DNA of 64,000 nt from Thauera sp. 28. GTDB taxonomy: Bacteria > Pseudomonadota > Gammaproteobacteria > Burkholderiales > Rhodocyclaceae. Shown here one piece after another: positions 1-64,000 of the stretch. Made by a program: the position numbers and the translations under genes. How positions within the stretch are numbered: position 1 is the first letter of the stretch; each line of letters opens with the position of its first letter. The stretch is from NCBI RefSeq assembly GCF_000310145.2, contig NZ_AMXA01000008.1, positions 62,001 to 126,000 on the forward strand. The letters are read 5' to 3'. The notes beneath the pieces are model-generated. The model was not told the origin of the DNA, searched no databases, and saw nothing but the letters and a program-made list of their open reading frames with translations.

Positions 1-657
1 TGCCCGCACTTCTCGGTGGTCGAATCCATCAACAAGCTCATGGCGCGCGCCTCGGGCAAACCCAGCGTGTGGGAAAAACACCGCCTGCCGGCCTGGAAGC
101 CGGACGGTTCACGCGCCAAGGTCGATGCACGCTGGTGGGGCCTCGTCGTACCTGCAGCCGTCGCCTTCGCCTTCCTGTGGGCGGTGGTACTGCTGACCTA
201 CCTGCTGCCACCTGCCGAGGTGTATGGAAACCTCATCGCTGGCGAACTGACGCGCAACCAGTTCATCTTCATCACTGCCGCAACGGTCGTGCTGAGCCTG
301 GAGTTCCTGTTCGCACGCCACCTGTTCTGCCGCTTCGTCTGTGCGGTCGGCCTGTTCCAGAGCCTGGCCTGGATGGGCAACCGCGACGCGATGGTGGTGG
401 GCTTTGCGCGCGCTCGTGCCACCAACTGCTCGAGCTGCCTCCCCGAGCGCCAGTCGGCCTGTGACGCGGTATGCCCGATGCGGCTGCGCCCGCGCAACAT
501 CAAGCGCCACATGTTCACCTGCACGCAATGCCGGCAGTGCATCGACGCCTGTGGCGAGACCCAGCGCGACAACCCCGAAGGCCCGCTACTGAGCTGGGTG
601 ACGGGCGAAGCCGCGCGCCAGAACGAAGCGGGTTTCCGCGCGTTCAAGGAACGCTGA
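1..657 (+). CDS. Membrane-bound 4Fe-4S protein, NapH/NosR/CcoG-like (5' truncated)
   Basis: The reading frame is open from the first base (it begins CPHFSVVES), so the true start lies upstream. A GTG at 16 is only an internal codon. The visible part has two membrane segments (about 45-70 and 85-120). The second runs into a CxxxC pair (FCRFVCAVGLFQS), as in NapH/NosR-type redox proteins. Two cysteine clusters follow: CSSC...CDAVCP, then CTQCRQC with a further Cys, enough for two 4Fe-4S centres facing the cytoplasm. The family carries electrons across or along the membrane for nitrogen-oxide reductases. The gene ends 19 bp before norD, so it probably belongs to a nor operon starting outside the window. 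Its exact partner (NO reductase or another oxidoreductase) cannot be decided from the sequence. Confidence 0.72.
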   Translation, partial: CPHFSVVESINKLMARASGKPSVWEKHRLPAWKPDGSRAKVDARWWGLVVPAAVAFAFLWAVVLLTYLLPPAEVYGNLIAGELTRNQFIFITAATVVLSLEFLFARHLFCRFVCAVGLFQSLAWMGNRDAMVVGFARARATNCSSCLPERQSACDAVCPMRLRPRNIKRHMFTCTQCRQCIDACGETQRDNPEGPLLSWVTGEAARQNEAGFRAFKER

Positions 658-676
658 ACCGAGGGAACGCTGAACC

Positions 677-2602
677 ATGGAAGAACACGTCGGACTATTC
701 TGGCACCGTCTGATCACCCGCGCAGCGGGCGGGCACTTCCCCAAGGCCGCGGTCAGGCTCAAGGACATCGAGAAGGTCGCGGGGGTGTTCTTCCGCGCGC
801 TCGGCGGCGACCCGGGCTTGCGCGTGGCCGCTGCCACCGTTGATACCCATGGCGCGCGGCGCAGCCTGCTACAGCGCATCGCCGGCGCAGACGAACGCAT
901 TGCCCGCGGCCGCATGGACATCGCCACCCTGCGCCTGCCGCCGGAGATCGACGCCCTGCCAGAACGCAGCCTCAACCGCGACCTCTATCTGTGGCTGGCC
1001 GCACTGGCCGCGGGTCATGGCAACGGCGATGCCACCCATGACGCACAGGTGGAGGCCGCACTCGCCCCCCTGCCGACCGGCACCTTCGATACCGAGGCCA
1101 GTCGTGAACTGCGCGAGAACCAGCGTGCCACCCTGCGCGCGCTACAACGCTGGCCAGGTATCGAGCCGCGCTATCGCCGACTGGTGGACGCCGTGATCGC
1201 CCAGCGCCGCAACCCCGCCAAGCTACCTGCAGCCGAAGCCGAGCGCGAACGCCTGCTGCGCCAGGCAATGCATGCACCGGGCAGCGTTGCCGCCTTACCG
1301 GCATTGCCGGTCAAGGCACAGCCCACGCAACCGGTGCTGCTGTGGCTGAGCGACTTCCGTGCCAAGCCCGCAGCAGGCCTCGCCGGCAGCGGCAGCGGCG
1401 CCGAGGCTGCCGAGGGCGGCAGCACCAAGCCGGGTCGCGACGCCAGCCAGCAGGCCCACCGTGTCGAGCGCCAGGAGAACGCGCCCGAGAAGCACGGCAT
1501 GATCATTCCCTTCCGCGCCGAAAGCCTGCTATCGGTTGCCGAATTCATCAAGGTCAAGCGCAGCACCGACGACGACCCGGACGACAACGCCGCCGATGCC
1601 GCAGCCAACCTCGACCACCTGTCGATCACCCGCGACAACGAGCGTGTTGCTTCCAAGGTCCGCTTCGACCTCGACCTGCCCTCGGCCGCCGAGGACGACG
1701 TCGTCCTCGGCGACGGCATCCCGCTGCCGGAGTGGGACTACCGCAAGAACCTGCTGCGCGAGGATCATGTCCGCCTCAACGAACTGACGCCGTCGATCAA
1801 CGATCCTCGTGCGGCACCCTGCGCGCTACCCGAACACCTGCGCCGCACCGCCCGCCGCCTGCACCGTCAGTTCGCCGCGCTGACACCGGGCCGGCGCTGG
1901 CTCAAGGGCCAGGTCGACGGCACCGAGCTCGACGTCGACGCCGTGGTGCGCGCGACCACCGACCGTGCCTGCGGTCACCACCCATCCGACCAGCTCTACC
2001 TGTCGCTGGAGAAGCGCGAGCGCGATCTGGCTTGCCTCGCACTCGCCGACCTTTCCTTGTCAACCGACGCCTGGGTGTCCTCCGAAGCACGCGTGATCGA
2101 CGTCATCCGCGACTCGTTGCTGCTGTTCGGTGAAGCGCTGATGGCGACCGGCGACCGCTTCGCACTGTGTGGCTTCTCCTCGGTCAAGCGCAGCAACGTG
2201 CGCTTTCATCGTCTCAAGGACTTCGACCAGCGCTTCGACGACCGTGCCCGCGGCCGCATCATGGCGATCAAGCCCGGCTACTACACCCGCCTGGGTGCCG
2301 CCATCCGCCACGCCACCACCATCCTCGAAAAGCAGACCGCAGCGCGCCGCATTCTGCTCATCCTCTCCGATGGCAAACCGAACGACCTCGACCTTTACGA
2401 CGGCCGCTACGGCATCGAGGACACCCGGGTCGCGATCGTCGAGGCCCGCAGCCATGGCATCGTTCCCTTCTGCGTCACCATCGACCGCGAAGGCGCAAGC
2501 TACCTGCCACACCTGTTCGGTCCGGCGGGCTTCGCAGTGATCCGCCAGCCCGATGAACTCCCCGCCCGCCTGCCCATGTTCTATGCCCAGCTCACTCGGT
2601 GA
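677..2602 (+). CDS. norD: NorD, nitric oxide reductase activation protein (VWA domain)
   Basis: The product is 641 residues, normal for NorD. The C-terminal third is a von Willebrand factor A domain. It has a MIDAS signature DLSLST at about residue 458, a central DRFALCGFSS strand and the late motif LLILSDGKPND. The middle is rich in acidic residues. NorD works with the MoxR-type ATPase NorQ to mature the cytochrome bc-type NO reductase NorBC, probably by metal insertion. NorQ, NorB and NorC would be expected upstream, outside the window. The ATG has a GAGGG ribosome site. It follows the iron-sulfur gene by 19 bp and precedes a Dnr-type regulator by 4 bp, so the three are probably co-transcribed. 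Confidence 0.9.
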   Translation: MEEHVGLFWHRLITRAAGGHFPKAAVRLKDIEKVAGVFFRALGGDPGLRVAAATVDTHGARRSLLQRIAGADERIARGRMDIATLRLPPEIDALPERSLNRDLYLWLAALAAGHGNGDATHDAQVEAALAPLPTGTFDTEASRELRENQRATLRALQRWPGIEPRYRRLVDAVIAQRRNPAKLPAAEAERERLLRQAMHAPGSVAALPALPVKAQPTQPVLLWLSDFRAKPAAGLAGSGSGAEAAEGGSTKPGRDASQQAHRVERQENAPEKHGMIIPFRAESLLSVAEFIKVKRSTDDDPDDNAADAAANLDHLSITRDNERVASKVRFDLDLPSAAEDDVVLGDGIPLPEWDYRKNLLREDHVRLNELTPSINDPRAAPCALPEHLRRTARRLHRQFAALTPGRRWLKGQVDGTELDVDAVVRATTDRACGHHPSDQLYLSLEKRERDLACLALADLSLSTDAWVSSEARVIDVIRDSLLLFGEALMATGDRFALCGFSSVKRSNVRFHRLKDFDQRFDDRARGRIMAIKPGYYTRLGAAIRHATTILEKQTAARRILLILSDGKPNDLDLYDGRYGIEDTRVAIVEARSHGIVPFCVTIDREGASYLPHLFGPAGFAVIRQPDELPARLPMFYAQLTR

Positions 2603-2606
2603 AGCC

Positions 2607-3365
2607 ATGAACTACCGCGACCTCCCCTGCACCGAAGCACTGCGCGACACGCCGCCCGCCGACCAGCCTTCGCCCGAGATCGAGCGCCTGTGCCGCCTGC
2701 TGAGCCAGGCCTCGCTCTTCAACGGCCTGGGTTGCCACGACATCGCCCGCTTCGCGCGTGGCGTGCGCGAGCTCAAGGTCGGGCGGGGCGACATTCTTTT
2801 CCACCGCGGCGATACCTGCTCCGGCTTTCACTTCATCCTCAGCGGCCAGGTCAAGCTCGCGTTCACCTCTGCGGAGGGCAACGAGAAGGTCGTCGACATC
2901 CTGCGTCCTGGGCAGAGCTTCGGCGAAGCCGTGATGTTCATGGACAAACCCTATGTGGTGATGGCCCAGGCCCTGACCGATGCCAGTCTTCTCCACATCG
3001 CCAAGCAGGTGTTCTTCGATGAAATGGCTGGCGACCCGGTGTTCTGCCGCAAGATCATCGCCGGCCTGGCCCAGCGCCTGCACCACCTGATGGCCGACGT
3101 CGAGAGCTACTCGCTGCGCTCGGGGCGCGAACGCATCATTGGCTACCTGCTGCGCGAGGAAGAGCGCGAGGGCGACGGCATTGCCAACGGGCGGGTGTCA
3201 ATTCGCCTGCCGACCAGCAAGGGCACGATCGCCTCGCGCCTGAACCTCACCCAGGAGCACTTCTCACGCATCCTGCACGAGCTCACCGACTCCGGCCTGA
3301 TCGAAGTCGAGGGCCGCACGATCCATATCCCCGACATCGGCAAACTCAGGCGAAGCCTGGGCTGA
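2607..3365 (+). CDS. Crp/Fnr-family regulator, Dnr/NnrR type
   Basis: A 252-residue protein with an N-terminal cyclic-nucleotide-fold sensor domain (RGDILFHRGDTCSG, then LSGQVKLAF) and a C-terminal Crp-type helix-turn-helix (about 195-235, TSKGTIASRLNLTQEHFSRIL). The spaced N-terminal cysteines that hold FNR's 4Fe-4S cluster are absent. This places it with the NO-responsive Dnr/NnrR class rather than with oxygen-sensing FNR. I chose the ATG at 2607 because the longer frame runs 50 bp into norD. The gene lies 4 bp after norD. A likely regulon is the nir promoters in this window, which carry TTGAT-N4-ATCAA-type boxes. That link is inferred. Confidence 0.85.
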   Translation: MNYRDLPCTEALRDTPPADQPSPEIERLCRLLSQASLFNGLGCHDIARFARGVRELKVGRGDILFHRGDTCSGFHFILSGQVKLAFTSAEGNEKVVDILRPGQSFGEAVMFMDKPYVVMAQALTDASLLHIAKQVFFDEMAGDPVFCRKIIAGLAQRLHHLMADVESYSLRSGRERIIGYLLREEEREGDGIANGRVSIRLPTSKGTIASRLNLTQEHFSRILHELTDSGLIEVEGRTIHIPDIGKLRRSLG

Positions 3366-3500
3366 GGCGGCCCTGTCAGCTCGCTCGGGTGCAGCCACCT
3401 ACTGAGACGCCGCTATCGCACTTCGTGCATGTACCCGACCTTGACGAGGCCTGTTCGACATCATTACTGTCGCACTTACAACCCAACCCAGGCAGCGCAC

Positions 3501-4307
3501 ATGACCAACACGGAATTCCCGCTGCACGCGCCACGAAGTGAGTCCTTACTCCCCGACTGCGGCCGTTGCCGCGCACTTCCGCCCCTGCCCTTCGACTTTA
3601 CGATGGCCTTCCAGCCGATCATCGACCTCGACAGCGGTTCGTCGTGGGCATGGGAGGCATTGGTCCGCGGCCCCAATGGCGAGAGTGCAGCCAGCGTATT
3701 GGCCAAGCTCACGGACGAAAACCGCTATCAGTTCGACCAGCGTTGCCGGACGAAGGCGATCGAACTCGCTCACCAGCTCGGCTTGTCGTCACGGCTTAGC
3801 ATCAACTTCCTGCCTAATGCGGTGTACGAACCGCGAGCCTGCATCCGCGCCACCATCGAGGCTGCAAACCGGGTCGGATTTCCGCTCGAGCGGCTTCAGT
3901 TCGAAATCACCGAGGTCGAGGAAGTGCGCAATGACGGCCACCTGCGCCGCATCGTAGAGGAATACCGTGCAATCGGCTTTGGCACTGCGATCGACGATTT
4001 CGGCGCCGGCTACGCGGGGCTCAACCTGCTGACATACTTCCAGCCCGACGTGTTGAAGCTCGACATGAACCTGATTCGCAACATCGATCAGGACCGCCGT
4101 CGGCAATTGATCGTTCGCCACCTGGTCAGCCTCGCCGCTGAACTGCCGTGCACTCTGATTGCAGAAGGCGTGGAAACGCTCGACGAGGCGCGCTGTCTCG
4201 CCGGCATGGGAATCAGGCTGCAGCAGGGCTATCTATACGCCCGCCCGGGCTTCGAAGCGCTGCCCGTTGCCGACCCGGGGGTACTGGCAGCACTGCTTGG
4301 CAGCTGA
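3501..4307 (+). CDS. Stand-alone EAL-domain c-di-GMP phosphodiesterase
   Basis: A 268-residue soluble protein consisting almost wholly of an EAL domain. Catalytic motifs are intact: EALVRG at 52-57, a FEITEVE segment, DDFGAGY, a KLD motif, IAEGVE and a final QGY. It should therefore hydrolyse c-di-GMP. Before the domain is a short N-terminal tail with a CGRC pair at residues 20-23, which could be redox- or metal-sensitive. No GGDEF, receiver or membrane domain is present. I chose the ATG at 3501. An upstream ATG at 3429 would add 24 unremarkable residues. It sits between the Dnr-type regulator and nnrS, suggesting a link between denitrification and the motile/biofilm switch. Confidence 0.85.
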   Translation: MTNTEFPLHAPRSESLLPDCGRCRALPPLPFDFTMAFQPIIDLDSGSSWAWEALVRGPNGESAASVLAKLTDENRYQFDQRCRTKAIELAHQLGLSSRLSINFLPNAVYEPRACIRATIEAANRVGFPLERLQFEITEVEEVRNDGHLRRIVEEYRAIGFGTAIDDFGAGYAGLNLLTYFQPDVLKLDMNLIRNIDQDRRRQLIVRHLVSLAAELPCTLIAEGVETLDEARCLAGMGIRLQQGYLYARPGFEALPVADPGVLAALLGS

Positions 4308-4341
4308 TCGCCCCTGCCCCACCGCACGCACAGGGGCGATC
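4306..4341. terminator. Hairpin between convergent genes, probable bidirectional terminator
   Basis: A perfect 11-bp inverted repeat (GATCGCCCCTG / CAGGGGCGATC) with a 14-nt loop fills the short gap between the convergent EAL gene and nnrS. There is no clear T-run on either side, so termination may be weak or Rho-assisted. Confidence 0.5.
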
Positions 4342-4353
4342 GGCACGAGGGTC

Positions 4354-5541
4354 TCAACCCTCCTTGCCATCAACCCGCGCCTTGAGCAGGAAAGGCGCAT
4401 AGCGCCACAGATAGAGGGCAAAGCCAAGCGCCCATAGCGTCGCCGCGGCATGCACACCGCCCACCAGCGCGGCGGGAAAGAGCGCCACGCTCAACACGCG
4501 AACCAGCGCCGCCAGCAGCACCAGCGCGTAGGCGGCGGTCTCCACCGGCCCCGCCACGAGCATGCGTCCAGTGTGTCCAAGCGCAGTGCGGGTGATCATG
4601 CCGATGATCAATCCACCTGTTGCGCCAATCGCAAGCGCATGAATGCCCGCCGAACGCGGCAGTACGCCGAACTGGGTGAGCGCGATCAGCGCCAGACCGA
4701 GCGGAATCCACAGGTAGGCCAGATGCAGTACCCACAGCAGAGGGGCGCCTCGCGTCGCCCACGGGTTCCAGCCGCCCAGCCGCAGCGCCTGCAACAAGGC
4801 GGCGACCAGCGACACCGCGCCCGCCCACATGCCGGCCCCGAGTGCCCACAGCAACAGCGCGACACCCGTCGCAATCGCCGCCGCCCAGTCCAGGCGCGGA
4901 TCTCGCCACTGCTTGATGCCGCGCACGGCGTTGAAGGTGAACATCGGGATCACGCGCCCGCCGACAATCGTCTCGAGTACCACGATCAGCCCGAGCGCCA
5001 GATGCATCGCCATCAGCGGATCGACCGCAAGCACGCCGAGTACGGCGAGATGGAAGACCAGGTTCGCCAGCGCGAGCAGGGCCGGCAGGACGCCGACAAA
5101 GTAATTGCGCCTGCTCTTGGCCTTGATCAGCACACGCAACAACAGGGCTGCCGCGACGGGCAGAAAAGCCATGTCGACGATCGCCACCCAGGCACCACTG
5201 CCGAATGCCATCGCCAGCCGTCCAGCCAGCCACAGCGCCGCCAGCGCTGCAAGCGGCGGGCCCGCGGGCGTATCGAGCCCGGTCCAGTTGCGCCCAGCGG
5301 TAAACAGGAAACCGATGATCACCGCCACCGCGAAACCGAAGATCATCTCGTGTGCGTGCCACCACATCCCGGGAATCGGCAGTTCGATTCCACCCGAGTA
5401 GGCCACCGCCCATACCGGTACGGCGATGGCGGCAAACAGCGCCGCAAGCAGGTAGAAAGGCCTGAAACCAAGCGCCCAGAGCGAGAAGGTATCGGGCGGA
5501 ATACGGCGGGTGGTGGGTTCGTCGATGCGAATCAGCGGCAT
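4354..5541 (-). CDS. nnrS: NnrS family heme-copper membrane protein
   Basis: A 395-residue, very hydrophobic protein with about 12 predicted membrane spans. Family-typical motifs are present: LGFRPFYLLAALFAA near the N-terminus, MWWHAHEMIFGFA, GRVIPMFTFNA and TRTALGHTGR. The conserved histidines in these motifs fit NnrS, a heme- and copper-containing membrane protein known in denitrifiers and pathogens. It relieves nitrosative stress, and its gene is usually controlled by NO-sensing regulators. It lies 103 bp downstream of nirN on the same strand, so it may be the last gene of the nir operon or have its own promoter. I saw only half of an FNR-type box in that gap. Confidence 0.92.
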   Translation of the reverse strand: MPLIRIDEPTTRRIPPDTFSLWALGFRPFYLLAALFAAIAVPVWAVAYSGGIELPIPGMWWHAHEMIFGFAVAVIIGFLFTAGRNWTGLDTPAGPPLAALAALWLAGRLAMAFGSGAWVAIVDMAFLPVAAALLLRVLIKAKSRRNYFVGVLPALLALANLVFHLAVLGVLAVDPLMAMHLALGLIVVLETIVGGRVIPMFTFNAVRGIKQWRDPRLDWAAAIATGVALLLWALGAGMWAGAVSLVAALLQALRLGGWNPWATRGAPLLWVLHLAYLWIPLGLALIALTQFGVLPRSAGIHALAIGATGGLIIGMITRTALGHTGRMLVAGPVETAAYALVLLAALVRVLSVALFPAALVGGVHAAATLWALGFALYLWRYAPFLLKARVDGKEG

Positions 5542-5644
5542 GTCTATTTTCTCTGTAATGCTCTTGGGGTTGATGAAGTCAGCTGCAGCGAAGGCACCCG
5601 CGGCATACCTGGCGCCCGCGCACCTGCGCGGATGCCGGCTGCAC

Positions 5645-7261
5645 TCAGTGGCTGGTGCCTTCCTCGCGCGTGATCTTGTTCCAGACGTTGTACTTGCCGA
5701 CGGGTTTTCTCATCGGCAGACGCTTGACCTCTTCGAGGGTCTGCGCGTCGAGAACGATGACCGCCCCCTCATCCTCCCACAGGCTGGCCAGCGCATAGCG
5801 GCCATCGCGGGTGAACTCGATGTGGGCAAGCGTCTTGCCAGGCTCGCCGACAATCTCCCTGACCACCTCCAGCGTCTGCTTGTCGATCACCTGCAGGATG
5901 TGCTTGGCCTCCGGACTCATCATCGAATCGACGAAGGCATAGCGGCTGTTGCCGTGGCTGCGCAGGAAGAAGCCCGGGCCGCGGGTCTGGATGCGCTTGA
6001 TGACTTCCCAGGTCTTCATGTCGATGACCGTGACCTCGCCCGCCTTGAGGTTGGTGCTCGCCATGACCGTGCGCGGCTTCGCGTCAGGTCCTGCGGCAGG
6101 GTCGGTCCACTCCCAGGTGATGCCCGAGCCCAGGTGGGGCATGCCGTCCAGCGGCAGGTTGGCGATCTTCTTGCGCACATCCAGGTTCACCACCTGGCCG
6201 ACACCCTCACGCGATGCGCCCATCAGCTCGGAGTAGTCCTGGGTGAAGAAGAAATCGTCGAGCACCTCGGCGAGGATGGTGCGGCGCGGATTGAGATAGC
6301 CGGGGATGAAGGTCCCCTCGCGCTGGGTGTAGTCGTGGATGTAGCTGGTCGGGATGTCCTCGACCGCCTTGGTGTAGCTGATCTCCCACACCTCGCCGAC
6401 ATCCTTGAGCGCGGCGATGAAGGACTGGCGCGGGGTGGCGTCGTACACCGCCGAGACGCGCGAACTCTGCTTGCCATCCCGATCCATCGCGGGGAGGGTC
6501 TTGATCAGGTTCAGATCGCCATCGAGCAACACCAGCGTGTGCGGCAGGTAGTTGGCCACCGCGACGTGCTTGCCATCGGGCGAGGCCGCGACGTTACGGG
6601 TATTGATGCCGGCACGCACCTCGGCCACCACCTTCAGGTTCCACAGGTCGAACTTGGTGATCCAGCCGTCGCGCGAACCGAAGAACACATACCGCCCTTC
6701 GGCTGCGAACTTGGGACCGCCGTGCAGCGCAAAGCGCGACTGGAAGCGGAAGATCGGCTCGAGCTTGTCGCCGTCGAGCACGCTGACATGGTGGTCCCCT
6801 GCCTCGACGACGAGGAAAAGGTTGAGCGGGTCGGCGTCGAACACCGGCTTGTCCGACAAGGTGGCCGGGTCGACATGCTCGATGCGCGAGGCGGTGATGT
6901 CGGCATCCGACCAGCGCGGCTCGGGCACCACCGGTGTGTAGATCCAGTCGGCAATCGCGGCGATCTCATGTTGGCCGAGTTGGGCCGCGAAGCCAGGCAT
7001 CTGGGTGGCTGTACGCCCCTCTGCGATCACCTTGAGCGCTTCGCCCTTGCGCAGACGCGACAGGTTCTCGGGCAGCAGCGCCGGCCCCATCCCGCCCAAT
7101 CGGCTCGAGGCGTGGCAAGCGGCACAGTGCTGCTCATAGAGTGCGGCAACATCGGCAACAGGCGTAACGGCTGCGGGCGATGCGGCAACAACGGACTGCG
7201 CCGCAGGGAAGGCAAGGGCGAGACCCGCCACAACGGCGGCGACGGAACGGAGCGGCTTCAT
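5645..7261 (-). CDS. nirN: NirN, c-type cytochrome with heme d1-binding propeller
   Basis: A 538-residue periplasmic protein with an N-terminal signal peptide (cut near residue 27). One c-heme motif, CAACH, lies at 46-50, followed by an eight-bladed beta-propeller resembling that of NirS. NirN binds dihydro-heme d1 and oxidises it, the last step of d1 synthesis, and helps deliver d1 to NirS. It differs from nirS here in length and in its C-terminal motifs. Its ATG overlaps the nirJ stop by 4 bp (ATGA), indicating translational coupling. NirF is a related propeller but has no c-type heme site. Confidence 0.88.
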   Translation of the reverse strand: MKPLRSVAAVVAGLALAFPAAQSVVAASPAAVTPVADVAALYEQHCAACHASSRLGGMGPALLPENLSRLRKGEALKVIAEGRTATQMPGFAAQLGQHEIAAIADWIYTPVVPEPRWSDADITASRIEHVDPATLSDKPVFDADPLNLFLVVEAGDHHVSVLDGDKLEPIFRFQSRFALHGGPKFAAEGRYVFFGSRDGWITKFDLWNLKVVAEVRAGINTRNVAASPDGKHVAVANYLPHTLVLLDGDLNLIKTLPAMDRDGKQSSRVSAVYDATPRQSFIAALKDVGEVWEISYTKAVEDIPTSYIHDYTQREGTFIPGYLNPRRTILAEVLDDFFFTQDYSELMGASREGVGQVVNLDVRKKIANLPLDGMPHLGSGITWEWTDPAAGPDAKPRTVMASTNLKAGEVTVIDMKTWEVIKRIQTRGPGFFLRSHGNSRYAFVDSMMSPEAKHILQVIDKQTLEVVREIVGEPGKTLAHIEFTRDGRYALASLWEDEGAVIVLDAQTLEEVKRLPMRKPVGKYNVWNKITREEGTSH

Positions 7262-8466
7262 GCGGACACCTTGTTGAGGCGGACCCAGGGCGTGGTGACG
7301 ACGCGCTCGGCACCGTAGTCATCGGCGCTGACGCCGATCTCTTCGTCATCCAGATAACAGGCCGGATCCTCCGCCCAGGGGTTGCCAGTCACCTGCTCGG
7401 CACGCACCCGCGAACTGCCATTGCAGATGTCCAGATAACGGCAGGCGCCGCAGCGCCCCTTGAGCTTGCGCGGGTGCTGCTTGAGGCCGGCGAGCAGCGG
7501 ATTGCTCAGGTCGTTCCAGATCTCGCCGAAGGCACGCTGGCGAACGTTGCCCAGCGGCACATGCCACCACATGGTGTCGGGGTGCACGATGCCGAGGTTG
7601 TCGATATTCGAGACATTCACCCCGCTCGCATTGCCGCCCCATTGGCGCAGCCTGGCCTCGACGTGTGCGGCCTTGTCAGGGAATCGGCGCTGCACCCAGT
7701 GCAGCAGGAAGGGGCCATCGGCGTCGTTGTTGCCGGTGACGAAGTCCTTTTCGATGCCGCGCCGGTGCAGGTCCAGACAGGTCTCGAACAGCAGTTCCAT
7801 CGCCTCACGCGTGGTGCGGTGGCGAGCATCGCCTGCGCGGTTCTTGTTGCCGCGGCCGGCGTAGTTCAGGTGTGAGAAGTAGAACTTGTCGATACGCTCG
7901 TCCTCGACCAGCTTCAACAGCGCGGGCAGATCGTGGGCGTTGCCCTCTGTCATGGTGTAGCGCACGCCGACCTTGATGCCACGGTCCCGGCACAGGCGGA
8001 TGCCGTGCATCGAGGCCTCGAAGGCCCCCTGCTTGCGGCGGAAGTGGTCGTGGGTGGCGCCGATTCCGTCCAGGCTCACGCCAACGTAATCGAAGCCGAT
8101 CTCGTCTATGGCGTCAATGTTCGATTCGTCGATCAAGGTGCCATTGGACGACAGGCCGACATAAAAGCCCATGCCCTTGGCACGACGGGCAATGTCGAAG
8201 ATGTCCGGCCGCAACAGCGGCTCGCCGCCCGACAGGATCAACACCGGCACGTGCGCTGCCTTGAGATCATCCATGACCTTGAAGATCTCGGCGGTATTCA
8301 GCTCACCCGGAAAGTCCTTGTCTGCAGAGATGGAATAGCAGTGCTCGCAGGTGAGGTTGCAGCGCCGGATCAGGTTCCAGATGACCACCGGCCCGGGCGG
8401 GTTACGGCGCGGGCCGGCGGGGGTCGGGTGGTCGAGTTCGCGGATGAATTGGGAGATGCGGAACAT
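7258..8466 (-). CDS. nirJ: NirJ, radical SAM enzyme of heme d1 synthesis
   Basis: A 402-residue radical SAM protein. The cluster motif CNLTCEHC lies at residues 36-43, with the SAM-binding GGEPLLRPD following. A C-terminal SPASM-like set of cysteines (CGACRYLDIC plus a later Cys) can hold an extra iron-sulfur cluster. NirJ removes the two propionate side chains of 12,18-didecarboxysiroheme, leaving the keto precursors of heme d1. I chose the ATG at 8466, which has an excellent AAGGAGG site, over an upstream in-frame start that would add 28 residues with no ribosome site. It is coupled to nirN by a 4-bp overlap. Confidence 0.93.
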   Translation of the reverse strand: MFRISQFIRELDHPTPAGPRRNPPGPVVIWNLIRRCNLTCEHCYSISADKDFPGELNTAEIFKVMDDLKAAHVPVLILSGGEPLLRPDIFDIARRAKGMGFYVGLSSNGTLIDESNIDAIDEIGFDYVGVSLDGIGATHDHFRRKQGAFEASMHGIRLCRDRGIKVGVRYTMTEGNAHDLPALLKLVEDERIDKFYFSHLNYAGRGNKNRAGDARHRTTREAMELLFETCLDLHRRGIEKDFVTGNNDADGPFLLHWVQRRFPDKAAHVEARLRQWGGNASGVNVSNIDNLGIVHPDTMWWHVPLGNVRQRAFGEIWNDLSNPLLAGLKQHPRKLKGRCGACRYLDICNGSSRVRAEQVTGNPWAEDPACYLDDEEIGVSADDYGAERVVTTPWVRLNKVSA

Positions 8467-8541
8467 GGAAGCCTCCTTGTTGCCGCGATTACAGCCGACC
8501 TTGGTGGCGGGAAAAATGACGCCGGTCAAGGGGCCGGCCTG

Positions 8542-8565
8542 GCGCAGCAAATCGCGCTGCTGCGC
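8542..8565 (-). other. Intergenic hairpin between nirH and nirJ
   Basis: An 8-bp perfect stem (GCGCAGCA / TGCTGCGC, 8-nt loop) sits in the 114-bp nirH-nirJ gap, the largest gap in the lower part of the operon. It lacks a U-tract, so a role in mRNA processing or stability is more likely than termination. A second small stem lies at about 8521-8538. Confidence 0.4.
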
Positions 8566-8580
8566 CCTTCGGCGAGTTCC

Positions 8581-9138
8581 TCAAGCGCCGATGCGCAAGC
8601 CTGTTTTCTTCAGGATCCCGGCCGAAAACAACACGTCGCGGCTACGGCAGACACCCGGGAAGTCACGCTCGATCGCTGCTGCGATCTCGCCAACGCGCTC
8701 GAGCGCTGCTTCGCGCGTCGCCGCATGCACCATCGCAAACAGGTTGTAGGGCCAGTCCGGCAGGTGGCGCGGACGCCGATAGCAGTGGGTGACGAAGGGC
8801 AAGCCCCCGACCCGCTCGCCGACCGCATCGATGCATTCGTCATCGATGTCCCAGACGCTCATGCCGTTTGCAGGGTAGCCGATGGCGTAATGGTTCGGGA
8901 CCGCACCGATGCGCCGGATGCGACCATCGGCCAGCATGACCGCCAGGCGCTCACGCACCAACGCTTCGCTCGTGCCCAATTGCTCGGCGAGCAAGGCATA
9001 GGGGCGCGCGACCAAGGCCAGCCCACCCTGGGTAGCGAGGACGAGCCGACGGTCGAGGTCGGCAGCTGCCTGCACATCGCCCAGCTTGCCGCTCGGCACC
9101 CCGGCACCGCCCACCGCAAAATCAATCGGATCGCTCAC
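8581..9138 (-). CDS. nirH: NirH, siroheme decarboxylase subunit (Lrp/AsnC fold)
   Basis: A 185-residue protein of the NirD/L/G/H family, which has an AsnC/Lrp-like winged helix and a RAM-like domain. These proteins decarboxylate siroheme to 12,18-didecarboxysiroheme in heme d1 synthesis. It carries the family motifs RRIGAVPNHYAIG, HCYRRPRHLPDWPYNLF and a C-terminal ILKKTGLRI. Assignment as NirH rather than NirL rests on that tail and on its place after nirG. I chose the GTG at 9138, six bases after a GGAGG site. A GTG at 9144 overlaps the nirG stop but is too close to that site. Confidence 0.8.
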   Translation of the reverse strand: MSDPIDFAVGGAGVPSGKLGDVQAAADLDRRLVLATQGGLALVARPYALLAEQLGTSEALVRERLAVMLADGRIRRIGAVPNHYAIGYPANGMSVWDIDDECIDAVGERVGGLPFVTHCYRRPRHLPDWPYNLFAMVHAATREAALERVGEIAAAIERDFPGVCRSRDVLFSAGILKKTGLRIGA

Positions 9139-9140
9139 CG

Positions 9141-9656
9141 TCACGCCTCCAGCTTCATCTCGACAAAGTACTCGCGCTCCTTGGGGAACAGGTGCACCGG
9201 CAAACCGGTCGCGGCTTCCATGCGCGCAGCACAGTCGGCGATGCCTCCCGGGGTCTCGGTCGCGAGCACGAACCACATGTTCAAGGCATGTTCACGGCGG
9301 TAGTTATGCGCCACTTCGGTAAAGGCATTGACGGCCTCGACAACCTCGCCCCAACGCGCCTCCGGCACGGCCATTGCGGCCAGGCAGAAAGCCCCGCCCA
9401 TGCGCTCGATCTGGAACATGGGGCCGAAGCGTGTCAATACACGGTCGTCGAGCAGACTCTGCAGACGGGCAATGAGCGCCTCCTCGCTCAAGCCCACGGC
9501 ATCGGCTACCTGCGCGAAGGGGCGCTCCACCAGCGGGAAGTCACCCTGCAAGGCATTGATCAGCCGGCGATCGACGTCGTCGGGCGCGCGGCGTGCGGCG
9601 ATGCCCTGGCGTCCGGCGACCTTGCTGCCAGACGGGCGTTCTCGAGCTTCAGGCAT
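9141..9656 (-). CDS. nirG: NirG, siroheme decarboxylase subunit
   Basis: A 171-residue NirD/L/G/H-family protein. It starts with a winged-helix region (LINALQGDFPLVERPFAQVA), followed by the motif TRFGPMFQIERMGG and the HNYRREHALNMWFV segment, with an end matching the shorter NirD/NirG type. It acts with the neighbouring NirDL and NirH to remove two carboxyl groups from siroheme. The ATG overlaps the nirDL stop by 8 bp (ATGCCTGA), so translation is probably coupled. Orthology (NirG versus a second NirD) is by position and sequence type and is less sure than the family. Confidence 0.78.
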   Translation of the reverse strand: MPEARERPSGSKVAGRQGIAARRAPDDVDRRLINALQGDFPLVERPFAQVADAVGLSEEALIARLQSLLDDRVLTRFGPMFQIERMGGAFCLAAMAVPEARWGEVVEAVNAFTEVAHNYRREHALNMWFVLATETPGGIADCAARMEAATGLPVHLFPKEREYFVEMKLEA

Positions 9657-10704
9657 GGGCAAGGGCTCCGGGGGAGAGATAGTGCGCACCGGTCTGCTTG
9701 AAGCGGCGGCAACTGAACAGGGTCGCGCTCGGATAGGCATCCAGGCCCAGGCGCTGTGCGAGGTCTGCCCGCGCCGCCAGCACGTCCTCGCGGGCACTGC
9801 CATGGATCATGCAGAACAGGTTGTAGGGCCAGTCGGGCAAGGCCCGTCGGCGACGATAGCACAACGTCACCGCATGCTCGCGTGCGAGGCTTCGCCCCAG
9901 CGCGGAAACGTCCTGCTCGGGGACATCCCAAACGCACATCGCATTGGCCTCCATGCCGAGCTCGTGGTGGTGCACCACCACACCAAAGCGCCGAATCAGG
10001 CCTTCACATACCCAACGCGCGATGAACTCCAGCGTCATCGCCTCGCTCAGCCCGACCTTCTTGCCAAGGGACTCGAATGGACGAGCCTCCAGCGCCAGCC
10101 CCCCCTGCAAGGCAGTGACCAACTCGCGCTCGATGGCGGGTAGCGCGCAGGCAGCGTCGCCGTCGAGCACGATCGACGCGCGTTCGCGGCGACGCCCGGC
10201 CGGGCTGTTGCACGCGCCCTCGCCCGCCGGTTCGCGCAGATCGAAACCCAGGTCGATATGGAACTCTTCCTCCAAGGGCAACACGATCACCGCGCAGCCG
10301 GTATCACGCTCGAGGCCGGCCACGACCTGCTGCAGGCGCGCAGCGGACGACGCCGTCACCACGAACCAGAGGTTGTAACGATGCTCGCGCTGGTAGTTGT
10401 GGTTGATCGCCGCCTCGGCGCTGACACGCGCTGCAACCGCCTCGAGCCGCGAGGGCGGCACCGCCATCGCGGCCAGTGCGCTCGCGCCCAAGCGTCGGGG
10501 CGCAAACACGGCGCCAATGCGGCTCACCACGCCCTTGGTACGCAACTCACCGTAGGCATCGATCACATCCCCCTCGTCCATGCCGACGGCCGCAGCGATC
10601 CGAGCGAACGGCCGGCTCTCGAGCGGGAAGTCGCGCTGCCAGTCGTTGAGCAGGCGCAGTCCGATGTCGCCGACGCCCGCGGGCAGGCAAAGCTTGCGCG
10701 GCAT
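9649..10704 (-). CDS. nirDL: NirDL fusion, siroheme decarboxylase
   Basis: A 351-residue protein containing two consecutive NirD/L/G/H-type units. The first (about 1-160) has SRIGAVFAPRRLGA and HNYQREHRYNLWFVV. The second (about 185-345) has RRFGVVVHHHELGM and YRRRRALPDWPYNLF. Between them is a basic, Gly/Pro-rich linker. NirD and NirL are separate proteins in Pseudomonas but fused in some other denitrifiers. The fusion fixes a 1:1 ratio of the two halves of the enzyme that makes 12,18-didecarboxysiroheme. The ATG overlaps the last base of the nirF stop (TGATG), showing coupling within the operon. Confidence 0.9.
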   Translation of the reverse strand: MPRKLCLPAGVGDIGLRLLNDWQRDFPLESRPFARIAAAVGMDEGDVIDAYGELRTKGVVSRIGAVFAPRRLGASALAAMAVPPSRLEAVAARVSAEAAINHNYQREHRYNLWFVVTASSAARLQQVVAGLERDTGCAVIVLPLEEEFHIDLGFDLREPAGEGACNSPAGRRRERASIVLDGDAACALPAIERELVTALQGGLALEARPFESLGKKVGLSEAMTLEFIARWVCEGLIRRFGVVVHHHELGMEANAMCVWDVPEQDVSALGRSLAREHAVTLCYRRRRALPDWPYNLFCMIHGSAREDVLAARADLAQRLGLDAYPSATLFSCRRFKQTGAHYLSPGALAHA

Positions 10705-11912
10705 CAGAACCCCGTGCGCGCCGCGCGCGTAGTGAAGAAAATGCCGCTCGGGCTCAACGAATCGAAGCCGCCGATGGGCGTCTTGGTGGCCGTGTCGTAG
10801 ATCACCACGCGATTGTCATCGCGCGCGGACAGCCACACCTCGTGCCCTTTGGAGAGGAACTCCATATGCAGAATGCCGCGCCCGGGCTGGAGGGTATGGG
10901 TGACCTGGCCGCTGACGGTGTCGATCACCTGCACCCAGCCATTGTCGGGAAACGCGAAGTTGACCCAGATCTCGCGACCGTCGGGGCGTGCCATTGCGAA
11001 CACCGGCTGGCTCTTGACCGGGATGCGCCCGACTTCCTGCCAGGTCGTGGTGTCGACCACCAGCACCTCATGACGCCCGATCGCGGGCAGGTAGGCACGC
11101 CCTCCTGCCACCGACCACCCACGCAGGTGCGGCATCTTGAAGACCGGCAGCGGCTGCTCACCCCGGCCATAGCCGTCGAGGATCTTGCTGCTGCCCTTGT
11201 CCAGGTTCCACAGATCGACCAAGGCCAGGCCGTCCTCCCCGAACAGACCAGCGATGTAATGGCGGCCGTTGGGCGTCACCAGCGCATCGTAGGGTTGGTT
11301 ACCACCGGCAAAGCGTTGCGTGACCGGATTGCGCGGATCGGCGAAGTCGGTGATGCGGATCTCTCCCGCCTCGAACAGCGCATAGATGAAGCGCTTGCCC
11401 GACAGGTCGGCAAGGCCCACCACCTTGGAGCGACGACCGTCCTCGGTCGTGGCTGGCACGTCGGCGACCAATTCGAGCGTATGTGCATCGAAGGCCTTGA
11501 TCCCGCCAGGCTCATAGTTCTGCACCACCACGAGGCTGCCGTCGTGCGAGATCGAACCGCCGATGGCGTTGCCCGCCTGGACGACGCGGCCGGCGATCCT
11601 GGCCTCGAGCAGGTCGACCTTGGTCAGGCCACCGTCGCGACCGAAGACATACGCATAACGCGCATCGCGCGAGAACACCACCGAGGCGTGCGACAGGTCG
11701 CCAAGGCCCTCTACGGTGGCGAGTACGCTGCGCCCGCTTGTCTCGACGATCTTGACCCGTCCGTCCGCGCGCTCGATGACGACGCCGAGGTCGCCCGTGC
11801 CGCGCAGCGCAGCGGGCGGCGTCGACGCGCAGGCTGAAAGGAGGAACACCATTGCGGAGAGCACGACACCCCACAGGACGGGCGGTGCGAGGCGAGGTTT
11901 CTGCGATGACAT
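10704..11912 (-). CDS. nirF: NirF, heme d1 biosynthesis lipoprotein
   Basis: A 402-residue protein built of NirS-like propeller repeats but lacking a CxxCH heme motif. An N-terminal signal with the lipobox LSAC (about 25-28 after the chosen start) predicts a periplasmic lipoprotein, as known for NirF. It acts late in heme d1 synthesis and has been proposed to bind d1 precursors together with NirN. I chose the ATG at 11912, preceded by GGAG. The frame could also start six codons earlier at a TTG. A 151-bp gap separates it from nirC. I saw neither promoter nor terminator there. Confidence 0.9.
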   Translation of the reverse strand: MSSQKPRLAPPVLWGVVLSAMVFLLSACASTPPAALRGTGDLGVVIERADGRVKIVETSGRSVLATVEGLGDLSHASVVFSRDARYAYVFGRDGGLTKVDLLEARIAGRVVQAGNAIGGSISHDGSLVVVQNYEPGGIKAFDAHTLELVADVPATTEDGRRSKVVGLADLSGKRFIYALFEAGEIRITDFADPRNPVTQRFAGGNQPYDALVTPNGRHYIAGLFGEDGLALVDLWNLDKGSSKILDGYGRGEQPLPVFKMPHLRGWSVAGGRAYLPAIGRHEVLVVDTTTWQEVGRIPVKSQPVFAMARPDGREIWVNFAFPDNGWVQVIDTVSGQVTHTLQPGRGILHMEFLSKGHEVWLSARDDNRVVIYDTATKTPIGGFDSLSPSGIFFTTRAARTGF

Positions 11913-12063
11913 GCGGACTCCGTCAATCAAGCTCGGGCGCGATACGCGAACGAGGGTGGAATTGGAATGTTGAGGAAGCTGGAGAAAACGAAATGGGCGA
12001 GCGGCCTTGAAGAGCTGCCACGACCGACTGACGAAGGCACTGCGCCGGCGCTCTGCGAGTGGA

Positions 12064-12447
12064 TCAGTTCCGCGCCTGAACGGGCGGCAAACCGGTGTCA
12101 GGCGGGAATCCGCGCATCAACTGATCGACGATCCACTCGGCCTCGGACTCGGTCACGATGCCTCGGAACGGTGGCATGGGGGTGCCCGGGCGCCCACCGA
12201 TGATCGTGGCTACCATGCTCTCGGCAGGCTTGCCCGCCATGGCTTCGATCGTAAGTGCGGGCCCCAGCCCGCCATTGAGGGTCAGGCCATGACAGGACCC
12301 ACAGTCCTGGCGGACGATGTGCACGAGTTCGCGGGCACGCTCGGCATCGGGCGGCGCCGGCTGGGACTCGTTGGCCGCAGCAAACGCGGAGACCAACGCG
12401 GCGCCGATGAACACGGCAACATGGGCGACAAGGGGCGGTAGTTTCAT
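12064..12447 (-). CDS. nirC: NirC, small periplasmic c-type cytochrome
   Basis: A 127-residue protein with a signal peptide (cut around residue 25) and one c-heme site, CGSCH at 49-53. A downstream MPPF segment supplies a likely methionine ligand. Size and location match NirC (cytochrome c55X), which can donate electrons to cd1 nitrite reductase and functions in heme d1 maturation. It is the first gene of the lower transcription unit nirC-F-DL-G-H-J-N. A near-perfect FNR/Dnr box lies 61 bp upstream of its ATG. Confidence 0.85.
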   Translation of the reverse strand: MKLPPLVAHVAVFIGAALVSAFAAANESQPAPPDAERARELVHIVRQDCGSCHGLTLNGGLGPALTIEAMAGKPAESMVATIIGGRPGTPMPPFRGIVTESEAEWIVDQLMRGFPPDTGLPPVQARN

Positions 12448-12507
12448 CTCGTTCTTCCGACGGTCGATCAGTCGGAAACAGGATGAACCTTCGCCCCTTC
12501 ATTAACC

Positions 12508-12521
12508 TTGACTCGAATCAA
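12508..12521 (-). promoter_or_regulatory. FNR/Dnr-type box upstream of nirC
   Basis: On the minus strand the sequence reads TTGATTCGAGTCAA, matching TTGAT-N4-ATCAA at nine of ten positions. Its centre is 67 bp upstream of the nirC ATG. Activation from position -41.5 would put the transcript start near 12473 with a roughly 25-nt leader. The -10 (CATCCT, 12480-12485) is weak, as expected for an activator-dependent promoter. Confidence 0.75.
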
Positions 12522-12561
12522 CCCCACGGGATGTGAGGTTGTCGTGTCCCTGCGGCGCGCC

Positions 12562-12891
12562 TCAGTCCTCGACGATGACCACGCCGAGCATCTCCGGATG
12601 CGGCCCACAGCGGTACTCGAAGCGCCCAGCCTGCTCGAAGCGGTGCGACCAGCGCTCACCGGGGAAGAAGCGCTCGGACTCCTGGTTCGCAGCGATGAAG
12701 TACACCGAGTGGCTGACGCGCTTCTCCTGATTCACCCAGACCACGGTGTCGCCCGTCTTCACGCGCAACTCCATCGGCGTGAACGCGTAGCTCTCGATCA
12801 GGACTTCGTGCTCGGCTGCCATCGCCGGTGCCGAGATACCGAGCGCAAACAGCACTGCGCCCGCCACCGCCCGCCATGAACGCATCATCAT
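12562..12891 (-). CDS. Periplasmic cupredoxin (type 1 copper protein)
   Basis: A 109-residue protein with a signal peptide (cleavage after AMA, near residue 26) and one cupredoxin fold. The four copper ligands are visible: His61 in RVSHSV, then Cys95, His98 and Met101 in the loop YRCGPHPEM. It is a small soluble electron carrier, closest in type to plastocyanin/pseudoazurin/amicyanin. It occupies the position that cytochrome c551 (nirM) has in related nirSTBM clusters, so it probably donates electrons to NirS. I chose the first ATG of a triple ATG, eight bases after AAGGAG. A hairpin upstream may limit read-through from nirSTB. Confidence 0.85.
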   Translation of the reverse strand: MMMRSWRAVAGAVLFALGISAPAMAAEHEVLIESYAFTPMELRVKTGDTVVWVNQEKRVSHSVYFIAANQESERFFPGERWSHRFEQAGRFEYRCGPHPEMLGVVIVED

Positions 12892-12950
12892 GATCACCAC
12901 TCCTTGATCAAAAACCCGTGGCGGCAAGCGATGCGCGTCCGGGCTCACCA

Positions 12951-12991
12951 ACAAACAGGCGGAAACCCGGGCACCCCCGGATTTCCGCCTG
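12951..12991 (-). terminator. Terminator-like hairpin after nirB
   Basis: A perfect 10-bp inverted repeat (CAGGCGGAAA / TTTCCGCCTG) encloses a second inner stem. On the minus strand it is followed by TTTGTTGG, a short broken U-tract. It lies 44 bp after the nirB stop and before the cupredoxin gene, so it probably gives partial termination of the nirSTB transcript. Confidence 0.6.
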
Positions 12992-13035
12992 AGCCATGGC
13001 CTGTACTACCTCGGCGCAGTACCGAGGGTCGAGCC

Positions 13036-13908
13036 TTACTGCTTGGCCGCCTTTACATCGCCATCGGCATCCACACCCAGCTTGTAGCCGAGCGAGACGT
13101 GATGGTAGCGACCAGCCGAGTTGTCGTTGTGGATGGCAAAGCCGAAGTTGTAGCTCTTGCCGGACTCTAGCGTGACGTCGCCCTCGCCGCCCGCGAGCTT
13201 GCGGGTGAACACCACCGACCAGGTGTCGCCGTCCTGCTTGCCCTCGGCGCTCACCAGCGCCGTACCGCCTTCCATCACGCGGGTGTCGGCGACGTGGCCA
13301 TTGAAGCCCTTGTTCTCGCCGCTGCGCCACTGGTAGAGGTCGTAGAACTTGCCTTCGGCAACCGAGCCACCCTTGACGTACTTCTTCTTGGCGTCATCCG
13401 CACCGGGCATGGTGCGCGAATCCTGGTGGCAGGTGGCCCAGCAGCCACTCTGGTCGGCAAGCTCGACCTTGCCACCCGACTCGAGCATGAAGGCGATCTT
13501 GACCGGGTTGGCCTCGTCCATCTTGGCCGCGCCGGAGGCGGCAGGCTGCTTCCAGGAGAAGCGCAGGTAGAGGTTCTCGCCGTCATGCGCAGCCTGGACC
13601 TTGACCGGGATGGCCGGCGCCTTGCCTGGGATGGGGTTCGGCTCGAGCTTCTGGCCGCTGGCGATCTTCTTGCCCATGTCGGCCGCTTCGTCGCTGTGAC
13701 AATCGGCACAGGTTTCACCCTTGCGCAATGCACGGGCGCCACCGTGCTCGGTACCCTTCTGAATCCACTCCAGCGGTGACACGCCGGGGTAGAACAGGGT
13801 GATGTCCTTGGCCTCGACCTTGCCCCAGTCCGGTGCGGCGGCAAAGGCGCCGCCAGCGCCAAGGGCAAGGAGTGCGCCCACGGCGCCGGCAATCATCGTC
13901 TTCTTCAT
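13036..13908 (-). CDS. nirB: NirB-type cytochrome c-552 (EB_dh-like heme domain)
   Basis: A 290-residue secreted cytochrome (signal peptide cut near AFA, residue 23). It carries one normal heme site, CADCH at 67-71, and a second, unusual CWATCH (CxxxCH) at 156-161. The C-terminal half resembles the ethylbenzene dehydrogenase gamma-type heme-binding fold (FYDLYQWRSGENKGFNGH; NFGFAIHNDNSAGRYHHVSLGY). In nirSTBM clusters the third gene encodes a diheme cytochrome c-552, and this gene has that position. I chose the ATG at 13908, seven bases after GAGGG. The ATG at 13914 is too close to the ribosome site. Symbol by position; not to be confused with assimilatory NirB. Confidence 0.72.
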   Translation of the reverse strand: MKKTMIAGAVGALLALGAGGAFAAAPDWGKVEAKDITLFYPGVSPLEWIQKGTEHGGARALRKGETCADCHSDEAADMGKKIASGQKLEPNPIPGKAPAIPVKVQAAHDGENLYLRFSWKQPAASGAAKMDEANPVKIAFMLESGGKVELADQSGCWATCHQDSRTMPGADDAKKKYVKGGSVAEGKFYDLYQWRSGENKGFNGHVADTRVMEGGTALVSAEGKQDGDTWSVVFTRKLAGGEGDVTLESGKSYNFGFAIHNDNSAGRYHHVSLGYKLGVDADGDVKAAKQ

Positions 13909-13956
13909 CGTCATTCCCTCACTGTGCTTGGGTTGGCCTGTGCTGCACGAGGAGGC

Positions 13957-14565
13957 TCACTCCTCGTCTTCCTCGGTCATGCCTTCGGGCTTGTGGTGCG
14001 CGATACCCTTGTGGCAGTCGATGCAGGTCATCTTGTCCTCGAGCGCCATCTCGTGCTGCTTGCGCGCACGCTGCTTCTGGGACTCCTTGTTCATGCTGTC
14101 GAAGCTGTGGCAGTTGCGGCATTCGCGCGAATCGTTTGCCTTCATGCGCGCCCATTCGCGGCGTGCCAGTTCCAGGCGCTTGGCCTCGAACTTCTCGCGG
14201 GTGTCGATGGTGCCGGTGATCTTGCCCCAGACTTCGCGCGAAGCCTGGATCTTGCGGATCATCTTGTAGGTCCAGTCCTTCGGCACGTGGCAATCGGAAC
14301 ATACGGCGCGCACGCCGGTCCGGTTGCTGTAGTGGATGGTCTCCTTGTACTCCATGTACACGTTGTCATGCATTTCGTGGCAGGAGATACAGAACTTCTC
14401 GGTGTTGGTGGCCTCCATGGCGGTATTGAAGCCGCCCCAGAACAGGATGCCAACGACAATACCGACAGCGAGCAGACCGCCCAGCGACTTCTTCGAGGGG
14501 CGGCGCAGGCGGGCCATGAGGCCGCCAGATTGTTCTTGTTTGGTGTTGCTGTCTCGATCTGACAT
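13957..14565 (-). CDS. nirT: NirT, NapC/NirT-family tetraheme cytochrome c
   Basis: A 202-residue membrane-anchored cytochrome with one N-terminal span (about 29-46) and four c-heme motifs: CISCH 59-63, CSDCH 89-93, CRNCH 149-153 and CIDCH 181-185. It belongs to the NapC/NirT/NrfH quinol dehydrogenases, which take electrons from the quinol pool and pass them to periplasmic reductases. Its position directly after nirS supports NirT, with NirS or the soluble carriers NirB/cupredoxin as partners. A stable hairpin separates it from nirS. The C-terminus is strongly acidic (EGMTEEDEE). Confidence 0.9.
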
Positions 14566-14584
14566 GGAACTTGTACCCTTCAGA

Positions 14585-14606
14585 CCCCCGCGCCGAAGCG
14601 CGGGGG
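14585..14606 (-). other. Stable UUCG-loop hairpin between nirS and nirT
   Basis: A 9-bp all-GC stem (CCCCCGCGC with GCGCGGGGG) closes a TTCG tetraloop when read on the minus strand, the transcribed strand of nirS-nirT. A T-run follows only on the plus strand, so on the nir transcript it is not a standard terminator. It more likely protects the 3' end of nirS mRNA after processing. Confidence 0.65.
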
Positions 14607-14633
14607 TTTTTCAGAGATTGACCGTGGTGGCGA

Positions 14634-16316
14634 TCAATACACGTCGTGCATCGTGTTATACACGTTGAACTTGCCGGTCGGCGTGACGATCGCCGGGTCG
14701 GTGATGACCTTCTTGACCTTCAGCGTCTTGTCGTCATAGACAACGATGGCCGACTGGTCGGTCTTGCCGCCCCACAGCGAGATCCACACTTCGTCGCCAG
14801 CCTCGTTGTACTCAGGCTGGACAGCGCGGCGGATCGCCTTGCTTTCGGGCAGACCCGAGTCCTTGGCAACGTCGAGGCGCACCGGATCCTTCGTCAGATC
14901 GTTCATGTCGAACACGAACACCGACTCGGCGATCTCACGCTCCGGGTTCATCGGCGCGTCAGCCCAGAAGTGCTTCGACTTCGGGTGCGTCTTGACGAAC
15001 AGGTTGCCAGCGCCCGGCATCTTCAGCTCCTGGACGACCTTCCAGTTGTGCTCCTTGAACTTGGCGTTCTTGGCTTCATCGGAGGGCGTCGAGATCAGCG
15101 AAACGACGGCATCGCCGAGGTGGCCGGTCGACCAGACAGGACCGAACTGCGGATGCACGAAGTTGGCGCCACGACCCGGGTGCGGGATCTTCGCGGTGTC
15201 GACCAGGGCGGCGAGCTTGCCTTCCTTGGTATCGACCGCAGCGATCTTGTTCGACGCATTGGCGGCGACCAGGAAGTAGCGACCCGAGGCATCCCAACCA
15301 CCGTCATGCAGGAACTTGGCGGAATCGATCTGGGTGGTCTTCAGGTTCATGATGTCGCTGTAGTCCACCAGCAGAATCATGCCGGTTTCCTTCACGTTCA
15401 CCACCCACTCCGGCTTGGTCATCGAGGCCACAATGGAGGCCACGCGCGGCTCGGGGTGGTAATCGCCATCGACAGTGTTCCCACGGGTCGACACGATCTT
15501 GATCGGCTCGAGGGTTTCGCCATCCATGATCGAGTACTGGGGCGGCCAGTAGGTGCCACCGATCAGGTACTTGTCCTCGTAGCCCTTGAACTTCGAGGTA
15601 TCGACCGAACGGGCATCCGAACCGAGGCGCACGGTAGCGACTGTGGTCGGCTCTTCGAACCACATGTCGATGATGGTGGTCAGGCCGTCGCGACCAACCG
15701 TATACACATAGCGACCCGAGGCCGACAGGCGCGAGATGTGCACCGCGTAGCCGGTGTCGAGGATCTTCCAGATCTGGTGCGTGTCACCGTCGATCAGCGC
15801 CAGCTTGCCCGCGTCGCGCAGCGTGACTGCGAACACGTTCTTCAGGTTGATCTTGTTCATCTGCTTGGTCGGACGCTGATCAACCGGAACCAGAAGCTTC
15901 CAGCTGTCCTTCATGTCCTTGAGCGAGAACTCGGGCGGGATCGGCGGCTCGACCTGGATGTAGCGCGCCATCAGGTTGATTTCTTGCGGCGTGAGGATGT
16001 CGTCGTAGTTGACCATGCCGCCTTCGGTACCGTAGGCAATGATCTTCTCGAGACGGTCGGTGCCCAGCTTGAGAGTGCCGCCTTCCATCTTCGTGCCGTC
16101 GGGCATGGTCTTGCTCCACGCCGGCTCGAGGTTCTTGCCGGTGGCGCCCTTGCGCAGCACGCCGTGGCAGCCGGCACAGCGCTCGAAGTAGATCAGCTTG
16201 CCCTGCTCCATTTCCTCGGCAGTCAGCTTGGGTGCTTCCTGCGCCCAGGCGCTGCTCATCGCCAGCGGCAGGATTGCCATGGCGAGCGTTTTACCGATCA
16301 AGCTCTTGTTTTGCAT
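14634..16316 (-). CDS. nirS: NirS, cytochrome cd1 nitrite reductase
   Basis: A 560-residue periplasmic enzyme reducing nitrite to NO. A signal peptide (cut after AWA, residue 25) precedes a cytochrome c domain with CAGCH at 47-51. The rest is the eight-bladed propeller that binds heme d1, with typical segments such as YVYTVGRDGLTTIIDMW and the C-terminal TGKFNVYNTMHDVY. I chose the ATG at 16316, with an AAGGAGAG site just upstream, rather than in-frame starts further upstream. It is the first gene of nirSTB and diverges from nirE. An FNR/Dnr box lies about 82 bp upstream of the ATG. Confidence 0.97.
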   Translation of the reverse strand: MQNKSLIGKTLAMAILPLAMSSAWAQEAPKLTAEEMEQGKLIYFERCAGCHGVLRKGATGKNLEPAWSKTMPDGTKMEGGTLKLGTDRLEKIIAYGTEGGMVNYDDILTPQEINLMARYIQVEPPIPPEFSLKDMKDSWKLLVPVDQRPTKQMNKINLKNVFAVTLRDAGKLALIDGDTHQIWKILDTGYAVHISRLSASGRYVYTVGRDGLTTIIDMWFEEPTTVATVRLGSDARSVDTSKFKGYEDKYLIGGTYWPPQYSIMDGETLEPIKIVSTRGNTVDGDYHPEPRVASIVASMTKPEWVVNVKETGMILLVDYSDIMNLKTTQIDSAKFLHDGGWDASGRYFLVAANASNKIAAVDTKEGKLAALVDTAKIPHPGRGANFVHPQFGPVWSTGHLGDAVVSLISTPSDEAKNAKFKEHNWKVVQELKMPGAGNLFVKTHPKSKHFWADAPMNPEREIAESVFVFDMNDLTKDPVRLDVAKDSGLPESKAIRRAVQPEYNEAGDEVWISLWGGKTDQSAIVVYDDKTLKVKKVITDPAIVTPTGKFNVYNTMHDVY

Positions 16317-16362
16317 TTCCCTCTCCTTTACGACACGGGATGTGAAACAACACGGTGACGGC

Positions 16363-16405
16363 AGTATGGTTTTCGAGGCAGTTCGTGATCCTTGATGTGA
16401 ATTAA
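16363..16405 (-). promoter_or_regulatory. nirS promoter: FNR/Dnr-type box and -10
   Basis: The box at 16392-16405 reads TTAATTCACATCAA on the minus strand (nine of ten match to TTGAT-N4-ATCAA). A CATACT -10 lies at 16363-16368, 33 bp from the box centre. That is the spacing of activator-dependent class II promoters and predicts a start near 16357 with a 40-nt leader. The box is palindromic and could also serve divergent nirE. The rest of the 266-bp nirS-nirE gap shows nothing else clear. Confidence 0.78.
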
Positions 16406-16582
16406 TTTTCCACATGAGGCGTAAGGATAAAGTTGCGACACGGTCGAAACCCTTCCTGTACAGGGGGTTTATGGCCCGAAGAAAGCCCGTTGCATGACAC
16501 GGGCAGGTGCCTGAAAGCCGCTCCGGCACCGATCTCGCAAGCACAGACTGCCCCTAATACACGCCTCGCCGGAGTCACAACC

Positions 16583-17485
16583 ATGTATGCAGCTCACCAC
16601 ACTCCCACCGCCGCGCTGGCAAGCCGTCGCACGAGCCGCTCATCCCGGGCACCCGGCGACAACCCGGCACGAAGCCGCGGCGGCGACTCGTCGGGTGCGG
16701 CACCCGCATCCCTGGACCAGGCGCCGCCGGTAGTCGGCAAGGTGCATCTGGTGGGCGCAGGCCCCGGCGACCCCGAGTTGCTCACGCTCCGGGCTGCCCG
16801 CCTGATCGCCAACGCCAAGGCGGTCGTATATGACCACCTCGTCGGCGACGCCATCGTGGACCTCATCCCGCCTACGGCACGCCGTGTCTATGCCGGGAAG
16901 GAAGCCGGCAACCATGCGCTGCCGCAGCATGCAATCAACCAGTTGCTCGTCGACCTGGCACGCGAGGGCCTGGACGTCGTGCGTCTCAAAGGAGGCGACC
17001 CCTTCATCTTCGGTCGCGGCGGCGAGGAGATGCAGGCGGTGCAGGCGGCCGGAATCCGCTGCGAGATCGTGCCTGGAATCACCGCGGCGGCAGGTGCGGC
17101 ATCCTGTACGGGGATTCCTCTTACCCACCGTGAACACGCCCAGACCCTGATGTTCGCGACCGGCCACCTCAAGGACGGCACGGTCGATCTCGACTGGCCG
17201 GCGCTTGCGCGCCCGCGTCAGACCCTGGTGATCTACATGGGGCTGGGCGCGCTCGAGGCGATCTGCACGCAACTGATTGCCCACGGGCTGCCGGCAACGA
17301 CACCCGCCGCGGTGATCCACGCCGCCACCACCCCAGCCCAGTGCGGGGTGCATAGCACCCTTGCCGACCTGCCCAATGACGTTCGCGAGCGCGGCATTCG
17401 CGCGCCGGCACTGATCATGGTCGGCGAGGTCATCTCCATCGACCCGGGCATGCTGCTCACCCAGACGCTTGCAACCACCGCCTGA
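16583..17485 (+). CDS. nirE: NirE, uroporphyrinogen-III C-methyltransferase
   Basis: A 300-residue SUMT-family enzyme that methylates uroporphyrinogen III twice using SAM, making precorrin-2, the first committed step to heme d1. Family motifs are intact: VGAGPGDPELLT, RLKGGDPFIFGRGGEE, VPGITAAAGAAS and a conserved GIPLTHR. The first 50 residues are a low-complexity, Arg/Ala/Ser-rich extension before the catalytic domain. I chose the ATG at 16583 after a GGAG site. It is transcribed away from nirS. The linkage to heme d1 genes distinguishes it from cobA or the siroheme enzyme CysG, though the chemistry is the same. Confidence 0.9.
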   Translation: MYAAHHTPTAALASRRTSRSSRAPGDNPARSRGGDSSGAAPASLDQAPPVVGKVHLVGAGPGDPELLTLRAARLIANAKAVVYDHLVGDAIVDLIPPTARRVYAGKEAGNHALPQHAINQLLVDLAREGLDVVRLKGGDPFIFGRGGEEMQAVQAAGIRCEIVPGITAAAGAASCTGIPLTHREHAQTLMFATGHLKDGTVDLDWPALARPRQTLVIYMGLGALEAICTQLIAHGLPATTPAAVIHAATTPAQCGVHSTLADLPNDVRERGIRAPALIMVGEVISIDPGMLLTQTLATTA

Positions 17486-17528
17486 TACAAGCACAAGCGC
17501 GGCGGGGTCTCCATGATGCGGGTGGGGT

Positions 17529-17534
17529 TATAAT
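17529..17534 (+). promoter_or_regulatory. Candidate -10 for the CBS/DUF294 gene
   Basis: A perfect TATAAT lies 37 bp before the next ATG, inside a small inverted repeat (GGGGTT-N8-AACCCC, 17524-17543). No good -35 is visible at the right distance, so the promoter may need an activator. Confidence 0.4.
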
Positions 17535-17570
17535 GACAACCCCATCGACTGCAATCAGGACCGCCCGCGC

Positions 17571-19013
17571 ATGGCCGAAGAAAACCAGTTTTTCCGTCCG
17601 ATCAGGGATTTCTGCCAGCGCAACGTGGTGACCTGTGCCGCGGCCGACGGCGTCGTCGATGTCGTCGCGCGCATGCGCGAGCGCAATATCTCGAGTGTCG
17701 TCGTCGTCGGCGATGGCCGCCCGCTGGGCATCCTGACCGACCGCGACCTGCGCAACAAGGTTGTCGCCCAGGGGCGCGACCCCAATACGCTCCACGTTGC
17801 CAACATCATGAATGCCCCGCTGGCGGTAATCGGCGAGGACGACGTGCTGTACGAAGCGCTCTACCGCATGTCGAGGCTGAAGATCCACCGCCTGGTGGTG
17901 GTGACACCCGGGGGCGAGCTGGCAGGCATCATCACCGACACCGATATCCTCCGCCTTCAGGCGCACTCGCCGCACCAACTGGTGCTGGACATCGAAAAAG
18001 CGGACTCGATCGACAGCCTGCGCCTGCTGCACGAACGCATCCAGAAGCTGGTCGTACACCTGTCCGGCACCGGGATTCCGATCCGCGACATGGTCAAGCT
18101 GATCGCGAACCTCAACGACCAGGTGCTGATCCGCCTGATCCACCTGCTGCGCGGCACCCGCTTCCCCGACCTCACCGAGGACTTCGCCTTCGTCGTGATG
18201 GGCTCCGAAGGCCGTAGCGAGCAGACCCTGTCGACCGACCAGGACAACGCAATCATCTACGACGACGGCCTGGATCCGGCGCAGGTCGCTCGTCTGGAAG
18301 CGTTTTCGCACGAGCTCATCGACGCCCTCATTTCGATCGGCGTCCCGCCTTGCTCGGGCGGCATCATGGCGCGCAACCCCGCCTGGCGGCGCAGCCTCGG
18401 GGCTTGGAAGCAAGAGCTCAACCGCTGGCTGTCCACCCCGACACCCGAGAACGTGATGACCGGCAGCATGTTCATGGACCTGCGCGCGCTGTACGGCCGC
18501 GCCGACCTGGTCGAGGCCTTGCGCCAGCATGCCTTCCGTCACATGAGCAACGACCAGGGCTTCCTGATGCGCATGGCGCAGAACATGACGAACTTCCTGC
18601 CTCCACTAGGCTGGTTCGGCCGCATCAAGGTCGAGAAGTCCGGACCGTATAGCGGCAAGGTGGACGTCAAGAAGGCCGGCATCTTCGCCATCACGGACGG
18701 CATCAAGGCGCTCGCCATCGAGGCACGCAAGCTGGATGGCAGCACCCACGACCGCATGGAGGCGCTGGTCGCCGGGGGCGCGCTCAAGGAAGACGCCGCC
18801 GCGGACCTGCGCGCAGCCTTCGACTTCCTCGTGCTGATGCGCCTGCGCGGCCATGTCGATGCACTGCGCCAGGGCGTCGAGCCAAGCAACTACATCGCGC
18901 TCGACCAGCTCAACGCGATGGAGCAAGGCGAGTTCCGCCTCGCGCTCGAGGGCGTCGCAAAGTTTCAGGCCTTCATCAAGCACCACTTCAAGCTGCATCT
19001 GCTGCGGCACTGA
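17571..19013 (+). CDS. CBS-pair / DUF294 putative nucleotidyltransferase
   Basis: A 480-residue cytosolic protein. Two CBS domains (about 12-130, with GILTDRDLRNKV and GIITDTDILR) form a ligand-sensing pair, probably for an adenine nucleotide. A DUF294 nucleotidyltransferase-like domain follows, with GSEGRSEQTLSTDQDNAI (about residues 206-223) carrying the G-S and DxD-type metal-binding residues. A C-terminal helical domain ends the protein. Homologues in other proteobacteria often lie beside acetate permease/acs clusters and DnaQ-type exonuclease fusions. Both exist in this window, but 30 kb away. It lies 85 bp after nirE. The transferase substrate is unknown. Confidence 0.82.
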   Translation: MAEENQFFRPIRDFCQRNVVTCAAADGVVDVVARMRERNISSVVVVGDGRPLGILTDRDLRNKVVAQGRDPNTLHVANIMNAPLAVIGEDDVLYEALYRMSRLKIHRLVVVTPGGELAGIITDTDILRLQAHSPHQLVLDIEKADSIDSLRLLHERIQKLVVHLSGTGIPIRDMVKLIANLNDQVLIRLIHLLRGTRFPDLTEDFAFVVMGSEGRSEQTLSTDQDNAIIYDDGLDPAQVARLEAFSHELIDALISIGVPPCSGGIMARNPAWRRSLGAWKQELNRWLSTPTPENVMTGSMFMDLRALYGRADLVEALRQHAFRHMSNDQGFLMRMAQNMTNFLPPLGWFGRIKVEKSGPYSGKVDVKKAGIFAITDGIKALAIEARKLDGSTHDRMEALVAGGALKEDAAADLRAAFDFLVLMRLRGHVDALRQGVEPSNYIALDQLNAMEQGEFRLALEGVAKFQAFIKHHFKLHLLRH

Positions 19014-19022
19014 GGAGCGTCC

Positions 19023-19922
19023 TCAGTCCTCCACCAGTTGCCTGTGCACACAGACGGCCGAAGCGCGCGGACGTACGATACGTCCGCGCGCTTCGACATG
19101 CGCCCGTGTGAAAGCCGCTCCCAGCAACAGGATCAGCGCCGAATAGTTCACCCATAGTAGCAGCATCACCAAGGACCCCGCCGCACCATAGGTGGAGGCA
19201 GTCGCCGTCGTGGCCAGATACAGCGCGATCAGCGAACGCCCGACCGCAAACAGCAGCGCGGTTGCGAAAGCGCCGAGGAGCACGTCGCGCCACAACAGCA
19301 CGACGTCGGGCAAGACCCTGAAGATGGTGGCGAACAGCAAGGTGATGACCACCAGGGAGACGGCCCAGTCCATGCCCAGCACGAGCGCGGCAGGTACCGG
19401 CAGCCAGTCCTGTGCGAAAGCGATCAGCGCACGCACGAGGACGCTGGCCGTAAGCGACACGAGCAGCACGAAGCCGATGCCCAGCACCACGGCCAGCGAC
19501 AGCAGGCGTGTCTTGACGTAGATGAACACGCTGTTGCGTGTCGGCCTTGGCGCCACCCCCCAGATCGCATTGAGCGACGTCTGCATCTGCGAAAAAACCG
19601 TGGTCGCGCCAAAAAGGATGGCGGCAAAGCCGGCCACCGACGGCAGCAGGCCGCTCTGCTCGATACGGCTGTTGCTCACCGCCGACTGTATCGCCGAGGC
19701 GGCCTGGGCGCCGATGGCAGCCTCGAGTTGCGCCGCCACCTCACCTTGCGCTGCGCTCTCACCAAGCACCAGTCCGACAATGGTGACCGCGATGATCACC
19801 ACCGGCGCAATCGAGAACAGCGTGAAGAAGGCCAGCGCGGCGGCATGAACGAACACCTGTGCTTCAAGCCACAGTCGCACCGTACGGCGCATCACGCCGA
19901 TCCAGTATGCCAGGCCCGGCAT
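19023..19922 (-). CDS. YihY/UPF0761 family inner-membrane protein
   Basis: A 299-residue protein with about six membrane spans. It has the YihY-family features FVHAAALAFFTLFSIAPVV near the N-terminus, SLNAIWGV in the middle, and GSLVMLLLWVNYSALILLLGAAF. These proteins were once annotated as ribonuclease BN, but that activity belongs to RNase Z, and their true role is not settled. I chose the ATG at 19922, though a GTG lies one codon earlier. The last 25 residues are basic. A short frame upstream (19922-20029) ends in a TGATG overlap with this start. Confidence 0.85.
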   Translation of the reverse strand: MPGLAYWIGVMRRTVRLWLEAQVFVHAAALAFFTLFSIAPVVIIAVTIVGLVLGESAAQGEVAAQLEAAIGAQAASAIQSAVSNSRIEQSGLLPSVAGFAAILFGATTVFSQMQTSLNAIWGVAPRPTRNSVFIYVKTRLLSLAVVLGIGFVLLVSLTASVLVRALIAFAQDWLPVPAALVLGMDWAVSLVVITLLFATIFRVLPDVVLLWRDVLLGAFATALLFAVGRSLIALYLATTATASTYGAAGSLVMLLLWVNYSALILLLGAAFTRAHVEARGRIVRPRASAVCVHRQLVED

Positions 19923-20086
19923 CACCCCTTGCCTCCGCCCGCAAGGAGAACGAGACTCAAGGTATCGAAGATCGGGCCAGCGCCGAAGCGGGCGAGACGC
20001 AGCATGGAAGGATGGGCATGAATGTTCATGCGCGAAAGATAACCGATGACGCGGCGCCGGGGCACCATGCAGCCGGCCGCCCTGTC

Positions 20087-20092
20087 TATAAT
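20087..20092 (+). promoter_or_regulatory. Candidate -10 for the response regulator operon
   Basis: A perfect TATAAT about 70 bp before the first ATG of the four-gene signalling operon. No convincing -35 is visible 16-18 bp upstream. Confidence 0.4.
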
Positions 20093-20164
20093 CGCCTGCA
20101 TCACGCCCACGTCATGCACCGCGAGGACCGTGTGGAGACCGCACAAGAGGGGAGACAGCAAACG

Positions 20165-20590
20165 ATGACTTCGGAATTTCCGCCCATCCTGCTCGTGGAG
20201 GACAGCCCGATCGATGTCGACCTGACGTTGCGGGCGTTCGCTCGGCGCAAGCTCGCCAATACCGTGCTTGTCGCCCGCGACGGCGAGGAAGCGCTCGAAT
20301 GGATCCCGCGCTGGCTGGCAGGCGAGCAGAAGCCGGCAGTGATCCTGCTCGATCTCAACATGCCGCGCGTGGATGGCCTTACCGTGCTCAAGGAGATCAA
20401 GGCGCATTCGGCGCTGCAGCGTATCCCGGTCGTCATCCTCACCACCTCGCGCGAGGACCGCGACCTCACCGCCGCCTACGCACTGGGCGCCAACTCCTAC
20501 ATCGTCAAGCCGGTCGATTTCGGCAACTTCATGGAGGTTGCGCAGCAGATCGAGCTGTACTGGTGCGTCCTCAACGAACGACCAAAGTGA
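20165..20590 (+). CDS. Single-domain response regulator (Rcp1-like)
   Basis: A 141-residue protein that is only a receiver domain. Visible are the acidic pair VEDS near 11-14, the phospho-acceptor Asp63 in LLDLNMP, a Thr in ILTTS, and the Lys in VKPVD. Its length and the DGEEALEWI segment resemble regulators paired with phytochrome-type or PAS-type kinases. No DNA-binding or enzyme domain is present, so it must act on a protein partner. It is the first gene of an operon whose last gene is a histidine kinase, the likely phosphodonor. The start is chosen by an AGGGGAG site. Confidence 0.87.
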   Translation: MTSEFPPILLVEDSPIDVDLTLRAFARRKLANTVLVARDGEEALEWIPRWLAGEQKPAVILLDLNMPRVDGLTVLKEIKAHSALQRIPVVILTTSREDRDLTAAYALGANSYIVKPVDFGNFMEVAQQIELYWCVLNERPK

Positions 20591-20595
20591 TCGAC

Positions 20596-23500
20596 ATGCG
20601 GGTGCTCTACATCGAGGACTCCAGCGCGGATGCCGACCTGGCCCGCCGCGTGCTCGCACGCTCGGCGCCCCAGGTCGAACTGACCCACGCCGACACATTG
20701 GCACGCGGGTTCGAATACCTGGCCGAATCGGAGCCGTTCGACCTCGTCCTCTGCGACCTCGCCCTCCCCGACGGCTCCGGCCTGGAAGTGCTTTCACACG
20801 TGCGTGAGAACGGCTTGCCGATCGCGGTCGTCATGCTGACCGGCTCGGGTGATCAGGATTCGGCGGTTGCCGCCCTCAAGGCGGGTGCCGACGACTACCT
20901 CGTCAAACGCAACGACTATCTCGACCACCTTGCTGACAGCATCGATACGGCCCTCGCCCGTCGCCGCGGCGCGGCGGACTGGCAAGGGCGCGGGCTACGC
21001 GTGCTCTATGTCGAACACAACGGCTTCGATGCCGACCTGCTCGCCCGCCATCTTGCCGAGCACGCACCCCACATCCGGCTGACGGTATCGAGCACGGCGG
21101 ACGAAGCCCTCGATCTGCTGCCGGCGGGGCCGGACGAATCCACGGCGTTCGACGTCATCCTTACCGACTACCGGCTACCGGGCATGGACGGGCTCGAGCT
21201 CGTACGCACCCTGCGCAGAGTCCGGCGGCTCGACCTCCCGATCGTGCTCATAACCGGCCAGGGCAGTGAAGACCTCGCTGCCAAAGCCCTCGGCATGGGC
21301 ATAGACGACTACCTCGCCAAGCATGAAGGCTACCTGTTCGAGGTGGCGGCCATCCTTGAGAAGGTGCAGCGCCAGGCCGAACTCAAGCGCGAGCGCGAAA
21401 CCCTGCGCGCAACCAGCGATCGCCTCAGCCGGTTGATCGATGCCAGCCCGACGATCCTCTACAGTCTGTCGCTTGACGCCGGCATTCCGCGTGCGACCTG
21501 GGTCAGCGAGAACATCACCCGCCACTTGGGTTATACCGTCAGCGAGGCGCTGCAGCCCGGATGGTGGGCGAGCAAGCTGCATGCAGACGACCGCGCTGCC
21601 GCAATTGCCCGCTCGGCCTCACTGTCCGCCATCGAGAGCCTGGTGCACGAGTACCGGTTCGCCGACGCCCACGGCCAGACACGCTGGATCCGCGACCAGT
21701 TGCGGCTCGTACGTGCGGCCGACGGTCAGCCGCAGGAGGCTGTCGGCGTCTGGCTGGACGTAACCACCGAAAAACGCGACGAGGTCCTGCAACGCGCACG
21801 CGTCGCCGTGCTCGACGAGGTCCTCTCCGGGCGCGCACTCGCGGACATCCTCGCCGACCTGGCTCGCCGCCTCGAAGAGCTCGACCAGGACATGCTGGTG
21901 TCGATCCTGCTGATCGACACCGACGGCAAGCTCCACACCGCCGCAGCGCCCTCGCTGCCGGCAGACTACAACGCAGCAGTCGATGGCCTGACGCCTGGCG
22001 AAGGCCACGGCTCCTGCGGCACCGCGGCCTGGCTGGGCAAGCCGGTGATCGTCAGCGAGATAGAGCACCACCCTTACTGGCAGCCCTATCTCGCAATTGC
22101 ACGCAAGGCGGGCCTGGCCGCCTGCTGGTCGATACCGCTCAAGGACGACACCGGCAGGGTGATCGGCACCTTCGGCATCTACCACCGCAGGCCGCGCGCG
22201 CCGGGGGCTGCCGAACTCGCGCTGATGGAAGAGTTCGGCCGTCTGACGTCGCTGGCGATCATCAAGGTCAGGGACCGCGAGGCGCTCAAGCAGGCTGCTG
22301 CGGTTTTTTCTGCCACCCGCGACGGCGTTTTCATCACCGACCTGCAACCCCGCATCGTCGCAGTCAACCGCGCATTCTCGGAGATCACCGGTTACGCAGA
22401 GACAGAGGCCCTGGGCCGCAACCCATCGATGCTGCAGTCCGGGCGCCACGAGCGCAGCTTTTTCCAGTCCTTGTGGAAGACGCCCGGCGAAACCGGCCAC
22501 TGGCACGGCGAGGTCTGGAACCGGCGCAAGAGTGGCGAAATCTACCCGCAGTGGCTGTCGATCAGCACCGTCAAGGACGACAAGGGCGAGCCGCATCGTT
22601 ACGTGGGCGTGTTCACCGACATCGGCGAGCTGAAATCCTTCGAAGCGCGGCTCGAGCATCTCGCACACCATGACCCCCTTACCGACCTGCCCAACCGGCT
22701 GCTGATGCAGTCACGGCTGCAGAACGCCATCGATCGTGCCGAACGACACGGCAACAAGGTCGCCGTGCTCTACCTCGACCTTGACCGTTTCAAGACCGTC
22801 AATGACAGCCTCGGCCACCCGGTCGGTGACGAACTGCTGGTGCAGTTGACCCAACGCCTGTCGAGCCGGCTGCGCGACGAAGACACCCTTGCACGCCTCG
22901 GTGGCGACGAATTCCTGCTCCTGGTCGAATCCGTGACCCAGCCCGGCCACGCAGTCGCCGTTGCGCAATCGCTCATCGAACTGCTCCACACCCCCTTCGC
23001 ACTGCCATCGGGCCATGAGGTGTTCATCGGCCTTAGCATCGGCATCAGCCTTTACCCGGACGACGCCCTGACCGCAACCGAGCTCGTCCAGCATGCGGAT
23101 GCGGCGATGTATCTGGCCAAGCAGCAGGGGCGCAACACCTACCGCTTCCACACCCACGCACTGACCCGCGCTGCGGCCGAACGCCTGTCGCTCGAAACAC
23201 GGCTGCGCCATGGGCTGGACCGCGGCGAGTTCCTGCTCCACTACCAACCGCTCGTCGACGCGACGACAGGCAAGGCGCTGGGCGTCGAGGCACTGGTACG
23301 CTGGCAGCCCCCGGGGGAGGATCTGGTGCCCCCAGGGCGCTTCATCCCGCTTACCGAAGAGACCGGCCTCATCGTTCGACTCGGTGCCTTCGTGTTGCGG
23401 GCGGCCTGCGTGCAGGCCCAGGCGTGGCGTGAGCAGGGCCTGGCGCTCGGCACGGTGGCGGTGAACCTATCCGCTCGCCAGTTCATGGACGACGGCCTGG

Positions 23501-23952
23501 TCGAGGAAGTGAAGACTGCACTGGCGATCTCCGGCCTGCCCCCGCACTGCCTCGAACTCGAACTCACCGAGAGCCTGCTCATGGAGCAAGCCCCGCGCAC
23601 GATTGCAACGCTCAGCGCACTGAAACAGTTGGGCTTGCGCCTGGCGATCGATGACTTCGGCACCGGCTATTCATCGCTCGCCTATATCAAGCGCTTTTCC
23701 ATCGACAAACTGAAGATCGATCAGAGCTTCGTCCGCAGCCTCGAACGCTCGGCCGACGACAAGGCCATCGTCGCCACCATCGTCGCCATGGCACGTACGC
23801 TACGCCTGGAGGTACTGGCCGAGGGCGTGGAGACGGACGCACAAGCGAGCATCCTCGCCTCGCTCGGCTGCGTCGAACATCAAGGCTACCTCTACGCACG
23901 CCCGCTACCGCCAGCCGAACTCGAGACATGGCTGCGGAGCCATGGCCGATGA
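20596..23952 (+). CDS. REC-REC-PAS-GAF-PAS-GGDEF-EAL c-di-GMP protein
   Basis: A 1118-residue soluble protein. Two receiver domains come first (about 1-120 and 135-255), with acceptor Asp residues in LCDLALP and LTDYRLPGMDG. PAS (about 275-395), GAF (405-560), PAS (565-680), GGDEF (690-850) and EAL (860-1115) follow. The cyclase site is an intact GGDEF near 768 with an RDED inhibitory-site motif five residues upstream. The phosphodiesterase keeps EALVRW, DDFGTGY and AEGVE. Both enzyme activities are thus possible. The ATG at 20596 is six bases after the upstream regulator's stop. A GTG at 20587 would overlap it. The receivers suggest phospho-control by the kinase encoded two genes downstream. 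Confidence 0.9.
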   Translation: MRVLYIEDSSADADLARRVLARSAPQVELTHADTLARGFEYLAESEPFDLVLCDLALPDGSGLEVLSHVRENGLPIAVVMLTGSGDQDSAVAALKAGADDYLVKRNDYLDHLADSIDTALARRRGAADWQGRGLRVLYVEHNGFDADLLARHLAEHAPHIRLTVSSTADEALDLLPAGPDESTAFDVILTDYRLPGMDGLELVRTLRRVRRLDLPIVLITGQGSEDLAAKALGMGIDDYLAKHEGYLFEVAAILEKVQRQAELKRERETLRATSDRLSRLIDASPTILYSLSLDAGIPRATWVSENITRHLGYTVSEALQPGWWASKLHADDRAAAIARSASLSAIESLVHEYRFADAHGQTRWIRDQLRLVRAADGQPQEAVGVWLDVTTEKRDEVLQRARVAVLDEVLSGRALADILADLARRLEELDQDMLVSILLIDTDGKLHTAAAPSLPADYNAAVDGLTPGEGHGSCGTAAWLGKPVIVSEIEHHPYWQPYLAIARKAGLAACWSIPLKDDTGRVIGTFGIYHRRPRAPGAAELALMEEFGRLTSLAIIKVRDREALKQAAAVFSATRDGVFITDLQPRIVAVNRAFSEITGYAETEALGRNPSMLQSGRHERSFFQSLWKTPGETGHWHGEVWNRRKSGEIYPQWLSISTVKDDKGEPHRYVGVFTDIGELKSFEARLEHLAHHDPLTDLPNRLLMQSRLQNAIDRAERHGNKVAVLYLDLDRFKTVNDSLGHPVGDELLVQLTQRLSSRLRDEDTLARLGGDEFLLLVESVTQPGHAVAVAQSLIELLHTPFALPSGHEVFIGLSIGISLYPDDALTATELVQHADAAMYLAKQQGRNTYRFHTHALTRAAAERLSLETRLRHGLDRGEFLLHYQPLVDATTGKALGVEALVRWQPPGEDLVPPGRFIPLTEETGLIVRLGAFVLRAACVQAQAWREQGLALGTVAVNLSARQFMDDGLVEEVKTALAISGLPPHCLELELTESLLMEQAPRTIATLSALKQLGLRLAIDDFGTGYSSLAYIKRFSIDKLKIDQSFVRSLERSADDKAIVATIVAMARTLRLEVLAEGVETDAQASILASLGCVEHQGYLYARPLPPAELETWLRSHGR

Positions 23953-24881
23953 CCACACGCCTGCTGCTTGCCCTGCTCGTCTCCGTGCTCGCCCTGGCGT
24001 GCGCGAAAGTACCCGAGCCGCCCCTCCGCGTGGCCGTCAATCCCTGGGTCGGCTACGACCCACTGGTGCTCGCCCGCGAGCGCGGGCTGATCGATCCGGC
24101 CACGCTTCAGGTCATCGAACTGCCATCGGCAACCGAATGCAAGCGCGCCCTGCGCAACGGGCTCGCCGACGCCGCCGCACTGACCCTGGACGAAGCACTG
24201 CGCCTGGCCGACGAAGGCACGGAACTTCGTATCGTCACCCTGCTGAGCGACTCCAGGGGCGCCGACGCCGTGCTCGCACGCCCCGGCATCTCGAGCCTGG
24301 CGGAACTCCGCGGCAAACGTATCGCCCTCGAAGAAAGCGCGCTTGGCAGCCTGATGCTGGCACGCTTGCTGACCGCTGCGGGTCTCACGCGAGATGACGT
24401 TCACACCGTGCACGGCGAAGCCTCGCAACACGCCGCCATGGTGCAGGACGGCGGGGCAGACGTGGTCATCACCTTCGAACCCATCAGGAGCCAATTGCTT
24501 GCCGCAGGCTTGAGGGTGATCTTCGACAGCGCCGAGCTGCCGGGAGAAATCGTGGACGTGCTCGTCGTCCGCGCAGACCTCGTCGAACATCGCGTTCAGC
24601 AGCTACGGGCCGCCTGGCGGACCGGGCTGGCCGCTCTCGAGGCCGACCTGCCCGCAGCGGCCGCCCTACTCTCTCCCGCCGCGGACCTGACGGTCGAACA
24701 ATACCTCGCCACCTTGGACGGGCTCCGCTTCATTCCTGCCGCCGAGAGCGCTCAGCGACTGGACGCCGAAGCGCTCGCACTGTCTGCAGGCCCGCTTGCA
24801 GGCCATCTTCAAGGGCTTGGCCTGCTCCAGCGCCCGCCCGACTGGGTGGCCCTGACCACTGACACCGGAGCCGCACGGTGA
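23949..24881 (+). CDS. Periplasmic ligand-binding lipoprotein, NMT1/taurine-binding (TauA/SsuA) type
   Basis: A 310-residue protein with a lipoprotein signal (LALAC, acylated Cys near residue 18). It has the type 2 periplasmic-binding fold of nitrate/sulfonate/taurine-binding proteins: RVAVNPWVGYDPLVLARERG, then LADAAALTLDEALRLADEG, SLAELRGKRIALEESALGS and a GADVVITFEP. No permease or ATPase gene is adjacent. It instead overlaps by 4 bp both the c-di-GMP gene before it and the histidine kinase gene after it. It probably presents a small ligand to the kinase rather than serving uptake. The ligand cannot be read from the sequence. Confidence 0.85.
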   Translation: MTTRLLLALLVSVLALACAKVPEPPLRVAVNPWVGYDPLVLARERGLIDPATLQVIELPSATECKRALRNGLADAAALTLDEALRLADEGTELRIVTLLSDSRGADAVLARPGISSLAELRGKRIALEESALGSLMLARLLTAAGLTRDDVHTVHGEASQHAAMVQDGGADVVITFEPIRSQLLAAGLRVIFDSAELPGEIVDVLVVRADLVEHRVQQLRAAWRTGLAALEADLPAAAALLSPAADLTVEQYLATLDGLRFIPAAESAQRLDAEALALSAGPLAGHLQGLGLLQRPPDWVALTTDTGAAR

Positions 24882-27175
24882 GGATCGGCAACCCCCTGCT
24901 CGCATTCCCCGCCCGACTGGTTCTGCCTATCGTGCTGTCCCTGCTTGCCGTCATCGCGCTGGGCATACTCTATTGGGTGCAGATGGGCGTCCTGGAAAGA
25001 GAGGTCGAGCACGCCGAGCGCCTGCGCCTTGCCGAACGCCTGACCCTGGAACAGACCAGGCTGGAGAGCCAGTCCGAACATGGAACGCCGCTGCAGATCC
25101 GCCGACTCGTGAGCAGCCTTGCACTGCACCGTGGTCTGAGCCACGCCTGGCTGGTCGACGCCAACGGACAGATTCGCGCCAGCCTGAGCAGATCGGAGCT
25201 CGGGCAGCCGATGCTCGCGCATCTGCCTCTGCTGGCACCTGAAACGCGTCTTGCCGTCGCCAAGGCGCTTGCACGACGTACCCCCCAGGCCAGCATCCAG
25301 CGCCTGGAAGCCGAACAAGCCTTACTGGGCGTGGTCGCCGTCGGCCCGAGCGACACCCTCATCGTGCGCGTGGACCTTGCGCAGCCACTGGCAAGCCGTC
25401 TCGAAGCGAGCCGCCTCGATTTCATCGCCGGTGCGGCGGCATGGCTCGCCTTCGCCCTGCTCGCCGGCCTGATCACCCATCTGCTCTGGTTCCGTCGTGC
25501 CGCCCTCCTCACCCGCACCGCAGCCACGCTTGCCACCGGCGACCTCTCAGCGCGCACCCGCCTGCAGGGCGCAGACGAACTCGCGAACGTCGGTGCTGCG
25601 CTCGACGCCATGGCCGAACGGCTCGAGGCTCAGCACCTCCAGTTGCACCGCCTCGGCACGATCATCGACCACTCCCCGGTCATTGCCATCTCATGGGCAA
25701 ATGCGCCGGGCTGGCCCGCCACCTTCGTGAGCAGCAACATTCGGCGCTGGGGCTACAAGCCTGAAGACTTCACCGCCGGCACACTGCACTACAGCACACT
25801 GATTCACGCCGACGATCTACCCAGGATCACTGACGACGTCGCCAGCCACTTCGCACACGGCCCGGACGCCTATACCCAGAATTACCGGCTGCGCATGGCC
25901 AACGGCCAGTGGATACACATCGAGGACCACACCTGGCTTACCCGCGACGCCAACGGCGAAGTCGTCCGCATCCAGGGCATGTTGCTCGACGTCAGCGCAC
26001 GCGCAGCGCTTGCCGAGGCCCTGCATGACAACGAACAGCGCCTGCGCCTGGCCCTCGCGGCTGCCAACCAGGGGCTGTACGACCTCGATCTGCGTACGGG
26101 CCACGCCCAGGTAAGCCCGGAGTACGCCACGATGATGGGCTACGATCCGGCTACCTTCGTCGAGACCAACGCCGCCTGGCGGGCGCGGCTCCACCCGGAC
26201 GATGCGGAAAGGGTGTTCAGGACTTTCGAGGACTACGTCGCCGGTCGCCTGCCCGAGTACCGCGTCGAGTTCCGCCAGCGCACCCGTGACGGACGCTGGA
26301 AGTGGATCCTCTCGCTGGGCCGTATCGAGCAATGGTCGGCCGACGGTACGCCGCTGCGCCTGCTGGGCACCCATACCGACATCGATGCAATCAAGGCGGC
26401 GGAGGCTGCACTGCGCGAAGCCAATGCCTCGCTCGAAGCCCGTGTCGCCGAACGTACGGCCGAACTGCAGGCACTCAACCAGTCGCTCGAGAGCTTCGTC
26501 TATTCGGTTTCGCACGACCTGAAGGCGCCCCTTCGCGGCGTGGAGGGCTACAGCAGACTGCTCGAAGAAGACTACGCCGCGCGCCTCGATGACGAGGGGC
26601 GACTCTTCATCACCAACATCCGCAGCGGCGTGACCCGTATGGGCGAGCTCATCGACGACCTGCTCGAGTACTCGCGCATGGAGCGCCGCAGCTTGAACCT
26701 CGGTACGCTCGATCCAGCGGAGCTCGTGCGCCAACTGCTCGCGGCACGCCGGGACGAATTCGACACGAAGGGCATCCATGTGCACACCGCAATGCCCGCG
26801 CTCGAGGTCATCGCAGACCCCAACGGTCTGGGCATGGCGCTGCGCAACCTGCTGGAGAACGCCGTCAAGTTCAGCCGCAACGTGCCCGAACCGCGCATCG
26901 ACATCGGTGCCCGGAGCGAAGACGGCATGGCCGTCATGTGGGTGCGCGACAACGGTATCGGCTTCGACATGAAGTACCACGACCGCATCTTCGAAATCTT
27001 CCAGCGCCTGCACCGCGTCGAAGACTATCCCGGCACCGGCATCGGCCTCGCCCTGGTACGCAAGGCCATGCAACGCATGAACGGCCGCGCCTGGGCCGAC
27101 AGCAGCCCGGGCGCAGGCGCCACGTTCTACCTCGCGCTTCCTCTTGCCCCGACGCCGACAAGCGCCGAGGCCTGA
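24878..27175 (+). CDS. Membrane sensor histidine kinase (HAMP-PAS-PAS)
   Basis: A 765-residue kinase. Spans at about 12-34 and 186-208 enclose a 150-residue periplasmic sensor. A HAMP linker (about 210-262) and two PAS/PAC domains (265-380, 385-515) follow. A HisKA region with His546 in VSHDLKAPLRG comes next, then an ATPase domain (LLENAVKFS, VRDNGIGFD, GTGIGLALVRKA). The H-box and ATPase resemble phytochrome-type kinases, matching the Rcp1-like regulator at the head of the operon. The start codon is GTG, overlapping the preceding stop (GTGA). The lipoprotein upstream is its likely periplasmic partner (inferred). Confidence 0.9.
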   Translation: MRIGNPLLAFPARLVLPIVLSLLAVIALGILYWVQMGVLEREVEHAERLRLAERLTLEQTRLESQSEHGTPLQIRRLVSSLALHRGLSHAWLVDANGQIRASLSRSELGQPMLAHLPLLAPETRLAVAKALARRTPQASIQRLEAEQALLGVVAVGPSDTLIVRVDLAQPLASRLEASRLDFIAGAAAWLAFALLAGLITHLLWFRRAALLTRTAATLATGDLSARTRLQGADELANVGAALDAMAERLEAQHLQLHRLGTIIDHSPVIAISWANAPGWPATFVSSNIRRWGYKPEDFTAGTLHYSTLIHADDLPRITDDVASHFAHGPDAYTQNYRLRMANGQWIHIEDHTWLTRDANGEVVRIQGMLLDVSARAALAEALHDNEQRLRLALAAANQGLYDLDLRTGHAQVSPEYATMMGYDPATFVETNAAWRARLHPDDAERVFRTFEDYVAGRLPEYRVEFRQRTRDGRWKWILSLGRIEQWSADGTPLRLLGTHTDIDAIKAAEAALREANASLEARVAERTAELQALNQSLESFVYSVSHDLKAPLRGVEGYSRLLEEDYAARLDDEGRLFITNIRSGVTRMGELIDDLLEYSRMERRSLNLGTLDPAELVRQLLAARRDEFDTKGIHVHTAMPALEVIADPNGLGMALRNLLENAVKFSRNVPEPRIDIGARSEDGMAVMWVRDNGIGFDMKYHDRIFEIFQRLHRVEDYPGTGIGLALVRKAMQRMNGRAWADSSPGAGATFYLALPLAPTPTSAEA

Positions 27176-27197
27176 TCGGCTGGGGTAAGGGCCAGGA

Positions 27198-28763
<1,566 letters not shown>

Positions 28764-28787
28764 GGGCGCGAGCGTCTCTAGCGTCGT

Positions 28788-28817
28788 GAAAAAAGTAAAG
28801 GCGGCCTTGCAGCCGCC
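28788..28817 (-). terminator. Rho-independent terminator/attenuator between guaB and guaA
   Basis: On the minus strand the stem GGCGGC-TGCAAG-GCCGCC is followed directly by TTTACTTTTTT. It sits 22 bp after the guaB stop and before guaA, so it is either a leaky terminator or an attenuator setting the guaB:guaA ratio. Confidence 0.65.
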
Positions 28818-28838
28818 CGGGGTTTCGCAACCGCCAGA

Positions 28839-30882
<2,044 letters not shown>

Positions 30883-30887
30883 GCGCC

Positions 30888-31214
30888 TCAGGCCTGCTCT
30901 TCGGCCGGCCCGCCGCCTTTCTTCATCACCTTGCCCTCGTCGGCGCGCTTCTTGCGCACGGCCTTCGGGTCGGCGATGAGCGGACGGTAGATCTCCACCC
31001 GGTCACGGTCGCGCAGTTCGGTATCCGCCTTCACCAGCTTGGCAAACACGCCGAGCTTGTTCTTCTTGTCGAGCTCGATGTCAGGGTACTTCGCGAGCAG
31101 TCCCGAGGCCTCGATGGCCTCGCGTACGGTCGCCCCCTCGGGCAAGCGCAGTTCGACGAGTTCCTGGCGCTGCGGCAGTGCGTACACCACCTCGACATTG
31201 ATCATCGCGGTCAT
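30888..31214 (-). CDS. RnfH/RatB family protein (beta-grasp)
   Basis: A 108-residue ubiquitin-like beta-grasp protein with the family motifs [36 protein letters not shown] and DRVEIYRPL. The C-terminal tail is very basic. It was formerly called UPF0125/YfjF, and its molecular role is uncertain. Its start overlaps the ratA stop (TGATG), giving the usual ratA-ratB pair. The ATG at 31214 is chosen on that coupling. Confidence 0.85.
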
Positions 31215-31654
31215 CACGAAACCCTGGGGTAGACCTGCCCGGCACGCTTCACGAACGAATCGACGAAGGTGTTGGCAATGTGGTTGAACACCGGCCCCAG
31301 CACCTTCTCCAGCAGCTTGCTGGAAAACGCGTAGTGCAGGCTGAACTCGACCTTGCACGCGGTATCCCCGAGCGCAGTGAACAGCCAATGGCCATCGAGA
31401 TGGGTGAAGGGCCCGTCGGTCAAGCGCAGGCGCATCTCGGCAGGATAGCGCTTGGCGTTCTCGGTGCTGAAATGCGCCTTGATGCCGTGGTAATTGATGT
31501 GCAGGGTGGCCGAGGTGACGGTGTCGGTGCGCTGATGCACATCGGCGCCGCCGCACCAGGGCAGGAACTGGGGGTAGTCCTCGCAGCGATCGACCAGGTC
31601 GAACATCTGCGCCGGAGTGAATTCGATGAGTACGAGCTTCTTGACGTCGGCCAT
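31214..31654 (-). CDS. ratA: RatA family START-domain protein
   Basis: A 146-residue protein of the polyketide cyclase/START type ([25 protein letters not shown], then a long C-terminal helix). E. coli RatA was described as a toxin blocking ribosomal subunit association. Homologues such as mitochondrial Coq10 bind coenzyme Q, and that role is at least as likely here. It is divergent from smpB, as in many proteobacteria. No clear ribosome site precedes the ATG. Confidence 0.82.
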
Positions 31655-31786
31655 GAAGGAGGAGCGGTTGCGTTGCCGGCACGGCGTCGGAAACGCGGCG
31701 CGGCCAAACTGTTAAGATGCGCGATTCTACCGCATGCGGACACCCGGTTTCGCAGCCGCGCGCGGTATCCGGGGAATCACCACACC

Positions 31787-32233
31787 ATGAGCATCATCGA
31801 AAACCGCAAGGCCACTCACGACTACTTCATCGAGGAACGGCACGAAGCCGGCATGGTCCTCGAGGGCTGGGAAGTGAAGGCCATCCGCGCTGGACGCGCC
31901 AACATCAAGGAGTCCTACGTCGTCATTCGCGGCGAGGAGATCTTCCTGTTCGGCATGCACATCACGCCGCTCACCACGGCCTCGAGCCACGTCCGCCACG
32001 ACCCCACGCGTACGCGCAAGCTCCTGCTGCACAAGAAGGAGATCGCCCGCCTGATCGGCAAGGTCGAGCGCGCCGGCTATACACTGGTGCCACTCGACAT
32101 GCACTTCAAGCAGGGCCGCATCAAGCTCGAGATCGGGCTTGCCAAGGGCAAGAAGCTGCACGACAAGCGCGAGGACGAGAAGAAGAAGGACTGGGAGCGC
32201 GAAAAGCAGCGCCTGATGCGGGTGAAAGTCTGA
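31787..32233 (+). CDS. smpB: SmpB, tmRNA-binding protein
   Basis: A 148-residue protein of the trans-translation system that brings tmRNA to stalled ribosomes. Signature segments are present: [13 protein letters not shown] at the N-terminus, [19 protein letters not shown] and the [10 protein letters not shown] loop. The C-terminal tail is basic ([15 protein letters not shown]). The ATG is chosen from the family start MSIIENRKA. No tmRNA gene was recognised nearby. Confidence 0.96.
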
Positions 32234-32246
32234 AGCACGCGGCGCG

Positions 32247-33851
32247 TCACGAACTGCACGACAGCATCGAACACCCGGCCTTGTCGCGCGCCCAGTCCGG
32301 GCGCTTGGCGGCAAAGCGCTCCCGCCCCGGCTGCGCCTCGTAGGGCTTGCGCAGCACGTCGAACAGGGTCTCGAGTTCGCCGAGATCACCCTGCTCGGCG
32401 GCGTCGATGGCTTGCTGCGCCAGATAGTTGCGCGGCACGTAGAGCGGATTGACCGCGTTCATCCGAGCCCGCCGAGCCTCCACCGGCACGCCCTCCTCCG
32501 CCACCCGCACCGCGTAGCGCCGCAGCCAGGCGGCAAAGTCGCGCGCCACTTCGGCGCGGCGCGCCTCGGCGTAGAACACGCCAGCGTCGAGCCCGGTCTC
32601 GAACAAGACCGGGTCGGGTTCGGCCACGTCCAGGTCGGCGAGTCGGCGGAAAAACAGCGTCATGTCCATCTCGCCCGCCTGCAGGATACGGTGCAGTTCA
32701 TCGAGCAGGTAGCCGTCGCCGTGTGTGTCATCGTCCGTCGCTCCGGCACGCCACGATGCCAGGCCGAGCTTGGCGCCCATCATCCGCCGGTATTCGGCCT
32801 CGTGCAGCTCGGCATAGCCAACCAGCGCACGCTCGAGCGGCTCGACCTGCTGCAGCACCGGATACACCGCATTCGCCAGCTGCCACAGGTTCCAGTGCGC
32901 GATGCGTGGCTGATGTCCGAAGCGATAGCGCCGGCCTGCGGCGTCGGTCGTGTTCGGCGTCCACTCGGGGTCGAAGTCATCGATCCAGCCATAGGGGCCA
33001 TAGTCGATCGTCAGGCCCAGAATGGACATGTTGTCGGTGTTCATCACCCCATGCACAAAGCCGACCCTCATCCAGTGTGCGAGCAACACCGCCGTTCGCC
33101 GGCAAACCTCCTCGAACCACGCCACGCGGCGCGCAACCGGGTCGCGCTCGGCAGCAAGGGCGGGAAAGTCGCGGGCGATGGTGAAGTCGATCAGGCGCTC
33201 GAGCAGGGGCTCTTCGCCGCGCGAGGCAAAGATTTCGAAATTGCCGAAGCGGATGAAGGACGGCGCCACCCGGCACACCACCGCCCCCGGCTCTGGCCGC
33301 GGATGGCCGTCGTAGAACATGTCGCGCACCACCTGTTCGCCGGTGGCCACCAGGCTGAGCGCGCGTGTGGTCGGCACGCCAAGGTGGTGCATCGCTTCGC
33401 TGCACAGGAACTCGCGGATCGACGAGCGCAGCACCGCACGCCCATCGGCCCGGCGCGAATACGGCGTCGGCCCCGCACCCTTCAGCTGCAGTTCCCAGCG
33501 CTGGCCTTGCAGGTTGATCGCCTCGCCCAGGGTGATCGCCCGCCCGTCACCGAGTTGCCCCGCCCAGTTGCCGAACTGATGGCCACCATAGCAGGCGGCG
33601 TAGGGCTCCATGCCCGGCAGCAGCGCGTTGCCGCCGAACACCTCCGCAAACTGCTGGCTGCGGACATCCGCCTCATCAAGACCGAGGAGCGCCGCCACCT
33701 CCGGCGACCACGCCAGCAGCGCCGGGGCACGTACCGGTGTCGGCTCGACGCGCGAATAGCAGGCACCATGCACCTGGCGAACATGACGCCCCAGCACCGG
33801 GTCGGCAGGCAGTTCACGCACGAAAAGGTTATCGAATCGAAGCTCTTTCAT
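32247..33851 (-). CDS. selO: SelO/YdiU protein adenylyltransferase
   Basis: A 534-residue pseudokinase-fold enzyme that AMPylates proteins on Ser/Thr/Tyr and is linked to redox stress. Seen are the N-terminal [12 protein letters not shown] region, [42 protein letters not shown] (split here for length as in the glycine-rich/Lys region), and the [20 protein letters not shown] segment with the metal ligands. It ends in the family-typical cysteine tail SCSS. It is convergent with smpB. Confidence 0.93.
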
Positions 33852-33866
33852 CTGAATCCGGCAAGC

Positions 33867-35417
33867 TCATCCACGGCGGGGATCGAAAGCGTCACGCACG
33901 ACATCGGCGAACAGGTTGGCGGCAAGCACGAGCACGAACATGAACACAAAGGCGGCCGCCAGTGACCACCAGACCATCGGCTCGCGGGCAAGTTCGGCAC
34001 GCGCCATGTTGATCATGGTGCCGAAGCTGATCGTGGTCGGATCGACGCCGATGCCGACATAGGACAGCACCGCCTCGGCCAGCACCAGCCCGGAGAAATC
34101 CATCACCAGCGCGATCATCACGATGTGCATCACGTTGGGCAGGATGTGACGGCGCAGAATGGCCGGCGTCCTCACCCCGAAGGCGCGCGCCGCCTGGACG
34201 TACTCCAGCTCGCGCAACTTGAGCGTCTCGCCGCGCAGCAAGCGGGCCAGCCCCGTCCAGCTGGTGATGCCGAGGATGAAGCACAGCGCCAGCAGGCGCG
34301 CGTCCGACCGCTCGGCGGCGGTATCGAACCACTGCGGGTTGGTGTCGATGACAACCTGCATCATCAGCACCGCAGCAGCGATCAGCAGCACGCCGGGAAT
34401 GGCGTTGAGCACCGTGTACAGGTACTGCACGACATCATCCACCCAACCGCCCAGGTATCCGGCTGCAATACCGAGGGCAACCGCAAAGGGCATCATCACC
34501 AGCGTGGTGATGGTGCCGATCACCAGTGCCGTACGCACGCTCTTGAGCGCGAGATACAGCACGTCCTGGCCGACCTTGTCGGTACCGAGCACGTGATACA
34601 GCGGCGCAAGCTGCAGGCAGAGGGCGACGATCAGGAGCAGGACGGCAAGCGTGAACAGCGCCGCGCGCCACGCCAGCACCGTGCGCCCGCCGAGCACCGC
34701 CGCTGCCACCGCACCCCAGCCCAGGCCGCTTCCACGCCATACCATCGTTACCAGGAGCAGGAAGGCAAGGACCGACCACAGCGCGGCCTGCCCCACTGCG
34801 CTCAGCACCCGCGCCACCACGTCCGCGCTGCGCTCATGCTCGGGGACCTGCAGATGGGCAGCGCCATGGACCAGCCGCGGGTAGTCGCGCACTTGCCGGC
34901 CATCCTCGAGCTCCATCGTCTCGCGCTGGTACAGGCGCCAGGCAAAGGGCGCCGAATAGGTCTTCTCGGTCTGCAGGCGCAGCGGCATCAACAGCGCATC
35001 GAGCAGGGAAAGCACCTCGGTCGAGTACTGCGCGACCGGCGTGCCCTCACCCTTGTCCTGTCTCGCGTCCTCTCCCGCGTCCTTTCCCGCGTCCTCTCCC
35101 GACGCAGTCTGGTCGGTGCCGACCGGGGCCGGCGCGCCCTCAGGATCCGCCACTGCGATCGTGGTCGCCAATGCCGGCAACAAAGGCCGGTAATGCAGGC
35201 TGTCGAGCAGGCCGACCGCAATGAAGGCGAGCAACACGGTCGCCGCCGCCATGCCGGCCGGTCGCTTGCCGACCCGGCGCCATGCGTCACGCAAGGGCGC
35301 TTGCCCGCGCACGTAGAGCGCGGCGAGCACGGCCACGCCAACGAGCAGGAAAAGCAGCGCATCGGTCCACAGCAGCACCGGCTGGAAGCCCATCGGTATT
35401 CCCCACGGCGCGCTCAT
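33867..35417 (-). CDS. ABC peptide transporter permease, DppC/OppC type with large insertion
   Basis: A 516-residue permease, well above the usual 300 or so. The C-terminal half is a normal DppC/OppC domain: GTDKVGQDVLYLALKS, TLVMMPFAVALGIAAGYLGGW, then the EAA-loop region RARAFGVRTPAILRRHILPN. The N-terminal half adds two or more membrane spans and a long hydrophilic stretch containing a short acidic repeat (DAGKDAGEDA). The ATG overlaps the stop of the DppB-type gene (ATGA). With that gene and the lipoprotein it would form a peptide or dipeptide importer. No ATPase gene follows; selO comes next. Confidence 0.85.
   Translation of the reverse strand: MSAPWGIPMGFQPVLLWTDALLFLLVGVAVLAALYVRGQAPLRDAWRRVGKRPAGMAAATVLLAFIAVGLLDSLHYRPLLPALATTIAVADPEGAPAPVGTDQTASGEDAGKDAGEDARQDKGEGTPVAQYSTEVLSLLDALLMPLRLQTEKTYSAPFAWRLYQRETMELEDGRQVRDYPRLVHGAAHLQVPEHERSADVVARVLSAVGQAALWSVLAFLLLVTMVWRGSGLGWGAVAAAVLGGRTVLAWRAALFTLAVLLLIVALCLQLAPLYHVLGTDKVGQDVLYLALKSVRTALVIGTITTLVMMPFAVALGIAAGYLGGWVDDVVQYLYTVLNAIPGVLLIAAAVLMMQVVIDTNPQWFDTAAERSDARLLALCFILGITSWTGLARLLRGETLKLRELEYVQAARAFGVRTPAILRRHILPNVMHIVMIALVMDFSGLVLAEAVLSYVGIGVDPTTISFGTMINMARAELAREPMVWWSLAAAFVFMFVLVLAANLFADVVRDAFDPRRG
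35064..35099. repeat. Three tandem 12-bp repeats in the permease gene
   Basis: The unit CGCGTCCTYTCC occurs three times head to tail in frame. It encodes the acidic DAGKDAGEDA stretch of the permease insertion. Copy number may vary between strains by slippage. Confidence 0.7.
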
Positions 35418-36391
35418 TGCAGCCTTACCCTGGGATCGACCAGCGTGTAGGAAATGTCGGTCAGGATCAGACCGATGATGTAAAGCACCGACCCGATGAA
35501 CACCATCGCCCTCACCACCGCGAAGTCCTGTGCATTGATCGCATCGATCGTGTAGCTGCCCAGGCCGGGAATGGCGAAGAAGGACTCCACGAGCAGGCTG
35601 CCCATGAACAGCAGCGGAATGACCACCACCACCCCGGTCAGGATCGGGATCAGGGCATTGCGCAGCACATGACGGAACAGCACCGCGAGCTCGGACAGCC
35701 CCTTGGCGCGCGCGGTGCGCACGTAGTCCTTCGAGACCTCCTCGAGGAAGATGGTGCGATACCAGCGCGCGCTCGAGCCAATGCCCGCGAGTACGCTGAT
35801 AAGCACCGGCAGCACGAGGAAGCGCGCAGCATCGAGCCCGGGCGCGTAGCCGGAGATCGGCACCAGCGACCACATCTTGGACACCAGCCACTGGCCGCCG
35901 ATGATGTAGAACAGGCTCGAGATCGACATCATCGCCACGCACAGCACCACACCCCAGAAATCCAGGTAGGTGGCGCGGAAGAACACCAGCAACAGAGCGA
36001 AGCTGATCGACACGACCAGGCTCAGTACGAAGGTCGGCAGCGCAATCGCCAGCGAGGGCCCCATGCGGTCGCGGATCTCCTGGCCGATATCACGCCCGTC
36101 GTCGGCGCGGCCGAACTCGAGCGCGAACATGCGCAGCGACTTGTCGAAAAAGATGGTGTCGGTGAAGCGCGCACTGCCCGCGGCCTCGGCATTGACGAAC
36201 AGCGGCTTGTCATAGCCGCGATCGACCTTCCAGCGCTCGATCGCCTCGGGTGTGGCGCGCTTGACGCCGATATGCATGCGCGCCATGTCGTCGGGCGAGT
36301 TGACGACGAAGAAGAGCAGGAAAGTGAGCAGGTTAACCCCGATCAGGATCGGGATCGCGTACAGCAACCGCCGGACAAGGTAGGCCAGCAT
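35414..36391 (-). CDS. ABC peptide transporter permease, DppB/OppB type
   Basis: A 325-residue inner-membrane permease with six predicted spans. It begins with the family-typical MLAYLVRRLLYAIPILIGV and carries the EAA loop TARAKGLSELAVLFRHVLRNAL, where an ATPase would dock. The C-terminus ends YTLVDPRVRLQ, typical of DppB. Its start touches the stop of the binding-protein gene and its stop overlaps the next permease, so the three are one operon. Confidence 0.9.
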   Translation of the reverse strand: MLAYLVRRLLYAIPILIGVNLLTFLLFFVVNSPDDMARMHIGVKRATPEAIERWKVDRGYDKPLFVNAEAAGSARFTDTIFFDKSLRMFALEFGRADDGRDIGQEIRDRMGPSLAIALPTFVLSLVVSISFALLLVFFRATYLDFWGVVLCVAMMSISSLFYIIGGQWLVSKMWSLVPISGYAPGLDAARFLVLPVLISVLAGIGSSARWYRTIFLEEVSKDYVRTARAKGLSELAVLFRHVLRNALIPILTGVVVVIPLLFMGSLLVESFFAIPGLGSYTIDAINAQDFAVVRAMVFIGSVLYIIGLILTDISYTLVDPRVRLQ

Positions 36392-38652
36392 CAGCGCTCG
36401 CCTCCTTCAACCGAGGACGATGACGCCGCCGCCGGCAAGGGCGACACCGGCGCTGCGGTCGCAGTCTCGCGCCGTCGCCAATGGATCAGCGCAGGGGCGA
36501 TCGCCGCAGAGAGCAAGCATGCCACCAGCGCCAACGGCCACAGCACCGGCCGGTTCCACTCGGCCCGCGCCGCCTCACGGCGTTCCACATCGAGGCGCTG
36601 GTACTGCATCGTGTTGCGCACCATCGCACCCGGCTTGCGGTTGAGCACCCAGCCATGCTGCAACGAATAGGCCTTGGGGTGGAAGGCGAAGATCCACGGC
36701 GCATCGTGCTGAAGCATCGCCACCATGCGGTCGATGATCTGCTGGCGCGCCGGGCCGTCGGGCATCGCCTTCATGCGCTCGAACAAGGCGTCGTACTCCG
36801 GGTTCTCGTAATTGGCGGCGTTCTGGCCGTTGAAGCGCACCTTGCCTTGCGCACCATGGAGCAGGAAGAGCAGGTTCTCGGGATCGGGGTAGTCGGCATT
36901 CCAGCCGAAGAAGAACAGCTGCGCATTGCCCTGACGGATCTTGTCCTGGAAGCGGTTGAAGTCGGTCGGGCGGACGACGAACTGCACGCCAAGCTCGCGG
37001 AACTGCTTGGCCAGCCAGTCCGAGCGCGCCTTGTCGCCCAACGCGCCCGGGGTGGTGTCGAGGTTGATGATGAGCGGCTCACCGGTACGCGCATTGCGCC
37101 CGTTTGGCCAGCCCGCCTCGGCCAGCAGCCGGCGCGCCTCGTCCACGCTGCGACGCACCGGACGCCCATCGACCTCGTCCCCGCGCCACTCGTACACCAC
37201 CGGATTGATGCCCGCCCTGCCCTCGCGGGCGCCGAAGATACCCGGCGGAATCGGACTCATGCCCGGCACCCCCCGGCCATTGAGGAAAATCGATACGAAC
37301 TCCTCCATGTCGAGCGCGATCGAGATCGCCTGGCGCAGTTTGCGCGCGCGCTCCTGCTCAGCCTTCGACGGCCCGCCGCCCAGCAAGGGATCGAGCATGT
37401 TGAAGCCCAGGTAGAAGATCGACGGCGATACCGCGGTCAGCAGGCGGATACCGCGCGCCTCCATTTCCTGAGACAAGGACACGTCGCCTTGGCTGGTCAG
37501 CGTCACCGCCTGGTCGAAATTGTCCGAAGACACACCCGAGGCGTCGTAATAGCCTTGCAGGAACTTGTTCCAGTAGGGGATGCCTTCGCGCTCGCGGGAA
37601 AACACCACCTTGTCGATGAAAGGCATGGTCTTGCCGCAATCGGCCAGGCGCCCTGCCGCCGCATCGCTATCCTCGCCCTCGCACGGATAGGGCGTCCCAC
37701 GGTAGTTCGGGTTGCGTACCAGCACCATGCGTGCATTCGGGTTGTTCTCAACAAGCATGTAGGGGCCGGTTCCAACCGGCCACCAGTCCAGGGTCAGGTT
37801 GCGCTCGGCCATGCCGGGCTGGGCGAAGAATCGGTCCACCTCGGGCGGAACCGGACTGAAAAAGGGCATCGCCAGCCAATACAGGAACTGCGGATAAGCG
37901 CCCTGCAGGGTGATGCGGTAAGTATGGCGATCGACCACCTCGACACCGGGCAGTTCGAAGCGGGCAAGGTCCAGCCAGCCGCCATCGCTCGCGGCAGCGA
38001 CGGCGAGCGCTTCCTGCAGCGTCTTGAGCCCCGGCAGGTACTCGGCCATCAGTTCGAAGATCGGCGAGTGCAGGCGCGGATTGGCGAGACGCTTGATCTG
38101 ATGCACGTAGTCGCCTGCCTCGAGCTCGCGCGTGCCGGTGTGCTCGAAGTCACCCAGGCCGCGCACCCCGCGCAGGTCCGCGGGCTGCAGGTTCATGTAG
38201 CGCGGCGCCCCCGCCTCATCGAGCGCAAACGCCGGGTGTGGCTGGTAAAGGATGCCGGGCTTGATGCGCACCTCGACCACCGTCCTGGCCGCCTTGGAGG
38301 CGTCGGCCGACACTGCCAGCTCACGACCCGAGGCATCGTAGCGGCGCAGCGTCGGCATCGCCGCCGCGGTCGCCGGTTCGAGCACGTAGGGCCGCTTGAG
38401 GTAGTGATACTGCAGCGGCGGCTCGACGATCTGGTAAAGGAAGGTCGCCTCGTCCTCGCTGTAGGACTGCACCGGATCGAGATGCTTGGGGCGCTCGGTG
38501 AACGCCGTATAGAGCACGTTGGCGCCGCGCTCCTCACCCGGGTAGGGGTCGTTCCATGCCGAGCCGCAGGCGCTCGCCACAAGGCCTGCCAGCAGCGGCA
38601 CACACATCACGCACAGGTTACGACGCAGGCCGGAAAAGCGGAACACGTGCAA
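36391..38652 (-). CDS. ABC transporter solute-binding lipoprotein (SBP_bac_5), with C-terminal membrane span
   Basis: A 753-residue periplasmic binding protein of family 5 (peptide, nickel, heme). A lipoprotein signal with lipobox ASAC near residue 29 precedes the fold. Typical segments are PLQYHYLKRPYVLEPA, WWPVGTGPYMLVENNPNARMVLVRNPNYRG and NAQLFFFGWNADYPDPENL. It is longer than the usual 500-600 residues. It ends with a hydrophobic span (about 705-725, VLWPLALVACLLSAAIAPAL) and an Arg-rich cytoplasmic tail, so it may be anchored at both ends. The next gene, a permease, starts at its stop codon. Substrate unknown; a peptide is most likely. Confidence 0.87.
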   Translation of the reverse strand: MHVFRFSGLRRNLCVMCVPLLAGLVASACGSAWNDPYPGEERGANVLYTAFTERPKHLDPVQSYSEDEATFLYQIVEPPLQYHYLKRPYVLEPATAAAMPTLRRYDASGRELAVSADASKAARTVVEVRIKPGILYQPHPAFALDEAGAPRYMNLQPADLRGVRGLGDFEHTGTRELEAGDYVHQIKRLANPRLHSPIFELMAEYLPGLKTLQEALAVAAASDGGWLDLARFELPGVEVVDRHTYRITLQGAYPQFLYWLAMPFFSPVPPEVDRFFAQPGMAERNLTLDWWPVGTGPYMLVENNPNARMVLVRNPNYRGTPYPCEGEDSDAAAGRLADCGKTMPFIDKVVFSREREGIPYWNKFLQGYYDASGVSSDNFDQAVTLTSQGDVSLSQEMEARGIRLLTAVSPSIFYLGFNMLDPLLGGGPSKAEQERARKLRQAISIALDMEEFVSIFLNGRGVPGMSPIPPGIFGAREGRAGINPVVYEWRGDEVDGRPVRRSVDEARRLLAEAGWPNGRNARTGEPLIINLDTTPGALGDKARSDWLAKQFRELGVQFVVRPTDFNRFQDKIRQGNAQLFFFGWNADYPDPENLLFLLHGAQGKVRFNGQNAANYENPEYDALFERMKAMPDGPARQQIIDRMVAMLQHDAPWIFAFHPKAYSLQHGWVLNRKPGAMVRNTMQYQRLDVERREAARAEWNRPVLWPLALVACLLSAAIAPALIHWRRRETATAAPVSPLPAAASSSSVEGGER

Positions 38653-38748
38653 GGATCTGGATCAAAAGAAGGGCCGATTCTGGCAGGTTTACCGTGTCGG
38701 CGCGACCGCTGAAGCGCGCCGGACCGTTAGCCCTTGCAGCCTTGCGGC

Positions 38749-38754
38749 TATAAT
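38749..38754 (+). promoter_or_regulatory. Candidate fabI -10
   Basis: A perfect TATAAT 30 bp before the fabI ATG. The best -35 (TTAGCC, 38727-38732) is weak. The 131-bp gap also serves the divergent lipoprotein gene. Confidence 0.45.
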
Positions 38755-38783
38755 CGTGCCCTTGTCATCGGGAGTCATCGTCC

Positions 38784-39578
38784 ATGGGTTTTCTTGCCGG
38801 CAAACGCATCCTCATCACCGGCCTGCTGAGCAACCGCTCGATCGCCTACGGTATCGCGAAGGCGATGCACCGTGAGGGCGCGGAACTCGCATTCACGTAC
38901 CAGAACGAACGTTTCCAGGAGCGCGTGGCGAAGATGGCCGCGGACTTCGGCAGCGCGCTCGTGTTCCCGCTCGACGTCCAGGACGACGCCCAGATCGACG
39001 GCCTGTTTACCGCGCTCGGGCAGCACTGGGATGGCCTGGACGGGCTGGTGCATTCGATCGCCTACGCCCCGGGCGAGGCCTTGGAGGGCGACTTCCTCGA
39101 CGGCCTGTCGCGTGACGCCTTTCGCGTCGCGCAGGAGATCAGCGCCTACAGCTTCCCCGCGCTGGCCAAGGCGGCGCGGCCGATGATGAAGGGACGCAAG
39201 GGGGCACTGCTCACGCTGTCCTACCTGGGTGCCGTGCGTACCATGCCCAACTACAACGTGATGGGCCTGGCCAAGGCCAGCCTCGAAGCCTCGGTGCGCT
39301 ACCTGGCCGTCACCCTCGGCCCCGAAGGCACGCGTGCAAACGCCATCTCCGCCGGCCCGATCAAGACACTCGCAGCCTCCGGCATCGGCAGCTTCGGCAA
39401 GCTGCTCGCCTTCAACGAACACAACGCGCCGTTGCGCCGCAACGTGACCATCGACGAAGTCGGCAACACAGCCGCCTTCCTGTGCTCCGATCTCGCCAGC
39501 GGCATCACCGGCGAAGTCATGTATGTCGACGCCGGCTTCAACATCACCGCGCTCGGCAATCCTGCGCCCATGGACTGA
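38784..39578 (+). CDS. fabI: Enoyl-[acyl-carrier-protein] reductase (NADH)
   Basis: A 264-residue short-chain dehydrogenase reducing enoyl-ACP in the last step of fatty acid elongation. It shows the FabI-type start [20 protein letters not shown]. The catalytic pair Tyr157 and Lys164 is in [15 protein letters not shown] (Y-x6-K spacing), with [11 protein letters not shown] as the substrate loop. It is full length and isolated, with its own -10 and a strong terminator. Confidence 0.96.
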
Positions 39579-39616
39579 CGCGCCTGCGCGCGGCGATGGC
39601 GTGACCGCACACCTAT

Positions 39617-39648
39617 AAAAAAGCCCGGCAACAGTACCGGGCTTTTTT
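39617..39648. terminator. Bidirectional Rho-independent terminator between fabI and ppiD
   Basis: The stem AGCCCGG/CCGGGCT (8-nt loop) is flanked by an A-run on the left and a T-run on the right. It therefore ends transcripts of both convergent genes. Confidence 0.92.
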
Positions 39649-39675
39649 CGTTGCGGCAGCGCTTACCTGAAGGCC

Positions 39676-41565
39676 TTACTGCACCTGCAGCGCGCCCGGG
39701 CTGATCTCGACCTTGTAGCGCTGGCGCAGATCGGCTAGGAAACCGGCAAAATCACGGCCCGCGAGCAACTGCGAGTACTGCGCGGCGACCAGCTCGATAC
39801 GCTCGTCGTCGCCGGCAATCTGCGGTCGCTCGACGGCATCGACACGGTAGATCACGTAGTCGCCTTCGCTCGAAGCCACCCCGACGAAGGCAGGAAGCGG
39901 CTCGGCAGGCGCGGAAAACACCGCCTGCATGGCCGCTGCAGGCAGGCCCGGTGCGCCACGTTGCAGCGTACGCGCCTCGGCCCAATCCCCCACGGCCTCG
40001 CCGCCCTTCTGCAGCGCTGCGAGCATCTCGGCTCCAGACTCGGCCGCGCGTGCGCGTGCGTGCTCCAGCCTCAGGTCGTCGGCAATGCGCGTGCGCACCT
40101 CTTCCAGCGGCAAGCGCTTGGCAGGCTCGGAGGCCTTGACCCGTGCCGACACCAGCGTGCCGTTGCCGATCTCGATCGCTTCGGTGTTGCGGCCCTTGTT
40201 CAGCGACTCATCGCCGAACAGCGCGCTCCGCAGACGTTCGTTGGCGAACGGGCCACTACCTTCAGCACGCGACATCCAGTCGGTGGTCAGCACCTCGAGT
40301 CCAAGCAATTCTGCAGCCGGCGCCAGGCTGTCGGACTGTTCGTACACCGTGTTGGCGAACTGCTCGGCAAGCTCTGCAAAACGCCGGCCGGCGGCCGCAC
40401 CGCGCAGCTCGGCGACGATCTCGTCACGCACTTCTTCCAGCGCCTTGATCGTGGCCGGCTTGATGTCGGTCACCTCGATGACATGGACGCCAAACTCGCT
40501 GCGCACCGGGTCGCCGATTTCGCCCTTGCTCTGGGCGAAGACCGCGTCTTCGAAGGCGCCCACCATCATGCCCCGGCCAAAGAAGCCAAGGTCGCCGCCC
40601 CGCCCTGCAGAACCCGGATCCTGGGACTGCGCGCGGGCGATCTCGGCAAAGCGCTCGGGCTGCCCGCGCAGGGTATCGACCAGCGCACGCGCCTCGGCCA
40701 TCACCTTGTCGACCTCGGCTGCATCGGCAGCGGCGTCAAGGGAGAGCAGGATGTGTCGGGCCTGGCGTTCCTCGGCCACGCCGAAACGGCCCTGGTTGCC
40801 TTCGTAGAAGGCCTGGACCTCGTCGTCGGCCACCTCGATGCCGCGCTCGACCGCAGCGCGGTCGAACAGCAGGTACTCGGCCTGCACTCGCGCGGGTTGC
40901 TCGAAACGAGCGGCGTTAGCCTCGTAGTAGGCCTTCACTTCGTCGTCGGTGATGCTCACATCGGCGGCAAAGCGGCTGACCGGGAAGCGCAGCTCGCGAA
41001 TCCGGCGCTCCTCGAGCTGAGCCGCCAGGAAGCGCTGAGCCGACGCCTGCGGCACGATCCCGGCGTCGCCGACCGAGGCGACGATCTGCTGGATGCGCAC
41101 ATCCTGGGCCACCCTGGCCTCGAAGCTGGCAGGCGTCATGCCCTGAGCACGCACCAGCATCTCGTATCGCTGCAGCGAGAAACGACCGTCCTCCTGGAAG
41201 GCCGGCACGGCGGCGATCGCCTCCTGCAGTTGCTGCGGCGTTACGACGAGCCGGTTCTCCGCGGCGTAGAGCGCGAGCACACGCTGGTTGATGAGGTTGT
41301 CGAGCACGACTCTGCGGAGCTCGGTCGATTCGAGCAGCGCGCGATCGACCTGGCCACCCGCACTCTGGCGCAGTCGGTCCTGCTGTTCGCGCAGGGCCTG
41401 GTCGAACTCGAAGGCACTGATGCCCGTACCCGCGACCTTGGCCACTTCGTTACCGGTGGGCGAGTCGCTGAAATAGGCATCCATGCCAAAGAAGGCAAAA
41501 GGAACGATGAGGATCGCCAGAATGACCTGGGCGACACGCTTGTTGCTGCGAATGGTTTCGAACAT
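39676..41565 (-). CDS. ppiD: PpiD-type periplasmic peptidyl-prolyl isomerase/chaperone
   Basis: A 629-residue protein anchored by one N-terminal span (about 14-30, VILAILIVPFAFFGM). SurA/PpiD N-terminal chaperone helices follow. A parvulin domain (about 255-365; ARHILLSLD, GGDLGFFGRGMMVGAFEDAVF, SEFGVHVIEV) lies in the middle, then a long C-terminal domain. Length and layout are those of PpiD, which assists proteins leaving the Sec translocon. I chose the ATG at 41565 (MFETIRSNK), the family start, over one 13 codons upstream. Confidence 0.9.
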   Translation of the reverse strand: MFETIRSNKRVAQVILAILIVPFAFFGMDAYFSDSPTGNEVAKVAGTGISAFEFDQALREQQDRLRQSAGGQVDRALLESTELRRVVLDNLINQRVLALYAAENRLVVTPQQLQEAIAAVPAFQEDGRFSLQRYEMLVRAQGMTPASFEARVAQDVRIQQIVASVGDAGIVPQASAQRFLAAQLEERRIRELRFPVSRFAADVSITDDEVKAYYEANAARFEQPARVQAEYLLFDRAAVERGIEVADDEVQAFYEGNQGRFGVAEERQARHILLSLDAAADAAEVDKVMAEARALVDTLRGQPERFAEIARAQSQDPGSAGRGGDLGFFGRGMMVGAFEDAVFAQSKGEIGDPVRSEFGVHVIEVTDIKPATIKALEEVRDEIVAELRGAAAGRRFAELAEQFANTVYEQSDSLAPAAELLGLEVLTTDWMSRAEGSGPFANERLRSALFGDESLNKGRNTEAIEIGNGTLVSARVKASEPAKRLPLEEVRTRIADDLRLEHARARAAESGAEMLAALQKGGEAVGDWAEARTLQRGAPGLPAAAMQAVFSAPAEPLPAFVGVASSEGDYVIYRVDAVERPQIAGDDERIELVAAQYSQLLAGRDFAGFLADLRQRYKVEISPGALQVQ

Positions 41566-41724
41566 CTCGATTTCCGCGAGGGACTCAGGAAAGGGCCCGG
41601 GCATGCATGCACTGCGGGGGCGGAACCGCCGGGCGCCCGGATCAAGCCCGCGAGTTTAACGCATCCACCGCTCAATCAGGCGCGGGCGTGCACGATGCCT
41701 CAACAAGCGCAGATCACTGCCCTT

Positions 41725-41730
41725 TATACT
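41725..41730 (+). promoter_or_regulatory. Candidate -10 just before the MASE1 gene
   Basis: TATACT ends seven bases before the ATG at 41738. A transcript starting there would have almost no leader. No ribosome site or convincing -35 is visible. Confidence 0.3.
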
Positions 41731-41737
41731 GCGCGCG

Positions 41738-44700
41738 ATGAAACCGGCCCCGGCGCTGCCCTATCTCCTCTCTGTCGTCATCCTTGCGCTGGCATACGCG
41801 GTGGCGGGCTGGCTCAGCCTGAACATGGCGATCCCGCCCGGATACGCCGTGCCCGTGTTCCCGGCCGCTGGCATTGCAATGGCTGCACTGCACATCTACG
41901 GCAGGCGTCTGTGGCCCGGCGTACTGCTCGGTTCGCTCGCGGTGCAGGCTCTGGCAGGCGCTGCTGTCGGTGCCACCAGCCCCCTTGTCTCAGTGCTTGC
42001 GCTCGCGCCCGTCGCCGCGGCATTGCAGGCGGTACTGGGCGCCTGCCTCATCGACCGATTCATTGGCCGCAAGAGTGCCTTCGACGACACCGCGAGCATT
42101 CTGCGCCTGCTCGCCCTGATCGCCCCCGCGAGCTGTCTCGTCTCGGCAACCGTCAGCACGCCACTGCTGGTGCAGGAAGGCCTGATCGCCCGCGAGGACC
42201 TGTTCTTCAACTGGTGGAACTGGTGGCTCGGCGACACGCTCGGCGTGATCATCGCCACCCCCTTGATGCTGGTGCTGTTCGGTCGCCCGGCGGCGGACTG
42301 GCGCAGCAGGCGCAATGCAGTGGCCGTTCCGCTGCTCGTTGCCCTGGCGATGCTGAGTATCGCCTTCAAGCAGGTCATCTCATGGGAGGAGAACCGCATC
42401 CACGCGCAATTCGAGCGCGACGCGCACCTCCTTGCCACCCAGGTCCAGCGCAGGTTCGACGCCCAGATCGACATGATGCTGTCGATCAGCGGCCTGATCA
42501 GCAACAGCGATCAGATCACCCGCGATGAATTCAAGGCCTTCGTCAGCCCCTGGCTGCACCGCTACCCCGGCACCCAGAACTTTGCCTGGAACCCGCTCGT
42601 ACGCAACGACGAGCGCGAAGCGTTCGAGGCCGTCATGCGGGAGGACACCCCCGGCTACCGCATCCTCGACCGTGACTTCCAGGGCCAGACCTTTCCAGCC
42701 GCTCAAGCCGCGCGCTACTACCCGATCGCCTTCGTCGAGCCCAGGGCGACGAACCTTAGCGTGATCGGCATGAACCCCTACGCGCTACCCGCAGCGGCAG
42801 TGGCCATCGAGACAAGTCAGCGCAGCGGTCGCCCGGTGGCGAGCGACCCCTTCCGTCTGGTACAGGAGCGTGACGACCAGCGCGGCATGGTCGTCTATCT
42901 CGCCACACTGGCACCAGGCTGGAACAAGGCCGCTGCGCGCACCGGCGAACGACGCAGCGGGATCGTGTCGGCAGCCTTTCGCATGGACGACGCGATTGCG
43001 AGCGCACTCGACCCCAGACTGGCTGCGCTCATCGAACTGTGCCTGATCGACCGCTCGGGTGGCGCCCCGGGTACACGCCTGAGCGGAACGCCCGGCTGCG
43101 AAGGTCCGGGCTGGCTGGAGCGTAAAGTGCGGCATGCCCACGCGTTCGAGTTCGGCGAGCGTCCGCTCGAAGTCCTGTTGAGGGCAACACCCGCCTATCT
43201 GCTCAGCCTGCGCAGTTGGGCCGCATTGGGCACCGTCGTCGTCGCCCTGCTTGCCACCGCCCTGCTCGGCGCCTTCCTGCTGATAAGCTCCGGCAACACG
43301 CGCCGCATTGCCGCGCTGGTCGAACGCCGCACGCAGGAACTCGAAGCCACCCATGCCGACCTCCACGACAAGCAGGCTGCACTCAACGAAGCCATGCGAA
43401 TCGCACAGATGGGTAGCTGGGAGAGCTTCGACGGTCTGCGCGGCCTGCGCTGCTCGCATGGGCTGCACGGCCTGCTCGGCCGCCAGCAGGCCGAGCTGAG
43501 CTCGATCGACGACATCGTCGCCAGCTTCCGTGAGGACGACCAGAGCGCGCTGCGCGAAATCATCGACGAGCTTACGCAGGCTGCGGGCCTGCGCACCATC
43601 GACTGCCGTACGCTGAGCGAACCGCCACGCGTACTCCACCTGCAGATCGAGAGCGAATGGTCGGAGCATGGCCTGGGACGCCTGCGCGGCATCCTGCAGG
43701 ACGTTACCCGAGCCCGAGAATCAGAGGCGCACATCCACTACCTGGCGCGCTTCGACACCCTGACCGGACTGCCGAACCGCAGCGCATGGCTCGAACACGG
43801 TGCGGTCGCGCTGCGCAGCGCGACCCGTCACCACGACCGTTTCGCCGTGCTCTTCCTCGACCTGGACAACTTCAAGACCATCAACGACTCACTCGGCCAC
43901 GCCATGGGTGATCGACTGCTGGAAACAGTCGCACACCGCCTGAGCGCATGCGTACGCGCCGAGGATCAACTCGCGCGTCTGGGCGGCGACGAGTTCGTGG
44001 CCCTGCTGCCACGCATCGCCGGACCGACCGATGCTGCCGCCGTCGCACGCAAGATGCTCGACGTCCTTGCCGCAACGATCGAGCTTGATGGTCATGAGCT
44101 TCGCCCCTCGGTCAGTATCGGGATCGCCCTCTTTCCCGAGGACGGTGACACCGTCGAGATCCTGCTCAAGCACGCCGACACGGCGATGTACGGCGCAAAG
44201 GCCGCTGGTCGCAACAACTTCCAGTTCTTCACCGCGGACATGAACGTACGCGCCACCGAGCGCCTCCTGCTCGAGAACGCGCTGCGCCGCGCAATTGCCA
44301 CAGACCAGCTCAGCTTGCACTACCAGCCCCAGATCGATACGCGCAGCGGACGCACCATGGGTTGCGAAGCGCTCGTGCGCTGGAACGACCCTGCCCAGGG
44401 GCCGATATCTCCTGCCCGCTTCATCCCTGTTGCGGAAGACTCCGGCCTGATCATTCAACTCGGTGACTGGGTCTTGCGCGAGGCATGTCGGCAACAGGTA
44501 CGCTGGTCGCAGGCCGGGCTGGGCGAGGTCTGTATTGCCGTCAACATCTCGGCCCTGCAGTTCCGGCGTGCCGAATTCGTCGATAGTGTGATCGCCATCC
44601 TGCAGGAAACGGGCGCTTCGCCGAGCGCGATCGAGCTCGAGATCACCGAAAGCGCGCTGATGCAGCCGGGTGAGCAGCTGCTGGAGCGCCTGCACCAACT

Positions 44701-45034
44701 CGTCGGCCACGGCCTCAGCCTGGCCCTTGACGATTTCGGTACCGGTTACTCTTCCCTCGCCTACCTGAAACGCCTCCCCATCGCCCGCCTGAAGGTCGAC
44801 CAGAGCTTCGTCGCCGACCTGCCGGGCGACCCGGAGGACGCTGCCGTCGTCACCGCCACCTTGTCGATGGCGCGCGACCTGGGTCTCGAGGTCGTCGCCG
44901 AGGGAGTTGAAACCCAGCAGCAGCGCGCCTTCCTGTGCGAACGACAGTGCACACTGATGCAGGGCTACCTGTTCTCGCGCCCCCTGGCGGCAGACGACTT
45001 TGCCGGCTGGCTGAAGGCGCACCCGCCGGCCTGA
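41738..45034 (+). CDS. MASE1-CHASE-PAS-GGDEF-EAL membrane c-di-GMP protein
   Basis: A 1098-residue membrane protein. An N-terminal MASE1 sensor with about eight spans (1-205) includes PPGYAVPVFPAAGIAMA and WWLGDTLGVIIATPLML. It is followed by a periplasmic CHASE domain (about 240-430), another span near 490-510, a helical linker and a PAS-like region. A GGDEF domain (site near 749, RAED inhibitory motif) and an EAL domain (CEALVRW near 876, DDFGTGY, AEGVE, QGY) complete it. Both active sites look intact. CHASE domains sense small extracellular molecules, but the ligand is unknown. It is convergent with clpB (6-bp gap) and divergent from ppiD. Confidence 0.9.
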   Translation: MKPAPALPYLLSVVILALAYAVAGWLSLNMAIPPGYAVPVFPAAGIAMAALHIYGRRLWPGVLLGSLAVQALAGAAVGATSPLVSVLALAPVAAALQAVLGACLIDRFIGRKSAFDDTASILRLLALIAPASCLVSATVSTPLLVQEGLIAREDLFFNWWNWWLGDTLGVIIATPLMLVLFGRPAADWRSRRNAVAVPLLVALAMLSIAFKQVISWEENRIHAQFERDAHLLATQVQRRFDAQIDMMLSISGLISNSDQITRDEFKAFVSPWLHRYPGTQNFAWNPLVRNDEREAFEAVMREDTPGYRILDRDFQGQTFPAAQAARYYPIAFVEPRATNLSVIGMNPYALPAAAVAIETSQRSGRPVASDPFRLVQERDDQRGMVVYLATLAPGWNKAAARTGERRSGIVSAAFRMDDAIASALDPRLAALIELCLIDRSGGAPGTRLSGTPGCEGPGWLERKVRHAHAFEFGERPLEVLLRATPAYLLSLRSWAALGTVVVALLATALLGAFLLISSGNTRRIAALVERRTQELEATHADLHDKQAALNEAMRIAQMGSWESFDGLRGLRCSHGLHGLLGRQQAELSSIDDIVASFREDDQSALREIIDELTQAAGLRTIDCRTLSEPPRVLHLQIESEWSEHGLGRLRGILQDVTRARESEAHIHYLARFDTLTGLPNRSAWLEHGAVALRSATRHHDRFAVLFLDLDNFKTINDSLGHAMGDRLLETVAHRLSACVRAEDQLARLGGDEFVALLPRIAGPTDAAAVARKMLDVLAATIELDGHELRPSVSIGIALFPEDGDTVEILLKHADTAMYGAKAAGRNNFQFFTADMNVRATERLLLENALRRAIATDQLSLHYQPQIDTRSGRTMGCEALVRWNDPAQGPISPARFIPVAEDSGLIIQLGDWVLREACRQQVRWSQAGLGEVCIAVNISALQFRRAEFVDSVIAILQETGASPSAIELEITESALMQPGEQLLERLHQLVGHGLSLALDDFGTGYSSLAYLKRLPIARLKVDQSFVADLPGDPEDAAVVTATLSMARDLGLEVVAEGVETQQQRAFLCERQCTLMQGYLFSRPLAADDFAGWLKAHPPA

Positions 45035-45040
45035 CCCGCC

Positions 45041-47626
<2,586 letters not shown>

Positions 47627-47661
47627 GACGGACATCCTCGGGATTCGTTGAACTGAACCCT

Positions 47662-47689
47662 ATGTGGGGCGTATCGGCCGCGGTTCAAG
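47662..47689 (-). promoter_or_regulatory. Sigma-32 (heat shock) promoter of clpB
   Basis: On the minus strand, CTTGAAC (47683-47689) and CCCCACAT (47662-47669) are separated by 13 bp. This is close to the RpoH consensus CTTGAAA-N11-16-CCCCATNT. It is located 36 bp upstream of the clpB ATG. Confidence 0.85.
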
Positions 47690-47696
47690 GGGCGAC

Positions 47697-49742
47697 TCAG
47701 GGCTCCATCCTGCGTTCGCCCGCAATCTCGGGGTAACGTACGTAGTCCACCAGGTCCTGAATTTCCTGCGGCGGCGGCTTGGTCAGCAGGCTCACCACCA
47801 CGATGGTGACGAAGCCCAGCGGTACGCCGAACACCCCGGCCGAGATCGGATTGATGTCGAACCAAGCGTTGGCCATCGAGCCGCCGAAGAACGCATGCGT
47901 GCGTACGACGTAGAGGAGCGTAACCGACAGGCCGACGAGCATGCCTGCGACCGCACCCGGCCGGTTTGCGCGTTTCCAGAAAATGCCAAGCACCAGCGCC
48001 GGGAAGAAGGCCGAGGCGCCGATCGAGAACGCGAGCCCGACCATGAAGAGGATATTGTCCGGGCGCAACGAGGCCACCCAGGCAGCGACCACCGCCACCA
48101 CCAGCAGCTGGGACTTCGAGATCACCAGCCGGCGGTGGGCAGTCGCCTGCGGGTTGACCACCTTGTAGTACAGGTCATGAGAGAGCGCATTCGATATCGT
48201 CAGCAACAGGCCGTCGGCGGTCGACAAGGCTGCCGCCAGGCCCCCTGCGGCGACCAGGCCCGACACCACGTAAGGCAAGCCGGCAATCTCGGGCGTCGCG
48301 AGCACGATCACGTCGGTATTGATCCGCAACTCTGCGAGCTGCAGGATGCCATCGCCGTTGAGATCCTCGATCCTGACCAGGCCGACCTTGCCCCAGGACG
48401 CCACCCAGTCGGGCAAGATGCTCAGGCTCGAGCCGACCACGTTGTGATAGACCTCCCACTTTGCGAACACGGCGTAGGCCGGCGCGGTCACGTAGAGCAG
48501 GAAGATGAAGAACAGCGACCACATCACCGATCGCCGCGCCTCCATCACCCCCGGCGTCGTGTAGTAGCGCATCAGGATGTGCGGCAGCGCCGCAGTGCCC
48601 ACCATCAGCACGAACATCAGGGCGAGGAAGTTGTTGCGCGCCACCCGCGATTCGTGCTCGTCTCCCCCAGGGTGGGCCTCGGCATGCCGAGGCGGCGGCT
48701 TCGAGCGCTCGAGCGCTTCGGCACGCGCACGGGCCCACACCTGCTGGGCCTCGGCGGGGCTGCGCGGCAGATCGCGCAGCGCCCGCTCGGTGAGCGCAAT
48801 CTCGCGCGCCGGGGCATCGTTCAGGCGCATGTCGTTGAGACGCTCGATGAGTACGCGGCGCTCGATCTCCAGCGACTCCGGCAGCGCCTCCAGCATCGCA
48901 CTGTAGTTCTGCGCACGCTGGCGGTACATGGCGCGCACCTCGACCTCGGCCGGCGCCTGTAGCAGGTGATCCTCCTGTGCGCTGATCTGCTGCAGCACCG
49001 TCCCATACACTGCCTGCGGAATCGGTATCCCGGTCAGCTTGTAGGACAGGATCACCACCGGAACCAGATAGGCGATGATCAGGATCACGTACTGCGCAAC
49101 CTGGGTCCAGGTCACCGCGCGCATCCCCCCCAGGAAGGAACACACCAGGATCCCCGCCAGTCCGATGAAGAGCCCGATCTCGAACTCGACGCTGACGAAG
49201 CGGCTCGTCACCAGCCCCACCCCATAGATCTGCGCGACCAGATAGACGAAGCTTGCGAGCACCGCTGCGGCAAGCCCGACCAGGCGAGCGACGTTGCCCT
49301 GGTAACGCGCGCCGAGGAAGTCGGGGATCGTGTACTGGCCGAACTTGCGCAGATAGGGGGCGAGCAGCAAGGCCACGAGCACGAAACCGCCCGTCCACCC
49401 GGTCACGAAGGCCAGCCCCTCGAAGCCGCTGAAATAGAGCGTGCCGGCCAGGCCGATGAACGAGGCCGCGCTCATCCAGTCTGCAGCGGTGGCCATGCCG
49501 TTGAACATGGCCGGCACCCGCCGCCCGGCGACGTAGTACTCGGACACGTCGGAGGTCCGGCTCATGACGCCAATGCCGGCATAGACGGCAATGGTGACGA
49601 ACAGGAAGACGTGGCCGATGACCCGCTCGGACAGGCCAAGGTACTCGCCCACCGCAAGCAGGACCACGAACAGCGCGAAGGTCCCCGTATACCAGCCGTA
49701 GTAACGCCTGAGCTGGCGGTTGAAGCCGGCGTTGCGCCTCAA
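47697..49742 (-). CDS. Sodium:solute symporter, ActP/VC_2705-like, with EF-hand loop
   Basis: A 681-residue transporter of the SSS family with about 13 spans (GRRVPAMFNGMATAADWMSAASFIG; GLAAALSTADGLLLTISNALSHDLYY). It most resembles acetate/carboxylate permeases beside acs. It carries two long hydrophilic insertions. One (about 265-370) is Arg/Glu-rich and helical. The other contains a canonical EF-hand loop, DLNGDGILQLAE (48330-48365), suggesting calcium binding. The start is uncertain. I chose a TTG at 49742, six bases after GGAGG. A GTG at 49772 is possible but lacks a ribosome site. It is the last gene of the sensing operon. Confidence 0.85.
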   Translation of the reverse strand: MRRNAGFNRQLRRYYGWYTGTFALFVVLLAVGEYLGLSERVIGHVFLFVTIAVYAGIGVMSRTSDVSEYYVAGRRVPAMFNGMATAADWMSAASFIGLAGTLYFSGFEGLAFVTGWTGGFVLVALLLAPYLRKFGQYTIPDFLGARYQGNVARLVGLAAAVLASFVYLVAQIYGVGLVTSRFVSVEFEIGLFIGLAGILVCSFLGGMRAVTWTQVAQYVILIIAYLVPVVILSYKLTGIPIPQAVYGTVLQQISAQEDHLLQAPAEVEVRAMYRQRAQNYSAMLEALPESLEIERRVLIERLNDMRLNDAPAREIALTERALRDLPRSPAEAQQVWARARAEALERSKPPPRHAEAHPGGDEHESRVARNNFLALMFVLMVGTAALPHILMRYYTTPGVMEARRSVMWSLFFIFLLYVTAPAYAVFAKWEVYHNVVGSSLSILPDWVASWGKVGLVRIEDLNGDGILQLAELRINTDVIVLATPEIAGLPYVVSGLVAAGGLAAALSTADGLLLTISNALSHDLYYKVVNPQATAHRRLVISKSQLLVVAVVAAWVASLRPDNILFMVGLAFSIGASAFFPALVLGIFWKRANRPGAVAGMLVGLSVTLLYVVRTHAFFGGSMANAWFDINPISAGVFGVPLGFVTIVVVSLLTKPPPQEIQDLVDYVRYPEIAGERRMEP

Positions 49743-49776
49743 TCCGGGCCTCCGCGGGCAAGGCCGGCACACGCCA

Positions 49777-52035
49777 TCAGTACTTGATCCGCGCGTAGTA
49801 GGTCTTCTCGGCGGCCTCGCGCGCCTCACGCAAGGTTCGTATGCCGCGCTCCGCCAGCAGCGGAACGAGCTTGAGGAACACTTCTGCGGTCACGATCGCG
49901 TCACCCAGCGCAGTATGACGACCGATGATGGTCAGGCCCATGCGCTCGGCAATCGCCTCGAGCCTGTGCGACTCCTGATTGGGGTGGATCACCGCCGACA
50001 GCAACAGCGTGTCGATGACCGGCTGGTCGAACTTCAGCCCCGTCTGCGCCTCCTTGAGCTGCAGGAAACGCATGTCGAACGCAGCGTTGTGCGCGATCAG
50101 CACGGTATCGGCAGCAAACGCGTGGAAGGCCGGCAGTACCTTGTCGACGGTCGGCTGGCCACGCAACATGTCCGAGGTGATGCCGTGTATCTTGGCCGAT
50201 TCGGCCGCAAGCGGACGCTGCGGGTCGATGAGCTGCTCGAACGATTCGCTGCGCAGCAGCTTGCCGTTGAGGATGCGGGTGGCGCCGATCTGGATGATCT
50301 CGTCGCCCTGGGACGGATTCAGGCCGGTGGTCTCGGTGTCGAAGACGGTGTAGGTCAACTCAGAGAGCAGGCGGTCCTCGAGGCCATGGGATCGGTCAGA
50401 CCAGGCAAAGAGGTCGAAATCGTAGTACTCCGGCCGGCTCTCGCCACGCAGGTAGTTGTCGACGACTGCCGCTTCCTGCGGCGTGGCCGCGGGCAGCACA
50501 ATGCGGAAGAACGCGCGGTGACGCACCTTCTCGCGCTCGAGCCACATCTCGCCATCATGCCGGTCGATGACGTCGCGCACCGTGAGCGGACTGCTTTCGC
50601 CCTCGATCTGCATCGGTTCGAGTTCCCAGCTCATCACCGTCTCGGTGCTCATGGCCTGGCCTTGCCAGATGAGGTCAAGATGCAGCAGCCGCCCTGCGCC
50701 GCTGAGCCGGAAACGGATTTCTCGCACTTCGAATTCGTCGGACAGGCGGCTCGCCAGATATGTGATTGCCTGCATGAGCGAGAAGCTGTCGACCTTCATC
50801 CACAGCGACTCGTCGACCTCCTCGAGCTTGGTGCGCAGCGAAATGCGGCTCTCGATGCGCCTCTGCACCGCCGAGATCAGGTCGGCGCCGAGCATCTCCT
50901 CCAACGGCCAGCGCGCCTTGAGCGAGTCGGCAAACTCGTTTGCGGTCTGGTTGAGACGGCTTCCCATTGCCTCGACCTCGTCGCGGATCACACCACGGAA
51001 GCGCTGGCGCATCTCGTCGGGCAAATCGGCATAGTCGAGCATCTCGGCCGCCGCGCGCACGTTCGCCAGCGAGGCGCGATTGCCTTCGGTCAGCGAATGC
51101 AGCATCTGATCGCGACGCGACTCGGTCTCGAAGTTGCGCGTGATGTTGTCGAGCATGAGGATGAAGCCGGTCAGTGTGCGTTCGGGCGCAACGGCCGGCT
51201 CGCTGTCCGCCGCTTCGGCTGCGGCACTGCCTTGCGTCGGCTCGACCACCGCCACTGCATCGGCCGCGGCATCGCTGCGCGGGGGGGCGATCACCGACAG
51301 CACCGGGGCCATCTGCACGCGCAGCAGTTGCCCCGCCTTGGTGGTGGTGACGAAATTGGCCTGCGGCTGCGCAACACCGCGGCGCAGGCGCTGCTGGATG
51401 GTGTCGAGCGCGTGCGCAATGAGGTTGCGCTCGAATACGCCGTAGATCGATCGCCCAAGGCCGATCAGCTCACCGCCACCGGCCACAGCCGGCGCATCCG
51501 AGAGCGCCCTGAACTGCGTGCGCGCACGGTTGTTGTAGAGCAGGATACGGCCATCGAGATTGCACACGACCACACTCTGCGTGAGCTCGGACATGAGTGC
51601 CGCCAGGCGGTTCTTCTCGAGCTCGACGGACTCCTTGGCGCGCGTGATCTGCGCCTCGACGTCGGTCAGCAACTCGTCACGCTGGGTGGCAAGCTCGTTG
51701 GCGGCGACTGCAAGCGCCTGCACTTCGGGCGGCCCGTCGGGCTGCACTCGAAAGCCACGATTGGCTCCCAGCATCAGGCGCAGGTGTTCCGACATGCGCA
51801 GCAGGCCCTGCACGTACTGCCGAAACAGCGCGCGCACCACACCCACGCCGGCCGCAAAGCCCAGCGCCGTGAGCATCGTCCCCAGGGTCAGGTGGGGGGC
51901 GATCACCTGGATCAGCTGCTGGCGTCCCTCGTCCTGTGTCTCAACCCAGATGATCAGCGCTGTCAGCAGAAAAGGGCCGGTCATGAGCAGGAACAGCACG
52001 ATCACCGCGAGTATGAAACGCGTACGTGCCTGCAT
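49777..52035 (-). CDS. Membrane PAS/pseudo-histidine-kinase fused to DnaQ-type 3'-5' exonuclease
   Basis: A 752-residue protein. Two N-terminal spans (about 7-32 and 50-70), a helical HAMP-like linker and a PAS-like domain (about 120-190) precede a region shaped like HisKA plus ATPase (about 290-520). There the phospho-His is missing (LTEGNRASLANVR where SHELRTPL would be) and the ATPase lacks clear N and G boxes. From about 560 comes an intact DEDDh exonuclease: FDTETTGL, HNAAFDMRFL, and RHTALGDAIVTAEVF with the catalytic His and Asp. Substrate and role are unknown. It lies 3 bp after a CheY-like gene and 34 bp before the symporter. Confidence 0.85.
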   Translation of the reverse strand: MQARTRFILAVIVLFLLMTGPFLLTALIIWVETQDEGRQQLIQVIAPHLTLGTMLTALGFAAGVGVVRALFRQYVQGLLRMSEHLRLMLGANRGFRVQPDGPPEVQALAVAANELATQRDELLTDVEAQITRAKESVELEKNRLAALMSELTQSVVVCNLDGRILLYNNRARTQFRALSDAPAVAGGGELIGLGRSIYGVFERNLIAHALDTIQQRLRRGVAQPQANFVTTTKAGQLLRVQMAPVLSVIAPPRSDAAADAVAVVEPTQGSAAAEAADSEPAVAPERTLTGFILMLDNITRNFETESRRDQMLHSLTEGNRASLANVRAAAEMLDYADLPDEMRQRFRGVIRDEVEAMGSRLNQTANEFADSLKARWPLEEMLGADLISAVQRRIESRISLRTKLEEVDESLWMKVDSFSLMQAITYLASRLSDEFEVREIRFRLSGAGRLLHLDLIWQGQAMSTETVMSWELEPMQIEGESSPLTVRDVIDRHDGEMWLEREKVRHRAFFRIVLPAATPQEAAVVDNYLRGESRPEYYDFDLFAWSDRSHGLEDRLLSELTYTVFDTETTGLNPSQGDEIIQIGATRILNGKLLRSESFEQLIDPQRPLAAESAKIHGITSDMLRGQPTVDKVLPAFHAFAADTVLIAHNAAFDMRFLQLKEAQTGLKFDQPVIDTLLLSAVIHPNQESHRLEAIAERMGLTIIGRHTALGDAIVTAEVFLKLVPLLAERGIRTLREAREAAEKTYYARIKY

Positions 52036-52038
52036 CGA

Positions 52039-52407
52039 TCAGCCCTCCAGCAGGCTGCGTACCTTTTCCACCAGCTCCTTGGTGGAAAAGGGCTTGGTCA
52101 TGTAGGCGTCTGCCCCCAGGGCGAGGCCCTTGGCAACTTCGGTGTCGCGCCCCTTCGCGGTCAGCATCAGGATGCGCACCGACGCCAGCGCCGGATCAGC
52201 CTTGATTTCCTGGCAAACCTCGAAACCACTCTTCTTGGGCATCATCACATCGAGCAGGACCAGATCAGGCTGGTCGGCACGGATGCGCTGCACGGCTTCC
52301 TCACCGTCATTGGCGATCGCCACCTCGAAGCCTTCGCGCTTCATGAGGAACTCGAGCGAAATGACGATGTTCTGCTCATCGTCGGCAATCAATATTCTCT
52401 TGTTCAT
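52039..52407 (-). CDS. CheY-like single-domain response regulator
   Basis: A 122-residue receiver domain: acidic pair ADDE at 8-11, phospho-acceptor Asp53 in LLDVMMP, Thr in LTAKG, and Lys in TKPFS. There is no output domain. The gene has a strong GGAGGAG site. It sits between the symporter-kinase fusion, its probable phosphodonor, and the pseudo-kinase/exonuclease, a possible target. Confidence 0.9.
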   Translation of the reverse strand: MNKRILIADDEQNIVISLEFLMKREGFEVAIANDGEEAVQRIRADQPDLVLLDVMMPKKSGFEVCQEIKADPALASVRILMLTAKGRDTEVAKGLALGADAYMTKPFSTKELVEKVRSLLEG

Positions 52408-52425
52408 TCAGACTCCTCCCCGCCA

Positions 52426-55182
<2,757 letters not shown>

Positions 55183-55195
55183 CGCGCCCTCCCCA

Positions 55196-55393
55196 TCAGC
55201 GCGCGCCCCGCTCGACGATCCAGGCCACCGCGACGATCAGCGCAAGCCATGTGCCGAACAGGTAGACGTGCAGCAACGGCAGTCCGAACAGGCTCAACTG
55301 CCGGTCGAACAAGGACAGGATCGGATAATTGAGCAACAGCATGCCGGCGATGAACACGGCCACCAGGCGCTGCCCGGCCAGTCCCTTGCGCAT
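55196..55393 (-). CDS. Small two-span membrane protein upstream of the symporter-kinase
   Basis: A 65-residue protein with two hydrophobic segments (about 9-27 and 38-58) joined by a short loop (SLFDRQLSLFGLPL). Size and position recall the small accessory subunits (DUF485/DUF4212-like) encoded beside SSS symporters, but I could not assign the family. The second of two adjacent ATGs is chosen, five bases after GGAGG. The stop is 13 bp before the symporter-kinase gene, so they are co-transcribed. Confidence 0.7.
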   Translation of the reverse strand: MRKGLAGQRLVAVFIAGMLLLNYPILSLFDRQLSLFGLPLLHVYLFGTWLALIVAVAWIVERGAR

Positions 55394-55587
55394 CATGACC
55401 TCCCATGATGTCGGCCCTGCCACAATGGCGAACGCGCCGCCCCGCTCTTGCAGGCGGGGTCGGCGCTTCGCACGATCAGGAAGCACGCATTGCGCGTGCC
55501 CGGTCTCCCCCCATGTGCCCGGATACGTGCCCGGGCCTCCCCCTGTCGTTCATTGGCGGCCGGACCCGCAGGCCCGGCCGTGTCGGA
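55394..55587. other. Intergenic region between acs and the sensing operon
   Basis: These 194 bases follow the acs stop on the minus strand. A GGCCGG/CCGGCC hairpin (55558-55579) directly after acs may end its transcript, though it lacks a U-tract. A second GC hairpin (CCCCGC...GCGGGG) lies at about 55441-55460. No clear promoter was found for the downstream operon. Confidence 0.4.
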
Positions 55588-57552
<1,965 letters not shown>

Positions 57553-57690
57553 GCTCACCTCTCCTCAACTGTTCAAATGGTTGAAGCTGACCCTTTGCGG
57601 GTCCTCGACTGGTTGGTTCCAGTCTTGAAATCGGTTGCTGTAGCCGCTGACTCGGCTGCTGCCGGATCGCAGGCATTTAAGAGCTTGTAT

Positions 57691-57711
57691 CTTACACAGG
57701 ACTTACACAGG
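57691..57711. repeat. Two direct repeats of CTTACACAGG, 11 bp apart
   Basis: Copies at 57691-57700 and 57702-57711 recur on the same helical face, about 140-160 bp upstream of the acs ATG in the acs-fumarase gap. They could be regulator-binding half-sites. No -35/-10 pair is clear for acs. Confidence 0.45.
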
Positions 57712-57751
57712 GCCAACAAGGCTCCGAACCGACGCTGCGCGCGCTCGGTGC

Positions 57752-57757
57752 TAGAAT
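57752..57757 (+). promoter_or_regulatory. Candidate -10 for the fumarase gene
   Basis: TAGAAT lies 70 bp before the fumarase ATG. No good -35 is seen. Call by similarity only. Confidence 0.35.
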
Positions 57758-57827
57758 CCCGCGGTTGATCGAATACTGCGATCCAACTGCGCCATTCTGC
57801 CCCCATGCCATCCGGAGACCAAGCGTC

Positions 57828-59360
57828 ATGACGATTATTCGCGAAGAAGACCTCATTCAGTCGATTGCGGATGCGTTCCAGTACATCAGCTACTACCACC
57901 CGCTCGACTACATCCAGGCCCTCGGCGAAGCCTACGAGCGCGAGGAAAGCCCGGCCGCGAAGGACGCCATCGCACAGATCCTCACCAATTCTCGCATGGC
58001 TGCCGAAGGCCATCGCCCGATCTGTCAGGATACCGGCATTGCCGTGGTCTTTCTCAAGGTCGGCATGAATGTGCAGTGGGACGCAAGGATGAGCGTCCAG
58101 GAGATGATCAACGAGGGCGTGCGCCGCGCCTATAACAGCCCCGACAACATGCTGCGCGCGTCGGTGCTGCTCGACCCGGCCGGCAAGCGCCAGAACAGCA
58201 AGGACAACACCCCGGCGGTGGTGCACTACGAGATCGTCCCCGGCGACGATGTCGAGGTCATCTGTGCGGCCAAGGGCGGCGGCTCCGAGAACAAGTCGAA
58301 GATGGTGATGCTCAACCCGTCGGATTCGATCGTGGACTGGGTCATCAAGACCGTACCGACCATGGGCGCCGGCTGGTGTCCACCGGGCATCCTTGGCATC
58401 GGCATCGGCGGCACGCCCGAGAAGGCCATGCTGCTGGCCAAGGAATCGCTCATGGAGCCGGTGAACATCCACGAACTGCGCGAGAAGGCCGCCTCGGGCG
58501 CCAAGCTGAGCCGGGTGGAGGAACTGCGCCTCGAGTTGATGGACAAGGTCAACGCGCTCGGCATCGGCGCCCAGGGCCTGGGCGGTCTGACCACCGTGCT
58601 CGACGTCAAGATCATGGACTACCCGACCCACGCCGCGTCGCTGCCGGTTGCCATGATTCCCAACTGTGCCGCTACCCGCCACGTGCACTTCCATCTCGAC
58701 GGCTCCGGCCCGGCCCACCTGCCGACGCCCAGGCTGGAGGACTGGCCCCAGGTCACCTGGAAGGCCGACACCAACGTCGCCACCCGCGTGAACCTCGACA
58801 CCCTCACCAAGGAAGAGGTCGCCTCGTGGAAGCCGGGCCAGATCCTGCTGCTCAACGGCAAGATGCTCACCGGCCGCGATGCTGCGCACAAGCGCATCGC
58901 CGACATGCTGGAAAAGGGCGAAAAGCTGCCGGTCGACTTCACCAACCGCGTCATCTACTACGTTGGCCCGGTCGACCCGGTGCGCGACGAAGTCGTCGGC
59001 CCCGCCGGCCCCACCACGGCCACCCGCATGGACAAGTTCACCCGCATGATGCTCGAGAAGACCGGGCTCATCTCGATGATCGGCAAGTCCGAGCGCGGCC
59101 CGGTCGCCATCGAGGCCATCAAGGACAACAGGTCGGCCTATCTGATGGCGGTCGGCGGCGCGGCCTACCTGGTATCCAAGGCGATCAAGGAAGCGAAGGT
59201 CGTCGGTTTCGAAGACCTCGGCATGGAAGCGATCTACGAATTCACCGTGCAGGACATGCCGGTGACGGTCGCGGTCGACGCCAATGGCACCAGTGTGCAT
59301 AACACCGGCCCGAAGGAATGGCAGGCCCGGATCGGCAAGATCCCGCTCGCTGTCGCCTGA
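57828..59360 (+). CDS. fumA: Class I (iron-sulfur) fumarate hydratase
   Basis: A 510-residue enzyme converting fumarate to malate in the TCA cycle. It is oxygen-sensitive and uses a 4Fe-4S cluster. The three cluster cysteines are in PICQDTG (Cys66), GWCPPG and PNCAATRH. The alpha and beta domains are joined in one chain (KGGGSENKSKM; VGPAGPTTATRMDKF), as in FumA/FumB. I chose the ATG at 57828 with a GGAG site. It is divergent from acs. The symbol could equally be fumB. Confidence 0.94.
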   Translation: MTIIREEDLIQSIADAFQYISYYHPLDYIQALGEAYEREESPAAKDAIAQILTNSRMAAEGHRPICQDTGIAVVFLKVGMNVQWDARMSVQEMINEGVRRAYNSPDNMLRASVLLDPAGKRQNSKDNTPAVVHYEIVPGDDVEVICAAKGGGSENKSKMVMLNPSDSIVDWVIKTVPTMGAGWCPPGILGIGIGGTPEKAMLLAKESLMEPVNIHELREKAASGAKLSRVEELRLELMDKVNALGIGAQGLGGLTTVLDVKIMDYPTHAASLPVAMIPNCAATRHVHFHLDGSGPAHLPTPRLEDWPQVTWKADTNVATRVNLDTLTKEEVASWKPGQILLLNGKMLTGRDAAHKRIADMLEKGEKLPVDFTNRVIYYVGPVDPVRDEVVGPAGPTTATRMDKFTRMMLEKTGLISMIGKSERGPVAIEAIKDNRSAYLMAVGGAAYLVSKAIKEAKVVGFEDLGMEAIYEFTVQDMPVTVAVDANGTSVHNTGPKEWQARIGKIPLAVA

Positions 59361-59394
59361 GATCGCCTCACACCCTGCTCGGGGTAATCGCAAG

Positions 59395-59428
59395 GGCCAC
59401 CGCCTGGACGTTGAGGCAGGCGGTGGCC
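59395..59428 (+). terminator. Hairpin after the fumarase gene
   Basis: A perfect 11-bp stem (GGCCACCGCCT / AGGCGGTGGCC) with a 12-nt loop lies 35 bp after the stop codon. It lacks a T-run, so it may stabilise the 3' end rather than terminate. Confidence 0.5.
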
Positions 59429-59435
59429 AGGAAAC

Positions 59436-59508
59436 CTCGCGGCTGGCGCAGCTCCCACGGGGCAACGAAGCGCCTTGGGCTTGCTGTAGGAGCGGCGCCA
59501 GCCGCGAG
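59436..59508. repeat. REP pair in inverted orientation (REPIN-like)
   Basis: A perfect 14-bp inverted repeat (CTCGCGGCTGGCGC at 59436-59449, its complement at 59495-59508) bounds two REP-like units. The right unit contains TGTAGGAGCGGCGCCAGC, a form known from Pseudomonas-type REPs. The left is a slightly altered copy. Such pairs are mobilised by RAYT transposases encoded elsewhere. It occupies the gap between convergent genes. Confidence 0.7.
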
Positions 59509-59549
59509 CCTCTGTAAGCGCCCGCGTGCATCGCAGTCGCGCATCGATC

Positions 59550-62500
59550 CTACGCGAGCAGCCTGTTTATCTGTCCGAGCATCACGTCCAGGCGCCTGCG
59601 CACCGCGCCAAGCCCCTCGACGACGGCCGCTGCATCGGCCGCCCGGTAGTGTGCCGCAAGCGTCTCGATGGTCTCATGGAGCAAGTCGTGCGCCTGCGCC
59701 AGCTCGCGCAGCACGACCTCTTCATGACGCTGCTCGGCAAGCGCGAGCTCGATCCAGCGCCCGAGACTGCAGCCATGAACCACAAGCCGGTTGTCGATCT
59801 GCGTGCCATCGGCAATCTTGGCGGCAAGCGCGCGTACCAAGGCGCGGTGCTCGACCTGCGCATACACCAAGGCAAGCTCCTCGCGTGACAGCGCTGACTG
59901 TCGTCGCCAGCTCGCCGGCGGCGCCCATATGGCAACCCACTGCGGCAGGGACTCACCCTCCATCGGCCGTGCAATGACATAGCCCTGCCCGACCTCGCAC
60001 CCGAGCTGGAGCAGCACCCTGCCATGGGCCTCCGACTCCACGCCCTCGGCCACCACCTCCCGGCGGAAGGCGTGTGCAAGCCCCATAACCGCTTCGAGAA
60101 TTGCAAGATCCTCAGGGTCGTCGAGCATCTCGCGCACGAACAGCTGGTCGATCTTGAGACGTGCGGCGGGCAGGCGCTTGAGGTAGGCCAGCCCCGAATA
60201 GCCGGTCCCGAAGTCATCAAGCGCGAAACTGACGCCGATGCGCGCACAAGCCTCCACGATCTGCGTCACCCGCGTCATGCTCTCGAGCGCGCTGCTCTCG
60301 AGCACCTCGAGTTCGAGACTGCCCGGTGCCAAGCCCGGATGACCGGTCAAGGCCTCCTGAAGGCGCATCATGAAATCCGGGGCCTGAAGGTGGCGCGCCG
60401 AGATATTGACGCTCACCGGCACCGTCAGCCCCAAGCTCTTCCAGCGCTCGAGCTGCTCGAGCGCTGCCGAGATCACCCAATCACCCAATGCCACGGCCAC
60501 CGGCTGGTCCTCGACCATAGGCAGGAAGGCCGCCGGCTCGATCAGGCCCAGCTCGGGATGCTGCCAGCGGATGAGCGCCTCGACGCCAGTGAGCGCCCCG
60601 CTGCGCATATTGACCTTGGGCTGGTAGAACAGGACGAACTCGTCATTGGCAAGCGCTTCGTGGATCCGCGCCACGCCCTCGTGCCGCCCGCGCACATCGC
60701 GGTCCTGGTCGGTGTCGAAGAAATGATAGCGATTCTTGCCCGCAAGCTTGGCCTGGTACATGGCCAGATCGGCCTGGCGCAGCAGTTGGTCGGGCTCCAG
60801 CGCCTCCTCCTGAGGGTAGAGCGTCAGCCCGATGCTGGCCGAAACCTGGAGCTCCGCGCCACCCACCTGCACCACCTGGGCGACCGCCTGAAGCAGGCGC
60901 TGGACGAGGTGCTTGCAGGCAGGCAAGTCCGGCAGATCCACCAGCACCGCGACGAACTCGTCGCCACCGAGCCGCGACACGCTGTCAGCGTCGCGCAAGG
61001 TGCCCTTCATGCGCGCGGCCACCGTCGTCAACAACTGGTCGCCGACGTGGTGCCCATGGCCGTCGTTGACCTCCTTGAAGCCGTCCAGATCGATGTAGGC
61101 CACCGCCAGCAACTGGCCCCGTCGCCGCGCCTGCGCCATGCTGCGACTCAGGCGGTCATGGAGCAGCACGCGATTGGGCAGGCCGGTCAGCGCATCATAG
61201 TGGGCAACGTACTTCAGTTGCGCCTCGTGTTCTTTCTGGATGGTGATGTCGTTGAGCGTCCCGGAGATCCCCTGCACCTCCCGCCCGGCACCGAATACCG
61301 GGCGGGCATGGAGCTCGACCCAACGAAACCCTCCGCCGACCCGCAGGTAACGCAGTGCCTGCGTGCACGAGGCTTCCTCGCGCCGCAAGAGCAACTCGAA
61401 CACCTCCTGATGGAGATGGCGGTCATCCGGGTGCACATAATCGACGAACGGCCTGCCGATGCTCGCCTCGACCGCGAAACCGGTCAGCTCATGCCAGGCC
61501 CTGTTCAGGAACGCGCAGCGCCCATCTGCATCCACCTGAAAGATGACCTCGCGCACGCTCTCGACCACGGAGCGGTAACGCGCCTCGCTCTCGCGCAGGC
61601 TCTCGTCAACCCGCTTGCGCTCGATCACACCGGCCAGGGCATTGCCGACCAGGCTCATCAAGGTCTTTTCCTCGCCCGACCATTGCCGGCGGCAGCGTAC
61701 CGAATCGAGGCCTACGAAACCCAGCAGCCGGCCGTTAACCACCATTGGCGCCGCCAGCGTTGACTGGATGCCCTGCGACTGGAGCAGCTCACGATCCTGA
61801 CGCGCACACTCCGGCAACAGGGAAACATCGGGGAAATCCACGATCTCGAGACGCTTGATGATCTGGCAGAACAGCGAGCCCTCGAAGCCCACGCCCTGCA
61901 GGTTGTGCGCTTGTGGCGAGACGCCCGGCGCACACCATTCGTGCGTGTTGCTGACGCTGCGACCGTCCTCGGTGATATCGAACACGAATGCGCGGTCGGC
62001 ATCCGCATAGCGTCCGATCTGCGCCAGGGCACGCAGAACAAGGCCATCGACCTCGTCCGCCCGCGCGGGCATCAATTCCGATGAGATACGCGCCACCATC
62101 CGGCCGAAGGCGATACGACGCGTCAGTGCAGCCTCGCCACGCTCGCGGATCAGCTCCGCACTGACCGGACCGTCGAAGATCTCAAGCAGCTCGCGCACAC
62201 CCTGCTGGTCATCCAGCGGCCGTCTCGACATTCCGACCATCAAACCCAGTGCCTGCCCCTCCTTGTCGGCGAGCGGCACACCGCAATAGGCCTCATAAGC
62301 ACCGTCCCGCAAGCCGGGATCATCGGGAAAACGCGCCGCAACACCGCTGCCGATGACCACGCTCCCGCCCTGAAGCGCCAGCTCCGACGGTGTTCCAGCC
62401 AGCACGTAGCTGAACGGCTGAACTGCCGCGCCGTCCTTCCAGCCGGCACGCACATTGATACGGCCGCCCTCTTCCAGGCATTGCCCAACGAACACCAGAT

Positions 62501-63647
62501 CAAGATGCAGGGCCTCGCCCACATGGCGACATACGGCCTCGTAGAACGCATCTCCCGAGAGCATGGTGTAGCGTGCGGCCAGCGCATCCAGGGCCAGACC
62601 AGCACGCTTGCGGTCGGTGACATCCAGGCAATAGCCGATGTAGCCGAGAAAGCGCCCACTGCTGTCGTAGCGCGGACTGCCTTCGTCCGATACCCAGCGA
62701 TAGCCGCCATCTACATGACGCAAGCGATACTCCAGCCTAAACGGCTCCTGCGCCGCGAACGCACGTTCGTAATCCGACAGGCATTGCGCCCGGTCGTCGG
62801 GATGAACACCCTCGGCCCAGCCCTCGCCCAACTCCTGCTCGAGACTGCGGCCGGTGAATCGCAACCAGGGCTCGTTGAAATAGCTGCAGCGCCCGTCGGC
62901 ACCCGACGTCCAGATCAGGGCCGAACCGCTGTTGGCAAGGTTGCGGAAGTGTGTCTCGCTCTCGAGCAAGGCCTGTTCGGCCGCATTGCGCTCCTGCTCG
63001 AGCCGCAAGGCCACGATCATGCTGGTGCACGTCGCCAGCATCGGTGCAAGATCGTCCACGAGCACCCGATCGTAGCCCCCGGGGGCATTGGCCAGGCCAA
63101 CAATGCCGACCAGCTGCGCGCCCTGGATGAGCGGCAGGCCAAGAAAACCCCTGAGCGGCGGATGGCCTTGCGGAAGACCGCAACTGCGCGTATCCGTGGC
63201 GGGAGCATTCGAGATCACCGGCGCCGCCGTGCGCAGGACAGCGCCGTAAAGGCTGTTCAGCTCGCGAAACTCGAAACCACCGGCGCGCGCACGTTCATAC
63301 AGTGTTCGGGTGTGGGCATCCCAAGCCACATCGGTAAGCCCATGCATGCGCACGAAGGGCTCGCCCAACTCGTCGTGCAGGACCTCACCGATGAACCCGT
63401 ATTCGCTGTCGCTAAGCCCGATCAACTCGTGAAGTATGCGCTCGAAGACCTCGTGCGCAGCACCATCGACGAGAAAATCGCGTTGCACGGCGACGAGGGC
63501 GGACAGCATTCTCGCCTGCCGGCGGGCACGGCGACCAATCTGTTCGGCATACGAAGACATCTCGCTCGTGCCTGCGGCGGGCAAGATCAACGCAGGCCCC
63601 GCATCTACGGACGCACTCTGGGCTGAAGGAAGGGGGCGCCGGGGCAT
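59550..63647 (-). CDS. GAF/PAS-GGDEF-EAL protein with C-terminal CZB zinc-binding domain
   Basis: A soluble protein of about 1365 residues. Its order is GAF (about 50-240), PAS (255-375), GAF (390-540), GAF (550-715), PAS (725-845), GGDEF (855-1010, site near 892 with an RDAD inhibitory motif), EAL (1020-1235; VEALIRW, DDFGTGY, AEGVE) and a C-terminal CZB domain (about 1250-1335). The CZB signature VEHRAL...HGCSLGRW...HDLLHET supplies three His and one Cys for zinc, as in the zinc-controlled cyclase DgcZ. Both catalytic sites look intact. The start is uncertain: ATG at 63647 or at 63560 (MSSYAEQIG), neither with a good ribosome site. Confidence 0.87.
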   Translation of the reverse strand: MPRRPLPSAQSASVDAGPALILPAAGTSEMSSYAEQIGRRARRQARMLSALVAVQRDFLVDGAAHEVFERILHELIGLSDSEYGFIGEVLHDELGEPFVRMHGLTDVAWDAHTRTLYERARAGGFEFRELNSLYGAVLRTAAPVISNAPATDTRSCGLPQGHPPLRGFLGLPLIQGAQLVGIVGLANAPGGYDRVLVDDLAPMLATCTSMIVALRLEQERNAAEQALLESETHFRNLANSGSALIWTSGADGRCSYFNEPWLRFTGRSLEQELGEGWAEGVHPDDRAQCLSDYERAFAAQEPFRLEYRLRHVDGGYRWVSDEGSPRYDSSGRFLGYIGYCLDVTDRKRAGLALDALAARYTMLSGDAFYEAVCRHVGEALHLDLVFVGQCLEEGGRINVRAGWKDGAAVQPFSYVLAGTPSELALQGGSVVIGSGVAARFPDDPGLRDGAYEAYCGVPLADKEGQALGLMVGMSRRPLDDQQGVRELLEIFDGPVSAELIRERGEAALTRRIAFGRMVARISSELMPARADEVDGLVLRALAQIGRYADADRAFVFDITEDGRSVSNTHEWCAPGVSPQAHNLQGVGFEGSLFCQIIKRLEIVDFPDVSLLPECARQDRELLQSQGIQSTLAAPMVVNGRLLGFVGLDSVRCRRQWSGEEKTLMSLVGNALAGVIERKRVDESLRESEARYRSVVESVREVIFQVDADGRCAFLNRAWHELTGFAVEASIGRPFVDYVHPDDRHLHQEVFELLLRREEASCTQALRYLRVGGGFRWVELHARPVFGAGREVQGISGTLNDITIQKEHEAQLKYVAHYDALTGLPNRVLLHDRLSRSMAQARRRGQLLAVAYIDLDGFKEVNDGHGHHVGDQLLTTVAARMKGTLRDADSVSRLGGDEFVAVLVDLPDLPACKHLVQRLLQAVAQVVQVGGAELQVSASIGLTLYPQEEALEPDQLLRQADLAMYQAKLAGKNRYHFFDTDQDRDVRGRHEGVARIHEALANDEFVLFYQPKVNMRSGALTGVEALIRWQHPELGLIEPAAFLPMVEDQPVAVALGDWVISAALEQLERWKSLGLTVPVSVNISARHLQAPDFMMRLQEALTGHPGLAPGSLELEVLESSALESMTRVTQIVEACARIGVSFALDDFGTGYSGLAYLKRLPAARLKIDQLFVREMLDDPEDLAILEAVMGLAHAFRREVVAEGVESEAHGRVLLQLGCEVGQGYVIARPMEGESLPQWVAIWAPPASWRRQSALSREELALVYAQVEHRALVRALAAKIADGTQIDNRLVVHGCSLGRWIELALAEQRHEEVVLRELAQAHDLLHETIETLAAHYRAADAAAVVEGLGAVRRRLDVMLGQINRLLA

Positions 63648-63732
63648 AGGTATGACGAACTCGATGGCAGACGCATTAGCGCATGATAACGCCGCCAGGG
63701 GAACCCAAGAAGCCGCAGCGCGGCCCGAATGC

Positions 63733-63768
63733 AAAAAGGGGCGGCAGTCCAGATGACCGCCACCCCTT
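63733..63768 (-). terminator. Rho-independent terminator of ppsA
   Basis: On the minus strand a GC-rich stem (GGGGTGGCGG with CCGCCCC, one bulge) is followed by TTTTTT, 22 bp after the ppsA stop. It separates ppsA from the downstream c-di-GMP gene. Confidence 0.75.
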
Positions 63769-63789
63769 ACTGGCACTGCCCGCGCGGGC

Positions 63790-64000
63790 TTATTTCGCCA
63801 GATGCTCGGAGAGCTTGAGCCAGGTGTCCACCACCGTGTCCGGGTTGAGCGAAATGGTCTGGATCCCCTCGTCCATCAGCCACTCGGCCAGATCCGGATG
63901 GTCCGACGGCCCCTGGCCGCAGATACCGACATACTTGCCCAGCTTGTTCGCTGCGCGGATCGACATCGACAACAACTGCTTGACGGCCGGGTCACGCTCG
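63790..64000 (-). CDS. ppsA: Phosphoenolpyruvate synthase, C-terminal fragment
   Basis: The last 69 codons or so of a gene running off the right edge. The segments SMSIRAANKLGKYVGICGQGPSD (split by the window-typical GICGQGPSDHP motif) and LMDEGIQTISLNPDTV match the C-terminal PEP/pyruvate-binding domain of PEP synthase, with the catalytic Cys in GICGQGPS. The enzyme makes PEP from pyruvate and ATP for gluconeogenesis, which fits growth on acetate beside acs. The 5' part is outside the window. Confidence 0.92.
   Translation of the reverse strand, partial: ERDPAVKQLLSMSIRAANKLGKYVGICGQGPSDHPDLAEWLMDEGIQTISLNPDTVVDTWLKLSEHLAK

Follow-up and report, generated by a model that had tools for sequence, protein, structure and literature searches.

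The window analysed here, a 64-kb stretch of Thauera sp. 28 DNA, contains a four-gene unit on the + strand, flanked by a divergent open reading frame (19023-19925, - strand) and a convergent one (27198-28763, - strand), which we take from its sequence to be GMP-synthase-like. The genes are tightly linked, as the preliminary description had reported, and the coordinates were confirmed: a 5-bp gap (20591-20595) separates the first gene from the second, the second and third overlap by 4 bp (ATGA), and the third and fourth by another 4 bp (GTGA), the fourth starting with GTG. Positions 19900-20250 gave no match to sigma-70 promoter or terminator consensus sequences, and the window holds no Rfam match. 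The first gene (20165-20590, +) encodes a single-domain response regulator (Pfam Response_reg) with the E12/D13 acidic pair, the acceptor D63, T94 and K115 all present. Its sequence matches are headed by the single receivers 5brj and 5ic5, above RcpA, RcpB and Rcp1, and further include the bacteriophytochrome fusion entry 8avv, which places it near Rcp1 among its solved relatives. The second gene (20596-23952, +) encodes a c-di-GMP enzyme of the layout REC-REC-PAS-GAF-PAS-GGDEF-EAL, in which Pfam recognizes two stretches of Response_reg, then PAS_3, GAF_2, PAS_9, GGDEF (22663-23136, +) and EAL (23200-23904, +). The motifs are intact (GGDEF at residue 769, RxxD with R760 and D763, EAL at 898), so that the protein is a response regulator with a GGDEF-EAL output of predicted activity. 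Its receiver a (20602-20916, +) is canonical (E7/D8, D54, T82, K104). Receiver b (approximately 21001-21345, +) retains the acceptor D191, and its acidic pair is degenerate (E140-H141); none of the 17 sequences compared, that of the window included, keeps the complete acidic pair of the Mg site. Receiver b therefore looks unable to bind Mg normally and is unlikely to accept phosphate in the usual way, which argues against the initial proposal that the kinase targets both receivers of the enzyme.

The third gene (23949-24881, +) encodes a 310-residue substrate-binding lipoprotein (SBP). It matches NMT1_2 with 57.8 bits (curated cut-off 24.7; E-value 1.9e-15) and NMT1 with 41.7 bits (cut-off 20.5; 1.6e-10), as well as Phosphonate-bd and related models, with no match to an SBP_bac family in Pfam; its AF2 model (pLDDT 95.6) resembles SsuA and TauA, and the protein is thus an NMT1-type SBP. 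The lipobox, LALA/C, is non-canonical at -3; its cysteine, Cys18 (codon 24000-24002, +), is present in 54 of the 55 receptor-linked SBPs described below. Lipoprotein sorting in E. coli follows the residue at +2. Since this residue is Asp in only 2 of these 54 proteins, most of them would be expected to end up in the outer membrane, at a distance from the receptor. The fourth gene (24878-27175, +) encodes a membrane histidine kinase, which Pfam and fold matching resolve into TM-Cache-TM-HAMP-PAS-PAS-HisKA(H546)-HATPase. A periplasmic single-Cache-like domain (approximately 24998-25414, +) lies between hydrophobic segments 5-40 and 180-205, and is followed by the HAMP domain (25505-25630, +), two stretches of PAS_3, and a HisKA-HATPase_c core (26486-27148, +) whose closest solved sequences are histidine kinase 8f71 and bacteriophytochromes. 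HMMs built from the transporters of this SBP family found no ABC ATPase or permease in the entire window, extending the earlier observation that none stands beside the lipoprotein.

To place this arrangement among its relatives, we mapped the neighbours of 120 homologous SBPs, labelling them by longest-ORF choices and by HMMs whose seeds were the domains of the window itself and a single transporter. A receptor gene lies directly downstream of the SBP gene in 55 of the 120, with an overlap of exactly 4 bp in 29 of the 55 pairs; 40 others are near ABC transporter genes (an ABC or permease match in either of the two following genes or, as for L086, upstream) and 25 near neither. Three short SBP fragments were dropped, and two more sequences before a 115-sequence tree was built; L132 has no SBP entry, the match G127:C43:45615 was entered in part only, the SBP frames of L169, L170 and L173, masked by an over-long overlapping ORF, were placed by hand, and L174 was judged by its PAS domains alone. 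In the tree, all 55 receptor-linked SBPs fall into a single clade of 59 (support 95 in FastTree); 54 of them remain in an outgroup tree from which six long-branch sequences were removed, where the clade has support 88 (IQ-TREE quick mode). The four other members have no intact adjoining receptor: L055 and L086 have none, L034 sits at a contig end and L073 retains the first part only. In the transporter clade, a downstream receptor is found for 0 of 43 SBPs, and ABC genes stand alongside 38 of them. Chance adjacency of SBP and kinase is ruled out, because 55 of the 59 clade members pair with a receptor. The preliminary description had cast the lipoprotein as a sensor paired with the kinase; what we found is a neighbouring membrane receptor that has a periplasmic domain, a pairing that relatives conserve and that comes without transporter genes, and the clade's SBP-receptor systems occur in 42 of 369 genomes of the class. 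The clade thus appears to be a widespread and apparently undescribed family of SBP-receptor pairs with transporter relatives. Identities of SBP and receptor input are correlated over 43 pairs (r 0.70; permutation maximum 0.21), and still at r 0.39 once combinations with at least 45% SBP identity are set aside, shared ancestry by itself raising such a correlation.

Most of the receptors share a common Cache-HAMP input of about 260 residues, the HAMP end falling at residue 253-272 in 34 of the 36 receptors measured, be they kinases or cyclases. Their outputs are diverse: 23 are kinases, 30 are GGDEF(-EAL) enzymes and 2 are unclear, and the tree requires at least ten kinase/cyclase exchanges. A c-di-GMP enzyme is found in or beside the receptor at 41 of the 55 loci; among the kinase receptors, 11 of 23 have a REC-REC-GGDEF-EAL, REC-EAL or REC-HD neighbour and 12 have no directly adjoining c-di-GMP regulator. 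The whole set of the window recurs. It is present in six loci in two gene orders: the window, L032, L164 and L165 (the kinase being split into two genes in the last two), and L033 and L043, where the order is SBP-HK-REC-enzyme. At 10 of 14 loci the kit made of kinase, Rcp1-like receiver and REC-REC-...-GGDEF-EAL enzyme stands without an SBP; the window operon is therefore two recurrent modules, the SBP with the Cache-HAMP input and the kinase-REC-(REC-REC-...-GGDEF-EAL) kit, joined together. The preliminary description knew of no named system with this exact layout; the layout turns out to be a junction of two recurrent modules, and a search for conserved synteny of the NMT1-type lipoprotein-kinase pair recovered both the pair in relatives and the whole set in five further loci.

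Judged from gene content and conservation, the operon is likely to encode a two-component system that is gated by an SBP and acts on c-di-GMP. In this scheme the SBP, held by its lipid anchor, would close on a small periplasmic ligand and dock on the kinase's Cache domain; the Cache-HAMP unit would then alter kinase activity, H546 would donate phosphate to both the Rcp1-like receiver and the enzyme's receiver a, and the balance between making and breaking c-di-GMP would be shifted in one direction or the other.

Where the ligand is read bears on this scheme. Cache domains commonly bind small ligands by themselves, and the kinase might sense the ligand directly, the SBP just delivering, buffering or titrating it. 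The AF2 model of the input (pLDDT 93.6) has Cache-type domains as its top fold matches, led by WalK in 9a5d, an integrative model (Z 17.0), with crystal structures of WalK/YycG at Z about 14; its fold neighbours include ligand-bound Cache structures, and the kit is also found with kinases that lack both the Cache-HAMP input and the SBP. However, the 260-residue inputs are 13-54% identical to that of the window, and the columns conserved at 90% or more are M1, E234 and M245, none of them between the two membrane segments, whereas in the SBP cleft S102 and D106, among others, are invariant (55/55). The conserved binding site is thus in the SBP, and we consider direct sensing by the Cache domain unlikely. 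It is less probable still that the SBP works with an ABC permease from another locus and merely shares a transcript with the signalling genes. By fold and family it belongs with the ABC importer proteins, and a related SBP and ABC gene operon exists in the same genome (contig C13), but that operon is already supplied with an SBP, which is under a guanidine-I riboswitch; moreover, receptor pairing is the rule in this clade, ABC genes accompany the transporter clade instead, and the window has no ABC match. Finally, a loose cluster, in which kinase and Rcp1-like receiver form one pathway, other kinases drive the enzyme and the SBP is a leftover, would accord with the kit's association with other kinases and with the two clade SBPs that stand without a receptor, but is the least probable of these readings given the six loci that keep the same genes together in two orders and the 30 of 55 clade receptors that carry c-di-GMP domains in the same chain.

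An SBP-gated system of this kind can be compared with several known ones. In NspS-MbaA of Vibrio cholerae, with homologs in Sinorhizobium meliloti, a periplasmic binding protein is described as controlling a membrane c-di-GMP receptor (PMC8967002, PMC9993111). The likeness lies in a periplasmic binding protein and a membrane receptor tied to c-di-GMP enzyme domains, the control being presumed here; the difference is that MbaA has GGDEF-EAL in the receptor chain, whereas the window has a kinase receptor and a separate response-regulator enzyme. With this receptor and an SBP that lacks an SBP_bac match, the window falls outside the NspS-MbaA family. BctC-BctE and XylFII-LytS are described as SBP-activated sensor kinases (PMC9602780). 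They resemble the window in having an SBP gene beside or with that of a sensor kinase, the SBP being thought to dock on the periplasmic domain. TorT-TorS and LuxP-LuxQ are further examples; to our knowledge, all of these involve other SBP families and are not tied to a REC-REC-GGDEF-EAL enzyme. A likeness to phytochrome kinase-Rcp1 pairs shows both in the receiver, near RcpA, RcpB and Rcp1, and in the kinase core, with its matches to 8f71 and bacteriophytochromes, but the window kinase has no photosensory PAS-GAF-PHY input (only HAMP, PAS_3, HisKA and HATPase_c at E-values up to 0.01), its input being SBP plus Cache. Lastly, the input is closest in fold to WalK as modelled with YycH, and WalK is controlled by a partner protein; in WalK-YycH/YycI, as far as we know, the partner is not an SBP and there is no c-di-GMP output.

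We then considered the ligand. The label "nitrate/taurine type" first given to the lipoprotein is too broad, because TauA and SsuA lie outside the group that joins the receptor SBPs with guanidine-riboswitch-linked ones (support 99). A taurine- or sulfonate-type ligand by simple homology was rejected on this ground, TauA and SsuA also lacking T79, E/D82, S102 and G104. The nearest transporter-linked SBPs found are those of guanidine transporters. Of the 48 loci of the class set that fall outside the receptor clade (L091 and L097 counted), 27 have a guanidine-I riboswitch at most 500 nt upstream, in a search whose stricter filters lose weak matches. The guanidine-linked transporter SBPs share S102, G104, D106 and P178 (38/38), T79 (36/38), and also S194 and D203 with the receptor clade. 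They differ in having ABC genes and often a riboswitch, and at about nine cleft positions (36, 37, 60, 61, 80, 81, 82, 105 and 177). At two of the guanidine-I loci the cleft is partly receptor-like; that of the receptor clade differs from L100/L104 at 60, 80, 82, 128 and others. L091 and L097, both without a riboswitch, likewise show parts of the receptor-like signature (W33, G35, Y36, E177). Among 10 further loci, guanidine-I was found only in L110 and guanidine-II in L098, L106 and L138, with neither in L108, L109, L112, L115, L117 and L133; another set of 10 gave guanidine-I in two. The 42 receptor genomes are not significantly enriched in guanidine-I (6, expected 3.3, p about 0.10), and nine receptor loci gave no Rfam match. 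The window SBP itself, with no permease or ATPase genes and no guanidine riboswitch, is not a guanidine ABC transporter SBP. With guanidine-I riboswitches upstream of many of the closest SBPs beyond the receptor clade, a guanidinium-type ligand, a small nitrogen compound with positive charge, is plausible, if tentative; the cleft differences, the receptor-like signature at riboswitch-free loci, the lack of clear enrichment and the absence of Rfam matches at the receptor loci count against it. Since the tree was built without other NMT1 families (nitrate, HMP) and without five own-genome entries whose matches were short, weak or absent, a nearer transporter family may lie outside those sampled. 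A slightly bolder and more doubtful proposal is that guanidine, or a compound close to guanidinium, is sensed outside the cell by the lipoprotein, whose origin would lie among the SBPs linked to guanidine riboswitches, and that the 59-member clade is a class-wide receptor family feeding c-di-GMP decisions through exchangeable kinase and cyclase outputs.

A 2022 review on the sensing side of c-di-GMP signalling states that the periplasmic-binding clan is common among c-di-GMP proteins, although SBP_bac_3 alone of its 27 Pfam families had been studied in this setting (PMC8846402). With its 55 SBP-receptor pairs, found in 42 of the 369 genomes of the class, the clade provides a well-delimited set; because these pairs share an input and swap outputs, ligand, docking and output can be tested separately. 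Guanidine is described as a riboswitch ligand and a nitrogen source (PMC7266159, PMC12508155, PMC11410670), and no periplasmic guanidine receptor appears among the titles and abstract beginnings listed. If the lipoprotein does bind guanidine, such a periplasmic receptor would appear to be new.

The operon consists of four genes on the forward strand, which encode a single receiver, P0001 (20165-20590); a REC-REC-PAS-GAF-PAS-GGDEF-EAL protein, hereafter the enzyme (20596-23952); a substrate-binding lipoprotein (SBP), P0002 (23949-24881); and a histidine kinase, P0003 (24878-27175). The gap of 5 bp and the two 4-bp overlaps reported in the preliminary description were verified in the window, and Pfam assigned to the four products a lone receiver, REC-REC-PAS-GAF-PAS-GGDEF-EAL, an NMT1-type SBP and HAMP-PAS-PAS-HisKA-HATPase. 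The operon is flanked by one divergent and one convergent ORF. That the SBP has neither a permease nor an ATPase beside it, as had been claimed, also stands: there are zero ABC ATPase or permease matches across the 64-kb window. The kinase has hydrophobic segments at residues 5-40 and 180-205, and its H-box histidine is residue 546. Acceptor sites are complete in P0001 and in the first receiver of the enzyme (receiver a); both acidic residues of the second (receiver b) are retained in 0/17 rows compared. At another locus, L202 (6757-10167), the phosphoacceptor residue of receiver b is Glu and the acidic pair reads A-H, possibly a fixed-on state. The window also holds two further GGDEF-EAL frames (41660-45031, forward strand; 59553-63875, reverse strand) and another kinase-receiver pair (52042-55236, reverse strand).

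Of 369 genomes in the class, 79 contain a match to P0002 (E up to 1e-10), and 12 loci on named contigs match as well. Among 120 SBP rows mapped, 55 have a same-strand receptor gene directly downstream, the overlap being exactly 4 bp in 29 of them, 40 lie near ABC or permease genes, and 25 have neither. All receptor-linked SBPs fall within one clade of 59 rows (support 95, tree of 115 rows); the remaining four rows are L034, at a contig end, L073, with a partial receptor, and L055 and L086, without a receptor. The SBP of L073 (genome G262) closely resembles that of L075, and of a receptor after it about the first 125 residues alone were detected. When TauA and SsuA serve as outgroup, two clades persist: the receptor clade, with 58 rows (support 88), and a transporter clade (43 rows, support 98), the latter labelled 38 ABC, 5 other and 0 receptor. 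The preliminary description had suggested a search for conserved synteny in relatives; the SBP-receptor pair has it, class-wide, in 55 rows of one clade. Within the order of the window, P0002 matches occur in 21/200 genomes at 1e-25, and a receptor-like gene adjoins the SBP at 16 of 19 newly mapped loci (three of the 16 were assigned manually, and L174 was judged solely from its PAS domains). In addition to the rows used for the tree, a plasmid of the alphaproteobacterium Niveispirillum carries an SBP 36% identical to P0002 that adjoins a PAS-EAL protein. The SBPs of L091 and L129 lie outside the receptor clade and are followed by HAMP-kinase genes at distances of 390 and 755 bp, perhaps a second origin of the pairing.

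The 55 receptors comprise 23 kinases, 20 GGDEF-EAL proteins, 10 GGDEF proteins and two unclear cases (L014, at a contig end; L056, without a detected output domain), and at least 10 kinase/cyclase exchanges are required on the receptor-row tree. Most of them share a Cache-HAMP input of about 260 residues, the HAMP end lying at residue 253-272 in 34 of 36 receptors measured (exceptions, L076 and L095). The predicted input structure (pLDDT 93.6) is Cache-like: it best matches an integrative model of WalK (Z 17.0 across 243 residues), with Z about 14 against WalK/YycG crystal structures and mostly 11-15 against CitA and chemoreceptor Cache domains; Pfam sCache_3_2 matched weakly in 2/35 input members. 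Identity between SBPs tracks identity between inputs (r 0.70 over 43 pairs; 0.39 with close combinations left out), a correlation to which shared ancestry contributes. A c-di-GMP response regulator adjoins 11 of the 23 kinase receptors: the REC-REC-PAS-GAF-PAS-GGDEF-EAL form in the window, L032, L033 and L043, REC-EAL in L052, L057 (two ORFs), L083 and L084, and REC-HD in L035, L036 and L061. Added to the 30 GGDEF(-EAL) receptors, these bring to 41/55 the loci that lead to c-di-GMP. In the window's family, L164 (10912-13718) and L165 (10879-13712) have the kinase split into two overlapping genes (ATGA), one for a Cache-HAMP-PAS protein without a kinase domain, the second for a PAS-HisKA-HATPase protein with hydrophobic N-terminal segments; here receptor and kinase are separated in nature.

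Enzyme residues 1-396 matched in 16/300 order genomes at 1e-50 and in 2/369 class genomes at 1e-60, the window's own genome counted in both. The kit of kinase, Rcp1-like receiver and enzyme was surveyed at 14 loci, with the window, G387 and G515, all with an SBP, set aside. Kinase, receiver and REC-REC-...-GGDEF-EAL enzyme lie in a row at 10 of the 14, three of these (L207, L208, L210) having an enzyme with a different PAS/GAF set; elsewhere, L205 ends at a contig end, the L201 enzyme is shortened, and at L209 and L211 the enzyme is of a single-receiver form and the kinase is absent. No SBP was found among the neighbours listed at any of the 14 loci, nor did a profile search find a Cache-HAMP input in the kinases of those ten. 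Since the kit exists without either, the window operon combines an SBP-Cache input with this pre-existing kit. Compared with solved structures, P0001 matches the single receivers 5brj and 5ic5 first, with RcpA, RcpB and Rcp1 soon after, and the kinase core matches 8f71 and bacteriophytochromes.

The predicted SBP structure (pLDDT 95.6) most resembles structures of SsuA and TauA, with PqqT lower in the list. S102 and D106 are invariant in the receptor clade (55/55), and T79, E82, G104 and P178 are each present in 54/55. The 38 transporter-clade rows with ABC genes all retain S102, G104 and D106, and 36 of them retain T79; all 38 differ from the receptor clade by W36, D82 and N105. T79, S102 and G104 are missing from TauA and SsuA, in which residue 106 is Glu.

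A lead on the ligand comes from the guanidine-I riboswitch. Of the 48 class-set loci that fall outside the receptor clade, 27 have one at most 500 nt upstream on the same strand; 46 of the 48 were scored together, and L091 and L097, read separately, have none. A first Rfam scan of nine chosen transporter loci gave guanidine-I in eight and guanidine-II only in the ninth. L100 and L104, from a small lineage with no ABC match among the neighbours listed, have guanidine-I directly upstream, and the majority of receptor SBPs have in common with them W33, G35, Y36, T79, D81, S102, G104, D106, E177 and P178; their lineage joins the receptor clade in two trees without outgroup (support 97 and 98), and with the outgroup the tree does not settle its placement. 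This union of guanidine-I and a partly receptor-like cleft is the most telling evidence for the guanidine lead. Against it count the non-significant co-occurrence of receptor SBPs and guanidine-I across genomes, several cleft differences, and L091 and L097, where part of the same cleft signature is present and the riboswitch absent. No match of the guanidine-I search adjoins a receptor operon. Published work links guanidine-I to nitrate/sulfate/bicarbonate-type transporters and carboxylases (PMC7266159), and the authors of a study of methylguanidine use speculate on how selective the SBP of one such transporter is (PMC12508155). In the genome of the window itself, guanidine-I lies upstream of a related SBP with an ABC gene (L102; G000 contig C13), a locus that also holds guanidine-II and an ORF of ~1252 aa, carboxylase-like as judged by size only. 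In L104 (5775-8028), guanidine-I and an SBP without an adjoining ABC match are followed by a fatty-acid-desaturase-family protein, a possible undescribed guanidine pathway.

The residue at +2 after the lipobox Cys is S/A/T/E/G in 43 of 54 receptor-linked SBPs and Asp in two. By the sorting rule of E. coli, such +2 residues point to the outer membrane, an odd predicted placement for partners of inner-membrane receptors.

We propose for the window operon an SBP-gated c-di-GMP mechanism, for which the evidence here is anatomy and conservation. It is modelled on NspS-MbaA, in which cyclase or phosphodiesterase activity depends on SBP occupancy (PMC8967002). The SBP would close on its ligand and, once closed, dock on the Cache domain of the kinase; docking would shift kinase activity, phosphate would pass to the Rcp1-like receiver and to receiver a, and receiver phosphorylation would change the GGDEF-EAL balance of the enzyme. 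Gene adjacency alone is no proof: in a study of P. aeruginosa SBPs encoded next to kinases, titrations that preceded a repeat with ligand reportedly showed no binding of the AgtS sensor domain to the SBPs neighbouring it (PMC11113362). Kinases and c-di-GMP enzymes gated by SBPs are already known as kinds; the SBP-receptor clade, its exchangeable outputs, its join to the kit and its kinship with guanidine-riboswitch-linked SBPs are apparently new, as far as the titles and abstract openings surveyed show.
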